Part shown: positions 1 to 40,262 of the stretch, one piece after another
Layout of the letters: every line of letters starts with the position of its first letter
Numbering within the stretch: position 1 is the first letter of the stretch
IMG/VR virus record: IMGVR_UViG_3300037247_000198
Span: 1-40,262 of that record
Length of the DNA stretch: 40,262 nucleotides
Source of the DNA: a virus
Direction: 5' to 3' (one strand)
Position numbers and translations under genes: made by a program
The notes under the pieces: model-generated
What the model saw: only the letters and a program-made list of their open reading frames with translations
Databases searched by the model: none
Told to the model about the DNA's origin: nothing

Positions 1-2
1 TT

Positions 3-479
3 AGTGCAGGTGAGGCCAACTCTCGTGCCTTTGCACTTATGTCCAGACTACAGGCAGAGAGTAGTGACGGTATAGCTGTAGTTCCTATGAACATAGGACA
101 AGAACTCTATGACAGAGTAAGGCTTATAGACCTACGCATGGATACCTCCGCTCCTATGGACCACTTTGTAGGCATGATTAGGAGAGTCTGGGCAAGTAAT
201 CAGTATGCTATGGAGATGGGACTAGGCGGCCTCATGCCCCATCTAAGTAGTCTTAGGACCGAGCGTCCTACTGCTCCCATAGCTATGCCTGTGACACCTG
301 CATATATACCTCTTGAGCCTGTGTTTAACCTTGGACCGCCTACTCTAAATCCTCCTGTGTTTAACCTGAAGCCTCCTATACTTAGCACTACACCATTTAA
401 TCTTCGTCCTCCTACGGTCGCGCCCAGTCCATCTCCGCCTCTATTTAACCTGCAACCTCCAAGGCTATCTGATGGCTAG
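3..479 (+). CDS. Proline-rich structural protein with FNLxPP repeats (5'-partial)
   Basis: The reading frame is open to the left edge and the first ATG (position 39) has no ribosome binding site, so this is most likely the C-terminal part of a gene that starts outside the window. The visible part has a helical stretch ending in IRRVWASNQYAMEMG, then a proline-rich tail carrying four copies of FNLxPP about 12-20 residues apart (FNLGPP, FNLKPP, FNLRPP, FNLQPP). The next gene overlaps by 8 nt and carries a fifth copy (FNLERP). It is the first gene of the visible tail/adsorption cluster, so a virion role is inferred. I do not recognise the family; the repeats look like short docking peptides in a disordered tail. 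Confidence 0.6.
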   Translation, partial: SAGEANSRAFALMSRLQAESSDGIAVVPMNIGQELYDRVRLIDLRMDTSAPMDHFVGMIRRVWASNQYAMEMGLGGLMPHLSSLRTERPTAPIAMPVTPAYIPLEPVFNLGPPTLNPPVFNLKPPILSTTPFNLRPPTVAPSPSPPLFNLQPPRLSDG

Positions 480-1248
480 AGTACAGCAGCCAACAACCAG
501 GTCTTCTACAGACCGTTCTCCGCCTGTTATCCCAGGTGACATACAGCGCCTGCTTAATATGAGAAAGATTCCTGCACGGTCTTCCCTGTTTAACCTGGAG
601 CGGCCATCTATGGTAGACTCAACGGTGCCGGTAGCTACTCCTGCTCCAATACCTCACCTTACTCCTATAGCAACGCCTACAAGGGTGGGGATTTCTCCGC
701 TCAGGATATTGCAAACACAACTTACAAATCTGTACGGGCAGATAATCCCAAGCGAATTGACCATGTTGCAGCGGCGTTCTGCGGGGGCTATACCTGCTCC
801 GGAGGCTGCGCGAGAGCTTTCTGGTGGAGCTATCTGGGGACTGGCAAATTTCCCTCGGTCGGGGAGCGGTCCCGTCTTGAGCTTTATTGACCGTACGATA
901 AATACAGCCAGCTTTGGCCTCCTTACCCCAGGTGTCACCTCTCCCCGCCGAATACAGGTAGCTCTGGAATCTAGGTCCCAAGAAGAGATTAACGTGCCGC
1001 TGACTCTCCGGCATGAGATAGGGCATCAGGTTCTATCCTTGGCGGGGGTTCCAGGCGGTGAACATGAACGCCTTATTGCACAGGCTGAGCCTCCAGGTAC
1101 TACCCGTGGCGTAAACTTTGGTTTGCTCCAGATGTTGATAGAGGGCTATAAGGCACCATCAGCAGGACAGCGTAGACGATTTAGTAGAAGATACCAGCAA
1201 CTAGCTTTCTACGAGCTTCGACGAAACATACGGCTAGGTAACCGGTAA
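472..1248 (+). CDS. HExxH-containing putative metallopeptidase in the virion cluster
   Basis: This 258-residue protein starts at an ATG that overlaps the previous gene by 8 nt. An N-terminal proline-rich linker contains FNLERP, matching the repeat of the upstream gene. A globular region follows with HEIGHQ at about residues 184-189, the zinc-binding HExxH signature of metallopeptidases, and then GGEHE about 13 residues later, which could supply a third ligand. Possible roles are maturation of a virion protein or attack on a host surface protein. The motif is clear but short, and I cannot assign a peptidase family. It could also be a degenerate, structural-only domain. Confidence 0.6.
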   Translation: MARVQQPTTRSSTDRSPPVIPGDIQRLLNMRKIPARSSLFNLERPSMVDSTVPVATPAPIPHLTPIATPTRVGISPLRILQTQLTNLYGQIIPSELTMLQRRSAGAIPAPEAARELSGGAIWGLANFPRSGSGPVLSFIDRTINTASFGLLTPGVTSPRRIQVALESRSQEEINVPLTLRHEIGHQVLSLAGVPGGEHERLIAQAEPPGTTRGVNFGLLQMLIEGYKAPSAGQRRRFSRRYQQLAFYELRRNIRLGNR

Positions 1249-2789
1249 TGGGCCAGAGAGCACAGTGGCCAGAATCTAGGTCTTCCGTACTAATTTCACC
1301 TGAGGTAGAGGCCCTCGGCGGTAAGACATATAGACAATCAGGACAAACAGCGGGGTCGTTGGGCGGTCGGCGTTCCAAGGAGGTATGGTTCGGCAGTGGC
1401 GATGTTGGAAGCGCCATTGGCATGGTTGTTAAGGTGGCGGGGGGTATTTGGAGATTGATAGAAGTCTCGGCCCGTGTCCGTGTTGCCCCTACCACAGGAA
1501 GCGTTAGCATTGATATATTCGCCCAGGCGCCTGGAGAACCTAGTCCTGTGTCAGTTCTTAGTACACTGTTAACCATATCCTCTGGCCAAAAGGAGGCTAC
1601 GGGGGGCGTGCTCAAAGTAGATAGCAAGATGCTGCCTATCGGGACATTGGTAAGTATGGGAACTGTTCCCGGCCCGTGGGCAGGCATAATAGTCTCGGTT
1701 TATGATGCTGGTAATGGTAAGACGGCCACCCTTCACCGTACCGGAGGCGCATGGACAAAGCAAAGTGAGGATGCAACATCATGGCCAACAGTTGCTCTCC
1801 ACCATTTTGCTGGTATGGGCAACACTATATTCCGCTGTCGTTCTAATGGAGACAACTACGACGGCTGGTTAACACTACAGCGTAGTCCTGACCTTGGTGT
1901 AACCTGGAATGATACGGCTGTTGAAGGTTGTTCGGACATTGCACAGGCACCGAATGGTGACCTCTATGCAATAGGTACTGGTGGGGACGGCCAGCCACAT
2001 CGTATCTATAGGTCTATTGATAGTAGCGACAGTTGGACCGAGGTATATGAGGATACAACTGGTGGTGCTCCCTATACTGTCTACCGTCGCATTGGGGTAG
2101 ACCCATCTGACTCCGACCATGTAATTGTTGTTGGCTGGGACTCGGGGGGTGGTACCCAACAAGTATTCCTGAGAACAACCGATGCAACCCAAGGGGCGAG
2201 TGCTACCTATACACGTACCGAGCCAACTTTGACCAGCCTGGCCGAGAAGAACGAAATGGCCTTTTGTTTTGGCCGGAGTGGTCGACTCTTTTGGGCCTAT
2301 GAGAACTCTGCTGGTAGCGAGGTTCTGGTTGATACTAGCGATAACAACGGGTCTAGTTGGGATGCTCGTCTATCACATTCTACCACAGGTAATCCACCTC
2401 CTAGGACAATTTTCCTCTCAGGGACGGACATCTATATATTGGTATCATCATCCGGTGGTATCAAGCGTTCTCCTGATAATGGTCTAACTTGGGAGAACTT
2501 TACTAACCTGCCTACAATGACAGCTGCAAAGGCTATTGCAGTAAGCCATAGCCTTGATGTCATCTATGCTGGACAGAATAACGCGGCCGAAGCATACACC
2601 GTACAACAGATGCAACCAATTGCTACTGTCGGCTCCTGGACTGACATCTCGGCTGACCTTCTTGCTATAACAGGTTTTAGTGATGTCCAGCTTTGCAGCG
2701 AAGGCCTGGCGTTGCCGATGGGTGCTGCCACTGCTGCCGTCGACCTTACAACTGAGCTTCACTACCGTACTCAGGTTGTGTCCCAATAG
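1248..2789 (+). CDS. Asp-box (BNR) beta-propeller tail protein
   Basis: This 513-residue protein has its ATG overlapping the upstream TAA by 1 nt. Four Asp-box/BNR motifs (SxDxGxxW type) are visible: SPDLGVTW near residue 211, SIDSSDSW near 255, TSDNNGSSW near 363 and SPDNGLTW near 408. These mark blades of a sialidase-like or photosystem-stability-factor-like beta-propeller. The first 150 or so residues look like a separate beta-rich attachment domain. In phages such propellers usually sit in tail spikes or accessory tail proteins that touch the host surface. I see no clear sialidase arginine triad, so a binding role is more likely than catalysis. Confidence 0.7.
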   Translation: MGQRAQWPESRSSVLISPEVEALGGKTYRQSGQTAGSLGGRRSKEVWFGSGDVGSAIGMVVKVAGGIWRLIEVSARVRVAPTTGSVSIDIFAQAPGEPSPVSVLSTLLTISSGQKEATGGVLKVDSKMLPIGTLVSMGTVPGPWAGIIVSVYDAGNGKTATLHRTGGAWTKQSEDATSWPTVALHHFAGMGNTIFRCRSNGDNYDGWLTLQRSPDLGVTWNDTAVEGCSDIAQAPNGDLYAIGTGGDGQPHRIYRSIDSSDSWTEVYEDTTGGAPYTVYRRIGVDPSDSDHVIVVGWDSGGGTQQVFLRTTDATQGASATYTRTEPTLTSLAEKNEMAFCFGRSGRLFWAYENSAGSEVLVDTSDNNGSSWDARLSHSTTGNPPPRTIFLSGTDIYILVSSSGGIKRSPDNGLTWENFTNLPTMTAAKAIAVSHSLDVIYAGQNNAAEAYTVQQMQPIATVGSWTDISADLLAITGFSDVQLCSEGLALPMGAATAAVDLTTELHYRTQVVSQ

Positions 2790-2799
2790 GAGGACTAAG

Positions 2800-4932
2800 A
2801 TGAGATTGGCAGAGATAAGAGCTGCATTAAGGCGTAACCTGGGTGGCACCAGAGCTGACTGGACAAATGAGGTCCTAGATGGAGGTATGTCCAGGGCTGT
2901 TGATGACCTTGACAGAGTTCTGCCTAACGAGGTTATAGCCGACTTTACTCTCACATTTGCCGTCACTGCTGAGGTCTGGGCCAGTGGTACCCTGGGGGAT
3001 ACAATAACCCTAGCTAATAAGCGAATCAAACCTAAGTCAGAGACGGTCAAGAATGAGGCAGGCACAACCACATATGAGCGCGATACTGACTATACTATGG
3101 ACTATGTATCTGGCACTATTGTTGCCTTGGCTGCTGGTAGTATAGTTGATAGTTCCAATAATCGAATTGACTATACCGTCCTTGAGGTCTACCTCGACAT
3201 CAGTAGCCTGGCTGACCTCATTAGGGTATTCAGAGTCGAGTATCCAGCAGGCCAAGTGCCTGCCGGCTTCCAAACATTCTACACTTGGGGCAACCTCCTA
3301 GCTCTATCATCAAGTGGTAGAGAGAGTCAACGAAGGATGTCCGAGGGCGAGCATCTTTGGGTCTACTACCATGCCAAGCATACAACGCCAGACAAGGATA
3401 CTGATGGTACCTGGCTACCCCAACTTGATGAGGTTGTGCTCAAAGGGGCCGAGTCCTATTGCTTAGCTACTAAGGCTATGGACCTGAGGCACAGCGCCCA
3501 GACTAGGCGGGCCTCAGTGGTCACAGCATTGGGGCAGCTTGCAGCTATAGGCACAGAAATAGATACCGCACTAACAAGCACACGGTCACAGGCATCCAGT
3601 GCCGTGGCTGACATGTCAGCTATAGATAGCCATATTACTACCATGCTGGCTACCTTGGCTTCTGCTGGAGCGTTTCTAGGCAGTGCTAGTGAGGCTGTTG
3701 CCAATGCTCAGGCTCAGTCGGTGTTGGTTGCAGCGGCCATAGATGAGGCTGATGCACCAATAGAATCTGCCCTGACTGCCCTGGCATCTGTTGATGCCCT
3801 TGTTGCTAGTGTCTTCTCCATTGTGGCTGATGCTCGAACTGCGGCTGATAAGAGTGAGGCACCCTTGGGCAAAGCCTTTTCTAGCATACCTGATATACAG
3901 ACTCTTATAGAAAGAAGCGATGATAACCTAACCGAACTAGATGCAAGTGTCGCTCAGGCTAAGGCAATCCTAGTAGCTGGGCTATCTGACCTAGGTGAGG
4001 CTGAGGACTATCTAACAACCAAGGCTCAGAATATTCTGTCAAAGATAGAAAACGATGTGGTTGATTCGACTGTTCCATCAGGAGGCGTAGAGGCAGTAGG
4101 CTCCAGTATTATTGCTGCTGGTAACAGACTTATAGAGGGTCTAGCAGTAATCAACCAGGTCAACATAGGTGACAGTGTTACCGAGATGTATAGGCGATAT
4201 GCGGATACGTGGCTAACGGCTGCACGTATGCGCTATGATGAATGGCTTACATTCCTCGGTAAGGTAGACAGGTATGTAGCAATCAGTGGAGGTCTTATTG
4301 CCGAAGCGGGGGAGCATAGAGCCCACGCTGATAGCTATTTAGCTACTGGGAATCTGGTCTTAGGCAAGGTCAATGCTCTCCTAAGTAAGATAGCATCCTA
4401 TCAAAACAACATAGCCAGGGAGATAGATGTTGCTCAGGGATACATCAACGAGGGACGGGTGCTGTCTGAGACAGGGGGCGTGCTTGTTGGCAACATAGAC
4501 AGAATAATAGAACAGGCAAATAGTTACAACTCCGCCGCACGGACCCGTATGGAAGCCGCCATCACAGGTGTACGCCTCATGGAGGGCCATATAGCCACCG
4601 CTGCACAATTTGTCAATATGGCGCAGGCCAAGATTAACGAGGGCTCTGCCATGCAGTCAGTTATCAGTGCCATACTGAATAGAGTAGGACAGAAGATTGA
4701 AGTTTCTATGGTCTACCAAGGCGAGGCGGACAGGCGACTACAGGAGATTGGGTTCAAGCTACAGGAGGCAGACAGGTATGCTGCCTTGTCTACTCAGGAA
4801 TCTGACTTGGCGGACAGGTTTGAGGAGGTAGCTATGCGTACTAAGGGGGAGTTTATGACGATACTTATGGACCGTAGCCAGGTCCGTACTGAATCGGCAT
4901 TGACTCCGACCAGACAGGAAGCGCCGTCGTAG
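2800..4932 (+). CDS. Head-tail connector-like N-terminus fused to a long helical region
   Basis: The start is ATG 2800, preceded by TAGGAGG; longer in-frame starts overlap the upstream propeller gene and lack a ribosome site. The product has 710 residues. The first 40 residues (LAEIRAALRRNLGG...W..EVLDGGMSRAVDDLDRVLP) match the helical opening of phage adaptor/connector proteins that bind below the portal. A mixed domain runs to about residue 225. The rest is Ala-, Asp- and Glu-rich helix with heptad-like spacing to the C-terminus, about 480 residues. Adaptors are normally about 150-250 residues, so the helical extension is unusual and may form a tail shaft or internal bundle. The function of the extension is inferred only. 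Confidence 0.55.
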   Translation: MRLAEIRAALRRNLGGTRADWTNEVLDGGMSRAVDDLDRVLPNEVIADFTLTFAVTAEVWASGTLGDTITLANKRIKPKSETVKNEAGTTTYERDTDYTMDYVSGTIVALAAGSIVDSSNNRIDYTVLEVYLDISSLADLIRVFRVEYPAGQVPAGFQTFYTWGNLLALSSSGRESQRRMSEGEHLWVYYHAKHTTPDKDTDGTWLPQLDEVVLKGAESYCLATKAMDLRHSAQTRRASVVTALGQLAAIGTEIDTALTSTRSQASSAVADMSAIDSHITTMLATLASAGAFLGSASEAVANAQAQSVLVAAAIDEADAPIESALTALASVDALVASVFSIVADARTAADKSEAPLGKAFSSIPDIQTLIERSDDNLTELDASVAQAKAILVAGLSDLGEAEDYLTTKAQNILSKIENDVVDSTVPSGGVEAVGSSIIAAGNRLIEGLAVINQVNIGDSVTEMYRRYADTWLTAARMRYDEWLTFLGKVDRYVAISGGLIAEAGEHRAHADSYLATGNLVLGKVNALLSKIASYQNNIAREIDVAQGYINEGRVLSETGGVLVGNIDRIIEQANSYNSAARTRMEAAITGVRLMEGHIATAAQFVNMAQAKINEGSAMQSVISAILNRVGQKIEVSMVYQGEADRRLQEIGFKLQEADRYAALSTQESDLADRFEEVAMRTKGEFMTILMDRSQVRTESALTPTRQEAPS

Positions 4933-5567
4933 TGACCACATTCCTTTCGGTCAAGAACAATGCGGTAAGCTCCTTAGCCGGTGCTATCCTTATAGATGAC
5001 CTGTCTCTTGATGTTCAGCCTGGACATGGTGGTAAGTTTCCTGATACGTTTCCTTTTAATGTTACAGTCGATGTGAAAGGTGTGAATGAGATTGTACAGG
5101 TAGGTGCCAGGTCAGGCGACACACTCTCAAGTCTTATTCGTGCTCAGGAAGGTACAAGTGCTGCTGGGCATCCATCAGGTAAGACGGTGGAACTCCTTAT
5201 CACAGAAAAACAGATACAGGATATACACAATGCCATCAATGCTCTGGAGTCTGATTACCTGCCTCGTGACGGTTCTTTGCCACTTACAGATGATTGGAAC
5301 CCAGGGGTCCATGTTATTGGGGATTACGATTGGTGGGCACGTCCACGTGCAATGCAGGTAGGCGATGAGGACTTTGCCTTGACGGTAGTATCGGGAATAG
5401 TATATGTTTGGTTTGATACGTCTTCCATCCTACGGTATGACCGTGCAAATGAAAAATTCCACTTCTTGATTGGCGGTACTATTGTTGCAGAGATTAACTC
5501 CCAGGGAATAGCCATGCCTCTTGTGTTCTATATACCGTTCGGAAGTGACGAGTCCTATGCGCCTTAG
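4932..5567 (+). CDS. Tail-fibre-type virion protein
   Basis: GTG start overlapping the previous TAG by 1 nt; 211 residues. The N-terminal half has the layout common to short phage fibre or baseplate modules: an SVKNNAVSSLA strand, then a beta pair ending in EIVQVGARSGDTL and IRAQEGTSAAGHPSG, the glycine-rich turn often seen where such modules trimerise or attach. The C-terminal half is beta-rich with aromatic residues (DYDWWARP, YVWFDTSS). It lies between the connector-like gene and another small tail protein, in the same operon. It is probably a short fibre or fibre-attachment protein; no enzyme motif is visible. Confidence 0.55.
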   Translation: MTTFLSVKNNAVSSLAGAILIDDLSLDVQPGHGGKFPDTFPFNVTVDVKGVNEIVQVGARSGDTLSSLIRAQEGTSAAGHPSGKTVELLITEKQIQDIHNAINALESDYLPRDGSLPLTDDWNPGVHVIGDYDWWARPRAMQVGDEDFALTVVSGIVYVWFDTSSILRYDRANEKFHFLIGGTIVAEINSQGIAMPLVFYIPFGSDESYAP

Positions 5568-5581
5568 AAAGGAGCATCGCA

Positions 5582-5968
5582 ATGTCAGACCTTAGTGACG
5601 ACCTAGAGACTAAGCTGATTAACCAAGTCCTACGAGATACAGCCTATACTAGGCCTACAACTGTCTATGTGGCGCTGTATACGGATGACCCAACGGATGC
5701 AGATGTGGGTACAGAGGTTACCGGCGGTAACTATGCAAGGCAGTCAGTGGCTTTTGGTGCTCCATCTGATGGAGCTACTGATAACTCCTCGGACATTACG
5801 TTCCCAACAGCAACAGCCAATTGGGGAACCATCACACATGCCGGTCTTAGGGATGCTGTATCAGGTGGGAACCTTCTCTTCCACAGTGCTTTAGCTGCAA
5901 GCAAGGTGGTTGATAATGGTGACACCTTTAAGTTGAATGCTGGGGACCTAGACGCGAGCCTGGCATAG
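5582..5968 (+). CDS. Small tail-fibre protein (Gp80-like)
   Basis: This 128-residue protein has a good ribosome site (AAAGGAG, 7-8 nt before ATG). The sequence follows a widespread phage virion family: an N-terminal helix (DLETKLINQVLRDTAY), VYVALYTDDPTDA, GTEVTGGNYARQ, FPTATANWGTITHAGLRDA, GNLLFHSAL and a final L-rich strand. Members are annotated as tail-fibre or Gp80-like proteins and are found next to fibre genes, as here. The length is normal for the family and the gene looks intact. Confidence 0.7.
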   Translation: MSDLSDDLETKLINQVLRDTAYTRPTTVYVALYTDDPTDADVGTEVTGGNYARQSVAFGAPSDGATDNSSDITFPTATANWGTITHAGLRDAVSGGNLLFHSALAASKVVDNGDTFKLNAGDLDASLA

Positions 5969-6423
5969 TGCTACATTCAAAGATAATTGAGATTAGTACC
6001 GACGAGGAGACTGGCGAGACTTATGTGCTGGTCGAGTTCTGGCAGACTAGAGCTGCTCGTGGGCAGGGGGAAAGACCCTTCCTTAGGGAGGATTTTGTTA
6101 ACATGCTTCGGCTTGTGGGGGAACGTGATATAGACCCTGATGACCCTAGCAAAGGAAAGGAAACTTTCCCTCGTAGTCCAAGAGCTGAAATCAGGGAGTA
6201 TATCCGTATTTACATTGAGGAAGCAGAGAGGCTAGGCTATGCAGGGGATAATACATCAAGGAGCGGAAAGACTCAGGACTCCTTCTCTGTTGGTAGCAAG
6301 GTTATTAGGCGTAAGGGTGTGCGGGTAGACAAGCCTAGAGCAAGGAACATGAGTGACCCACATGGTATCCTGTCTAGGCCAGAGGTTAGTAATATGCGGG
6401 GCAGGAACATCGACCTGGAATAA
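5968..6423 (+). CDS. Hypothetical protein in tail operon
   Basis: GTG start overlapping the previous TAG by 1 nt; 151 residues. It is charged, with an N-terminal beta segment (ETGETYVLVEFWQTRAARG) followed by helix (RAEIREYIRIYIEEAERLGY) and a basic, Arg-rich C-terminus. No family is recognised. Tight coupling to fibre genes on both sides suggests a virion component or a fibre assembly factor. Confidence 0.6.
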   Translation: MLHSKIIEISTDEETGETYVLVEFWQTRAARGQGERPFLREDFVNMLRLVGERDIDPDDPSKGKETFPRSPRAEIREYIRIYIEEAERLGYAGDNTSRSGKTQDSFSVGSKVIRRKGVRVDKPRARNMSDPHGILSRPEVSNMRGRNIDLE

Positions 6424-6425
6424 TC

Positions 6426-7796
6426 ATGACCGTACTCAATCTACAGATTGGTGCCAGTACTGATGACGCCTTTGAGTATGCCAATGGTGTGATGGACCTG
6501 ACTGCTGGAACAATTATATTTGGTCATATTGGTATTGGTCGTCATTGTGGGCTCCGTTTTACAGGTGTCTCGGGGTTGTCTGGGGCTACTATCGACGAAG
6601 CGACCCTAACATTTCGTTCAGAGGCTAATGATAGTACTAACTTTATAGGTGACTGGTACGCTGATGATAGGGAAGACCCGCCAGCATTTACAAGCACAAC
6701 ATATGATATTAGTAGCAGGACACGTACAACTGCCACCTGCGAGGGCGATGGAAGCGACTTTGGAAACTGGACTAATGGGCAGGACGAAACGTTTGAGGGG
6801 CCTGCACCTGGGATTAAAGGCATTATCCAGGAGCTTGCGGACAGCTATGACCCAGCTGAAATCGCCCTACTACATATATACACTTCCAGTCTTGGTGAAC
6901 GTTTATTCAAATCGTACAACCAAAGTTCGTCTCTCGCACCTAAGCTGGCCATCACCTATACAGCAGGTGGTCCTCCTCCTGTCACCGGCCAAGTTAGCTT
7001 TGCTGGTATTGGTGCCCTATCCGCTGCTGCAGGTCTGACCATCCCAGCCAGCGTTGCCTTTGGGGGTGTTGGCTTGATGTCAGCAGAAGGAACTATCGGG
7101 GTTATACATGAGGGAGCTGTAATCTTTAGTGGAGTAGGCGAACTTTCTATCGGTACACCAGTATTAACCCTTTCCGGCCAAGTGTCTATGCTTGGTGTTG
7201 GCTTCCTATCAGCTATTGGTGAGCGTATTCAGGCTGGGGTAGTCTCCTTCGCCGGTGTCGGTTCCATGTCAGCTATTGGTGAGATTGGTGGACTTCTTGA
7301 AGGGCGTGTTTCTATGGAGGGCGTGGGAAGTCTGTCGGCTATTGGCCATAGAGTTGTGACTGGACAGGTCTCAATGGTCGGTGTTGGAGCTTTGAGTGCT
7401 TTAGGCATAGTGACTATGGTAGCATCAGTATCCATGTCAGGCATCGGGTCTATGTCAGCTGTAGGTCAATCAGGTGAAATCCTGTATACCCGGATAGGTA
7501 CACGTACTTTCGAGATTGATACGTCTGACTATCCTCCAGGAAGTCTCTATACCCTCGAGTCTAATATGGAATCTGAGGGTGTAGGTGCGGTAGCAGTCGT
7601 ACGGCTCTATAATATAACTCTTGAGGAGGCTGTATTGGGGTCCGAACTCTCAATCCCTGGACCTGGCCCAGGCTGGGCTAGAAGCAGCCCATTCTCCCTT
7701 CCATCGGGGGTAAAGACGTATAGGATTGAATACGGGGGAGTAAGTGGGGCATTGTATGTTCCTGGCGGTGCAGCAGTAAGGATACATAAGTCATGA
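6426..7796 (+). CDS. DNRLRE-like domain protein with eight ~20-residue tandem repeats
   Basis: This 456-residue protein starts 2 nt after the previous stop. Residues 1-180 resemble the DNRLRE/CBM96-like beta-sandwich (ATIDEATLTFRS, an IQELADSYDP segment, then LAPKLAITYTAGG). Residues about 188-350 hold eight copies of a motif close to G-x-V-S-[FM]-x-G-[VI]-G-x-[LM]-S-A-x-G, spaced 19-22 residues apart. A beta-rich C-terminal domain of about 100 residues follows. Repeats of this glycine-rich kind occur in phage minor tail proteins, where they make a stalk. A surface-binding fibre is the likely role. Repeat number may vary between relatives because the DNA copies are similar. Confidence 0.6.
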   Translation: MTVLNLQIGASTDDAFEYANGVMDLTAGTIIFGHIGIGRHCGLRFTGVSGLSGATIDEATLTFRSEANDSTNFIGDWYADDREDPPAFTSTTYDISSRTRTTATCEGDGSDFGNWTNGQDETFEGPAPGIKGIIQELADSYDPAEIALLHIYTSSLGERLFKSYNQSSSLAPKLAITYTAGGPPPVTGQVSFAGIGALSAAAGLTIPASVAFGGVGLMSAEGTIGVIHEGAVIFSGVGELSIGTPVLTLSGQVSMLGVGFLSAIGERIQAGVVSFAGVGSMSAIGEIGGLLEGRVSMEGVGSLSAIGHRVVTGQVSMVGVGALSALGIVTMVASVSMSGIGSMSAVGQSGEILYTRIGTRTFEIDTSDYPPGSLYTLESNMESEGVGAVAVVRLYNITLEEAVLGSELSIPGPGPGWARSSPFSLPSGVKTYRIEYGGVSGALYVPGGAAVRIHKS

Positions 7797-9883
7797 CTAT
7801 TCTCCATAATGTAGACGGTGTTCGTTTTTCAGGACATACCACAGAGGAAAGGGATGCAATCTCTGAGGTAGCACGAGAGCATCTACTAATTCTTAATACT
7901 GACACAGGACAATTTGAGTTCTACATAGATGGTCAAGGTTGGCGTGGTATCCTTAGATTAGAACCAGATGGAACGATTACTCCCATACATCATGGCGAAT
8001 TTGTTGATGGCGACCTTCATGTTGAGTATGCACGGACGGCTGCTCCGGAGGAGATCACGACCGCCTGGCTCCTCAAGTCTGGTGGTATCATCAAGCCTCT
8101 GGCAGGTGACCCTCCTGAGGGTGCTATAGCAATACAAAGGAAGACAAGTACGGGGGCTCCAACACACTCTGCTGAACTGGCTGTGCTTTGCTGGGTACAA
8201 CCTGACGATGACATCTATATCAATAATGATGGTGATGTAGGGTGGACCAAGCAGGCCAAGGATAGCAGCCTGCATGACGCCGACGAAATCATCGACACCG
8301 ACGGGGACACCCACTGGCGCGCGGAAACGTCCCCCGACGAGGACATCCTGCGCGCGGTAATCGCTGGTACAGAACACTTCCGTGTAGGTGGAACCTCTCA
8401 ACTCGACTTCTTCAACGGCTCCATTTTGGAGACGACGCGACTCGTCGTCATGTCCAATGGGACGACGGTTACGCTGTCTTTGGACCAGGCAGGAGGTGGG
8501 GACCTCACCCTCATCTTCTCCGACGGATTCAGCATATTCGACACGACACCTGCCATCACGGTCACCCTGACCCCCGGTAGCGACACGTCCCCGCAGACCA
8601 ACTACGTCTATATCCTGCAATCGAACAAGACCCTAACGGTCAGCACATCGGGCTGGCCTAGCGAGGAGCACGCTCCGATTTCCATCGTAATCCTGCAATC
8701 GGCCGCGACCACGCAAACCGAAAATGCTCTTGTTGTCCATTTGTGGCACGACCATGTTCAGGGCAGCGATGAGCAGGGACACTACTCGCACATCGGTCGG
8801 TGGATACGTCAGCATTCTGCCACTTACGAGAGCGGGGTTGCACAGACCTTCACAATCACAACGAACGCAGGTGTCCCAGACAACCTGGACTTCGCCACGA
8901 CAGCAGGCGAAGTCTACCAGATGCACCTCCATGCGGTGCCCGCGTTCGACACAGCAACAGGGACGAACGTCCATGTGGTCAATGACAGTGTGTCTCCCTA
9001 CACGCCAGTCACCGATCTCGCCGACCTCCTCACCGACTCGGCAGGCGGCTCTATGTCGGGGAAGTATTTCAACCTCGTCATTTGGGCCAGCGTCAGTGAG
9101 GAGATGGACGAGACGCATCTGTTTATCAACCTTCCGTCTGGTTCCTACAACAAGCTGGGTGATGCGATAGACGATGTCTCCGGCTTCACCGACTTCACCA
9201 TCCCGGACGACTTTAAGGGCACAGCCTTCCTAATCTCGCGGCTCACGCTGCGCCATCAGGCTGCCTCCGGGGGAACTTGGACTTCAGAGCAGGAGACAGA
9301 CCTCCGTGGCCTCATCCCGAACCTTGTTGCCGGTGGGGGCACGTCGGCCATCACGACGGAGTTCGCGGATAATGCCTTCAGGCTGTTCGACGAGAGCAAT
9401 GTCACCAAGCTGCTTGCGTTCCAGCTCTCAGGGATTACACCAGGCAACACGCGGACGATTACCATGCCAGATGAGGATGTGACGCTCAAGGGGGACATCT
9501 TCACCACCCATATTGCTGAGTTCCCTGCATTGGCAGAGGACCTTGCTACGGGCGTAATGGGCGGACGGCCAGGGAAGTGCGTCGGGGAGTCGGGCGAGCA
9601 TGGCCCTTTCTCAGCTCTAAGGGCAAAGGCTGTAGCAGGAACAGCAGGAACAGGGACTACCACTATCCTAGTTGAGGCGGACGACAATCCAGCCTTCTCC
9701 TCGCCTACCGTGCTATTTACATTGGCACTGAATACCAGTACTGAGGTGGACGACACAACGCTTGACAATACGTGGGCTGCCGGGGATATCTGGGTACGTG
9801 CCAGGTGTACAGCAGTAGGCGGGACAGCGCCTAAGAATGTTAATGTGTTTTTCTACTTTAAGGAGAGGGCGGAGGCGTTCTAA
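7793..9883 (+). CDS. Large tail-fibre / receptor-binding protein (mosaic)
   Basis: This 696-residue protein overlaps the previous stop as ATGA. The N-terminus (about 1-160) contains ERDAISEVAREHLLILNTDTGQFEFYIDG, a head typical of phage fibres that wraps a structural base. The middle is beta-rich with HDHVQGSDEQGHYSHIG. The end includes a DxxTLKG-like strand (ITMPDEDVTLKGD), common in fibre repeats, and a small C-terminal sandwich. Composition changes sharply inside the gene: about 8255-9500 is GC-rich with CGN/GAC codons (41 G+C in 60 bases at 8281-8340), against 26 in 60 at 7801-7860. This points to swapping of the host-recognition part. Confidence 0.6.
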   Translation: MTILHNVDGVRFSGHTTEERDAISEVAREHLLILNTDTGQFEFYIDGQGWRGILRLEPDGTITPIHHGEFVDGDLHVEYARTAAPEEITTAWLLKSGGIIKPLAGDPPEGAIAIQRKTSTGAPTHSAELAVLCWVQPDDDIYINNDGDVGWTKQAKDSSLHDADEIIDTDGDTHWRAETSPDEDILRAVIAGTEHFRVGGTSQLDFFNGSILETTRLVVMSNGTTVTLSLDQAGGGDLTLIFSDGFSIFDTTPAITVTLTPGSDTSPQTNYVYILQSNKTLTVSTSGWPSEEHAPISIVILQSAATTQTENALVVHLWHDHVQGSDEQGHYSHIGRWIRQHSATYESGVAQTFTITTNAGVPDNLDFATTAGEVYQMHLHAVPAFDTATGTNVHVVNDSVSPYTPVTDLADLLTDSAGGSMSGKYFNLVIWASVSEEMDETHLFINLPSGSYNKLGDAIDDVSGFTDFTIPDDFKGTAFLISRLTLRHQAASGGTWTSEQETDLRGLIPNLVAGGGTSAITTEFADNAFRLFDESNVTKLLAFQLSGITPGNTRTITMPDEDVTLKGDIFTTHIAEFPALAEDLATGVMGGRPGKCVGESGEHGPFSALRAKAVAGTAGTGTTTILVEADDNPAFSSPTVLFTLALNTSTEVDDTTLDNTWAAGDIWVRARCTAVGGTAPKNVNVFFYFKERAEAF

Positions 9884-10353
9884 TGCCTTCCTTGATACGA
9901 CCTACAACTGACATCGACCTGGACTGGGTGAAGCCGCTCGTGGATGCGGCACACCCTGAGGCCCTGACTGAGGAACAGGTCGAGCTGATGCTGACTGACC
10001 CCAAGAGCGTGTCTTATGGTGAGCCAACCGTACCAACCTTTTGTTGCTGTACCTACCAAGACATCCCAGAGGGCCATGCCGTTGCTGCTGGGATGAGTAC
10101 GCAGGTTGCATACCTCTTGCCGTTGCAGGTCAATGAGGCGTATCTCCGCGAGGTCATCATGCCTCTACTGGCGAAGACTCTATACGAGGTAGGCCGGACG
10201 TTTCCGACGGCACTGGCCGACCCGCTCTGGGCGCAGCTTGACGAGAGATTGGCTGCCCTGTTCGAGACCATTGTAGGCACCAGTCGAAGGGGCCGCGTGG
10301 TGACACTACCGACCCTTCAGGACTTCATCGACAAGGTGGCCTTATGGCTGTAA
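9883..10353 (+). CDS. Hypothetical protein next to tail fibre
   Basis: This 156-residue protein's ATG overlaps the fibre stop (TAATG). It opens with LIRPTTDIDLDWVKPLVDAAHPEALTEEQ, which faintly resembles the start of GNAT-fold proteins, but I see no acetyl-CoA loop and do not assign it. CCCTYQD is a cluster of three cysteines. The C-terminal third is helical. Its position directly after the large fibre suggests a fibre chaperone or a small virion protein. This is inference only. Confidence 0.55.
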   Translation: MPSLIRPTTDIDLDWVKPLVDAAHPEALTEEQVELMLTDPKSVSYGEPTVPTFCCCTYQDIPEGHAVAAGMSTQVAYLLPLQVNEAYLREVIMPLLAKTLYEVGRTFPTALADPLWAQLDERLAALFETIVGTSRRGRVVTLPTLQDFIDKVALWL

Positions 10354-11483
10354 GACTACATGGCGCGGCGGGCTGGACGATTACCGAGGAGAATGTCTAC
10401 ACGGCGAATACGGCCAGGCACAATGGTATATCAGATGGGGCTGGGGAATGTAGTGTCACCCATACGGGGCGCGGGCAGGGCGTTGACGTGTTGATAGGTG
10501 TGGGCTATCTCTCTGACCGCTGGGCCTGTGGACGTGATGCCCGTGTGGTGGACTGGGGAGGCTCGCCGGGGGACAAGAGCGTTCTCATTCGTATCTCTAA
10601 TCTCAATACCTATATCCGCCTGGAATATGTGAGTGCGGCGGCGGGCTTCAAGGTGGGCCTGTGGCTGAATGCGTCAGACCTACATATGGGCGATGATGTG
10701 TTCGCTTGGAGCGCCGCCACTCATCACTGGCGGGTTAGCACGGATGGCTCACGCATTATGTTGGAGTTCGGCGACCCCCTCACTGAACAAGTCAATGTTG
10801 TGTATGCTAACAAGATAGGGAGCGGCTACCTTGCGCTTCAGGGCAGCATCACCGATACCGACCTCATGTACTGCAAGGAAATCGTAGTCTGTTCTGGTGA
10901 CTCCGGTGATGACCGTCCAGACCCAAACACGCTGAATATCCTCAAGATGGTGCCCATCACCGGCACACCACACCATAATGAGTTTGCGATTCCGGCGTCT
11001 AGTAAGTACGCAGAGGTAGATGACTGGGATAGTGGTGACTCAGACGGCGACACGACCAGCTGCTACAACCCTGGGGACATTGGCGTTACCTACCGCCAGA
11101 CATTCCTAACGGCCAACCAGACTCTCAGCAATATACGGGGTCTCATCCACTATGACCAGGGCCGCGCTTCCGCCGCTGCCAAAGACTTGTGGGTTTCAAG
11201 GATAATCTCTGATGGTACAAATGCCGACGAACAGGGCCGAGCACTCAAGAGCAGCTTCTATGAGAGCCGCAGATACCTATACCAGCTAGCCCCCGATGGC
11301 GGGGCCTGGACGCAGACCGACCTGGATAATCTAGAAATAGGCGTAAAGTGGGAAGTAGGTGATGACCCTGTAACCTTGAACCTAACGGCTATCCAGGCCG
11401 AGGCCGTAGGCTTTGACTTAGACCCTGGGGAGATACCAGTACCACCTGAGAATCGCCGCCGCATTGGGGCGCAGGTAATGTAG
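10344..11483 (+). CDS. Beta-rich tail/adsorption protein
   Basis: This 379-residue protein starts at ATG 10344, overlapping the previous gene by 10 nt. Two beta-sandwich-like halves are suggested. The first (about 1-190) has the alternation of a concanavalin/laminin-G-like fold (YIRLEYVSAAAGFKVGLWLN, HHWRVSTDGSRIMLEF). The second runs from ATSSKYAEVDDWD-like sequence to the end and ends in a basic tail (ENRRRIGAQVM). No catalytic motif is seen. As the penultimate rightward gene of the tail block it is probably a surface-exposed virion protein. Confidence 0.6.
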   Translation: MAVRLHGAAGWTITEENVYTANTARHNGISDGAGECSVTHTGRGQGVDVLIGVGYLSDRWACGRDARVVDWGGSPGDKSVLIRISNLNTYIRLEYVSAAAGFKVGLWLNASDLHMGDDVFAWSAATHHWRVSTDGSRIMLEFGDPLTEQVNVVYANKIGSGYLALQGSITDTDLMYCKEIVVCSGDSGDDRPDPNTLNILKMVPITGTPHHNEFAIPASSKYAEVDDWDSGDSDGDTTSCYNPGDIGVTYRQTFLTANQTLSNIRGLIHYDQGRASAAAKDLWVSRIISDGTNADEQGRALKSSFYESRRYLYQLAPDGGAWTQTDLDNLEIGVKWEVGDDPVTLNLTAIQAEAVGFDLDPGEIPVPPENRRRIGAQVM

Positions 11484-11492
11484 GAGAGTGTA

Positions 11493-11627
11493 ATGGGAGT
11501 TTCACCTGCAGTAGAGACAACAGCCATGGATATTCTAAGAACGGGGAAGCTAGTAGAGGCGGCCTTGAAACAGTGTCCTAAGATGAAGCCTCGACTGTTG
11601 AAGCCCCCGCCTTGTAAGGCCAGCTAG
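11493..11627 (+). CDS. 44-residue hypothetical protein ending the tail operon
   Basis: This short ORF starts at ATG 11493, with GGAGAG 5-6 nt upstream and 9 nt after the previous stop. It encodes 44 residues: an N-terminal helix (VETTAMDILRTGKLVEAALKQ) and a basic, proline-rich end (KPRLLKPPPCKAS). Its stop (TAG, 11625-11627) overlaps the stop of the convergent polymerase gene (CTA, 11624-11626). Strong ribosome site and position support it; the function is unknown. Confidence 0.5.
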   Translation: MGVSPAVETTAMDILRTGKLVEAALKQCPKMKPRLLKPPPCKAS

Positions 11628-12757
11628 ACCCACACTGGACTCTTTTTAACCTCAAACGGTAGGTCAATCTCAGGATAGATATGGGCCAGTTCTTCTGGCG
11701 GGTCTACATTCCCATCAATCACAAGCTCGTCATGGACCTGGATAGGGAAGTCATACCCGTACTTATCACACATTAACATCCCTCTGGCTACCACCCCTGC
11801 TGCACTCGCCTGAACAGGGTAGTTAATCTTACATTTTCTAATGTGGGACTCATGGGCCTCACCCTCTGTAGGTATTCTTAGCCTACGCTCAAAGATATTC
11901 TCTGCATAGGGAAGAGGGTTTGCTGCCTGTCTGAGCATCCACTCATAGGCATAGTGGTAGTGGCTCAGCCATGTAGCCCTATGCTTAGCACATACCTCTA
12001 TGGGTAGGCGACTTTTCTTTGACAGCCCCATTGCAGATGCATCATAAATCATCTGGAAGTTGAAGGTCTTAGCAGGCTTTCTATACTTATCATCCCTAGG
12101 GTCAGACCCAGGCCATAGTGCTAGCTGTGTGATGGTATGTATGTCCTTACCTGTTGCATATGCGTCTAACATCACAGGGTCTTGAGTTAGGTATGCAAAT
12201 ATCCTCATCTCTAGCTGGGACCAGTCAAGCCATGTCCACAGCCCCGTCTCGTTATCGGGCTCAAAGATTTCCCTGACTATATCAGGTATGTTTTGTACAT
12301 TGCGGTCAGAGGATGCTAGCCTGCTTGTTGCTAGGTCTTGGCGGAAATGTGTATACATCCTGCTCTTGCCAAGAACAGGTCTGATGTATGTACCTCTAAG
12401 TTTAGCTGCCTTACGGTACTTTAATACTGTATCAGCTAGTGGGTCATTGAGGGCCCAGAGAGTATCCTCGTCTGTTTTGAGTTGTTTGTTACTACGGGTC
12501 AGAGGGAGTATGTTGCCACGTGTTGCTAAGATGTATCCTACCTGCTGTGGCTTAGATGGGTCGAATCCTTCATTTGCACAGATGTCCTTGTAGGTCAACA
12601 TCTCCTTTGTAAGGTATGCATCCCAGGACTCTAAGGCTTGCTGTCTTAGCTTGAGGCCACGCTTGCCCATCTTAGAGAGAATAGGGACAAGAGCAATGTC
12701 TACCATGTAGTTGTCTCTATAGGCAGTATGTTGGCTTACGTTAACAAGGTCAGTCAC
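11624..12757 (-). CDS. polA-like: Family-A DNA polymerase, polymerase domain
   Basis: This 377-residue protein starts at GTG 12757. It contains the full palm/fingers motifs of Pol I-type enzymes: TSRLASSDRNVQNIP (144-158), motif A DWSQLEMR (D178), motif B R226-x3-K230-x3-F234-x3-Y238, and motif C VHDEL (H342-D343). Residue 239 is Asp where Pol I normally has Gly. F234 is the usual Phe at the dideoxynucleotide-discriminating site. There is no exonuclease domain here; that domain is encoded about 180 bp upstream as a separate ORF. Together they should replicate the phage genome. It is the last gene of the leftward operon. Confidence 0.92.
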   Translation of the reverse strand: MTDLVNVSQHTAYRDNYMVDIALVPILSKMGKRGLKLRQQALESWDAYLTKEMLTYKDICANEGFDPSKPQQVGYILATRGNILPLTRSNKQLKTDEDTLWALNDPLADTVLKYRKAAKLRGTYIRPVLGKSRMYTHFRQDLATSRLASSDRNVQNIPDIVREIFEPDNETGLWTWLDWSQLEMRIFAYLTQDPVMLDAYATGKDIHTITQLALWPGSDPRDDKYRKPAKTFNFQMIYDASAMGLSKKSRLPIEVCAKHRATWLSHYHYAYEWMLRQAANPLPYAENIFERRLRIPTEGEAHESHIRKCKINYPVQASAAGVVARGMLMCDKYGYDFPIQVHDELVIDGNVDPPEELAHIYPEIDLPFEVKKSPVWV

Positions 12758-12953
12758 GGGTGTAACTTATCCTCCTGCCAGCAGCCATTACAGACAGTGT
12801 AATGCCAGCAGGCCAGTACCACATAACCGATATTTTTGTTATAAACCAAAATGATATGTATACATACGTCCACCGCCGAATCCTTTGTTCCCTGCCAAGT
12901 ACCAATGTTCTACCCGTACCCCATCCTAGGAAAGCATCCTTAATGAGGCTCAT
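12750..12953 (-). CDS. Alternative 67-residue ORF between exonuclease and polymerase
   Basis: This frame starts at ATG 12953, overlapping the exonuclease stop by 14 nt, and ends 8 nt inside the polymerase gene. The first part (MSLIKDAFLGWGTGRTLVLG) looks protein-like. The second half is rich in aromatic and hydrophobic residues and less convincing. It competes with the Cys-rich frame at 12754-12873; at most one is likely to be used in the overlap. Confidence 0.25.
   Translation of the reverse strand: MSLIKDAFLGWGTGRTLVLGREQRIRRWTYVYISFWFITKISVMWYWPAGITLSVMAAGRRISYTRD
12754..12873 (-). CDS. Possible 39-residue Cys-rich protein between exonuclease and polymerase
   Basis: This frame starts at GTG 12873, preceded by AAAGGA 8 nt upstream, and ends with a TGA that overlaps the polymerase start as GTGA, the spacing of translational coupling. 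The C-terminal part reads ACWHYTVCNGCWQEDKLHP, with three cysteines that could bind zinc. A competing frame covers the same DNA (12750-12953). I prefer this one for the second half because of the coupling and the ribosome site, but cannot exclude that the two halves are one gene with a frameshift. Confidence 0.35.
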   Translation of the reverse strand: MDVCIHIILVYNKNIGYVVLACWHYTVCNGCWQEDKLHP

Positions 12954-13515
12954 CTATTCCCCACAGTTCATCAAATATCCCATACGTTGCAAGGCAGTCA
13001 TTCAGACACTTAGCCGCCATCTTGTCCCAAGGTATGTCGAGAGAGTTTTGACCTTTGCGCACCACCATACTATAGTCATCAATATACATATGGAGGAGGT
13101 TGGCAGCTACTACCCCTAGCTGATGTTCAATGCCCTGCACTCTGACCAGTGTAGACGTGTCTGCTATGTTGTGGGTATCTATCTCAGGCCAGCCCCAGTC
13201 TTCTGCTGTGTCACCTAACACGCCAAGGTCAAACATCACATTGTGGTAAACTTTGAGAATATCAGGGTTACAAACCACATGCATGAGGTGGTCCACATGT
13301 GGGGACATGTCAGGCAGCACACGGAAGTAGATGGCCTCCTCACGGGAGAGGGCAATACCTACCCCCACACATGAACGGTCTTTGAGTGATACTGTTTCTG
13401 TGTCGATAGCGACGACGGGCGGAGCAGCGTCAATCGTGCTTAGAACGTCATTAATCGTATCTGAGTTGAGCGTTCTCGGACCGATATACGCGATTCCGTC
13501 AGGGTGGTCAGGCAT
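12940..13515 (-). CDS. DnaQ/PolA-type 3'-5' exonuclease, separate ORF
   Basis: This 191-residue protein uses ATG 13515, which overlaps the upstream TGA as TGATG; a TTG one codon earlier is less likely. It carries the Exo I motif VAIDTET (D38, E40), Exo II VYHNVMFD (N92, D96) and, near the C-terminus, KCLND (D173) where Exo III normally reads YxxxD; the tyrosine position is Lys169. It corresponds to the proofreading domain normally fused to the N-terminus of Pol I-type polymerases, whose polymerase part is the next major gene downstream. It should proofread in trans or as a complex partner. Activity may be altered by the missing tyrosine. Confidence 0.85.
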   Translation of the reverse strand: MPDHPDGIAYIGPRTLNSDTINDVLSTIDAAPPVVAIDTETVSLKDRSCVGVGIALSREEAIYFRVLPDMSPHVDHLMHVVCNPDILKVYHNVMFDLGVLGDTAEDWGWPEIDTHNIADTSTLVRVQGIEHQLGVVAANLLHMYIDDYSMVVRKGQNSLDIPWDKMAAKCLNDCLATYGIFDELWGIDEPH

Positions 13516-13844
13516 CAACCACCTCTATACGGATGTAATGGGTCTGTAGCCAACACACCTCCGCTGTCAATCACATAAGCTCCCGGCACAACGCCATGCT
13601 TACGATTCCATTCTGCGACATAGGCAAACGCTTCTTCGTCGGTGTCAAACTCAACGCGAAAGGTCTTGTCTGTAACTGGTTCTCGATAGATGGCTTTGGG
13701 CTTTGGCTGTCCTGCTTGTAGCAGCTCTAGCCCAAAGGGGCTAGACAGATGGAGCGAGCCGCACTTGGTACACTCTAAGTTTTGGCCCAATCCTGCTTCG
13801 GCTACTACCTTAAGCTCGCTACTCCCACAGACTTTACATTGCAT
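13515..13844 (-). CDS. Zinc-ribbon protein
   Basis: This 109-residue protein has N-terminal CKVCGSSEL and CTKCGS (two CxxC knuckles about 20 residues apart), a classical zinc ribbon. An alpha-beta C-terminal domain follows (TFRVEFDTDEEAFAYVAEWNRKHG). It lies directly upstream of the exonuclease gene and shares a TGATG junction with it, so it belongs to the replication operon. A nucleic-acid-binding accessory role is plausible but unproven. Confidence 0.75.
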   Translation of the reverse strand: MQCKVCGSSELKVVAEAGLGQNLECTKCGSLHLSSPFGLELLQAGQPKPKAIYREPVTDKTFRVEFDTDEEAFAYVAEWNRKHGVVPGAYVIDSGGVLATDPLHPYRGG

Positions 13845-13845
13845 T

Positions 13846-14646
13846 TTATTTTTCCTTCCTAAACATTATAATGTCCTCGTCCCTTACCACATCTGCTCCC
13901 TTAAATGCGGCTATGTCTGTGAAGGGACTGCCCTTGGGCTTCCACTTGTGCCACTCCCATAGCTTGAACCCTACCGCTGTTGCGCCTGTGATGCAATCCT
14001 TGGACAGGAAGATTCGTTCCTCTCCCTTCACCTGGTCCTTGATGATAACAGTCATAGTGCCACCTACAGGCAGACTAGCACAGACCTTCTGATAGACCTT
14101 ACGCATGGCTTGGCCATAGAGGAAGACATTGAACTTTGCGAGGTTGTTGTTACTTAGTTCATACTCCTCTATGTGCTCGTCACCCTTCCACCTGCCTTGT
14201 AGTTGCTTAAGCCCGCCTGATGTACTTGATAGAGCTTGTGAGTATGGTGGGCTAAAGATGGCATGGTTGCAAGGAATGGGCATAACCAGTCTACAGTCAC
14301 CTTTGAGGAGGACAAGGTTACCTAGTACGTCGCCTAGCTCTGGCATAAGGAGCCAGTTGGTATATGTGTTATATATGAGGTCTTGGTACTTAGTCTCTAG
14401 CTCAATGGCAATAACATTCCGCTCCATCAGAGCGGCTAAGAGTATCGTGCCTGTGCCACCAAACGGATCCAGCACAGTCTGGCCAGGCTCACTCACATGC
14501 TCGATAATGGCCTCGACCATATACATGTTGGCCTTAGCTGGGTGGTGAAAGACCTCATCAGGGTAGAGAGACTTACGGTAGTTGGTGTCGTTGATAGGAA
14601 AGAGTATCCAGTCCTTGTCGTTGCGAGGTATGTTAGGTGCGAACAC
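13846..14646 (-). CDS. DNA methyltransferase (N4-cytosine/N6-adenine type)
   Basis: This 266-residue protein starts at GTG 14646 behind a strong AGGAGGAG site. It has motif X HPAKAN (35-40), motif I DPFGGTGT (60-67), the SAM-binding loop, and motif IV SPPY (132-135), the catalytic motif of exocyclic amino-methyltransferases. The order X-I-IV differs from the beta-class order in which IV comes first. No partner restriction enzyme is nearby, so it is probably an orphan enzyme protecting phage DNA or marking it. The recognition sequence cannot be read from the protein. Confidence 0.88.
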   Translation of the reverse strand: MFAPNIPRNDKDWILFPINDTNYRKSLYPDEVFHHPAKANMYMVEAIIEHVSEPGQTVLDPFGGTGTILLAALMERNVIAIELETKYQDLIYNTYTNWLLMPELGDVLGNLVLLKGDCRLVMPIPCNHAIFSPPYSQALSSTSGGLKQLQGRWKGDEHIEEYELSNNNLAKFNVFLYGQAMRKVYQKVCASLPVGGTMTVIIKDQVKGEERIFLSKDCITGATAVGFKLWEWHKWKPKGSPFTDIAAFKGADVVRDEDIIMFRKEK

Positions 14647-14833
14647 TTAGCTCCTCCTCAATAGGACGTAGCCAACCGTCGTGGCATTCAGGACATACAA
14701 CGTCCTCCTCAGCAAGGACATACCTGTGGTACCTTGACATCCCAAGTCTTGTTGGGAAGTTGATACTGCCTTCTAGAGCTTCTCTAGGATACTCCTCCCC
14801 ACAACATGAGCATCTGAGATTGGAACTATACAT
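14633..14833 (-). CDS. Small double-CxxC zinc-ribbon protein
   Basis: This 66-residue protein has CSCCGEEYPREA near the start and CPECHDGW near the end, four to five cysteines suited to one zinc site. It overlaps the methyltransferase start by 14 nt and the ERCC4-type nuclease end by 8 nt, so it is translated with them. Acidic C-terminus. The function is unknown; a DNA- or protein-binding adaptor is likely. Confidence 0.7.
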   Translation of the reverse strand: MYSSNLRCSCCGEEYPREALEGSINFPTRLGMSRYHRYVLAEEDVVCPECHDGWLRPIEEELSVRT

Positions 14834-15548
14834 CCGGCCTCCCTAATCTTTGCAACCATTTCCTAGCTTCATTAGGTCCTACACCATTGACCTTTGCCAA
14901 CTCTTGTGGGCTGGCATTGACCACTGCCCAGACAGTGCCAAACTTTCCTATCAAGGACTCCCCCTTGATAGGACCCAATCCATGTATCAATCCCATTAGG
15001 GCTGTAACTTGTGGGTTAGGATGGAATTCTATCTCCTTGATGTGACGTTGCAAGGTCTGGTGCTCGCCCTTTAAGTCTGATGTGTAGAACGCTACAATAG
15101 CCTTAGCCGTAGCCTCTATATCAGGCGTACAGTATACCTCCATATATTTGGACACCTGATATAGCCAAGCATACATGGCTTGGAGTGAGACATAGGAGTG
15201 ACGCCTACTATAGAAGATATTGGGCTTGGCCTTTGTGCGGGTGACTGTAGCCGTACCTCCCATCATGTCGTTAGCAGGCACAGCTATACCCTCAACAAGC
15301 AGCATGAGCTTGGATTGTGGGTGGGCGTCAAGTTGTCTTCTCAGTTGGTCCTCAATACTCGACACACTGGTAAGCATATCTGCCCAGGTCTTACGCTCTA
15401 GCTGGTTGATGCCGTCATCAGTCTCCCAGATGTAGTCAGCCCAGCCATCAGAGTTGAGACTGTGGACCTCAATGGGGACTGACTGGCCAATCAAGGTTGG
15501 CAGGTCATCCGGCTCATGTACGTCTATGTGAAGGCCATTAATCGGCAC
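14826..15548 (-). CDS. ERCC4-type structure-specific nuclease with helix-hairpin-helix
   Basis: This 240-residue protein has the XPF/Mus81-type catalytic signature QLERKTWADML (E51, R52, K53, D57), preceded by ETDDG. Its C-terminal 60 residues form a tandem helix-hairpin-helix (LIHGLGPIKGESLIGKFG, then LAKVNGVGPNEARKWLQRL) that binds branched or single-strand/duplex junction DNA. This layout matches archaeal and phage ERCC4-domain nucleases that cut forks, flaps or Holliday-like junctions. In this operon it should resolve recombination or replication intermediates before packaging. The HTH gene upstream overlaps it by 11 nt. Confidence 0.88.
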   Translation of the reverse strand: MPINGLHIDVHEPDDLPTLIGQSVPIEVHSLNSDGWADYIWETDDGINQLERKTWADMLTSVSSIEDQLRRQLDAHPQSKLMLLVEGIAVPANDMMGGTATVTRTKAKPNIFYSRRHSYVSLQAMYAWLYQVSKYMEVYCTPDIEATAKAIVAFYTSDLKGEHQTLQRHIKEIEFHPNPQVTALMGLIHGLGPIKGESLIGKFGTVWAVVNASPQELAKVNGVGPNEARKWLQRLGRPDV

Positions 15549-15720
15549 TAGGAGGTCCCTTCCTTCCTGGCTGTACTAGGTCAGCCTTGCATACTCTGCG
15601 TGTGCCACCTGGAGTAGTGGAATAGTCTAGCTTACCTTTATTAAGCCACCAGTGAACAGCAGACTTGGTTACCTTAAGCTGGTCGGCAACCTCTTGTACT
15701 GTGAGCCATTCACAACTCAT
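15538..15720 (-). CDS. Excisionase/MerR-like helix-turn-helix protein
   Basis: The start is ATG 15720, sharing ATGA with the upstream stop; a longer in-frame start at 15789 overlaps the upstream gene. The 60-residue product is one winged HTH: WLTVQEVADQLKVTKSAVHWWLNKGKL, then GGTRRVCKADL, the usual excisionase-family (HTH_17) layout. No integrase is in the window, so it is more likely a transcriptional regulator or DNA-architectural factor than a true excisionase. Confidence 0.8.
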   Translation of the reverse strand: MSCEWLTVQEVADQLKVTKSAVHWWLNKGKLDYSTTPGGTRRVCKADLVQPGRKGPPSAD

Positions 15721-15950
15721 TCTTTCTTCTCCGGCGCGAGGGCGGTCAGTTCTTCCAGCTTGCGCCACATCTCTAGGCAGAGTGTGCATCGGTGAATGTT
15801 CTGGTGGGCCGTGTAGGTCACACGCAGGGCCTTCGCCAGCGTGCGCTTCTCCCCCTCCAGCTCGGCGATGCGCTGTTTCAGTGGCATCAGCGCTTCCTGC
15901 GTCTGAGCAGCCATCTCTAAGATTGCAGCCGATTTCTCATACTCGTCCAT
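15717..15950 (-). CDS. Small coiled-coil protein with CxxC
   Basis: The start is ATG 15950 (GGAGG 7 nt upstream; TGATG junction with the gene before); a GTG 3 nt earlier is possible. The 77 residues are mostly helix, with a heptad pattern across LKQRIAELEGEKRTLAKALR, then HRCTLCLEMWRKLEEL, where CTLC and the nearby His could bind metal. The DNA is more GC-rich than its neighbours, which hints at recent acquisition. Unknown function. Confidence 0.65.
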   Translation of the reverse strand: MDEYEKSAAILEMAAQTQEALMPLKQRIAELEGEKRTLAKALRVTYTAHQNIHRCTLCLEMWRKLEELTALAPEKKE

Positions 15951-16147
15951 CACTTCGCCTCCTGCTCTGCTTCTCTCTCCTTCTTCCTTACTGCCCTACA
16001 ATCAGGACACCGCTTAGGATTAGACAGTCCCTTCTCCTTGAAGTAGGACTGTTCTCCTAAGGAGAAGATGAACTGGGTATCACAGTCCACACAGGTTATC
16101 TTGGTATCAGTTAGCTCGAAGTCCAACTCCTTATAGTTCTGTCCCAT
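15950..16147 (-). CDS. Zinc-ribbon domain protein (PF13451-like)
   Basis: This 65-residue protein has ITCVDCDTQFIFSLGEQSYFKEKG, then NPKRCPDCRAVRKK. This is the common small zinc-ribbon family found in bacteria and phages: CxxC, the aromatic F-x-F and GEQ core, and PKRCPDC. It starts inside the end of the Sak4-like gene (overlap 17 nt). Role unknown; the basic tail after the second knuckle suggests nucleic-acid contact. Confidence 0.8.
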   Translation of the reverse strand: MGQNYKELDFELTDTKITCVDCDTQFIFSLGEQSYFKEKGLSNPKRCPDCRAVRKKEREAEQEAK

Positions 16148-16952
16148 TACACTTCTCCAGTTTGATTCGTCCTCCGAGTGAGTCCTCTACCATCTGGACC
16201 ACAGTATCCCAGGTAGGGTTGAGCAGAGGCAAGCCTTGCAGAGCGAGGTTGTATCCGCACTTGGTAAACTCCGCACTTACTGTCCCCTTATCCACCTTTA
16301 GACGTAGGGCGATGTCCATGTACCTGTAGGTCTGGGCCAGGCCCTCGAGGATACGGTTACCCGTCAGTGCCTGTACTATCTGACCCTTGCCGTCGATAGT
16401 TTCCTTTCTCTCGTCAGTCAGGTGATGTACACCTACCAGGTTCTTCTTCGTTCCCGCTGCTGTGGTATACAGATTGCGGATGGCATCGTTGGTAGCACCA
16501 TACTCAATCTGTAGTAGGCGCTCACGTACCTTCTCATTGGGCCCAGCGCGGCCCTGTAGCATCTCTAGGTAGGCATCGGCCTTCACCCTACGAGCCACGG
16601 TCATGGTGTCTATGACAATGGTACGGATGCTATCATCCCTGAACGCCGCTGCTACAAGTTGGATGAAGTATGCCCAGAGGCCCTCTTGTCCCTGGATTAC
16701 CACCGTGTCCAGCTGTATAGGCTGGGGTAGCTCGTAGATGGTGATGTCATAGCCGGACCAGTCAGGTGCAGCACTTGCTGTCTCGTCATAGGGCTTGGTC
16801 TGTATCTTGGCATCACTGAACAGCTCGTACTTGGCGCCATGTAGGGCGCGTTCTATCCCCATGTCGAATGCGAATCCAACTATGGGACGGGGGGCTGTGT
16901 ATGCGAGGGTAGTCTTGCCACAGGCTTCCTCACCCTCTAGTGCTAGTAGCAT
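16131..16952 (-). CDS. Sak4-like RecA-fold recombination ATPase
   Basis: This 273-residue protein has an AAG-GAG ribosome site about 10 nt upstream. Walker A GEEACGKTT (7-15) sits right at the N-terminus and Walker B TIVIDT ends at D115. A conserved HHLTDE segment near residue 182 corresponds to the sensor region. This matches the phage Sak4-type AAA_24 ATPases, small RecA/Rad51-core proteins that promote single-strand annealing together with the phage SSB. The Cas4-like nuclease and the probable SSB lie immediately upstream, forming a compact recombination module. Confidence 0.85.
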   Translation of the reverse strand: MLLALEGEEACGKTTLAYTAPRPIVGFAFDMGIERALHGAKYELFSDAKIQTKPYDETASAAPDWSGYDITIYELPQPIQLDTVVIQGQEGLWAYFIQLVAAAFRDDSIRTIVIDTMTVARRVKADAYLEMLQGRAGPNEKVRERLLQIEYGATNDAIRNLYTTAAGTKKNLVGVHHLTDERKETIDGKGQIVQALTGNRILEGLAQTYRYMDIALRLKVDKGTVSAEFTKCGYNLALQGLPLLNPTWDTVVQMVEDSLGGRIKLEKCNGTEL

Positions 16953-16969
16953 TTGACTTTACTCCTTCT

Positions 16970-17686
16970 CTACGGGAACCTTGCATTCTCCTCTTCAGTC
17001 GCCATTACATGTTGGGCTTCTGCTGTCTGTATGGTTGCTGCCTCTGCATCACAGAGAGTCAGGTACTGACAGCCCTTGCACTCCCAGTTGCTATCCCTGT
17101 ATGCGAAGGGAGTAGGCATAAGTGGGGTGCCTCCGTCAAGGGGTGGTTGTGGCTCCATGTACCCCATGTACTGGACCTTCCTTGCCTGGAGGTATGTCCA
17201 GTTCTGGTCCACGTCCTGCTGTGTGGCCGTCACTTCAAAGGTCTTGAACTCCGCAGGTATCACATACATGACGGCGTAGACAGCCTCAAGGGTGCCTCTA
17301 ACCTTCATATATGCAAGGAGTTGCTTGTGCCAGCCAGATGACCACTGTTCAGGTGGCTTGCCAACTGCATACCTTGTGGTCTTGAACTCCCCCATACGAC
17401 CGTCAGGCATAAGCAGGTCTACTGAGGAGTGAATGCCATCAAGCTTGCCCGGTATCTCCTGCCTAAGACCTCTGAGCATTACCTCGGCCAGGCCCACACC
17501 TATGGCAAACATACATGTGGTCTTAGGCTCACGAGGTAGTGGGCCAGTTCTCTCCCAGTACCCCTTAGTGAGGCAATAGATAAGCTCCGTGATGTGAGGT
17601 AGGGGCTTCTCTATCTCAAGGTCTTTGTCAATTATCCTCAGTAGCTCCCATGCTAGTTGAGGGTTCTCTTTCCATTCAAGTGCCAT
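16970..17686 (-). CDS. Cas4/RecB-like PD-(D/E)XK exonuclease with Fe-S cysteines
   Basis: This 238-residue protein carries the nuclease core D90-x9-E100-F-K102, followed by HKQLLAYM (the Q-x3-Y helix of RecB-family nucleases). One cysteine lies near the N-terminus (C38, in YCLTKGYW) and three near the C-terminus (C203, C206, C212). This is the four-cysteine layout that holds a 4Fe-4S cluster in Cas4 and AddB. Phage versions lie beside Sak4-like ATPases and probably resect DNA ends for recombination. No cas1, cas2 or CRISPR repeat is present, so it is not a CRISPR adaptation gene here. Confidence 0.88.
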   Translation of the reverse strand: MALEWKENPQLAWELLRIIDKDLEIEKPLPHITELIYCLTKGYWERTGPLPREPKTTCMFAIGVGLAEVMLRGLRQEIPGKLDGIHSSVDLLMPDGRMGEFKTTRYAVGKPPEQWSSGWHKQLLAYMKVRGTLEAVYAVMYVIPAEFKTFEVTATQQDVDQNWTYLQARKVQYMGYMEPQPPLDGGTPLMPTPFAYRDSNWECKGCQYLTLCDAEAATIQTAEAQHVMATEEENARFP

Positions 17687-17709
17687 GTTGAGGTTCCCTT
17701 TCTATCCTG

Positions 17710-17737
17710 GTGGGGGAGAGTATGACCCCTCCCCCAC
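17710..17737 (-). promoter_or_regulatory. Strong hairpin between SSB-like and Cas4-like genes
   Basis: A perfect 9-bp inverted repeat (GTGGGGGAG / CTCCCCCAC) with a 10-nt loop fills most of the 73-bp gap between the two leftward genes. There is no T-run after it on either strand, so it does not look like a rho-independent terminator. It may stabilise or process the mRNA, or lower expression of the nuclease. Confidence 0.5.
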
Positions 17738-17759
17738 ATATACCTTGTTGCTGCTCTGA

Positions 17760-18410
17760 TTAGTCGGGCTTTGCTCCCTTGTGCCACACTCCGCCATCAT
17801 CCCTGTATGCCCGGCCAGCAGCCTCAAGAGTAGGTAGTAGCTGCCTGTTAGTCGCCTGCTCTATCAACTCGGGGTGCTTCCGTATCTCCGGGTCCACGAA
17901 GAACACCTGCTGGAAGTCCTGCTCTGTCTTGCCATCAAGCAGGTCCAGTACATGGGCGTCGATGTCTGCGGTCATCTGGGCTGGACTCCCAAGTCCATCG
18001 ATGCTGACTATTTGCCAGGCCCTATCCTCGATGTCCTTCCACTGGTCCCCTTCCTTTGTCCTCAGCTTGCATGGGCCGTACACCCACTCTTGCTGCTTGC
18101 CCACGATTTCATCAAGAGCAGGTGTCCGTCCGTAGAGTTTCTTGATGCTCTTGGCCAAGGCACCCCACCTTGTGACCTCTGTTTGTGAGTAACCGACATC
18201 AATGGTACAGATAGGGAACGCATACGGGTCTGTGCTTGCTATTACTTCAATGTCCGTGAAGTTGAAGCCGATGACCATGAAGGAACGACCACTGGCATCA
18301 TCCTTTTGGGGCTTGGAGATGTACTCCTTCAGTGTGCCTCTGAATTGTAGCAGCGGAGTTCCAAAGGCCTTAGTCTCTAGACTGGGTACGAACGCCTCTC
18401 CTGTTGTCAT
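17760..18410 (-). CDS. Probable single-stranded DNA-binding protein
   Basis: This 216-residue protein starts by ATGA overlap with the gene before. The first half alternates beta segments (LQFRGTLKEYISK, GRSFMVIGFNFTDIEVI, AFPICTIDVGYSQTE) in a way that suits an OB fold. The C-terminus has a winged-helix-like segment (HPELIEQATNRQLLPTLEAAGRAYRDDGGVW). Phages with Sak4-like ATPases and Cas4-like exonucleases commonly encode their SSB in this position. The assignment rests on fold impression and context, with no diagnostic motif, so it is moderate. Confidence 0.5.
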   Translation of the reverse strand: MTTGEAFVPSLETKAFGTPLLQFRGTLKEYISKPQKDDASGRSFMVIGFNFTDIEVIASTDPYAFPICTIDVGYSQTEVTRWGALAKSIKKLYGRTPALDEIVGKQQEWVYGPCKLRTKEGDQWKDIEDRAWQIVSIDGLGSPAQMTADIDAHVLDLLDGKTEQDFQQVFFVDPEIRKHPELIEQATNRQLLPTLEAAGRAYRDDGGVWHKGAKPD

Positions 18411-19243
18411 GTTGTCTCCTTCTGTTCAGTTGATGGACTAGCTCCATCTGGTGCTGGCTTTACTAGCTCCACAAGGTTAAACTCTAGCGTTTCACGGTTG
18501 AACATTACCTCCTGCTGGTCTAGCTCTACCTCCGCATGCCTTACTACATCAAACTTTATTGCTATCCTGTCTTCCCCTCTCCTTTCCACTTTAATCACAG
18601 TATCAGCCCATGCAGGTAGGACAGATGACCCTATGAGGTCGTCACTACCCCACTCGCCCATGTCCATCACACCCTTCCGAGTGTGTGCGATGATGACTAT
18701 TGATAGGCCATACTTGGCTATCATCATGTCAAGGTTATCAAGGACTTTCTCCACATCCATGCCTAAGAGCATGTTGCCTGAGAGGACCTTATACAGTGGG
18801 TCTATTATCAGCACATCAGGCTTGTGTTGGCCTACATAGTGGTCCAGCATATGCATACCTGCTGATTGGTCCAGCTTGAGAAAGTGCTGAGTCCACAGTA
18901 CTAGGTTCTCATGGTCCATCAGTTGTTGATGGTCCTGCCTACCTCTCCATGTCTTAGCAAGCCTAATGCGGAGAAGGGCGTAAGGAATCTCCAACTGCAA
19001 ATAGAACACACGGCTGCCTTCTGGGCGTGTTTGGAATCCTATCCAGTCATGTCCAGAAGCTAGAGCAAATGCCAAGTCTAGGCCTAGCATGGACTTGAGT
19101 GCCTTGTATCTGCCATACATTATCATCTTGGTTCTCTCATGTAGGAGACCAGAACCCATGAGGGGATTGTACTTTGCTGGTGGCCTTCCTAGTATCTGCT
19201 CTAAAGTTTCGGGTTCCTCAATGCCATCCTTGCTAGGCGTCAT
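18407..19243 (-). CDS. RepA-like RecA-fold ATPase/helicase with altered Walker A
   Basis: This 278-residue protein has the RepA/AAA_25 layout: P-loop region G44-RYKAL-K50-S51 followed by MLGLDLAFALASG, then Walker B DVLIIDP (D148) and the H186 sensor strand IVIIAHTRKG. The P-loop lacks the usual second glycine (GxxxxLKS). This is the likely replicative helicase or its loader, since no DnaB-type gene is seen. It overlaps the HTH gene upstream by 11 nt and the SSB-like gene downstream by 4 nt. Confidence 0.8.
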   Translation of the reverse strand: MTPSKDGIEEPETLEQILGRPPAKYNPLMGSGLLHERTKMIMYGRYKALKSMLGLDLAFALASGHDWIGFQTRPEGSRVFYLQLEIPYALLRIRLAKTWRGRQDHQQLMDHENLVLWTQHFLKLDQSAGMHMLDHYVGQHKPDVLIIDPLYKVLSGNMLLGMDVEKVLDNLDMMIAKYGLSIVIIAHTRKGVMDMGEWGSDDLIGSSVLPAWADTVIKVERRGEDRIAIKFDVVRHAEVELDQQEVMFNRETLEFNLVELVKPAPDGASPSTEQKETT

Positions 19244-19529
19244 GTGGGGTCCTGTCTCTAGGTTCCCTAAGTCCGAGCTTGAGTCTCCATTTACAGACCG
19301 TACTGATGTCTATGCCCAGTTTCTTGGCTATAGGCTCTAGGTTTTCATACTGCTCAACCTTCAGTAGCTCCTCTATAGGTATGCCAAAGCGTACCTCGAT
19401 GAGGCGCATGGCAAGGGTCTTGCTACTATCAGGTACTATCTCTTGAGGCTTGAGGCCACCATAATACTCGGACTCAAGCCCACGTTTCTTGAGGATGTCA
19501 CGTTGGAGGAGTTGTCTACGGGTTGGCAT
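19233..19529 (-). CDS. Helix-turn-helix DNA-binding protein
   Basis: This 98-residue protein has a C-terminal HTH: LEPIAKKLGIDISTVCKWRLKLGL. The N-terminus is basic and helical (PTRRQLLQRDILKKRG). It precedes the RepA-like ATPase with an 11-nt overlap, a position often held by replication-initiator or origin-binding proteins. An origin-binding role is inference from position; a transcription regulator is equally possible. Confidence 0.72.
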   Translation of the reverse strand: MPTRRQLLQRDILKKRGLESEYYGGLKPQEIVPDSSKTLAMRLIEVRFGIPIEELLKVEQYENLEPIAKKLGIDISTVCKWRLKLGLREPRDRTPHDA

Positions 19530-19887
19530 CCATGTCCTCTCGTTGTCCTAGTAACTCAACCAACACATCCCCATGACAGGGATGTGGCTTACAGAAGCAG
19601 CCGAGGACCTTCCCTCTTAGTTCGTCTATGTCCTCTTGGAGGCGCAGACCGGCTGGGGTATAGAGCAGCCAGTGTTTATATAGGCGTACTGCAAGGTCCA
19701 CATCCAAGATGTCATCATTGTCAGGATGCCCAGCCTGCTCCCTCTTGGCTATCTGGAATAGGTCCCCAGCTACATCAAACTGGTTGCCCCACTTACCAGC
19801 CTCTCCCCAAGAGGCAGCATACCCTATGTAGATGTCATAAGGACGGGTCCCAGGATAGTGATTGGTGATATGGATTACCTCGCACAT
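19516..19887 (-). CDS. DUF4326-family protein
   Basis: I choose ATG 19887 because it forms a TGATG junction with the stop of the small membrane gene just upstream; an in-frame ATG at 19899 is inside that gene. The product has 123 residues. The C-terminal signature RGKVLGCFCKPHPCHGDVLVELL is diagnostic of DUF4326, as is the GKWGNQF segment near residue 37. Members are found in phages and plasmids; the C-x-C...C-H pattern suggests metal binding. Biochemical function is not established to my knowledge. Confidence 0.85.
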   Translation of the reverse strand: MCEVIHITNHYPGTRPYDIYIGYAASWGEAGKWGNQFDVAGDLFQIAKREQAGHPDNDDILDVDLAVRLYKHWLLYTPAGLRLQEDIDELRGKVLGCFCKPHPCHGDVLVELLGQREDMDANP

Positions 19888-20039
19888 CACCACCCCCATC
19901 CAAACCAGCTCTGTGTTATAGCTATGATGCCAACAGTTAGACCTGTCCCTGTGAGTAAGCCAACACCTGCTGCTAGGTACACAGCCTTACGTACCTGCTG
20001 TTCCCAGGTCTTCCACTTCCTCAGCCCACTACGCTTCAT
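19887..20039 (-). CDS. 50-residue single-span membrane protein
   Basis: This ORF is short but well framed. Its ATG (20039) overlaps the end of the upstream gene by 11 nt, and its TGA overlaps the DUF4326 start as TGATG. A basic N-terminus (MKRSGLRKWKTWEQQVRK) precedes one transmembrane segment (AVYLAAGVGLLTGTGLTVGI) and a Trp-rich end (WFGWGW). It is probably an inner-membrane protein with the basic end in the cytoplasm. Function unknown. Confidence 0.6.
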   Translation of the reverse strand: MKRSGLRKWKTWEQQVRKAVYLAAGVGLLTGTGLTVGIIAITQSWFGWGW

Positions 20040-20634
20040 CACCATCCCCATTACACACTACCACCATTCTTGTCTCCTTGTGCTCAGGGACATAGTGCTC
20101 CTTGACAGTTATCTCCTCCTCAACCAGCTTGCACCTGTCTGTCTCGTGAGCACCCTTGAAGTTGAAGGATACCTCTACCTCCCTAACAGGAGCATTACGC
20201 CTAGTCAGACGGTCAATCAAGGAGGGAGCCAGTATCCGCTGTGCCTCAAGGATGATAGTCATATCCTTGGTGTAGTCGTTGGCCTTTGCCTCCGGTTGCT
20301 TGGTTATCTGCCATCCCGCCTTCTCCAGTGCTGTGGCTAGCTTAGCTATGGTACCCAGTGCTATCTCAGCATACTCTGGGTCCTTCATGTCCACCTTGGG
20401 CCACAGTGTAAGCGAGAAATGCTTGAGCGGGTACTCATACCCAGGCTCCATGCCAATTACCTCGTAGCAGCCATGCAGCAGTCGTGGTATGTGAGGCAGG
20501 ATGTCCTTACGAATGATGGTATCCATCTCACGTAAGGCCTGGTCCTTTTGGAGCCTCCTTGTCCGCTCCTCACCCATCTTCTTGTCGATACCACTGACCA
20601 GATTGGTATCAGGTCCTATCTTTAGCGTTACCAT
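20029..20634 (-). CDS. Hypothetical early protein
   Basis: This 201-residue protein has a helical first half (EERTRRLQKDQALREMDTIIRKDILPHIPRLLHG), a middle with KVDMKDPEYAEIALGTIAKLATALEKAGW, and a beta-rich C-terminus (VREVEVSFNFKG, ITVKEHYVPEHKETRMVVVCNGDGDEA). No family recognised. It sits between the TIM-barrel gene and the small membrane gene in the leftward operon. Confidence 0.6.
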   Translation of the reverse strand: MVTLKIGPDTNLVSGIDKKMGEERTRRLQKDQALREMDTIIRKDILPHIPRLLHGCYEVIGMEPGYEYPLKHFSLTLWPKVDMKDPEYAEIALGTIAKLATALEKAGWQITKQPEAKANDYTKDMTIILEAQRILAPSLIDRLTRRNAPVREVEVSFNFKGAHETDRCKLVEEEITVKEHYVPEHKETRMVVVCNGDGDEA

Positions 20635-20665
20635 GCTTTACTCCTTACTACTTGTCCCTAATTCC

Positions 20666-21565
20666 TTACTCGTTCAGCAGGTCCCTTAGCTGATAGGACC
20701 ATACTACCTTATGTGAATGGCTATCCTCGAGGAAGCCTAATGCCTGGAGGGTAAGCCATCTCTTGTAGGTCATACTCTCCTCTCTGAACGACATGTCCGC
20801 CTGTAGGACATTGAACAGTAGAGGCTGACCACTTAGGTCCACGATAGTTGTGTCTAGCCAGTCTGGCATTTGTTCCTCCTGTCTTGGTGCATCGTTGACT
20901 ATGACTGCCCACTCTGCATCAGTGGCATGGCCTATGGTGTAGGCTTGGTAGCCCTTGAATCCTCTCTCGAAGCACCGTGCTATCTGGCTGGTCACAGCAG
21001 CAACACCTATACTATCGTATGTTTGGATGGTGGGTAGCACAGGCTTGCCGGCAAAGTCCCTAACATCAACGCAGTCAATGAATGCTTGGGTAACAGACCC
21101 TGGAGGCATAGAGGGACGGAATGCCTTTGGATATATCATTGGCATCCAGCCTGTGATGTACCTGCTGAGTACCTGCTGATATGGCATGAGCATCCGCCTG
21201 CCACGGGTATCTACTGAGGCATACAACTCAGCAGGTGACTGCTCCCTGAACCTCTCGCATAGCTGTCGCATCTGCTCACCACTATCAGGCTGCTCCCACT
21301 CATGCTCGGCATTGATGATGGCGAACTCCGCTCCCATCCGTATCCCTCTCACCAACAGGTCTGCGTCTGTAATGGCAGTATGAGGATAAGCATACACATC
21401 CACGCCCACCCTTATGCATGCATCCTTGAATAGCTGGAGGACGCCTGGATACTGAGCCTTGACTATCACGCCATCTAGCTTAGCCTCCTTGGCCCGTACT
21501 ATGCACTTGTCTATTGTTATAGGTATGTACTGATTCCACCATGCCCATCTACCTGCTGCTTTCAT
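20666..21565 (-). CDS. TIM-barrel, glycoside-hydrolase-like protein
   Basis: This 299-residue protein starts by ATGA overlap with the upstream gene. Repeating beta-strands fit a (beta/alpha)8 barrel: GVIVKAQYP, GVDVYAYPHTAI, FAIINAEHEWE, LYASVDT, GWMPMIYPKAF, VLPTIQTY and FKGYQAYTI. E and H in INAEHEWE lie at the strand end where glycosidases keep an acid. The look is that of GH25-like or related barrel domains used as cell-wall hydrolases, so it might be the endolysin, but an early-operon position is unusual for one. The remaining ~70 C-terminal residues could be a binding domain. Confidence 0.5.
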   Translation of the reverse strand: MKAAGRWAWWNQYIPITIDKCIVRAKEAKLDGVIVKAQYPGVLQLFKDACIRVGVDVYAYPHTAITDADLLVRGIRMGAEFAIINAEHEWEQPDSGEQMRQLCERFREQSPAELYASVDTRGRRMLMPYQQVLSRYITGWMPMIYPKAFRPSMPPGSVTQAFIDCVDVRDFAGKPVLPTIQTYDSIGVAAVTSQIARCFERGFKGYQAYTIGHATDAEWAVIVNDAPRQEEQMPDWLDTTIVDLSGQPLLFNVLQADMSFREESMTYKRWLTLQALGFLEDSHSHKVVWSYQLRDLLNE

Positions 21566-21858
21566 CCTTCATCCTCCTCGTATGGGTGAACATCCCAATC
21601 TGACGACCCCCGAAGGTAGGCATCCAGTCCTGCCTTGAATGTCTTGGAGTGGTCCTGATGACAAGGCTCAGGCAGTACCTTGAAGTGCTGGACCAGCCAC
21701 TCCACATCCTCCATGATAGCGGTCATCATCTCTTGATGGTAGTCCTCGGCCATCACGCCTACTACTACCTTCCCGTCAAGTACGGGCTGCATCCTATCAA
21801 GGGCCTGAGCTACCCAGTCCTGCATCGGTGTGCTAGTTTGTGCTTGTTGGGTGACCAT
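21562..21858 (-). CDS. Hypothetical protein
   Basis: This 98-residue acidic, helical protein (DWVAQALDRMQPVLDGKVVVGVMAEDYHQEMMTAIMEDVEWLVQHF) ends in an acidic tail (YEEDEG). It overlaps the TIM-barrel gene by 4 nt and the upstream zinc-ribbon gene by 26 nt. No family recognised. Confidence 0.6.
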   Translation of the reverse strand: MVTQQAQTSTPMQDWVAQALDRMQPVLDGKVVVGVMAEDYHQEMMTAIMEDVEWLVQHFKVLPEPCHQDHSKTFKAGLDAYLRGSSDWDVHPYEEDEG

Positions 21859-22105
21859 TCTTAATCGCTACCTTTCTGTACTTACCCGGTATGTGCATGG
21901 CTACTACCAGCCCACATCCCTGCTTACGTATGCAGGTGTCCTTGCCACATTCCTCACATGTACCATGAGTAAAGAATGTGTTGGGTATGTCCATTGTCTG
22001 CCTGCTGCCACAGTGTTGACAGGTAAACTTCTGCCAGACTTGACCGCCATTCTGTATGACCTCTAGGCCCTTGTTGACAGCATCATCGAAGGGTACATCA
22101 GGCAC
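21833..22105 (-). CDS. Zinc-ribbon protein
   Basis: This 90-residue protein starts at GTG 22105, behind AGGTG. Two knuckles, FTCQHCGSRQTM and GTCEECGKDTC, form a zinc ribbon, and an extra cysteine pair follows (C...GCG). The first 28 residues are helical. It overlaps the neighbours on both sides, as most genes here do. Role unknown. Confidence 0.68.
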   Translation of the reverse strand: MPDVPFDDAVNKGLEVIQNGGQVWQKFTCQHCGSRQTMDIPNTFFTHGTCEECGKDTCIRKQGCGLVVAMHIPGKYRKVAIKNGHPTSTN

Positions 22106-22229
22106 AGCAACAACACCTATAGATACCTGTCCAAAATCTTATGGAACCTGTCTCATATAGGCACGCTGCCGTACCGTGATACAGATGATGGCAGTTAGAG
22201 CACAGCAGTTTTATCTTTACCTTTGGCAT
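22098..22229 (-). CDS. Cys-rich zinc-finger-like microprotein
   Basis: I use the internal ATG 22229 because the product then begins MPKVKIKLLCSNCHHLYHG and ends in four consecutive cysteines plus Ala, a compact zinc-finger-like protein of 43 residues. The frame stays open to ATG 22388, which would give 96 residues with a further Cys-containing segment (ECYMTGPCPFAWHPSC). That upstream stretch coincides with a foldable element at 22243-22355. Neither start has a good ribosome site, so the boundary is uncertain. Confidence 0.45.
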   Translation of the reverse strand: MPKVKIKLLCSNCHHLYHGTAACLYETGSIRFWTGIYRCCCCA

Positions 22230-22242
22230 GATATTTTTAGTA

Positions 22243-22355
22243 GGACTGGAGCCAGGACTCACACCTGGTATCTGACAGGAGGGATGCCATGCGAAAGGGC
22301 ATGGTCCCGTCATGTAGCACTCCGTTACCCTCATTCGGGCGATGTGCTCCAGTCC
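22243..22355 (-). ncRNA. Candidate structured RNA or mRNA leader element
   Basis: Read on the minus strand, a 10-bp perfect closing stem (22355-22346 with 22252-22243) encloses several nested hairpins. One is a 4-bp stem with one G-U pair (about 22340-22327). One is an 8-10 bp interrupted hairpin (22308-22281) with a CCATGC/GCATGG core. One is a 5-bp stem with a 7-nt loop (22268-22252), like a T-arm. The G-U pair works only for RNA made from this strand. It ends 13 nt before a possible ATG (22229), like a cis-regulatory leader. Not a tRNA: the distances between arms are wrong. The same DNA may be coding, so this is tentative. Confidence 0.3.
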
Positions 22356-22388
22356 CTGCCGAACCGCTGTGTAGCAGACAACCCACAT

Positions 22389-22484
22389 CTACCACTGGTG
22401 CGCCCATTGAGACCTCAGTGCAGGCAGGCGGCACAAGTACCATTCTGCCTGCCTAGTCGCACCTTCCCACTCGTCCATGCCCAT
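22389..22484 (-). CDS. 31-residue micro-ORF
   Basis: ATG 22484 has GGAG 6 nt upstream. The product contains MDEWEGATRQAEWYLC and is Trp-rich. Its TAG is followed immediately by ATG 22388, the longest start of the next frame. It belongs to a run of abutting micro-ORFs at 22389-22614, in a stretch with no larger gene. Confidence 0.3.
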   Translation of the reverse strand: MGMDEWEGATRQAEWYLCRLPALRSQWAHQW

Positions 22485-22487
22485 CCG

Positions 22488-22550
22488 CTACTCCAGAATG
22501 CGGGGACTATCCGGGTGCAGGACAGGCAGGGCACCAGCAACCTTAGTCAT
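22488..22550 (-). CDS. 20-residue micro-ORF
   Basis: ATG 22550 overlaps the stop of the preceding micro-ORF, and the stop lies 3 nt before ATG 22484. The product is MTKVAGALPVLHPDSPRILE. There is no ribosome site of its own; it would rely on coupling. This is weak evidence. Confidence 0.18.
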   Translation of the reverse strand: MTKVAGALPVLHPDSPRILE

Positions 22551-22614
22551 GGGGGTGACAACCTAAGTTTTGAGGAGGTTTAGGCTGGCTACTGGTACCC
22601 TGTCTATCCTTCAC
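22543..22614 (-). CDS. 23-residue micro-ORF
   Basis: GTG 22614 overlaps the upstream stop as GTGA, with GAGGG 4-5 nt before it. The short product is basic, Pro/Gln-rich and ends GCHPHD. It could be a genuine micropeptide or chance. Confidence 0.22.
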   Translation of the reverse strand: MKDRQGTSSQPKPPQNLGCHPHD

Positions 22615-22814
22615 TGTTCCCTCATGTTATACACATTATCTAGGATACCGAGGGGCCTTAGTGCCTCATCAGCTATCCTTTCCGACACAACTACCGAATC
22701 CTTTGTGAAGCTGTACCCTCGACCCACCAGAGTAGCCTCACCTGTGGCTATGACCGCCAACCTGATAGCCTCCATCATCAGCATGTACTGTTGGAACTGC
22801 TCTCTATCCATCAT
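22611..22814 (-). CDS. Hypothetical 67-residue protein
   Basis: Two consecutive ATGs (22814, 22811) follow GGGAGGGC, a strong ribosome site. The protein is a helix (REQFQQYMLMMEAIRLAVIATGEATLVGRGYSFTKDS) followed by a second short helix (SERIADEALRPLGIL). Its start overlaps the stop of the 45-residue gene before it. No family recognised. Confidence 0.6.
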   Translation of the reverse strand: MMDREQFQQYMLMMEAIRLAVIATGEATLVGRGYSFTKDSVVVSERIADEALRPLGILDNVYNMREQ

Positions 22815-22948
22815 GCCCTCCCAGCTATTGGCACAGTCCGTGCCCTCTTGAGCGTATGTGGTAGCTCCTTGACATAGACCACCGCCCTCATGTAGTCATG
22901 TCCCTTGTTGTCAGGCTTTGGCACCTTTACAAGTGTCTTGTATCTCAC
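22811..22948 (-). CDS. 45-residue basic protein
   Basis: GTG 22948 follows AAGGAGAAGTAAC, a good ribosome site. The product is basic (RYKTLVKVPKPDNKGHDYMR, then HTLKRARTVPIAGRA). The stop overlaps the next start (ATGATG). The 107 bp upstream (22949-23055) holds only a weak 23-residue frame at 22967-23038 without a ribosome site. Confidence 0.5.
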   Translation of the reverse strand: MRYKTLVKVPKPDNKGHDYMRAVVYVKELPHTLKRARTVPIAGRA

Positions 22949-23055
22949 GTTACTTCTCCTTATAGCTCACTCAAGGCACCAGCAGTCAGCCCACAGGAGG
23001 TTGCTGACGCTGGTGGCATTGTGGACTACTGCTGGCACCTTGACTAAGCTACACC

Positions 23056-23229
23056 TTATCCTTGTATCCCGTGCTCACCCTTCACGAAGTATACCGTACC
23101 ACTTGTTGTGGTAACACGGGCAAAGTGACCTGTTATTCCATTCCACTTAGGTACCACTGCCTCCACATCTCTACTCCAATCCAGCAGTACCTCACCACCA
23201 CTCACCAGTAAATACACCCTCTTGCTCAT
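23056..23229 (-). CDS. 57-residue beta-rich protein
   Basis: I choose ATG 23229, 2 nt after the stop of the preceding gene; a GTG at 23298 would overlap that gene by 67 nt. The product is beta-rich (KRVYLLVSGGEVLLDWSRDV, then ARVTTTSGTVYFVKGEHG) and could be a small SH3-like barrel. No family recognised. Confidence 0.5.
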   Translation of the reverse strand: MSKRVYLLVSGGEVLLDWSRDVEAVVPKWNGITGHFARVTTTSGTVYFVKGEHGIQG

Positions 23230-23231
23230 GG

Positions 23232-23426
23232 CTACCGGCTTATAGTAGTCAGGGCTCTTGTGGTCTGGGGTGTTGAGCAAGCCCTTCTCACTATCCACAC
23301 ATAGTCCTCGCTCGCCATCCTATTTGCAGATACCATTGTCTTTAGCCTCTCCGCTATCCGTTGGCGCAGCCTTGCTATGTCTGCTGGGTCCTTCTCAAAG
23401 ATGATGGCTATGATTGGGTTTATCAT
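23232..23426 (-). CDS. 64-residue hypothetical protein
   Basis: ATG 23426 is preceded by AAAGGGGTGACAAC, the same leader sequence found at the gene starting at 23914. The product opens with a short hydrophobic segment (NPIIAIIFEKD) and an amphipathic helix (ADIARLRQRIAERLKTM). Function unknown. Confidence 0.5.
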   Translation of the reverse strand: MINPIIAIIFEKDPADIARLRQRIAERLKTMVSANRMASEDYVWIVRRACSTPQTTRALTTISR

Positions 23427-23460
23427 GTTGTCACCCCTTTCTTTACTCCTTCAGTAATAC

Positions 23461-23750
23461 CCTAGCAGGAGCACCTGACCGGCGTGTGTCTGGTCGGTCA
23501 GGGTTGTCTGCTCCTGGCAGCTAGGCTTAGACAGGGGGACACAACATCCCTGCCCGGTCTGCTCCTGCTAGGCTACTACTCTCCACATCTGGGGCCGCGA
23601 ACCGTAGTAGGGGAAATGAGTCTCTACTTTGGGCCGGCTCACGACCCCACATGTACTGAGTCGAAAATATTAAAAGATAAATTTTACATCGGACTCACCC
23701 CCTCTGCCTATCTGGTATGAATCAAGATATGGGGCGGAGCCGGCTCCCCG
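23461..23750. repeat. Inverted-repeat-rich noncoding region
   Basis: No convincing gene lies in 23427-23770. It is packed with inverted repeats. There is a 13-bp perfect arm pair (23461-23473 / 23560-23572) enclosing CCTGACC/GGTCAGG (23474-23480 / 23496-23502), TGTCT/AGACA (23505 / 23529) and CAGGG/CCCTG (23532 / 23548). Then come CTACTAC/GTAGTAG (23573-23579 / 23604-23610), GGGGCCG/CGACCCC (23591-23597 / 23642-23648, G-U on the minus strand), TGAGTC/GACTCA (23657 / 23692) around an A/T-rich core, and a 12-bp palindrome GGAGCCGGCTCC (23736-23747). It may be a replication origin or a structured leader of the operon. Confidence 0.6.
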
Positions 23751-23770
23751 TACTGTGCTCCCTACGTAGC

Positions 23771-23914
23771 CTATCCGGGTCGACCAGTCAGCCTGCAGAT
23801 AGGCGTAACTACAATCACTTCACCAGTATAGAGGCTACGTCGATAGCATAGGATTAGGTGCTCGTTTGCCTCGCCATTGCTCTTGAGTGCTTGGCCGCAG
23901 CTAAGACAATTCAT
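23771..23914 (-). CDS. Zinc-finger microprotein, first gene of the leftward operon
   Basis: ATG 23914 follows AAAGGGGTGACGACC; a longer frame to 23968 would start in the promoter leader and lacks a ribosome site. The product has 47 residues with MNCLSCGQALKS, then HLILCYRR, a CxxC...H...C zinc-binding pattern. It is the first gene behind the strong leftward promoter at 23979-24007, so it should be among the earliest proteins made. Confidence 0.6.
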   Translation of the reverse strand: MNCLSCGQALKSNGEANEHLILCYRRSLYTGEVIVVTPICRLTGRPG

Positions 23915-23978
23915 GGTCGTCACCCCTTTCCACTTGTCCGACCAGTTCTCACTAGTCGAGTCTCTCAATGTCCCCTAT

Positions 23979-24007
23979 ATTGTACCACGGTTGATTGCTC
24001 GTGTCAA
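23979..24007 (-). promoter_or_regulatory. Leftward sigma-70 promoter (early operon)
   Basis: On the minus strand, TTGACA (24007-24002), a 17-bp spacer and TACAAT (23984-23979) give a near-consensus promoter. The predicted start is about 23972, leaving a leader of about 57 nt before ATG 23914. A second TTGACA lies 14 bp upstream (24021-24016). CGACTAG, one base off the recurring CGACTAA motif, lies just downstream (near 23953-23959). It should drive the replication operon. Confidence 0.85.
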
Positions 24008-24152
24008 TAGAGTTATGTCAAGTACAGCATAATGATTCTTACTCTTTAAACACTCTTTACTTACTTAACTATACCACTCACTTGTCCTCTCAATTCTCCT
24101 CGCTGACCTGAATTAGGTCTTTAGCATACACCCCTAAACAGTTAAGCCGATC

Positions 24153-24185
24153 TTTGTATACTTTGTGCTTCGATATGTATACAAA
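24153..24185. promoter_or_regulatory. 9-bp inverted repeat, probable operator
   Basis: TTTGTATAC (24153-24161) and GTATACAAA (24177-24185) form a perfect dyad with 15 bp between the arms, in the space between the divergent promoters. A second, 6-bp dyad ACGGTA/TACCGT follows (24186 to about 24213). Both suit binding of a dimeric regulator. The rest of the 388-bp gap 23915-24302 shows only the two promoters. Confidence 0.5.
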
Positions 24186-24227
24186 CGGTACTCATAGATT
24201 ACTAAGTGAATACCGTACTTATACCTA

Positions 24228-24256
24228 TTGACTTTCACTCCCAAGTGTGCGATAAT
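24228..24256 (+). promoter_or_regulatory. Rightward promoter of the isolated gene
   Basis: TTGACT (24228-24233), a 17-bp spacer and GATAAT (24251-24256). The start should be about 24263, 40 nt before ATG 24303. It points away from the leftward promoter at 23979-24007. Confidence 0.75.
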
Positions 24257-24302
24257 AAACATAGTGAGAGTCCAGATATACCGAGTTCAGAAAGGTATCC
24301 TA

Positions 24303-24908
24303 ATGACCATACAAGAGCTAGAAGTCAACGAGACACAGGCCAAGGCCGGCCTGGAGTCTGCAATCAAAGACTTTGAGGCCCAGCGTGGCACGGCCTCAAT
24401 CGTAGACCTCGGAAAGCTAGCAAATGCGGTTACAACTGCCACGCGCAAGGCCGAAAGTGCCATTCGTGAGCTAGCGGACTTCGCGCTAGTCGGGATATAT
24501 GAGGCCGTCAAGGTGCAGATTGAGAAGCTTGGCGACAAGCTGCTGCACCCGACTGATGTGGCAACGCTACTTGAGAAGCAGGTTTCGATGCTCTCAATCA
24601 GTGTGCCACTCAGTGCTGATGGTCTCGGTACTATCGTGGTCAACACTCTCGGCCGCAAGACTCGTGTTGCTAGCACGGGCGGGAACGGGACTCGCGCACG
24701 TTGGGAGATGCGATGTGGCAGCGAGAGCATGGAGTGTCGAGCGTTCCTCGAGAGTGACTACGGCCTGGCGCTCGGTGAGCATAAAGATGGCGGCCTGATG
24801 CGCGACAGAGTGCTAGCAGAGCCGGCGCGCTACGGGCTGTCCGACTACGCTGCACGAGCCGGCGCCAAGTGCGACCCAGTTTGGGAACGTGTGAAGAAAG
24901 ACGACTAG
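24303..24908 (+). CDS. Isolated hypothetical protein in the control region
   Basis: ATG 24303 (AAAGG 8 nt upstream, downstream of its own promoter) gives 201 residues; a TTG at 24228 lies inside the promoter and is rejected. The N-terminal half is helical (LEVNETQAKAGLESAIKDFEAQRG, LGKLANAVTTATRKAESAIREL). The C-terminal half is mixed, with RARWEMRCGSESMECRAF and a final YAARAGAKCDPVWERV segment. It is the only rightward gene between two leftward blocks, more GC-rich than its neighbours, and has its own terminator. That is the layout of a regulator or a moron; no DNA-binding motif is obvious. Confidence 0.65.
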   Translation: MTIQELEVNETQAKAGLESAIKDFEAQRGTASIVDLGKLANAVTTATRKAESAIRELADFALVGIYEAVKVQIEKLGDKLLHPTDVATLLEKQVSMLSISVPLSADGLGTIVVNTLGRKTRVASTGGNGTRARWEMRCGSESMECRAFLESDYGLALGEHKDGGLMRDRVLAEPARYGLSDYAARAGAKCDPVWERVKKDD

Positions 24909-24910
24909 AG

Positions 24911-25129
24911 TTAGCATAGGCTAACAGCACACCTGAGGCCCCGGGTTCTCTCACTACCGGGGCCTCTTACTTTGGCCGGAAGTATCGACTATCATCCGGC
25001 ATTAGCATCACCTAACAGCTAGCATGAGGACGACCTCGAAGATTGTGATAGGTTTCACATGGTTCTATCGCCGTACACTAACCCTCCCCATTAGCACCTA
25101 CTAACACCCAGCCTGACCACCTACTAACA
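24911..25129. repeat. Three TTAGCA-N4-CTAACA dyads at ~90-bp spacing
   Basis: Exact copies of TTAGCA-N4-CTAACA occur at 24911-24926, 25002-25017 and 25091-25106, starting 91 and 89 bp apart. The core TTAG-N6-CTAA is a dyad. A 12-bp direct repeat CACCTACTAACA follows at 25095-25106 and 25118-25129. The 253-bp stretch 24909-25161 holds no gene apart from this and the terminator. The sites may bind a phage regulator or replication initiator. Confidence 0.65.
24935..24973 (+). terminator. Rho-independent terminator after the isolated gene
   Basis: A perfect 10-bp GC-rich stem GAGGCCCCGG/CCGGGGCCTC (24935-24944 / 24957-24966) with a 12-nt loop is followed by TTACTTT, 27 bp after the stop of the rightward gene. 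The stem could also slow leftward transcripts arriving from the 25162-27325 operon, although there is no T-run on that side. Confidence 0.8.
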
Positions 25130-25161
25130 TGCCACCTAAGTTGATACGTATGACCCTACTG

Positions 25162-25419
25162 TTAGGTACTCACATCTCCGTATTCTCCAGTCGCAAATTT
25201 TCTCATTTCAGCATCTTGCTCCCTAAAGAACTCCTCTGCTTTAATAAGTGTTGGAAAGAAGAAGCCCCAGTCAGTAGCTGGAGGATGAGGCCAGGACCAG
25301 AAGACGCCATACGGGCTATCGTCTCCATACTTTATATTCCAGAAGACAAGTCTGACCCAGTGACCGTCAAAGTGAGCGCACTGCTTGATAGTGGGAGGGC
25401 AATAGGTACACTCACTCAT
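25162..25419 (-). CDS. 85-residue hypothetical protein
   Basis: This protein has a Trp/aromatic-rich core (HFDGHWVRLVFWNIKYG, GVFWSWPHPPATDWGFFFP) and a helical end (KAEEFFREQDAEMRKFATGEYG), with cysteines in SECTYCPP near the start. It is the last gene of the second leftward operon. No family recognised; the ribosome site is weak, so it probably relies on coupling with the gene 5 nt upstream. Confidence 0.55.
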   Translation of the reverse strand: MSECTYCPPTIKQCAHFDGHWVRLVFWNIKYGDDSPYGVFWSWPHPPATDWGFFFPTLIKAEEFFREQDAEMRKFATGEYGDVST

Positions 25420-25423
25420 TTAC

Positions 25424-25654
25424 TTATTCAGCTATTGGAAGTATCTTTGCCTGTTTTGAGGGATACCAGAGCAGTAGAGCAGAGCCGCGGAGTATTAGCC
25501 GTAAGTACGGGAACTTGGTACGCAGCTTGGTATCCTTGCCGCGGAGAGAGAAGTAAGCATTAGAAGGAGTACGGCCGTTCAGCCAAGGCGTAATTTCAAG
25601 AGCCATGCCTTGTGGTATTTGCTCGATTGCAGACCAGGGGAGCCAAGACTTCAT
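25424..25654 (-). CDS. 76-residue hypothetical protein
   Basis: I choose ATG 25654, one base after the stop of the upstream gene; in-frame starts at 25723 and 25741 would overlap that gene by 68 nt or more. The protein is Trp/Pro-rich at the start (KSWLPWSAIEQIPQGMALEITPW), then basic (RGKDTKLRTKFPYLRLILRG). No family recognised. Confidence 0.5.
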   Translation of the reverse strand: MKSWLPWSAIEQIPQGMALEITPWLNGRTPSNAYFSLRGKDTKLRTKFPYLRLILRGSALLLWYPSKQAKILPIAE

Positions 25655-25655
25655 C

Positions 25656-26000
25656 TCAATCCATCCCTGCTTCTGCCTCGCCTGGTGGCTTTGATAGGCC
25701 TGAATCCTCAACTGGGGCTTCATCAGGTGGCTGGTCATCACCTTCTCTTGTGAAGCGTCTCTCCAACTCGTCAGATGGAGGAGGGACTGTAGGCTTAGAC
25801 TGAAGCATCTTTACATCCCTATTGAGCATCAGAAGCTCGATTAGGGCATCTATACCAGGCTCCCTGAGAGTAAACTTGAAATACTCTGTTGCTCCACCTG
25901 CATGTTCAATTACCAGCTTTCCGTCCAATAACTCGAAGGTGATGGTACCCTTGCCCTGTGTGACCTTGACCTGCTTACTTACCCTTGTCTTACTGCTCAT
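25656..26000 (-). CDS. 114-residue protein with acidic disordered tail
   Basis: ATG 26000 has AAGGAG 8 nt upstream and overlaps the stop of the small membrane gene (ATGA). A beta-rich N-terminal part (KVTQGKGTITFELLDGKLVIEH) and a helix (GIDALIELLMLNRDV) are followed by about 45 acidic, proline-rich residues, probably disordered. The acidic tail recalls protein-binding or DNA-mimic tails, but that is only an impression. Confidence 0.6.
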   Translation of the reverse strand: MSSKTRVSKQVKVTQGKGTITFELLDGKLVIEHAGGATEYFKFTLREPGIDALIELLMLNRDVKMLQSKPTVPPPSDELERRFTREGDDQPPDEAPVEDSGLSKPPGEAEAGMD

Positions 26001-26089
26001 GACATTCTCCTTATCCAGTTGACCACTTCCCAGACTATGATGCCTGCTATCATTGTGAGGATGAAGATGATAGTCGGGTTAGATGTCAT
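25997..26089 (-). CDS. 30-residue membrane microprotein
   Basis: The ATG and TGA both overlap neighbours as ATGA, fixing the frame. The peptide starts MTSNP, has a single transmembrane helix (TIIFILTMIAGIIVWEVV) and a basic end (NWIRRMS). It is probably an inner-membrane micropeptide. Function unknown. Confidence 0.6.
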   Translation of the reverse strand: MTSNPTIIFILTMIAGIIVWEVVNWIRRMS

Positions 26090-26352
26090 CCTAATTTAAG
26101 CTCCGTGACCTTGCGGATGGCAGAACGTGGGATGAAGAGCTGTTCGTCCTCCAATCTAACATCCGAAGACCACCGAGGGCCGTAGCTGCGAATGATAATG
26201 AGACCACGGTTGCTGTCATGTTTGACATATCCGACACTCCTGACTGCTGTGCGGGAACTCTCTGGCGGTTCGTCAACGGGGTCTTGCCATCCACCACGAG
26301 CCATAGAGTCCTCCCACTCCACCTCAACAATGCGCTCAGTCGGATTTGTCAT
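26086..26352 (-). CDS. 88-residue hypothetical protein
   Basis: Acidic N-terminus (ERIVEVEWEDSMARGG) then a beta-rich domain (NRGLIIIRSYGPRW, LEDEQLFIPRSAIRKV). It overlaps both neighbours by 4 nt. No family recognised. Confidence 0.6.
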   Translation of the reverse strand: MTNPTERIVEVEWEDSMARGGWQDPVDEPPESSRTAVRSVGYVKHDSNRGLIIIRSYGPRWSSDVRLEDEQLFIPRSAIRKVTELKLG

Positions 26353-26666
26353 CCTGTTGCCTGTCTACACAGATGCACACCACATCTATCCGTACAAGCA
26401 TGTGGAGCTAGGTGCTCTTGTGGTAATGCTGCAAAGACATAACCTCCATAAGTATTCGGATGGTCTATGCTGACTGTCCACCAGCCATCCCTTATAGGCG
26501 GTATATCCTGCTTATCGCGTCTCCCATGTAGAGTATCAAAGTCCTTTGTGTGTGATGGGCAGAGTATGGACCCTATCTTGCCAACTGTCCACTCATATCC
26601 AGGTATATGATGTTTGAGGATAAGTACCATATCCCCGTGTTTGAGCCCTATCTGACAATTATTCAA
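26349..26666 (-). CDS. SH3/KOW-like hypothetical protein
   Basis: The start is TTG 26666, with GGAGGTC about 7 nt upstream and a TTGA overlap with the previous stop. The 105 residues contain KHGDMVLILKHHIPGYEWTV, which resembles a KOW/SH3-like barrel strand pair. A Cys/His-rich C-terminus follows (HACTDRCGVHLCRQ) that may bind zinc. Function unknown. Confidence 0.6.
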   Translation of the reverse strand: MNNCQIGLKHGDMVLILKHHIPGYEWTVGKIGSILCPSHTKDFDTLHGRRDKQDIPPIRDGWWTVSIDHPNTYGGYVFAALPQEHLAPHACTDRCGVHLCRQATG

Positions 26667-27325
26667 TACTCGACCTCCCCATCTTCCTTTCCTGCCTCGT
26701 AGTCCTTGCCTTGTCTCTCTATAGTTGCTTGCTGTCTTTCAAGGAACCACTCCTTCATATCCTTGCTAAACTGTTCTCCCATGCCTAGTCTTTCTGCTTC
26801 CTCAGACTTAGCCTTAGGGACACGTAGTGGATGTTGGTAGTGGTCCTTGACCTCTTGCCAGAACTTATCATATGCCAGTTTGGACTCACTCTTACGACCA
26901 CGGTACTGGAGCACAGGATACCCAGTCTTTCCGATTTTCTTGTCCAGTTCGTGTATTCGGTCAGTCAGCTTTAGCAGCTTGTCACCTGAGGTGGTCCTCA
27001 AGTCTCTTAATAGCTGCGCCTTGTTTCTGACTAATCTCTGTCTCTCTTGCTTGTCCTTAGAGGGCAAGTCTTTCATACCTATCCGACCGTCTTTGCTTAG
27101 GGGCGTCTTATTAAACGTCCACATTGCCCAGGCAACGAAGCATGTTTCGTGGTATTGCTTGTAGAAGATTGTGGTCCTGGTGCCTATCATCCCCTGTTTG
27201 GTTAGAATGAACACCTTTTCACCAGGTAGCACCTTTCGGTCCTTGTTAACTTCACAAAGTGCGTAGTTGCAGGTACCTTCCTTCCTCTTAGTTACTATCT
27301 TGAGTCTGCCTAGGTGTCTTGGCAT
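26663..27325 (-). CDS. Protein with PARP-type zinc-finger-like N-terminus
   Basis: This 220-residue protein is the first gene behind the leftward promoter at 27367-27395, with AGGGAG before ATG. The N-terminal part reads CNYALCEVNKDRKVLPGEKVFIL and later YHETCFVAW, a C-x4-C...H-x2-C arrangement like PARP-type or related DNA-binding zinc fingers. The rest is basic helix (KDKQERQRLVRNKAQLLRDLR, KLTDRIHELDKKIG). It is probably an early nucleic-acid-binding or host-takeover protein. Confidence 0.6.
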   Translation of the reverse strand: MPRHLGRLKIVTKRKEGTCNYALCEVNKDRKVLPGEKVFILTKQGMIGTRTTIFYKQYHETCFVAWAMWTFNKTPLSKDGRIGMKDLPSKDKQERQRLVRNKAQLLRDLRTTSGDKLLKLTDRIHELDKKIGKTGYPVLQYRGRKSESKLAYDKFWQEVKDHYQHPLRVPKAKSEEAERLGMGEQFSKDMKEWFLERQQATIERQGKDYEAGKEDGEVEY

Positions 27326-27340
27326 GTTGGCTCCCTTCTA

Positions 27341-27457
27341 TCGACTAATCTATCGTTATATACAGTATTGTATCACATTAGTCGAAGTTTGTCAAGTTGA
27401 TAGGCTGTATAAGCACATTATCATATAGAGAGCGACTAAATCTCTATAATACTGTAT
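27341..27457. promoter_or_regulatory. Operator-like inverted repeats between divergent promoters
   Basis: TCGACTAAT/ATTAGTCGA (27341-27349 / 27377-27385) and ATACAGTATT/AATACTGTAT (27360-27369 / 27448-27457) are perfect dyads. A further CGACTAA is at 27433-27439. One arm lies in the spacer of the leftward promoter and another covers its start region, as expected for operators. Confidence 0.6.
27367..27395 (-). promoter_or_regulatory. Leftward sigma-70 promoter of the second small-gene operon
   Basis: On the minus strand, TTGACA (27395-27390), a 17-bp spacer and TACAAT (27372-27367). The start is about 27360, 35 nt before ATG 27325. The spacer contains CGACTAA. Confidence 0.85.
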
Positions 27458-27479
27458 TTAATCATTGAAAGGTCGAGAC

Positions 27480-27508
27480 TTGACACAGCGCCTGGAACGT
27501 GCTATACT
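27480..27508 (+). promoter_or_regulatory. Rightward late promoter 1, predicted leaderless
   Basis: TTGACA (27480-27485), a 17-bp spacer and TATACT (27503-27508). Counting 7 bp from the -10 box puts the first transcribed base on the A of ATG 27515. The upstream TTAATCA-TGAA block and the CGTGC before -10 are shared with the promoter at 38402-38430. Confidence 0.85.
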
Positions 27509-27514
27509 GTCAAC

Positions 27515-28150
27515 ATGAGCCAAGAGACTCTACCTGATACGACTGACCAGGACGTAGCTGACCCTACTGGAGAACAGGCACTCCTCAGTCGTATCTCACA
27601 TATGTCAGGGAGTGAGAAAACTGCTGAGGCTAAGGCAGGCTACCTAGGTTATAGAGCGTGTGGGTTTCCTGTCAGACAGGCTCTTTATCTGTCTGATAAC
27701 TCCCAAGCTACATTAAAGCGATGGAGGAAGGACGACCCCGAGTTTACCCGTGTAGAGACAGAGGAACTGGGCCAACTTCAGGCCTCTGTCTCCAAGGACC
27801 TCATCCAACTAGACTTCCTTAGAAACATGCGTATGGCGATGCGTACAGATGCCAAGATTCTATACAAGGCTGTACAAACTGTAGATGCCCTTACTCAGAG
27901 GGAGTTCAAGCACCTACAGAGGATTAGGTCCATGTACTCACCATCTGACCTTGTTACAATGACCAAGGCTCTTAGTCCAGCCGGCGAGGAGCCTGGTGAC
28001 TTTGCATCTGCAATCTTTAAGCTCCTAGAGGCACGAAACGTAAATGAGGAAATGACAGTCAGAACAATGGAGGTTACAGTTGCCAAGGGGCACGATGATT
28101 CCGATGAGGACGAGTCGCCCATCATTGAGGGCCAGTCCCAAGAGGTCTAG
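27515..28150 (+). CDS. terS: Terminase small subunit (probable)
   Basis: This 211-residue protein directly precedes the packaging genes. A helical DNA-binding N-terminal part (KAGYLGYRACGFPVRQALYLSDNSQATLKRWRKDDPEF) fits the HTH of small terminases. A long central helix for oligomerisation and an acidic tail (HDDSDEDESPIIEG) follow. It should recognise the packaging site and load the large subunit. No ribosome site precedes ATG 27515, and the promoter predicts transcription starting at that ATG; an internal ATG at 27602 is the alternative start. Confidence 0.7.
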   Translation: MSQETLPDTTDQDVADPTGEQALLSRISHMSGSEKTAEAKAGYLGYRACGFPVRQALYLSDNSQATLKRWRKDDPEFTRVETEELGQLQASVSKDLIQLDFLRNMRMAMRTDAKILYKAVQTVDALTQREFKHLQRIRSMYSPSDLVTMTKALSPAGEEPGDFASAIFKLLEARNVNEEMTVRTMEVTVAKGHDDSDEDESPIIEGQSQEV

Positions 28151-28280
28151 CTGGATAGGCAGTAGGCGCCAACTTAGTGCAGTCAGGCGTAACATCAAGA
28201 AGGCGCATCTAGTAGGATGGGTACGTAGACATGCAAGGCCAAGCTGGATGCCTCCTAAGAGTTTCCACAAGCGGCGATAG
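28080..28280 (+). CDS. Small basic protein overlapping terS
   Basis: The 66-residue frame starts at TTG 28080, with GGAGG 7 nt upstream. It overlaps the acidic tail of the small terminase by 71 nt, and a later TTG (28125) is possible. The C-terminal part is strongly basic (SRRQLSAVRRNIKKAHLVGWVRR, PPKSFHKRR). The non-overlapping part fills the gap to the next gene, which supports it. Function unknown; DNA or RNA contact is likely. Confidence 0.4.
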   Translation: MPRGTMIPMRTSRPSLRASPKRSSWIGSRRQLSAVRRNIKKAHLVGWVRRHARPSWMPPKSFHKRR

Positions 28281-28428
28281 ATGCGGGCACTGTGGAGGCA
28301 CGTTCTATCGGGATGATGATGGCAGGTTTTGTATCAACTGTGCAAGGCCTGAGTACCCTATTATAGTTCCTCTGTACATACTTGATGAGAAAAGACCATA
28401 TATTACGAGTAAGCTGAGAGGGAGGTAA
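28231..28428 (+). CDS. Zinc-ribbon microprotein
   Basis: This 65-residue protein has CGHCGGTFYRDDDGRFCINC, two CxxC knuckles of a small zinc ribbon, followed by a hydrophobic strand (PIIVPLYIL). It overlaps the basic ORF by 50 nt and lies 2 nt before the membrane gene. Role unknown. Confidence 0.6.
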   Translation: MQGQAGCLLRVSTSGDRCGHCGGTFYRDDDGRFCINCARPEYPIIVPLYILDEKRPYITSKLRGR

Positions 28429-28430
28429 TT

Positions 28431-28640
28431 ATGGACAACCTGTTTGACCGTATCAAGAGTGTAGGTTTTCATGGGGCAGTTGGCCTCATAGTCATCCTGG
28501 CCCTTGTGTTTCTTGTGGTATACGGGTTCGTTGAGAGGCCTGACCACAAAATCACATCTGATGCAGTAGCCATCCTTGGGGTCGGTGCTGGTTCAGTTAT
28601 CACCGCAGTCGTGATGGCGTTGAAGGGTAAGTCAGAATAG
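28431..28640 (+). CDS. Two-span membrane protein, holin-like
   Basis: This 69-residue protein has a strong ribosome site (GGGAGG). It has two hydrophobic helices, about residues 15-33 (VGLIVILALVFLVVYGF) and 45-63 (AVAILGVGAGSVITAVVMAL), joined by a charged loop and ended by KGKSE. Size and topology fit a class II holin or a small membrane protein, but its place between the terminase subunits is not typical for lysis genes. Confidence 0.6.
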   Translation: MDNLFDRIKSVGFHGAVGLIVILALVFLVVYGFVERPDHKITSDAVAILGVGAGSVITAVVMALKGKSE

Positions 28641-28810
28641 TGGACTGTCAGCATAGATGGATAATCAAGGCTGCTATGCTAGGTAGCCTTCCTGCCTGGT
28701 GCAAAAAGTGTGGGGCAACAAGGACATTTCCTCTAGTAGTTCCTCTAACAGAGGGCAGTCTCAGGTACGTGACTAGGAGGGCTGACATTGAACCAACAGC
28801 CGTCATTTGA
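28640..28810 (+). CDS. 56-residue zinc-binding protein
   Basis: GTG 28640 overlaps the membrane gene's TAG by 1 nt, and the frame ends 23 nt inside the large terminase. The product has DCQHRW near the start and WCKKCGATRTF in the middle, a C-x-H...C-x2-C zinc site. It matches the short zinc proteins scattered through this genome. Confidence 0.55.
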   Translation: MDCQHRWIIKAAMLGSLPAWCKKCGATRTFPLVVPLTEGSLRYVTRRADIEPTAVI

Positions 28811-30284
28811 GAACCTGATTCTGGACAAAAAGGTTTACATTGAGACCTTAATGAAGGTTCAGAACAAGGAAAGGGTACAGGTTCCCTTTAATCTCAATCC
28901 CTCCCAGCAGATAGTCTGGCCCCACATAATAAAGCCAGGAGCAAGGCTCCTAATTCTCAAGGCCCGTCAGATGGGCTCTACCACAATCTATATTGCCAAG
29001 TTCCTAGCTGACTGCTGCACCATCCCCGGTACAGTATCCGTGATTGCTAGTGAGAACGAGTTTGCTACTCAGAGGGCACTGTCTCGTGCCCATTCACTCT
29101 ACAATTCTGTTCCTGAGCCATTTAAGCCCAAGATGCACCATGCATCCTCATACGAGATTACCTGGCCGGAGATAGACACTACCATGTTTATTACCTCTGC
29201 TGGGTCAAAGCTTCTAGTCAGAGGGGACACCATTCATAACTTCCTTGCTACAGAAGTTTCTCGCTGGCATGACCCTGAGGGAGCAATGGCCGCAGCAGAA
29301 GAGGCTGTTCCGCTTAAAGGCTTTATTGTGGTAGAGTCAACACCTTGGGGCGAGGGTGACTACTTCCATACTGAAATTCAGTCTGCAATCAAGGGTACCT
29401 CTGCGTACACATTTATATTCCTGCCGTGGTGGCTTGACCCTGAATATCGCATACCTGAGAATAGTTCTCTTGCCTTAGCAGCTGACCGTGGAGCACTAGA
29501 GTACTCACCCGATGAGCATGACCTTGTGATTACACACAACTTGGATATGGAACAAGTTAGATGGCGTAGGCGTAAGATTGCGGATAGGAAACTTAACTTC
29601 GGCCAGGAATACCCTGAGGACCCAGTATCGTGCTTCCTTACATCTGGTGAGATGGTCCTAGATGGAGTTAGACTAGACGAACTTTCTAAGATGTGTTACC
29701 CAGCGCCAAGGTCGTTCCAGTCCTCGAAGGTCTGGTATCCGCCCATCAAAGGTGGTGTCTATCTGATTTCCGCTGACCCAACTGTAGGCGCCAATGACAA
29801 AGCCGCAGCGGTAGTATGGAACATAGGCGAGGGTATGACTCACTGTGCTACCCTTTGGGGACTATACGAGCCTGAAGTACTTGCAAATAAGTTGATGGAC
29901 CTAGGCAAGCACTATCACAATGCAGAAGTCCAGGTAGAGGTAAATGGCCCAGGCCAGGCAGTATTACTGGCAATGAAGAACTATTCCAACCTAGGCAAGC
30001 GACGTGACTTGGTTACAGGTGTCTTAACCAGTAAGATTGGCTGGCTCACAACCAAATCCTCCAAGCCTTATATGATAGCCCAGATGGGGAGGGAAATCCA
30101 CAATATCGCTATATTTGATATTGAGATAATTAGGCAGCTTAGAGGACTCAGGTGGTTTGGCTCAGACATCATCTCAGTTGGTGAGGATGACCTAGCAATG
30201 GCTGCTATGATAGGAACTAGCACGGCCCAGGGGGTTGGCACTGTTCAAGAGGGATTTGCAGGCACTTACGGATTCAGATGGTAA
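28788..30284 (+). CDS. terL: Terminase large subunit
   Basis: This 498-residue protein starts at TTG 28788, behind AGGAGGG. The ATPase domain has the Walker A-like KARQMGSTT (58-66), FLATEVSRW in the Walker B area and ESTPWGEGD (coupling region). The nuclease domain opens with SADPTVG (D330), the first acidic residue of the RNase H-like fold, with VEVNGPGQ further on. It packages DNA into the prohead, powered by ATP, and cuts it. Length and motif order are normal for the family. Confidence 0.92.
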   Translation: MNQQPSFENLILDKKVYIETLMKVQNKERVQVPFNLNPSQQIVWPHIIKPGARLLILKARQMGSTTIYIAKFLADCCTIPGTVSVIASENEFATQRALSRAHSLYNSVPEPFKPKMHHASSYEITWPEIDTTMFITSAGSKLLVRGDTIHNFLATEVSRWHDPEGAMAAAEEAVPLKGFIVVESTPWGEGDYFHTEIQSAIKGTSAYTFIFLPWWLDPEYRIPENSSLALAADRGALEYSPDEHDLVITHNLDMEQVRWRRRKIADRKLNFGQEYPEDPVSCFLTSGEMVLDGVRLDELSKMCYPAPRSFQSSKVWYPPIKGGVYLISADPTVGANDKAAAVVWNIGEGMTHCATLWGLYEPEVLANKLMDLGKHYHNAEVQVEVNGPGQAVLLAMKNYSNLGKRRDLVTGVLTSKIGWLTTKSSKPYMIAQMGREIHNIAIFDIEIIRQLRGLRWFGSDIISVGEDDLAMAAMIGTSTAQGVGTVQEGFAGTYGFRW

Positions 30285-30294
30285 GGAGCAACAC

Positions 30295-31983
30295 ATGCCT
30301 TATAAAGAAGCATCTAAGGTAATCGCCCGTTGTAAGGAGCTGTCGGACCTCTACATCCAACGCAATAAGAACATAGCTGATTGGTACTCTCTTCTAACTC
30401 TCTATGACGACCTTGAGCAAGAGAATATGGAAAGTGTAGTTGCCAACAACCCCCGGACCTTCTACAATACCGCTCTCTACCTGCTTACATCAGGAGTCCC
30501 ACATAGAGTCCCAATGGAAGGTCTCGACCGTGAATCCGCAGCCTGGGCCAGCTCTCTTGAGCGGGTTGTTAATACCACCTGGGCAAAGTTAGACCGCCAA
30601 TACCGTAAGCGTGGCCGCAAGTCCTGGATGGAATACATGGTAGGCCTACTTCTAGCCACAGGCTGGTACTCAGTCCTCAATATAGCTGCCCGTGACAAGT
30701 TAATTGCTGAGGTATGGAATCCTATCGAAGTCTATCCAGACTGGGATGGCGAAGGCCTGGAGTCTGTAGCCCACGTCTTTACTATCAGCAATAGCCAGGC
30801 ACGTAGGATGTTTGCCCAGAGAGGTTGGAATGACAAGCCTCTAAGGACAAAGAAATCAGGTGACATTACTATCTACGACCTGTGGGAAATGGACGGCCTT
30901 AACGTAATGAACGTGACTGTGGCGGAGACTGCAATGGTCAAGAACGAACCACAGGAGTCTTTTGAGCAAATACCAGTCCTCGTAGGCCCTGCCGGTGGCC
31001 TCCCAGATGATGGCCCTATCACTAACAGACGTGTGGGTAAGGTCAAAGACGAGTGGCGAGCGAACATAGGCCAGTCTATCCTTGCTACAAATGCAAGGGT
31101 CTATAAGGGCTACAACCGCCTTATGACCTTCATGCAGCAAATCCTGAGAGACACAGCCCAGCCTAAGTACTGGGAGAAGGGCAGAGGCAGTGCCATTCTA
31201 ACTCCAGAGGAGTTAGAAAAGCGTGGTGCCATATTCCGCCTAGCCGAGGATTCCGAGATAGGAACCATTCAAATGCCAGGCATCCCTGTAGAGCTAACTG
31301 GCCTAATTGCCTCCTATGAGGCTATGATACAAAGGGGTAGCCTGCCTCACGCACTGTCCGGTGATGTTGCGAATATCCCAATTGGCCTCATGTCCCAAGT
31401 AGCTGCTGCCGCTGTCCAAACACTTTCCCTAATGAAAAATGCTATCACAGGTGTCCTTACTGACATTGATAACACCTGGAAAGACGGTATATTTAGTGGT
31501 GTCTATGAGCAGGAGACACTAACTATACCTGAGGGCATCCCTCTTGATGCTATCATGTTTGATGCCAAGTACACAATCAACATCCCAGGTGACCTTATCC
31601 AGCGTGCTACCATCCTCCGCATGATTTCCCCGTCAGCAAGGATTTCTTCGTCAATGGGCCTTGACCTCTTCTTCCCTGAAATCCAAGACCCAATACGGGA
31701 GCTTGCACAAGCCCGTACTGATGATGCCCAGATGCATCCAGTCTTCTCCATGCTCAACCTTATCTCAGCACTAAGAGAAGAAGCTGAGATGCTGAGGAAG
31801 ATGGGGAACGAGACAGATGCCCAGCTTCTTGACCAAGCTCAGGAGGCGCTTAAGGCCCAGCTACAGGGCACGATGCAGCCACAACAGGAAAATGGCAGAG
31901 CCCCATCGGGTATCCCTGCTAAGGGCGTATCGCCTACAGAGCAGGCACGGTTGAAGGATTTAGGGGTGGACATAAATGCCTGA
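30295..31983 (+). CDS. Portal protein
   Basis: This 562-residue protein uses ATG 30295, behind AAGGAG; a TTG 60 nt earlier overlaps the terminase. It sits directly after terL. It has the portal-type layout: alpha-beta wing (NNPRTFYNTALYLLTSGVPH, WNPIEVYPDWDGEG), a long stem/crown region with helices (YKGYNRLMTFMQQILRDTAQPKYWEKG) and a GSLPHALSGD loop near the tunnel helix. It forms the dodecameric DNA channel at one prohead vertex. The C-terminal 60 residues are Gln/Pro-rich and probably disordered. Confidence 0.85.
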   Translation: MPYKEASKVIARCKELSDLYIQRNKNIADWYSLLTLYDDLEQENMESVVANNPRTFYNTALYLLTSGVPHRVPMEGLDRESAAWASSLERVVNTTWAKLDRQYRKRGRKSWMEYMVGLLLATGWYSVLNIAARDKLIAEVWNPIEVYPDWDGEGLESVAHVFTISNSQARRMFAQRGWNDKPLRTKKSGDITIYDLWEMDGLNVMNVTVAETAMVKNEPQESFEQIPVLVGPAGGLPDDGPITNRRVGKVKDEWRANIGQSILATNARVYKGYNRLMTFMQQILRDTAQPKYWEKGRGSAILTPEELEKRGAIFRLAEDSEIGTIQMPGIPVELTGLIASYEAMIQRGSLPHALSGDVANIPIGLMSQVAAAAVQTLSLMKNAITGVLTDIDNTWKDGIFSGVYEQETLTIPEGIPLDAIMFDAKYTINIPGDLIQRATILRMISPSARISSSMGLDLFFPEIQDPIRELAQARTDDAQMHPVFSMLNLISALREEAEMLRKMGNETDAQLLDQAQEALKAQLQGTMQPQQENGRAPSGIPAKGVSPTEQARLKDLGVDINA

Positions 31984-34900
31984 ATCTAGAGATTACTACA
32001 TATCACTTGCAAGGTCTTATGCTGAGCAGGCTGGCCTTGACCCTGACATCTTCGTGGCCCAAATCAACCAAGAGAGTGGCTTTGACCCAGTAGCCGGCCC
32101 ATCAAGTGGTGGAGCTATGGGCATTGCTCAAATAATCCCACGCTGGCATCCTGGTGTAGACCCGTGGGACCCAGAAGCCTCGCTACAATATGCTGCAAAC
32201 CTTATGGCTGGCCACTTAGGTAACTACGGTGGTGATATCCGCAAAGCCCTGACAGCTTATCATGCAGGCCCAGGTAACTTGCAAAGTGCAATGGACTTGG
32301 GTGGTGCTGACTGGGAATCCTACATGGTCCGGGCTGCTGGCGACGCCATCGGTTATGCTAACCAAGCCTATCTAACTAATATCCTTGGTGGGGGTCCCCT
32401 TGTTCCTCTAGGTCCTGCACCACAACTGCCTCCTACACGTCAGCCCTTCATCCAAGCATCTCGTGCCGATGTTATCCGTATGCAGGCAATTTCCCTAAGT
32501 GTCTATGGTAACACCGCAGACCAATTGCCTAGTGAGCCCTTCCCTGGATTTGGTGACCTAATCAGACCCTACACTCAGCTAGTTGACCGGAACACAGCTA
32601 TCAGAGATGACATAGAGGCCAGAATTGCCGAGGCCCAGGCAAGTGCTCCTGACATCCTAGCAGGCTCACCGTTTGCCTCAAGTATCATATCAGGCGCAGC
32701 TAATCTATTTAACCGAGGCTTGAGAGCGGCACTACCTTCATTTGTGTTAGGTGATGTTACTCCAGAGGAAACCTCTGAGGAACATCAAGAGCTTATGGAA
32801 GCTCTCCGGATAGAACTTGACCTCAATCTATCTGAGGCTGCTGACCTAGACTGGCTCTTTGCCGCAGTAGGCGCACAGGTAACTGCCTATACATCCACTG
32901 ACCCAGACACTCGTACTGATGCCCTAGCCGCAGTAGCCAAGTACATTGCCGAGGGCACATCTAGTCGTCGTCAGATGCTCCAGCCTATAATAGACGCCAT
33001 TGAGGACTATGTTGGCGGTGCTATCGAGGGCCTTACAAATATGACTCCTGAGGAGATAGCTACCCTCTCTCAGCAAGAACTTGAAGAAAAGCTATTCACT
33101 CCTCCTTCTGCTCGTCCCATGCCTACCTACATGATGACTACCGACCAACTTAGGCTATCATTGCGAGGTTTTCGTGCATCTGCTCCTGACGAACTAACCA
33201 CAGGCGAACAGATGCGGGAACTCCTAATTGCTCAGGGCTTGAACAGTGAGGAGGCAGAAGCCTATCGTCAAGATACCTCCACCCAAGTAGATGCCATACT
33301 TAATCAGGCTCGTGAGCAGGACCAAAACATAGCAGCACTTAGGGCCGGTCTAGGTGACATCCTAATACCCAAGCCAGGCGTCCGTGACTACCTCATGGCA
33401 TCAGTTACTCGTCCTTTGTTCCTTGCCTCGCAAGGCCTAGATAAATACTTCAAGAATGTAGTCTACCCAATCACGGGTATGGTAGTAGGTGGTATAGCCG
33501 TCCTCACTCCAGGTGAACAAAAGATAGAACGAGACATAGAGTTGAATGTTGATGAGGGTAACTTCTGGAAGGCAGCCGGTGCAGCCTGGGAAGCTAATAC
33601 CTGGCACCCTGCAGCCAAGTTTGCCATAGAGACACTAGCTGACCCAACCACATATATTGGCTGGGGTATAGCTCCTAAACTTCTCAAGCCTATACCTCTA
33701 GTTGGCCGCCGCCTTAGCATGATGGCTGCTGTAGCTGAGCACGGCTATGTGTCAATGGCCAATGCACCGTTCAGGTTTGCGGGCAAAGTAATTTCCACAA
33801 TCCCTAGGCCCATCACTACTTGGGCTAATCTTGAGCGTGGCGGTGCAATAGGTCTAGTAAGTGAACTTGTTGCCAGGTCTAACAAGGGCACCCCTGCAAG
33901 TCGTGTCACAGCCGAACAAACTACCTCAGCTCTAGGCCAGGCACTAGAGAGAGGCAGAAAGTTTCATAATATGTTGGCAGATAAAGCTGTCCAAGTCAGC
34001 AAGCTCCTTAGAGCTATGCCTATCCCTGATGTGGACAGTATTGTAGCTTGGGCACAGGCTCGTGGTGCAAACATAACTCGTGAGAGTTTCACCAGGTCCA
34101 AGACTCTCCTTCTGGACCTAGATACCCATCTAGTAGAAGCGGCTAGAGACCCAGAGCAGGCCGGTATTATGGCCCGTAACCTGATGACCACCTTAGGCAT
34201 AGCTGACGATGCGGAGCAAAAGGGTTTCAATGCTGCCAAGGCACTTGTAGACGAGTACATAGAAGCTGGTAACCGCCAGGCTCAGAATCTAATCAAAGGT
34301 GACTCCCAATATGACATTATGAAAAACATTGGAGAACATGCCTATCAGCTAACCATCAAGAATCGCCAGTCCCAGACTGCTCTACAGGCTGAGAGAGTGG
34401 GCGTAGTGTCCTCACAGTTTGCCAAGCTTGCCGAAGGCACAGGAGCCATCTGGACCAGTACCATTGAGAAGTTTATGATACGACCCCTTGCAAGGTCCTA
34501 TCTGCTATTTGGTATGTATCATCTATGGAATGTTCTAGAAACTCGTGGTAAGCTGGTAGCCGCAGCAGTCAATCCGTTCCGCAGAGGTGGCAATCCTCAA
34601 ATGCATATGGACACTTGGGCAGACGTGCTTGGTGACCGTCCTGAAATCCTCCTAGGCAAGGGCCGCACCCTTGTAGGTGGGGAAACTGTAGAGACTACAC
34701 TCCAAGCCAGTAAGGGCATGGACAAGTTCCTGGCCCCTACATGGCTTAGGCGGTTTTTCCGTGAAACTACTTCTGCTCGTATTCAGGCCAATGACCAGTC
34801 TCTCTTTATTCACAAGAAGGCTATAGCCGCACTCAAGAGAAACCGTCCTGAGGAGTGGTCCCAGATACAAAAGGTCCTAGACGAGATGGGTATGGACTTT

Positions 34901-37900
34901 GCTTTCCTACCTAAAGACCTCCGACCCTGGGCACAGGAGTCAGCTATGGCCTCAATTATCCAGGGCCCTGATGCTATTGCTCGTATGCCAGGCGAGGTTA
35001 CTGCTGAGCGACTGAGGGGCTTTCGTATAGCTAACCTCCTAGCCAAGTATGACCTGATTGACGACACAATGCAAGAGTTTGTTATCAGCCAGGCTCGTAA
35101 TGGTAGACTCTTTACCAACACCCAAGATGTAATAGACGAGATGACTAATCAAGTATGGGAGAAGCACCTACGCTCTCCTGAGATGTTTGCCTCGAACTTC
35201 GAGAACATGGTAGAGGAGATGACAAATGCGCCAGTGCAATCCTGGGAAGACCTTGCGAACAGAATACGTGTCTTGGGCGGCATGTCTCGAGGTTATGGGG
35301 ATGTCCTTGAGCATCAATACACAGTTGCAAGGGAAGCCTCAGGTAGGACAATACATGCAGGCGGTCACGACCGTATATGGGGACTATGGCGCAGGGGTTC
35401 TGACGAGTTTGGTAATCGTGCATCAGTAGCCTTTGATAGCTACCTTACCATGGCTCGTAACCATATAGCCGTAGCAGGTGAGCGTGCTTCTGACGTAGAA
35501 CTCCTTATGTCTAGGTACTCTGCCCTCAAAGACCTAGACTCTGCTGCCTGGTCCCAGAGGCGCCAAATCCAGAACATCCTCTTTACCCAAGAGGCTCCTG
35601 CAGGTAGCAAGTTGAGGAGTAGTAACGAGTGGTGGACAAGTGCAATGGACCGTCTTGGCCAGCCATTCCGAGACGCATCGGCAGCACGTAAGAGCCTTAT
35701 CAGAGATATCTATGGACTTGAAGCTAGAGTAGGTGGCCAGCCTAGATTCCCTGTACCCGACACAGCAGGCCGTAACCTATCACGCATGGATATGGCCATA
35801 CTCTATGGTGTGAGGCCCGACGATGTCTCCGGTATGACGTTCCTTACTGACCTTCAGGCTATCCAAGGCCGTGACTCCTTTATCGAGGATACCCTAAGTC
35901 GTGCAGTCTTCAACCTTGAGCCTGGTGCTGACCTTGCCAAACTAGGCTGGACCGAGGAACGCATTGGCCAGATTTGGGATGACATCATGCGGGAGTTCCG
36001 CCTTGACCCTAAGAATGTTTCTGCTGTGGCTCCCACAATGATGCAGGTAGACTCAGTAAAGAAAAGTATCCTAGATGCTCAACTCAAGGCCGACCTTACA
36101 AAGGAATCAAGGACTGCTTTTGACAAGTGGGCAATAGGTACATCTGAGAGACTAGGCCAGGTAAGTGGCTATGCTGAGAAGGGTGCTACTACTGCCTCCT
36201 GGCTTGAAGGCAAATCTGCCGCTATCAAAGAGGCCACTGAGGAGTTCTACCAGACTTTCCCTGATTACATTGACCTCAATCATATGGACACATTCATGAG
36301 GGCCCAGTTTCCCTTCTGGACCTACGAGTTCCACCGCCTGTTTTACCTCCCCAGACAATTCATGCGTACTCCAGGTCTAGCCACCGGCCTTGGTCGCTAC
36401 AACGAGGCCACAGGTGGTGACAACTACTTCCATATCCCTGGTACAAGCCTGGAAATCAACCCCCTCCGAGGTACAATCCTCATGGGTGGCCTCCGTCGCC
36501 TGATAATTCGTGACTACCCAGAGTTCTACGATACATTCCCAGGAGCCCAGCAGGCTCTCGATGTGTTAGGTAGATTTGGTTTCTACCCAGGCGCCCATGT
36601 AACCGCAGCTAACATCCTCTTTGGTACCAAGACTCCCCAATTTGGCCAAGTAGGCGAAATGGTCCCTGTCTGGATGAAGGCTCCTGTCCAGGGCTTCCAG
36701 GCCTTTGCAAACCTCACAGGCAACCAAACAATGATAGATGCTTCTACCCGTCTGGCCAACATCTTTATCCCAGAACGCTACCGTGACTACATGATAGCAA
36801 TGAAGGTTAGCGAGTTTGGCTATACAGATGAGGAAACGGGTATAGCCATCAGCGGCGCTGACCTCCTCTACAAAAAGGCTGCTGGTGCCCAACTTACTGA
36901 GTCCGAACAGGACCTCTGGGACAAGGCCACAGGCCAGATGTCTGCCACATTCATCCTCATGGACCAGACCGCCATGTTTAGGTTCCGTCCAGAGGAGATG
37001 GACCAGGCACGGGAAGAACTGGACACAATCTACTCTGAGTATAGTGGCTTCTCCAAAGAGCAACTCCAATATATGAGAGACTGGGGCTTTAACCCCTTTG
37101 ACATCATACCTCCTAGTCCTGAGGTTAGAGAACTCCTTAATGCCACAGAAGCCCTCCAGAGATGGTCAGGCTTTACCTCTACGCTCTTTGGTGCCAGCCA
37201 ACAAAACTTCCGTGGTCGTCGTGCCGAGTTTTGGGGCGAAGTAGACGGTATCCGTGAAGGCCTCAAGATAGAGAGGGAAACCCTAGAGTGTGAGTTTGGC
37301 TACACAGGTGCCACGTCCTGTGACTTCCCTGGTAGCATTACATCCCGTGATTACGGCAAGCGTGACTCTGAACTAAATGCTAGCTTCCATGAGAGGTTTG
37401 AGGGCCTACGAGGACAAGACCGTTATAGAGATATTCCTGTAACACGCGAAGAGGTAGTCCAATACTATACAGACAATAACATTCAGCTTCCTCTAGAACA
37501 CCCGATAGTTGAGCTTCTCCGCATGTACCACGAGATAGAACTAAAGGAGACATTCGACCCAGAGACAGGCCGCCTAGCTCCTGACTACTCAACCTTCTAT
37601 GCCAGTCGTGAGATGCTCCTGGTAGCTGCTGGTGACCGACGCGACGAGCTAGAGGAGCAAATCCTCAAATATGAAACGGAACTAGGTAAGCTTCAACGCT
37701 GGTCCTATGAGCAGTACCTCAGACCTTATTATGCTCGCCGTGACCTGACAATCTCTCGCTACTCCCCCGAGGCCCAGCTAATAATCAACCAATGGCTAGC
37801 AGCTTCCGACAAGCCCTTAGTCAAGTCCCAACTCCAGGAGGTAGAGATAGACGGCGAGAGAGTCATTAGCAGATACCAACGTGACATGAGGGTTTCTGGC

Positions 37901-38083
37901 CAGAGATTCCGATACTACAACCCAGGTGTCGATGCCTGGCTAGCCTTCTGGCAAGCAGGTACATCCACTTTTATGACAGACTCAGGCCAAGCAATCTACC
38001 AGGAGCTAATGTCTCGATACCGACATGATGTTGGGTATACCCTACTGCCTTTAGAGGAGGCCTCAGTTGAAGCCGGACCTTGA
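31976..38083 (+). CDS. Giant internal virion protein with lytic transglycosylase domain
   Basis: This 2,035-residue protein overlaps the portal stop by 8 nt. Residues 1-130 are a soluble lytic transglycosylase: catalytic Glu in NQESGFDP (about 34), GGAMGIAQIIP and KALTAYHAGPGN. The remainder is a very long, mostly helical region with amphipathic stretches (FFKNVVYPITGMVVGGIAVL-like near 500) and a conserved-looking aromatic block near 1440 (FPFWTYEFHRLFYLPRQ). Size, order after the portal, and the N-terminal transglycosylase match ejection proteins such as T7 gp16, which exit with the DNA, cut peptidoglycan and form a trans-envelope channel. It supports short-tailed morphology. Confidence 0.8.
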   Translation: MPESRDYYISLARSYAEQAGLDPDIFVAQINQESGFDPVAGPSSGGAMGIAQIIPRWHPGVDPWDPEASLQYAANLMAGHLGNYGGDIRKALTAYHAGPGNLQSAMDLGGADWESYMVRAAGDAIGYANQAYLTNILGGGPLVPLGPAPQLPPTRQPFIQASRADVIRMQAISLSVYGNTADQLPSEPFPGFGDLIRPYTQLVDRNTAIRDDIEARIAEAQASAPDILAGSPFASSIISGAANLFNRGLRAALPSFVLGDVTPEETSEEHQELMEALRIELDLNLSEAADLDWLFAAVGAQVTAYTSTDPDTRTDALAAVAKYIAEGTSSRRQMLQPIIDAIEDYVGGAIEGLTNMTPEEIATLSQQELEEKLFTPPSARPMPTYMMTTDQLRLSLRGFRASAPDELTTGEQMRELLIAQGLNSEEAEAYRQDTSTQVDAILNQAREQDQNIAALRAGLGDILIPKPGVRDYLMASVTRPLFLASQGLDKYFKNVVYPITGMVVGGIAVLTPGEQKIERDIELNVDEGNFWKAAGAAWEANTWHPAAKFAIETLADPTTYIGWGIAPKLLKPIPLVGRRLSMMAAVAEHGYVSMANAPFRFAGKVISTIPRPITTWANLERGGAIGLVSELVARSNKGTPASRVTAEQTTSALGQALERGRKFHNMLADKAVQVSKLLRAMPIPDVDSIVAWAQARGANITRESFTRSKTLLLDLDTHLVEAARDPEQAGIMARNLMTTLGIADDAEQKGFNAAKALVDEYIEAGNRQAQNLIKGDSQYDIMKNIGEHAYQLTIKNRQSQTALQAERVGVVSSQFAKLAEGTGAIWTSTIEKFMIRPLARSYLLFGMYHLWNVLETRGKLVAAAVNPFRRGGNPQMHMDTWADVLGDRPEILLGKGRTLVGGETVETTLQASKGMDKFLAPTWLRRFFRETTSARIQANDQSLFIHKKAIAALKRNRPEEWSQIQKVLDEMGMDFAFLPKDLRPWAQESAMASIIQGPDAIARMPGEVTAERLRGFRIANLLAKYDLIDDTMQEFVISQARNGRLFTNTQDVIDEMTNQVWEKHLRSPEMFASNFENMVEEMTNAPVQSWEDLANRIRVLGGMSRGYGDVLEHQYTVAREASGRTIHAGGHDRIWGLWRRGSDEFGNRASVAFDSYLTMARNHIAVAGERASDVELLMSRYSALKDLDSAAWSQRRQIQNILFTQEAPAGSKLRSSNEWWTSAMDRLGQPFRDASAARKSLIRDIYGLEARVGGQPRFPVPDTAGRNLSRMDMAILYGVRPDDVSGMTFLTDLQAIQGRDSFIEDTLSRAVFNLEPGADLAKLGWTEERIGQIWDDIMREFRLDPKNVSAVAPTMMQVDSVKKSILDAQLKADLTKESRTAFDKWAIGTSERLGQVSGYAEKGATTASWLEGKSAAIKEATEEFYQTFPDYIDLNHMDTFMRAQFPFWTYEFHRLFYLPRQFMRTPGLATGLGRYNEATGGDNYFHIPGTSLEINPLRGTILMGGLRRLIIRDYPEFYDTFPGAQQALDVLGRFGFYPGAHVTAANILFGTKTPQFGQVGEMVPVWMKAPVQGFQAFANLTGNQTMIDASTRLANIFIPERYRDYMIAMKVSEFGYTDEETGIAISGADLLYKKAAGAQLTESEQDLWDKATGQMSATFILMDQTAMFRFRPEEMDQAREELDTIYSEYSGFSKEQLQYMRDWGFNPFDIIPPSPEVRELLNATEALQRWSGFTSTLFGASQQNFRGRRAEFWGEVDGIREGLKIERETLECEFGYTGATSCDFPGSITSRDYGKRDSELNASFHERFEGLRGQDRYRDIPVTREEVVQYYTDNNIQLPLEHPIVELLRMYHEIELKETFDPETGRLAPDYSTFYASREMLLVAAGDRRDELEEQILKYETELGKLQRWSYEQYLRPYYARRDLTISRYSPEAQLIINQWLAASDKPLVKSQLQEVEIDGERVISRYQRDMRVSGQRFRYYNPGVDAWLAFWQAGTSTFMTDSGQAIYQELMSRYRHDVGYTLLPLEEASVEAGP

Positions 38084-38303
38084 TGCTAAGACCGACCGAG
38101 AGTTATTACTGTTAACCGTACAGCAGATGGGACATCTAGAGGGCCATATGAAAAACATGGATACTAAACTTGGTGTCCAGAATGGTCGTCTGTCTGCTCT
38201 TGAGAAGTGGCGTATGTGGATAACAGGGGCCCTTGCTGTTATAGTTCCTCTATCACCTCTCCTAGTCTATGAGATCCGTGAGAAACTATTTGGTGGATGG
38301 TAG
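38067..38303 (+). CDS. XhlA-like membrane protein / holin candidate
   Basis: The start is TTG 38067, with GAGGAGG 7 nt upstream, inside the end of the giant gene. The 78 residues have an amphipathic helix with heptads (ELLLLTVQQMGHLEGHMKNMDTKLG, RLSALEKW) followed by one transmembrane helix (ITGALAVIVPLSPLLVYEI) and a short basic tail. This is the haemolysin XhlA layout, found in phage lysis modules. It closes the packaging operon. Confidence 0.65.
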   Translation: MKPDLDAKTDRELLLLTVQQMGHLEGHMKNMDTKLGVQNGRLSALEKWRMWITGALAVIVPLSPLLVYEIREKLFGGW

Positions 38304-38309
38304 GTTAAA

Positions 38310-38401
38310 GTGACTATTCAATCATTATATATAATATTATACCCCTTTAGTCACAATCGACTAACAACATATACTCTTGTAGTTAATCAATGAATAGTCA
38401 C
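38310..38401. promoter_or_regulatory. Inverted repeat and CGACTAA sites upstream of late promoter 2
   Basis: GTGACTATTCA (38310-38320) and TGAATAGTCAC (38391-38401) are a perfect 11-bp dyad whose right arm abuts the -35 box. Between them lie TTAGTCA (38347-38353) and CGACTAA (38358-38364), the same heptamer as near 27341-27439, in an A/T-rich stretch. Confidence 0.55.
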
Positions 38402-38430
38402 TTGACACAGACTCTCAATCGTGCTATACT
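38402..38430 (+). promoter_or_regulatory. Rightward late promoter 2, predicted leaderless
   Basis: TTGACA (38402-38407), a 17-bp spacer and TATACT (38425-38430). The first transcribed base falls on the A of ATG 38437. From TTAATCA upstream to ATGAG downstream it parallels the promoter at 27480-27508. Confidence 0.85.
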
Positions 38431-38436
38431 ATCAAT

Positions 38437-38571
38437 ATGAGAGACCTCAACGGGCAGCAGAACTACACTGATAGGAATGTCCTGCTGGAGGTCGAGTTAC
38501 CCCGGGGTTGTAGGGAAACCTACCGGGTGCTGGAACCAAGGACTACACTGAAAGGAATGTCCAATGGATGA
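38437..38571 (+). CDS. Possible 44-residue leader peptide before scaffold gene
   Basis: ATG 38437 coincides with the predicted transcription start. The frame runs 44 residues (opening MRDLNGQQNYTDRNVLLEVE) and its TGA overlaps the scaffold ATG region. There is no ribosome site, so it would be translated leaderless. The same DNA holds a 21-bp near-perfect direct repeat (38462-38482 / 38542-38562) and a GNRA-type hairpin (38510-38523), so it may instead be an untranslated leader. Confidence 0.4.
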   Translation: MRDLNGQQNYTDRNVLLEVELPRGCRETYRVLEPRTTLKGMSNG

Positions 38572-39103
38572 CCCCAAGATGGTTCCGGAGTCTGACCTGA
38601 TAGCTCTCAAGGAGTCCCACGCCACGGCTATCAAGGACCTAGAGACTGGCCACACTTCCGCAACTGAGACGGCCACTGCGGAGCACGATGAGAAGTCCAA
38701 GGTCCTTGAATCCGAGGTTAAGACTGCCAGAGGTGAGCTAGACAGGCTGCGAGCCGACAATTCCCGTCTTGAGGAAGCAGGAAAAACCCACGCCTCCACC
38801 ACAGAGGAGAGAAATGGGCTCAAGGAGGAAATTGAGGCTGGCAAGAAGACTCTGAAGGAAGCAGAAGATGGCCTACGGTCAAATCTGGCTGACCAGCTAA
38901 CCGCAGGCTACGGTATCCCAGAGTCGGCTCTTAAGGACAAGACGGCCGCCGAACTAGGCCAAATCTTTGATGTCCTGAAGAAGGCCAAGAGTCCCAACTC
39001 TAACCAGTATACTACAGGTGGAGGGTCCGGCGGTGAGCCACCTAAGTCCGGCCGCGACAAGATTAAAGCCGGTCTTGAGGGTGACGAACTGCGCCGCATG
39101 TAA
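38564..39103 (+). CDS. Capsid scaffold protein
   Basis: This 179-residue protein starts at ATG 38564, with AAAGGA 8 nt upstream. It is almost all charged helix with coiled-coil character (KSKVLESEVKTARGELDRLR, RNGLKEEIEAGKKTLKEAEDG). A glycine-rich linker and a basic C-terminus follow (GRDKIKAGLEGDELRRM), the end that usually binds the capsid protein. It lies directly before the major capsid gene. Composition, length and position all fit a scaffold that guides prohead assembly and then leaves. Confidence 0.8.
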   Translation: MDDPKMVPESDLIALKESHATAIKDLETGHTSATETATAEHDEKSKVLESEVKTARGELDRLRADNSRLEEAGKTHASTTEERNGLKEEIEAGKKTLKEAEDGLRSNLADQLTAGYGIPESALKDKTAAELGQIFDVLKKAKSPNSNQYTTGGGSGGEPPKSGRDKIKAGLEGDELRRM

Positions 39104-39119
39104 ATAGGAGGGCCTCCAG

Positions 39120-40097
39120 ATGGCTATTATAGGCTACTGGGATACTCTCGCGCAAGCCCAGAAGCTCACACAGTCCATCCTCCTCAGCGGTATCATTGAG
39201 GAAATCGTTGAGGAGGGGCAACTTATCCCTCGTCTCCCTGTTACGCAGATTGACGGCAAGGACCTTGTTTACAACCGCGAGGTTGAGACGCCCTCTGCCG
39301 ACTTCTACGACATTGGGGAGGAAATTGCATCCCAGGCGGCTGAGACCTACGACCAGATTACTTCCACCCTCAAGAGGGCCATTGGCCAGTGGGACCTGGA
39401 TGCCTTCATCACCGCCACCTACCGAAACAAGAACGACATGAAGGCCGTGGCGATTCAGCGGGCCCGAAAGGGCGTCCTCAGGACCATCGAGAACGAGCTT
39501 ATCTATGGCGACGACTCAACCCTTACTAAGAGGTTTGATGGTCTCCATGTGCTGGTTGGCCCCACCACGTCCCAGACCATCAACCAAGGCTCAAGCTCAA
39601 CTGGTGCGGCTCTGAGTCTTGCCAACCTAGACAAGCTCATTGACTTGGTGAAGCCAGCACCCAATGTCCTTCTGATGAACTTCGAGATGCAGAGACGGCT
39701 CTCCGCAGTTGGCCGTGGTGGCGGGGCTACCTATCCCGTAGTTCACACGCCCGAATCCCCTGGTGGCGACATTCAGCCGATGGTCACTGCCTACCGAGGC
39801 ATCCCCATCCAGCGGACCGACTATCTCACTCAGACGGAGAACATCTCCTCTGGCGACTACTCTGCCAAGACTGGTGGCGATATGACCTCCATCTTTGCCA
39901 TCCGCTTCGACGAGATTGCTATGGGCGGTGTTAGCCTTATCACCGGCAATCCTGCCTTTGAGGTCTTCGAGTGGGAGAAGCTGGAGAACAAGGATGCAGG
40001 CCGAATCCGCCTAGTCTGGTACTTGACCCTAGGTATGGGCAGTACCTTGTCTCTTGCCTGCATTGACGGCATCACTGATGTCGCAGTGGTAGTCTAG
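39120..40097 (+). CDS. Major capsid protein (HK97-fold type)
   Basis: This 325-residue protein has a strong site (GGAGGG) before ATG. Features of the fold are an N-terminal helix (AQAQKLTQSILLSGIIEEIVEEGQ), an E-loop-like segment (DLVYNREVETPSADF), the spine helix region (MKAVAIQRARKGVLRTIENELIYGD), and an A-domain end with NVLLMNFEMQRRLSAVGR and FRDEIAMGGVSLITG-like strands. It is the shell subunit, assembled on the scaffold encoded just upstream. It has no obvious protease-cleaved delta domain. Confidence 0.88.
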   Translation: MAIIGYWDTLAQAQKLTQSILLSGIIEEIVEEGQLIPRLPVTQIDGKDLVYNREVETPSADFYDIGEEIASQAAETYDQITSTLKRAIGQWDLDAFITATYRNKNDMKAVAIQRARKGVLRTIENELIYGDDSTLTKRFDGLHVLVGPTTSQTINQGSSSTGAALSLANLDKLIDLVKPAPNVLLMNFEMQRRLSAVGRGGGATYPVVHTPESPGGDIQPMVTAYRGIPIQRTDYLTQTENISSGDYSAKTGGDMTSIFAIRFDEIAMGGVSLITGNPAFEVFEWEKLENKDAGRIRLVWYLTLGMGSTLSLACIDGITDVAVVV

Positions 40098-40110
40098 GGG
40101 GAGGCACATC

Positions 40111-40262
40111 ATGGGTGTTGATTCCAAGTACCGAAGCTCGGACATGTTCCTCATCGAGGTGCAGTGTGAGGCTTCGGGTACCCCATTCAAGGTTTTTGAC
40201 TCGGATGCTCCTGCAAAGTTCCGAGTCCTAGACATGTGGGGGTACATGACAGGTGCTGGAGC
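40111..40262 (+). CDS. Structural protein after capsid gene (3'-partial)
   Basis: ATG 40111 follows GGGGGAGG and the frame runs off the right edge. The visible 50 residues include YRSSDMFLIEVQCEASGTPF and FRVLDMWGYMTG, a beta-rich start typical of small head-decoration or head-fibre proteins that follow the capsid gene. Too little is present to assign a family. Confidence 0.6.
   Translation, partial: MGVDSKYRSSDMFLIEVQCEASGTPFKVFDSDAPAKFRVLDMWGYMTGAG

Follow-up and report, generated by a model that had tools for sequence, protein, structure and literature searches.

Repeated 26-bp units between two converging operons of a tailed phage: a probable cluster of protein-binding sites

Why would a phage carry three exact copies of a short dyad at one spot outside its genes, and nowhere else? 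The window, by which we mean the whole linear virus record of 40,262 bases analysed here, contains three exact matches to TTAGCA-N4-CTAACA, all on the plus strand. As the original prediction had stated, their starts (24911, 25002 and 25091) lie 91 and 89 bp apart. The search through the full record for which it had called places all three in one gap of 253 bp and none outside it, and a control search with the reversed pattern gave 0 matches in the record. The gap itself (24909–25161) had been described as free of genes, and codon usage gives no sign of coding in any of its six frames.

The record is that of a tailed phage. Its replication block lies on the minus strand (DNA polymerase 11624–13518, helicase/primase-like gene 18407–19243), and other parts of the genome are recognised as follows:

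2680–5968: tail and head matches
28788–30284: terminase large subunit
39120–40097: capsid-like protein

The DNA polymerase homology at 11624–13518 (minus strand) extends over two frames that match consecutive parts of phrog_17 (654–825 and 843–1202), with a small ORF between them. Just past the gene at the portal position there is a frame of 2035 aa (31976–38083, plus strand), which is about 55% identical in a related contig, L015, to which we return below.

The features of the gap and of the genes that border it are:

24303–24908, plus strand: upstream gene of 201 aa, function not assigned, with its own promoter-like site at 24228–24256
24911–24936, plus strand: copy 1 of the 26-bp unit, TTAGCATAGGCTAACAGCACACCTGA, dyad match 24911–24926
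24935–24966, plus strand: terminator-like hairpin GAGGCCCCGG/CCGGGGCCTC followed by TTACTTT, directly past copy 1
25002–25027, plus strand: copy 2 of the 26-bp unit, TTAGCATCACCTAACAGCTAGCATGA, dyad match 25002–25017
25043–25059, no strand: palindrome TTGTGA-TAGGTT-TCACA, between copies 2 and 3
25091–25116, plus strand: copy 3 of the 26-bp unit, TTAGCACCTACTAACACCCAGCCTGA, dyad match 25091–25106
25114–25139, plus strand: decayed copy 4, TGACCACCTACTAACATGCCACCTAA, 13 of the 17 invariant bases kept, 23 bp on from copy 3
25162–25419, minus strand: last gene of the converging operon (25162–27325), from the ORF list and codon usage

The dyad that had been proposed as the conserved element is indeed conserved, but it is not the whole element. 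Aligning the three copies yields an asymmetric unit of 26 bp, TTAGCA-N4-CTAACA-NCNNNCNTGA, in which 17 of 26 positions are invariant. All 12 core bases are identical and none of the 4 spacer columns is invariant; to the right of the dyad, half of the next 10 columns (5/10) are invariant (P ~2e-4), and the left flanks show no conservation across the three copies. Within the record the full unit is confined to this gap. The dyad of copy 1, which starts 2 bases past the stop codon of the upstream gene, is in addition a perfect palindrome (GTTAGC-ATAG-GCTAAC). The 12-bp direct repeat CACCTACTAACA, also noted in the original prediction, is real and connects copy 3 with the decayed copy 4 at 25114. 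Shuffled sequence yields a score of 13/17 roughly once in every 40 kb, and copy 4 is credible because of its place beside copy 3, not because of its score.

The repeats are unlikely to be an accident of base composition. The best triple of 16-mers within the gap has 12 columns in common, a value that none of 500 dinucleotide shuffles of the gap reached (maximum 10). Elsewhere in the record only the stretches at window starts 251 and 7126 attain 12 shared columns, and both lie within ORFs according to the ORF list. The gap contains 6 occurrences of the word CTAAC/GTTAG, where 0.4 would be expected from the whole record.

On the strength of these patterns, we consider it probable that the three intact copies and the decayed one are recognition sites of a single sequence-specific DNA-binding protein, which is probably encoded by the phage. 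Because the core is fully conserved and the spacers have fully diverged, the copies point to protein contacts under selection and not to a recent duplication. TTAGCA and CTAACA both fit the direct-repeat form YTARCA and lie 10 bp apart, with RCMTGA another 10 bp on. We infer that the unit may be seen as three hexamers facing the same side of the helix, all of which the bound protein would touch. If one turn takes 10.5 bp, the distances of 91 and 89 bp between copies amount to 8.67 and 8.48 turns, which are not whole turns; hence each copy faces roughly away from its neighbour, and copies 1 and 3 are the only pair in phase. This speaks against the cooperative looping that had been suggested from the even spacing.

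What could a protein bound here do? The gap separates the 3′ ends of two converging units, the plus-strand gene 24303–24908 and the minus-strand operon 25162–27325, and the minus-strand ORFs bounding the gap outscore an overlapping plus-strand ORF (25129–25563) in codon usage. A consensus scan for sigma-70-like sites found no promoter in the gap. In the scanned stretch there are 11 promoter-like sites, compared with 4.2 in shuffles; strong ones occur nearby at 24228 (plus), 24007 (minus), 27395 (minus) and 27480 (plus), and the one nearest to the gap is about 650 bp off. The plus-strand sites TTGACACAG...CGTGCTATACT at 27480 and ~38402 share extended sequence (regions 27341–27508 and 38308–38436), and in front of each stands a long, imperfect inverted repeat that contains CGACTAA and has arms of 44–45 nt, 70–73% complementary; a shared phage regulator may have its site here.

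The converging position without a promoter leads us to favour, tentatively, a transcription boundary or roadblock as the best overall explanation of these recognition sites. Bound copies would mark the border between the two converging units and, as a roadblock, would stand in the way of RNA polymerase heading leftwards from the minus-strand operon. The plus-strand gene would be served by its own terminator, the hairpin at 24935–24966, which our consensus terminator scan missed because a loop limit of 8 leaves it out. For the minus-strand operon the same scan, which is crude, recognised no leftward terminator in the gap. Some observations do not sit well with a roadblock. It does not require several sites, there are no copies of the unit at other operon ends in the record, and L015, the single syntenic relative, does not share the sequence of the unit.

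The main rival to a transcription boundary or roadblock is a site for replication or maintenance. If the repeats were an origin array, as the original prediction had proposed, the units would be iteron-like sites, and a phage initiator bound to them would recruit helicase and primase of the phage. An origin would fit the position of these direct repeats, in non-coding DNA with the replication block on one side and the terminase block on the other, and it would fit the retention of an ortholog of the adjacent gene in L015. We nevertheless regard an origin as somewhat unlikely. The AT content of the gap is just 44–54%, compared with 60–68% in the neighbouring promoter gaps, and the AT-rich stretches that could unwind are found elsewhere (23990–24160, 27330–27420 and 38281–38380). 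The copies follow one another at about 90 bp, unlike closely packed iterons, and are not in helical phase; no initiator gene is recognised near the gap, the adjacent gene being without a family match; and GC skew has no clear extreme there. Of the earlier proposal, an array for a DNA-binding protein stands as the best reading, while its specifics, looping and a replication initiator, are not supported. A partition, attachment or other maintenance site is decidedly improbable. Elements of this kind are typically clusters of sites outside genes and in one place, as observed here, but among the proteins scanned there is no integrase, no ParA and no convincing ParB (a single sub-threshold ParB_C match falls on an ORF of 64 aa), and comparison of the gap DNA with phage and plasmid records revealed nothing similar.

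One could also argue that the units are operators of a phage regulator acting at a distance on the flanking promoters. The product of 24303–24908 could be this regulator, or the HTH_17/MerR-like protein that the record encodes at 15538–15789. Dimeric regulators typically have sites with a dyad core, and a looser version of the core seen here, TTAGCA-N7-CTAAACA, is found at 24121, with the promoters at 24007 and 24228 on either side. Operators are unlikely all the same, as the units neither overlap with nor lie close to any of the sigma-70-like sites, and no further convincing copy of the full unit is found at a promoter. That the cluster is a non-functional relic of local duplication is quite unlikely. 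The direct repeat common to copies 3 and 4 and the lack of sequence conservation in L015 would fit a relic, but a duplication is hard to reconcile with a core that is fully kept while spacers and flanks have fully diverged. It is very improbable that the dyads function as RNA hairpins in transcripts instead of as DNA sites. Dyad 1 can fold into a 6-bp stem with a 4-nt loop, yet dyads 2 and 3 retain just 4 pairs with no compensatory change, so that the full stem exists in copy 1 only. The folding energy of the minus strand is near shuffled values; the plus strand is about 1.9 s.d. below shuffles, but its main stem is the terminator hairpin. Rfam searches, like tRNA searches, returned no matches.

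The product of the adjacent gene 24303–24908 is, by position only, the natural candidate for the protein that would bind the repeats. It matches no family, and its AlphaFold model (pLDDT 55) shows no confident fold and no meaningful structural match. Protein searches of phages and of viral and genome contigs found a homologue only in L015.

L015 is one of two related IMG/VR contigs (the other is L014) found by scans with TerL and the DNA polymerase, and it is the only relative found that covers the gap. With a TerL that is 67% identical and an ortholog of 24303–24908 that is 36% identical, L015 is syntenic but not a close relative. It has no TTAGCA-N4-CTAACA dyad; the original prediction had named such an absence as its refutation, but for close relatives. 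Its corresponding gap instead contains two copies of a palindrome, ATTGTGAAGGAWWGCACAA, 118 bp apart and identical at 17 of 19 bases (maximum of 16 in 500 shuffles), which occurs nowhere else in the contig. A hairpin at 7319–7352 follows the same gene, in a position equivalent to that of the hairpin at 24935–24966. The palindrome TTGTGATAGGTTTCACA at 25043 in the window resembles the repeated TTGTGAAGGAWWGCACAA of L015, which also has one CATTAGCA at 7400; these shared words are only suggestive because the two gaps, when aligned directly, score no higher than shuffled sequence. Repeated sites that recur at the same spot with a different sequence are what we would expect if protein and sites change together. 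Taken further, the phage family might keep a boundary or maintenance site in the gap between its converging operons. The repeated motif there would differ from one phage to the next because the phage protein that binds it, perhaps encoded by the adjacent gene, evolves fast. We consider this broader idea improbable at present. The small-gene operon 25162–26352 (minus strand) contains other genes, in another order, than its counterpart in L015, which points to an early region that varies.

Beyond these relatives, a megablast of positions 20000–30000 against phages gave no matches, and a scan for the full 26-bp unit gave three, all within open frames. When IMG/VR was scanned for two dyads at about the spacing seen here, ten contigs matched. 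Six of them represent one conserved stretch that looks protein-coding and one a repetitive coding-like stretch. The remaining three are related phages with non-coding dyad arrays of the form TTAG[CT]-N4-[AG]CTAAC, four or five dyads each:

L004, 4764–4927: dyad array upstream of terminase genes
L008, 5747–5892: dyad array upstream of terminase genes
L011, 5253–5417: dyad array upstream of terminase genes

Like the window, these phages have very similar dyads in a non-coding gap. Unlike the 26-bp unit, their dyads lack the right-hand extension, and their position upstream of terminase genes differs from that of our repeats. We take the arrays as a likeness of form, because the proteins of the three phages have nothing in common with those of the window except for one weak match.

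The cluster is real but probably ordinary. Its appeal lies in its setting: a likely protein-binding cluster in a group of phages without a near relative among the annotated phages, paired with an uncharacterised neighbouring gene (24303–24908), a combination that can be tested directly. Should repeated sites turn out to be general here but variable in sequence between relatives, then the pair would show how the DNA-binding specificity of a phage protein evolves.

How does the cluster compare with known systems? The LexA-type boxes of the Xanthomonadales have the form TTAG-N6-TACTA; their spacing differs from that of our dyad, and the string TTAG-N6-TACTA had no match in a paper search. Iterons of plasmid and lambda-type phage origins (PMC10797057) are direct repeats in a non-coding stretch, as are our units; the window differs in having no adjoining AT-rich unwinding stretch (its AT content reaches 68% only outside the gap), a wide, out-of-phase spacing and no recognised initiator. 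In cluster A mycobacteriophages (L5, TipsytheTRex), the repressor binds asymmetric sites known as stoperators, which lie in short intergenic spaces and influence RNA polymerase during elongation (PMC9283540). They are 13-bp sites that occur more than 20 times across the genome, promoters included, and their repressor is known (PMC9283540). Our 26-bp unit occurs in three or four copies in one gap, none at promoters, and has no known repressor; because its sites are not spread over the genome, we do not count them among the stoperators. The two systems are alike in that their sites share one orientation, and the stoperators demonstrate that transcription boundary or roadblock sites of the kind we propose do exist in phages (PMC9283540).

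Follow-up and report, generated by a model that had tools for sequence, protein, structure and literature searches.

The window, that is, the whole 40,262-bp virus record analysed here, very probably carries a packaging operon under a strong sigma-70 promoter whose first gene, terS, is leaderless, together with a second promoter of the same kind whose transcript is SD-leadered and whose promoter-proximal AUG opens at most an upstream ORF. At terS the DNA geometry, its recurrence and bimodality among relatives and the coding character of the N-terminus were directly observed. In the mechanism that we propose, the promoter at 27480 would act as a strong host-type (sigma-70) promoter for the packaging operon and RNA polymerase would initiate 7 bp beyond the -10 hexamer, on the A of ATG 27515, giving an mRNA that starts 5'-AUGAGC... 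A host ribosome, probably a 70S ribosome with initiator tRNA, would then read the 5'-terminal AUG directly and produce TerS without SD pairing, and the later genes of the operon would be translated from ordinary SD sites. We infer that this promoter acts late.

The terS promoter has 11 of 12 hexamer matches, a 17-bp spacer ending in CGTGC and the TG of an extended -10 at 27500-27501, and can on these features be classed as a sigma-70 extended -10 promoter. Its -10 hexamer TATACT occupies 27503-27508 and ATG 27515 lies exactly 6 bp beyond, so that the predicted +1, from this spacing alone, is the A of the ATG. The sequence-only reading had described this promoter, its distance from the ATG and the lack of a ribosome site, and all were present as described: no SD was found upstream of ATG 27515 or of the in-frame ATG 27602. 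SD sequences (AGGA, AGGAG or AGGAGG) precede most of the well-identified genes of the window, with AGGAGG at TerL, the 38067 gene and the MCP gene, and they also precede many early genes. The recurrence of the same spacing at 38402-38439 was likewise borne out, since the pattern TTGACA-N16-18-TATACT-N4-9-ATG matches the 27480 and 38402 sites and nothing else in the record (reversed control pattern, no match). The promoter rules applied are those of sigma-70 in general, and all start sites are predictions from DNA sequence. Two scans of genome collection contigs yielded no host via prophage or relatives, and Rfam and tRNA scans of the window returned nothing.

Table 1. Positions of the features discussed in the text. 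L005 is the closest relative in which the second-site region is present.
Feature	Position	Strand	Remarks
41-bp dyad GACTAAT-N27-ATTAGTC	27343..27383		overlaps divergent early promoter
Divergent early promoter TTGACA-N17-TACAAT	27367..27395	-	serves gene 26663-27325
Degenerate 41-bp dyad GACTAA...AGGTC	27434..27474		just upstream of terS -35; candidate operator
terS late promoter	27480..27508	+	-35 TTGACA 27480-27485; extended -10 TGCTATACT 27500-27508; equivalent at other distinct terS loci (66 including window)
6-bp discriminator GTCAAC	27509..27514	+	last base a pyrimidine, as at 17/17 loci with 6-bp spacing (window included)
terS, small terminase subunit, 211 aa	27515..28150	+	phrog_4044; synteny with TerL; N-terminus homologous to relatives
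Two tandem 41-bp dyads	38312-38352, 38359-38399		end 2 bp upstream of second promoter; same arrangement in L005 contig
Second late promoter TTGACA-N17-TATACT	38402..38430	+	same spacing to ATG 38437 as at terS
44-codon upstream ORF	38437..38571	+	opens with the ATG at predicted +1; its stop and the next start overlap (ATGGATGA); not conserved in L005
127-nt structured leader	38437..38563	+	two similar hairpins, ~38443-38493 and 38530-38588, the second reaching into the gene
Scaffold-like gene	38564..39103	+	no family match; assigned by position before MCP gene
Major capsid protein (MCP) gene	39120-40097		phrog_212, E 8e-44

The ORF starting at 27515 was assigned as terS on the basis of a family match and of its place before the large subunit. 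The family of terminase small subunits (phrog_4044) is matched by 10 of the 14 members of the window TerS alignment, the window protein alone having no PHROG match at 0.001, and TerL (phrog_2) lies downstream at 28788-30284. The AlphaFold model of TerS is poor (pLDDT 60) and had no structural match in the PDB, and no TerS match was found in cultured phages. In seven close pairs, the stretch from the leaderless ATG to the conserved core (214 aligned codons) shows 53, 38 and 106 differences at codon positions 1, 2 and 3 (P 3e-9). Judged by this pattern the codons that follow the leaderless ATG evolve as coding sequence. The third-position excess indicates that the segment is translated, which makes starts further downstream unlikely, and several relatives have no other in-frame start ahead of the conserved core. 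The coding constraint right after ATG 27515 thus favours translation starting at that AUG.

Relatives were obtained by TerL, TerS and MCP scans of IMG/VR, and a wider TerS alignment (A9) comprised 80 loci. At each locus the promoter was chosen by score alone and the distance was then taken to the first suitable in-frame start; three loci at which an SD-preceded start was evident (L121, L122 and L129) were corrected by hand. With duplicates and loci without a promoter left out, 66 terS loci were kept, window included. The distance from the -10 to the start is bimodal: 22 loci fall at 5-8 bp (one at 5 bp, 17 at 6 bp, three at 7 bp and one at 8 bp), none at 9-15 bp and 44 at 16-40 bp. An SD core precedes the start at 42 of the 44 long-spacing loci but at only 1 of the 22 short-spacing ones, the exception being L132, which has AGGAG within 6 bp before its ATG. 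In the long-spacing class the SD most commonly begins 7 bp after the -10, at the predicted +1, so that these leaders are also near minimal. The empty gap at 9-15 bp is what one would see with a start site set at about 7 bp beyond the -10 and ribosomes that require a 5'-terminal AUG or else enough space for an SD.

With the downstream bases shuffled, an ATG at +7 after the -10 is expected by chance at about 1.5 of the 66 loci. The sequence-only reading had proposed a search for its cassette in related phage contigs. Its exact form (TTGACA-N14-GTGCTATACT-N-TCAAY-ATGAG) had no match in viral contigs; the promoter-to-ATG geometry was found, with 6 bp in L005 (TerL 66% identical; TTGACA-N17-TATAAT-GTTAAT-ATG), in the L007/L029 contig (TATACT-AAGTAT-ATG) and in all at 17 of the 66 distinct loci. 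The base preceding the ATG is T or C at 17/17 loci with 6-bp spacing versus 31/44 in the SD class; for all loci at 5-8 bp compared with the SD class this preference is not significant (P 0.38), nor is RNA structure significantly weaker at leaderless 5' ends (P 0.21). TerS identity among many leaderless members is only about 30-60%, and about ten changes between the leaderless and the SD state occur on the TerS tree, at least 8 of them forced by the starred branches (quick method). At terS, then, there is no SD, and the -10 lies about 6-7 bp from the ORF, as is conserved in relatives. Taken together, the bimodal spacing, the low chance expectation, the repeated switches and the coding N-terminus make a leaderless terS mRNA most likely, with strong support from the comparison. 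The habit is not confined to terS, since among 72 strong promoters in 12 related contigs eight have the ATG of an ORF of at least 70 codons exactly 6 bp past the -10 (0.25 expected; P ~2e-10, although the loci share ancestry and are not fully independent, so that this and the other P values are optimistic and serve as guides only), and three of these eight belong to the gene divergent from terS.

The second promoter would drive a scaffold-like/MCP transcript with its own SD (AAAGGA, 38551-38556), ATG 38437 being at most the start of a 5'-terminal upstream ORF. Downstream of the homologous promoter in L005 comes GATAGTGAAGAACC, with GAAG and not ATG at the predicted +1, and the homologous leader has neither an ATG at +1 nor a long ORF. 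Ten further relatives have the scaffold-like gene behind a plain SD leader, mostly with 16-25 bp from the -10 to the ATG. The sequence-only reading had proposed, as one of two options, a duplicated cassette giving leaderless mRNA at both sites; the comparison upholds the terS part of that proposal, and these relatives speak against the other. It is possible, but on the unlikely side, that the second site also yields a functional leaderless product, the 44-codon upstream ORF being coupled to the scaffold-like gene, a reading compatible with a leaderless terS. Its ATG at the predicted +1 and its stop/start overlap (ATGGATGA) fit such coupling, AUGs at the 5' terminus of SD-led E. coli mRNAs are able to initiate and to influence the gene downstream (PMC4965119), and in mycobacteria the coupling of leaderless small ORFs to genes is common (PMC4633059). 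The leaders of L005 and of the ten other relatives argue against it.

The leaders themselves fold alike in the window (38437-38590) and in L005 (19475-19620), into two hairpins with ACUGA.AGGAAU in or near the loop. The pairing of hairpin 1 is kept through different sequences in the two phages. The second hairpin contains the SD, which in the window sits in its loop, and an outer stem encloses the start codon. Shuffling gave modest z-scores (-1.2 and -2.2), and motif scans of viral contigs for the leader hairpins found the L005 contig only. The hairpins may be regarded as a candidate translational operator of the scaffold-like and MCP genes, as a lead only.

For the terS start, the alternative that survives best is that the 5' end lies 1-4 nt before ATG 27515, or varies among sites, which would leave a very short leader without an SD. 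Five relatives have spacings of 5, 7 or 8 bp, and a cluster at 9-10 bp is seen among the divergent early genes. The choice of start site by sigma-70 polymerase generally spreads over a few bases, and a variation of 1-3 nt would give a leader of a few bases. We nevertheless consider this quite improbable, as 17 of the 22 short spacings are exactly 6 bp with a pyrimidine-A step at -1/+1 in every one, and initiation is reported to be better at an AUG at +1 than at one at +2 to +5 (PMC4633059). Translation of TerS from ATG 27602 behind an 87-nt leader, one of the outcomes that the sequence-only reading had named as its refutation, is scarcely credible: the methionine there is common to the window and L005, but it has no SD, codons 2-29 are homologous and carry a codon-position bias, and other relatives have no start there or no alternative start at all. 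The same low probability applies to the suggestion that ATGAG is no translation signal but a conserved initial transcribed sequence (acting in promoter escape or pausing) that belongs to a duplicated late-promoter cassette. That suggestion drew on CGTGCTATACT.TCAA.ATGAG, common to both window promoters, and it is largely refuted by the relatives. The letters after the ATG differ among them at terS (ATGGTT, ATGCAA, ATGGAC and others) and the ATG alone is shared; L005 has ATGGTTG at its terS start and GAAGAAC at its second start, and in the SD class of this promoter family no ATG stands at that place. A leadered terS mRNA may also arise from a promoter further upstream, for which TTGATA-N16-TATCAT at 27397 is a weak candidate.

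The likeness of the upstream flanks of the two window promoters, also remarked on in the sequence-only reading, exceeds chance (local score 27 vs 15.5 +/- 2.5 for shuffled sequences, 1/500 of which scored as high), and it holds within each phage, the window and L005. In both phages a GACTA...TAGTC dyad of about 40 bp lies beside the late promoters, its end 2-5 bp from the -35 (the copy at the window terS is degenerate), and the second promoter has an additional dyad further upstream. The shared flanks are more plausibly operator dyads common to one late regulon than a duplicated leaderless cassette, and they suggest that a single phage regulator, repressor or activator, may act on both late promoters. 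GACTA-N29-31-TAGTC dyads adjoin not only both late promoters but also the divergent early promoter, in the window and in the L005 contig, and are likely to serve one phage regulator as operators. In the window the divergent early gene (26663-27325) has an SD leader, with 41 bp from the end of the -10 to the ATG. In three relatives, L045 (G015:12627-), L048 (G018:18980-) and L051 (G021:31040+), the ATG of this gene lies exactly 6 bp past a strong -10, and other phages have 9-10 bp or 16-57 bp here. A further strong promoter on the minus strand of the window (24007-23979; TTGACA-N17-TACAAT with TG) has as its first long ORF one starting with TTG 10 bp downstream. On the same strand the DNA polymerase is split (11624-13518) into ORFs 12940-13518 and 11624-12757, which match consecutive portions of phrog_17 and flank a small ORF.

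About a third of the 66 distinct loci have the leaderless geometry, an unusual yet known start mode that recurs across one phage group. The terS loci thus form a natural experiment, in which an orthologous phage gene stands behind near-identical promoters either with no leader or with an SD leader of about 10-17 nt, the state having switched about ten times, and why genes lose and regain leaders becomes directly testable. It is unlikely, in our view, that the switching between leaderless and minimal-SD starts at the same promoter position recurs because SD-independent initiation gives a regulatory advantage. If it did, TerS synthesis might continue when late infection or host defence impairs ordinary 30S/SD initiation, or TerS might be kept at a low fixed dose. 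In practice, the terS start of such phages may be miscalled by gene-finding programs that insist on an SD.

The mechanism of leaderless initiation is established in Deinococcus (PMC12340547), in mycobacteria (PMC4633059) and for lambda cI (PMC4965119). That a phage packaging gene should use it across a clade, with repeated switching, seems not to have been described: no description of a leaderless terS or of such switching was found in the literature, a weak absence as subscription papers lay mostly outside the search, and a search of the leaderless terminase and phage transcriptome literature gave nothing relevant beyond isolated mentions. In leaderless genes of Deinococcus-Thermus a -10 motif lies about 6-7 bp from the ORF (PMC12340547), and these genes resemble terS in this distance, in having no SD and in an mRNA that begins at the start codon, as is predicted at terS. 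They are chromosomal genes with the -10 motif as main promoter element, whereas terS has a near-consensus -35 and an extended -10, belongs to a phage packaging operon and has relatives that switch between leaderless and SD starts. The lambda cI mRNA, the classic naturally leaderless phage mRNA (PMC4965119), likewise comes from a phage gene and begins with AUG, as the terS mRNA is predicted to do, but cI is one regulatory gene in a temperate phage, neither a packaging gene nor part of a clade-wide pattern. In mycobacteria leaderless and leadered starts form two separate peaks, as the terS loci do, and a small leaderless ORF may be coupled to the gene that follows (PMC4633059). The AUG predicted at the 5' end of the second-site transcript (38437) recalls the SD-led E. 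coli mRNAs with 5'-terminal upstream AUGs (PMC4965119), but it is not conserved in the nearest relative with the region. The mycobacterial peaks are a whole-transcriptome measurement in a host, whereas both of our comparisons are drawn from sequence, in a window most of whose other genes are SD-led.
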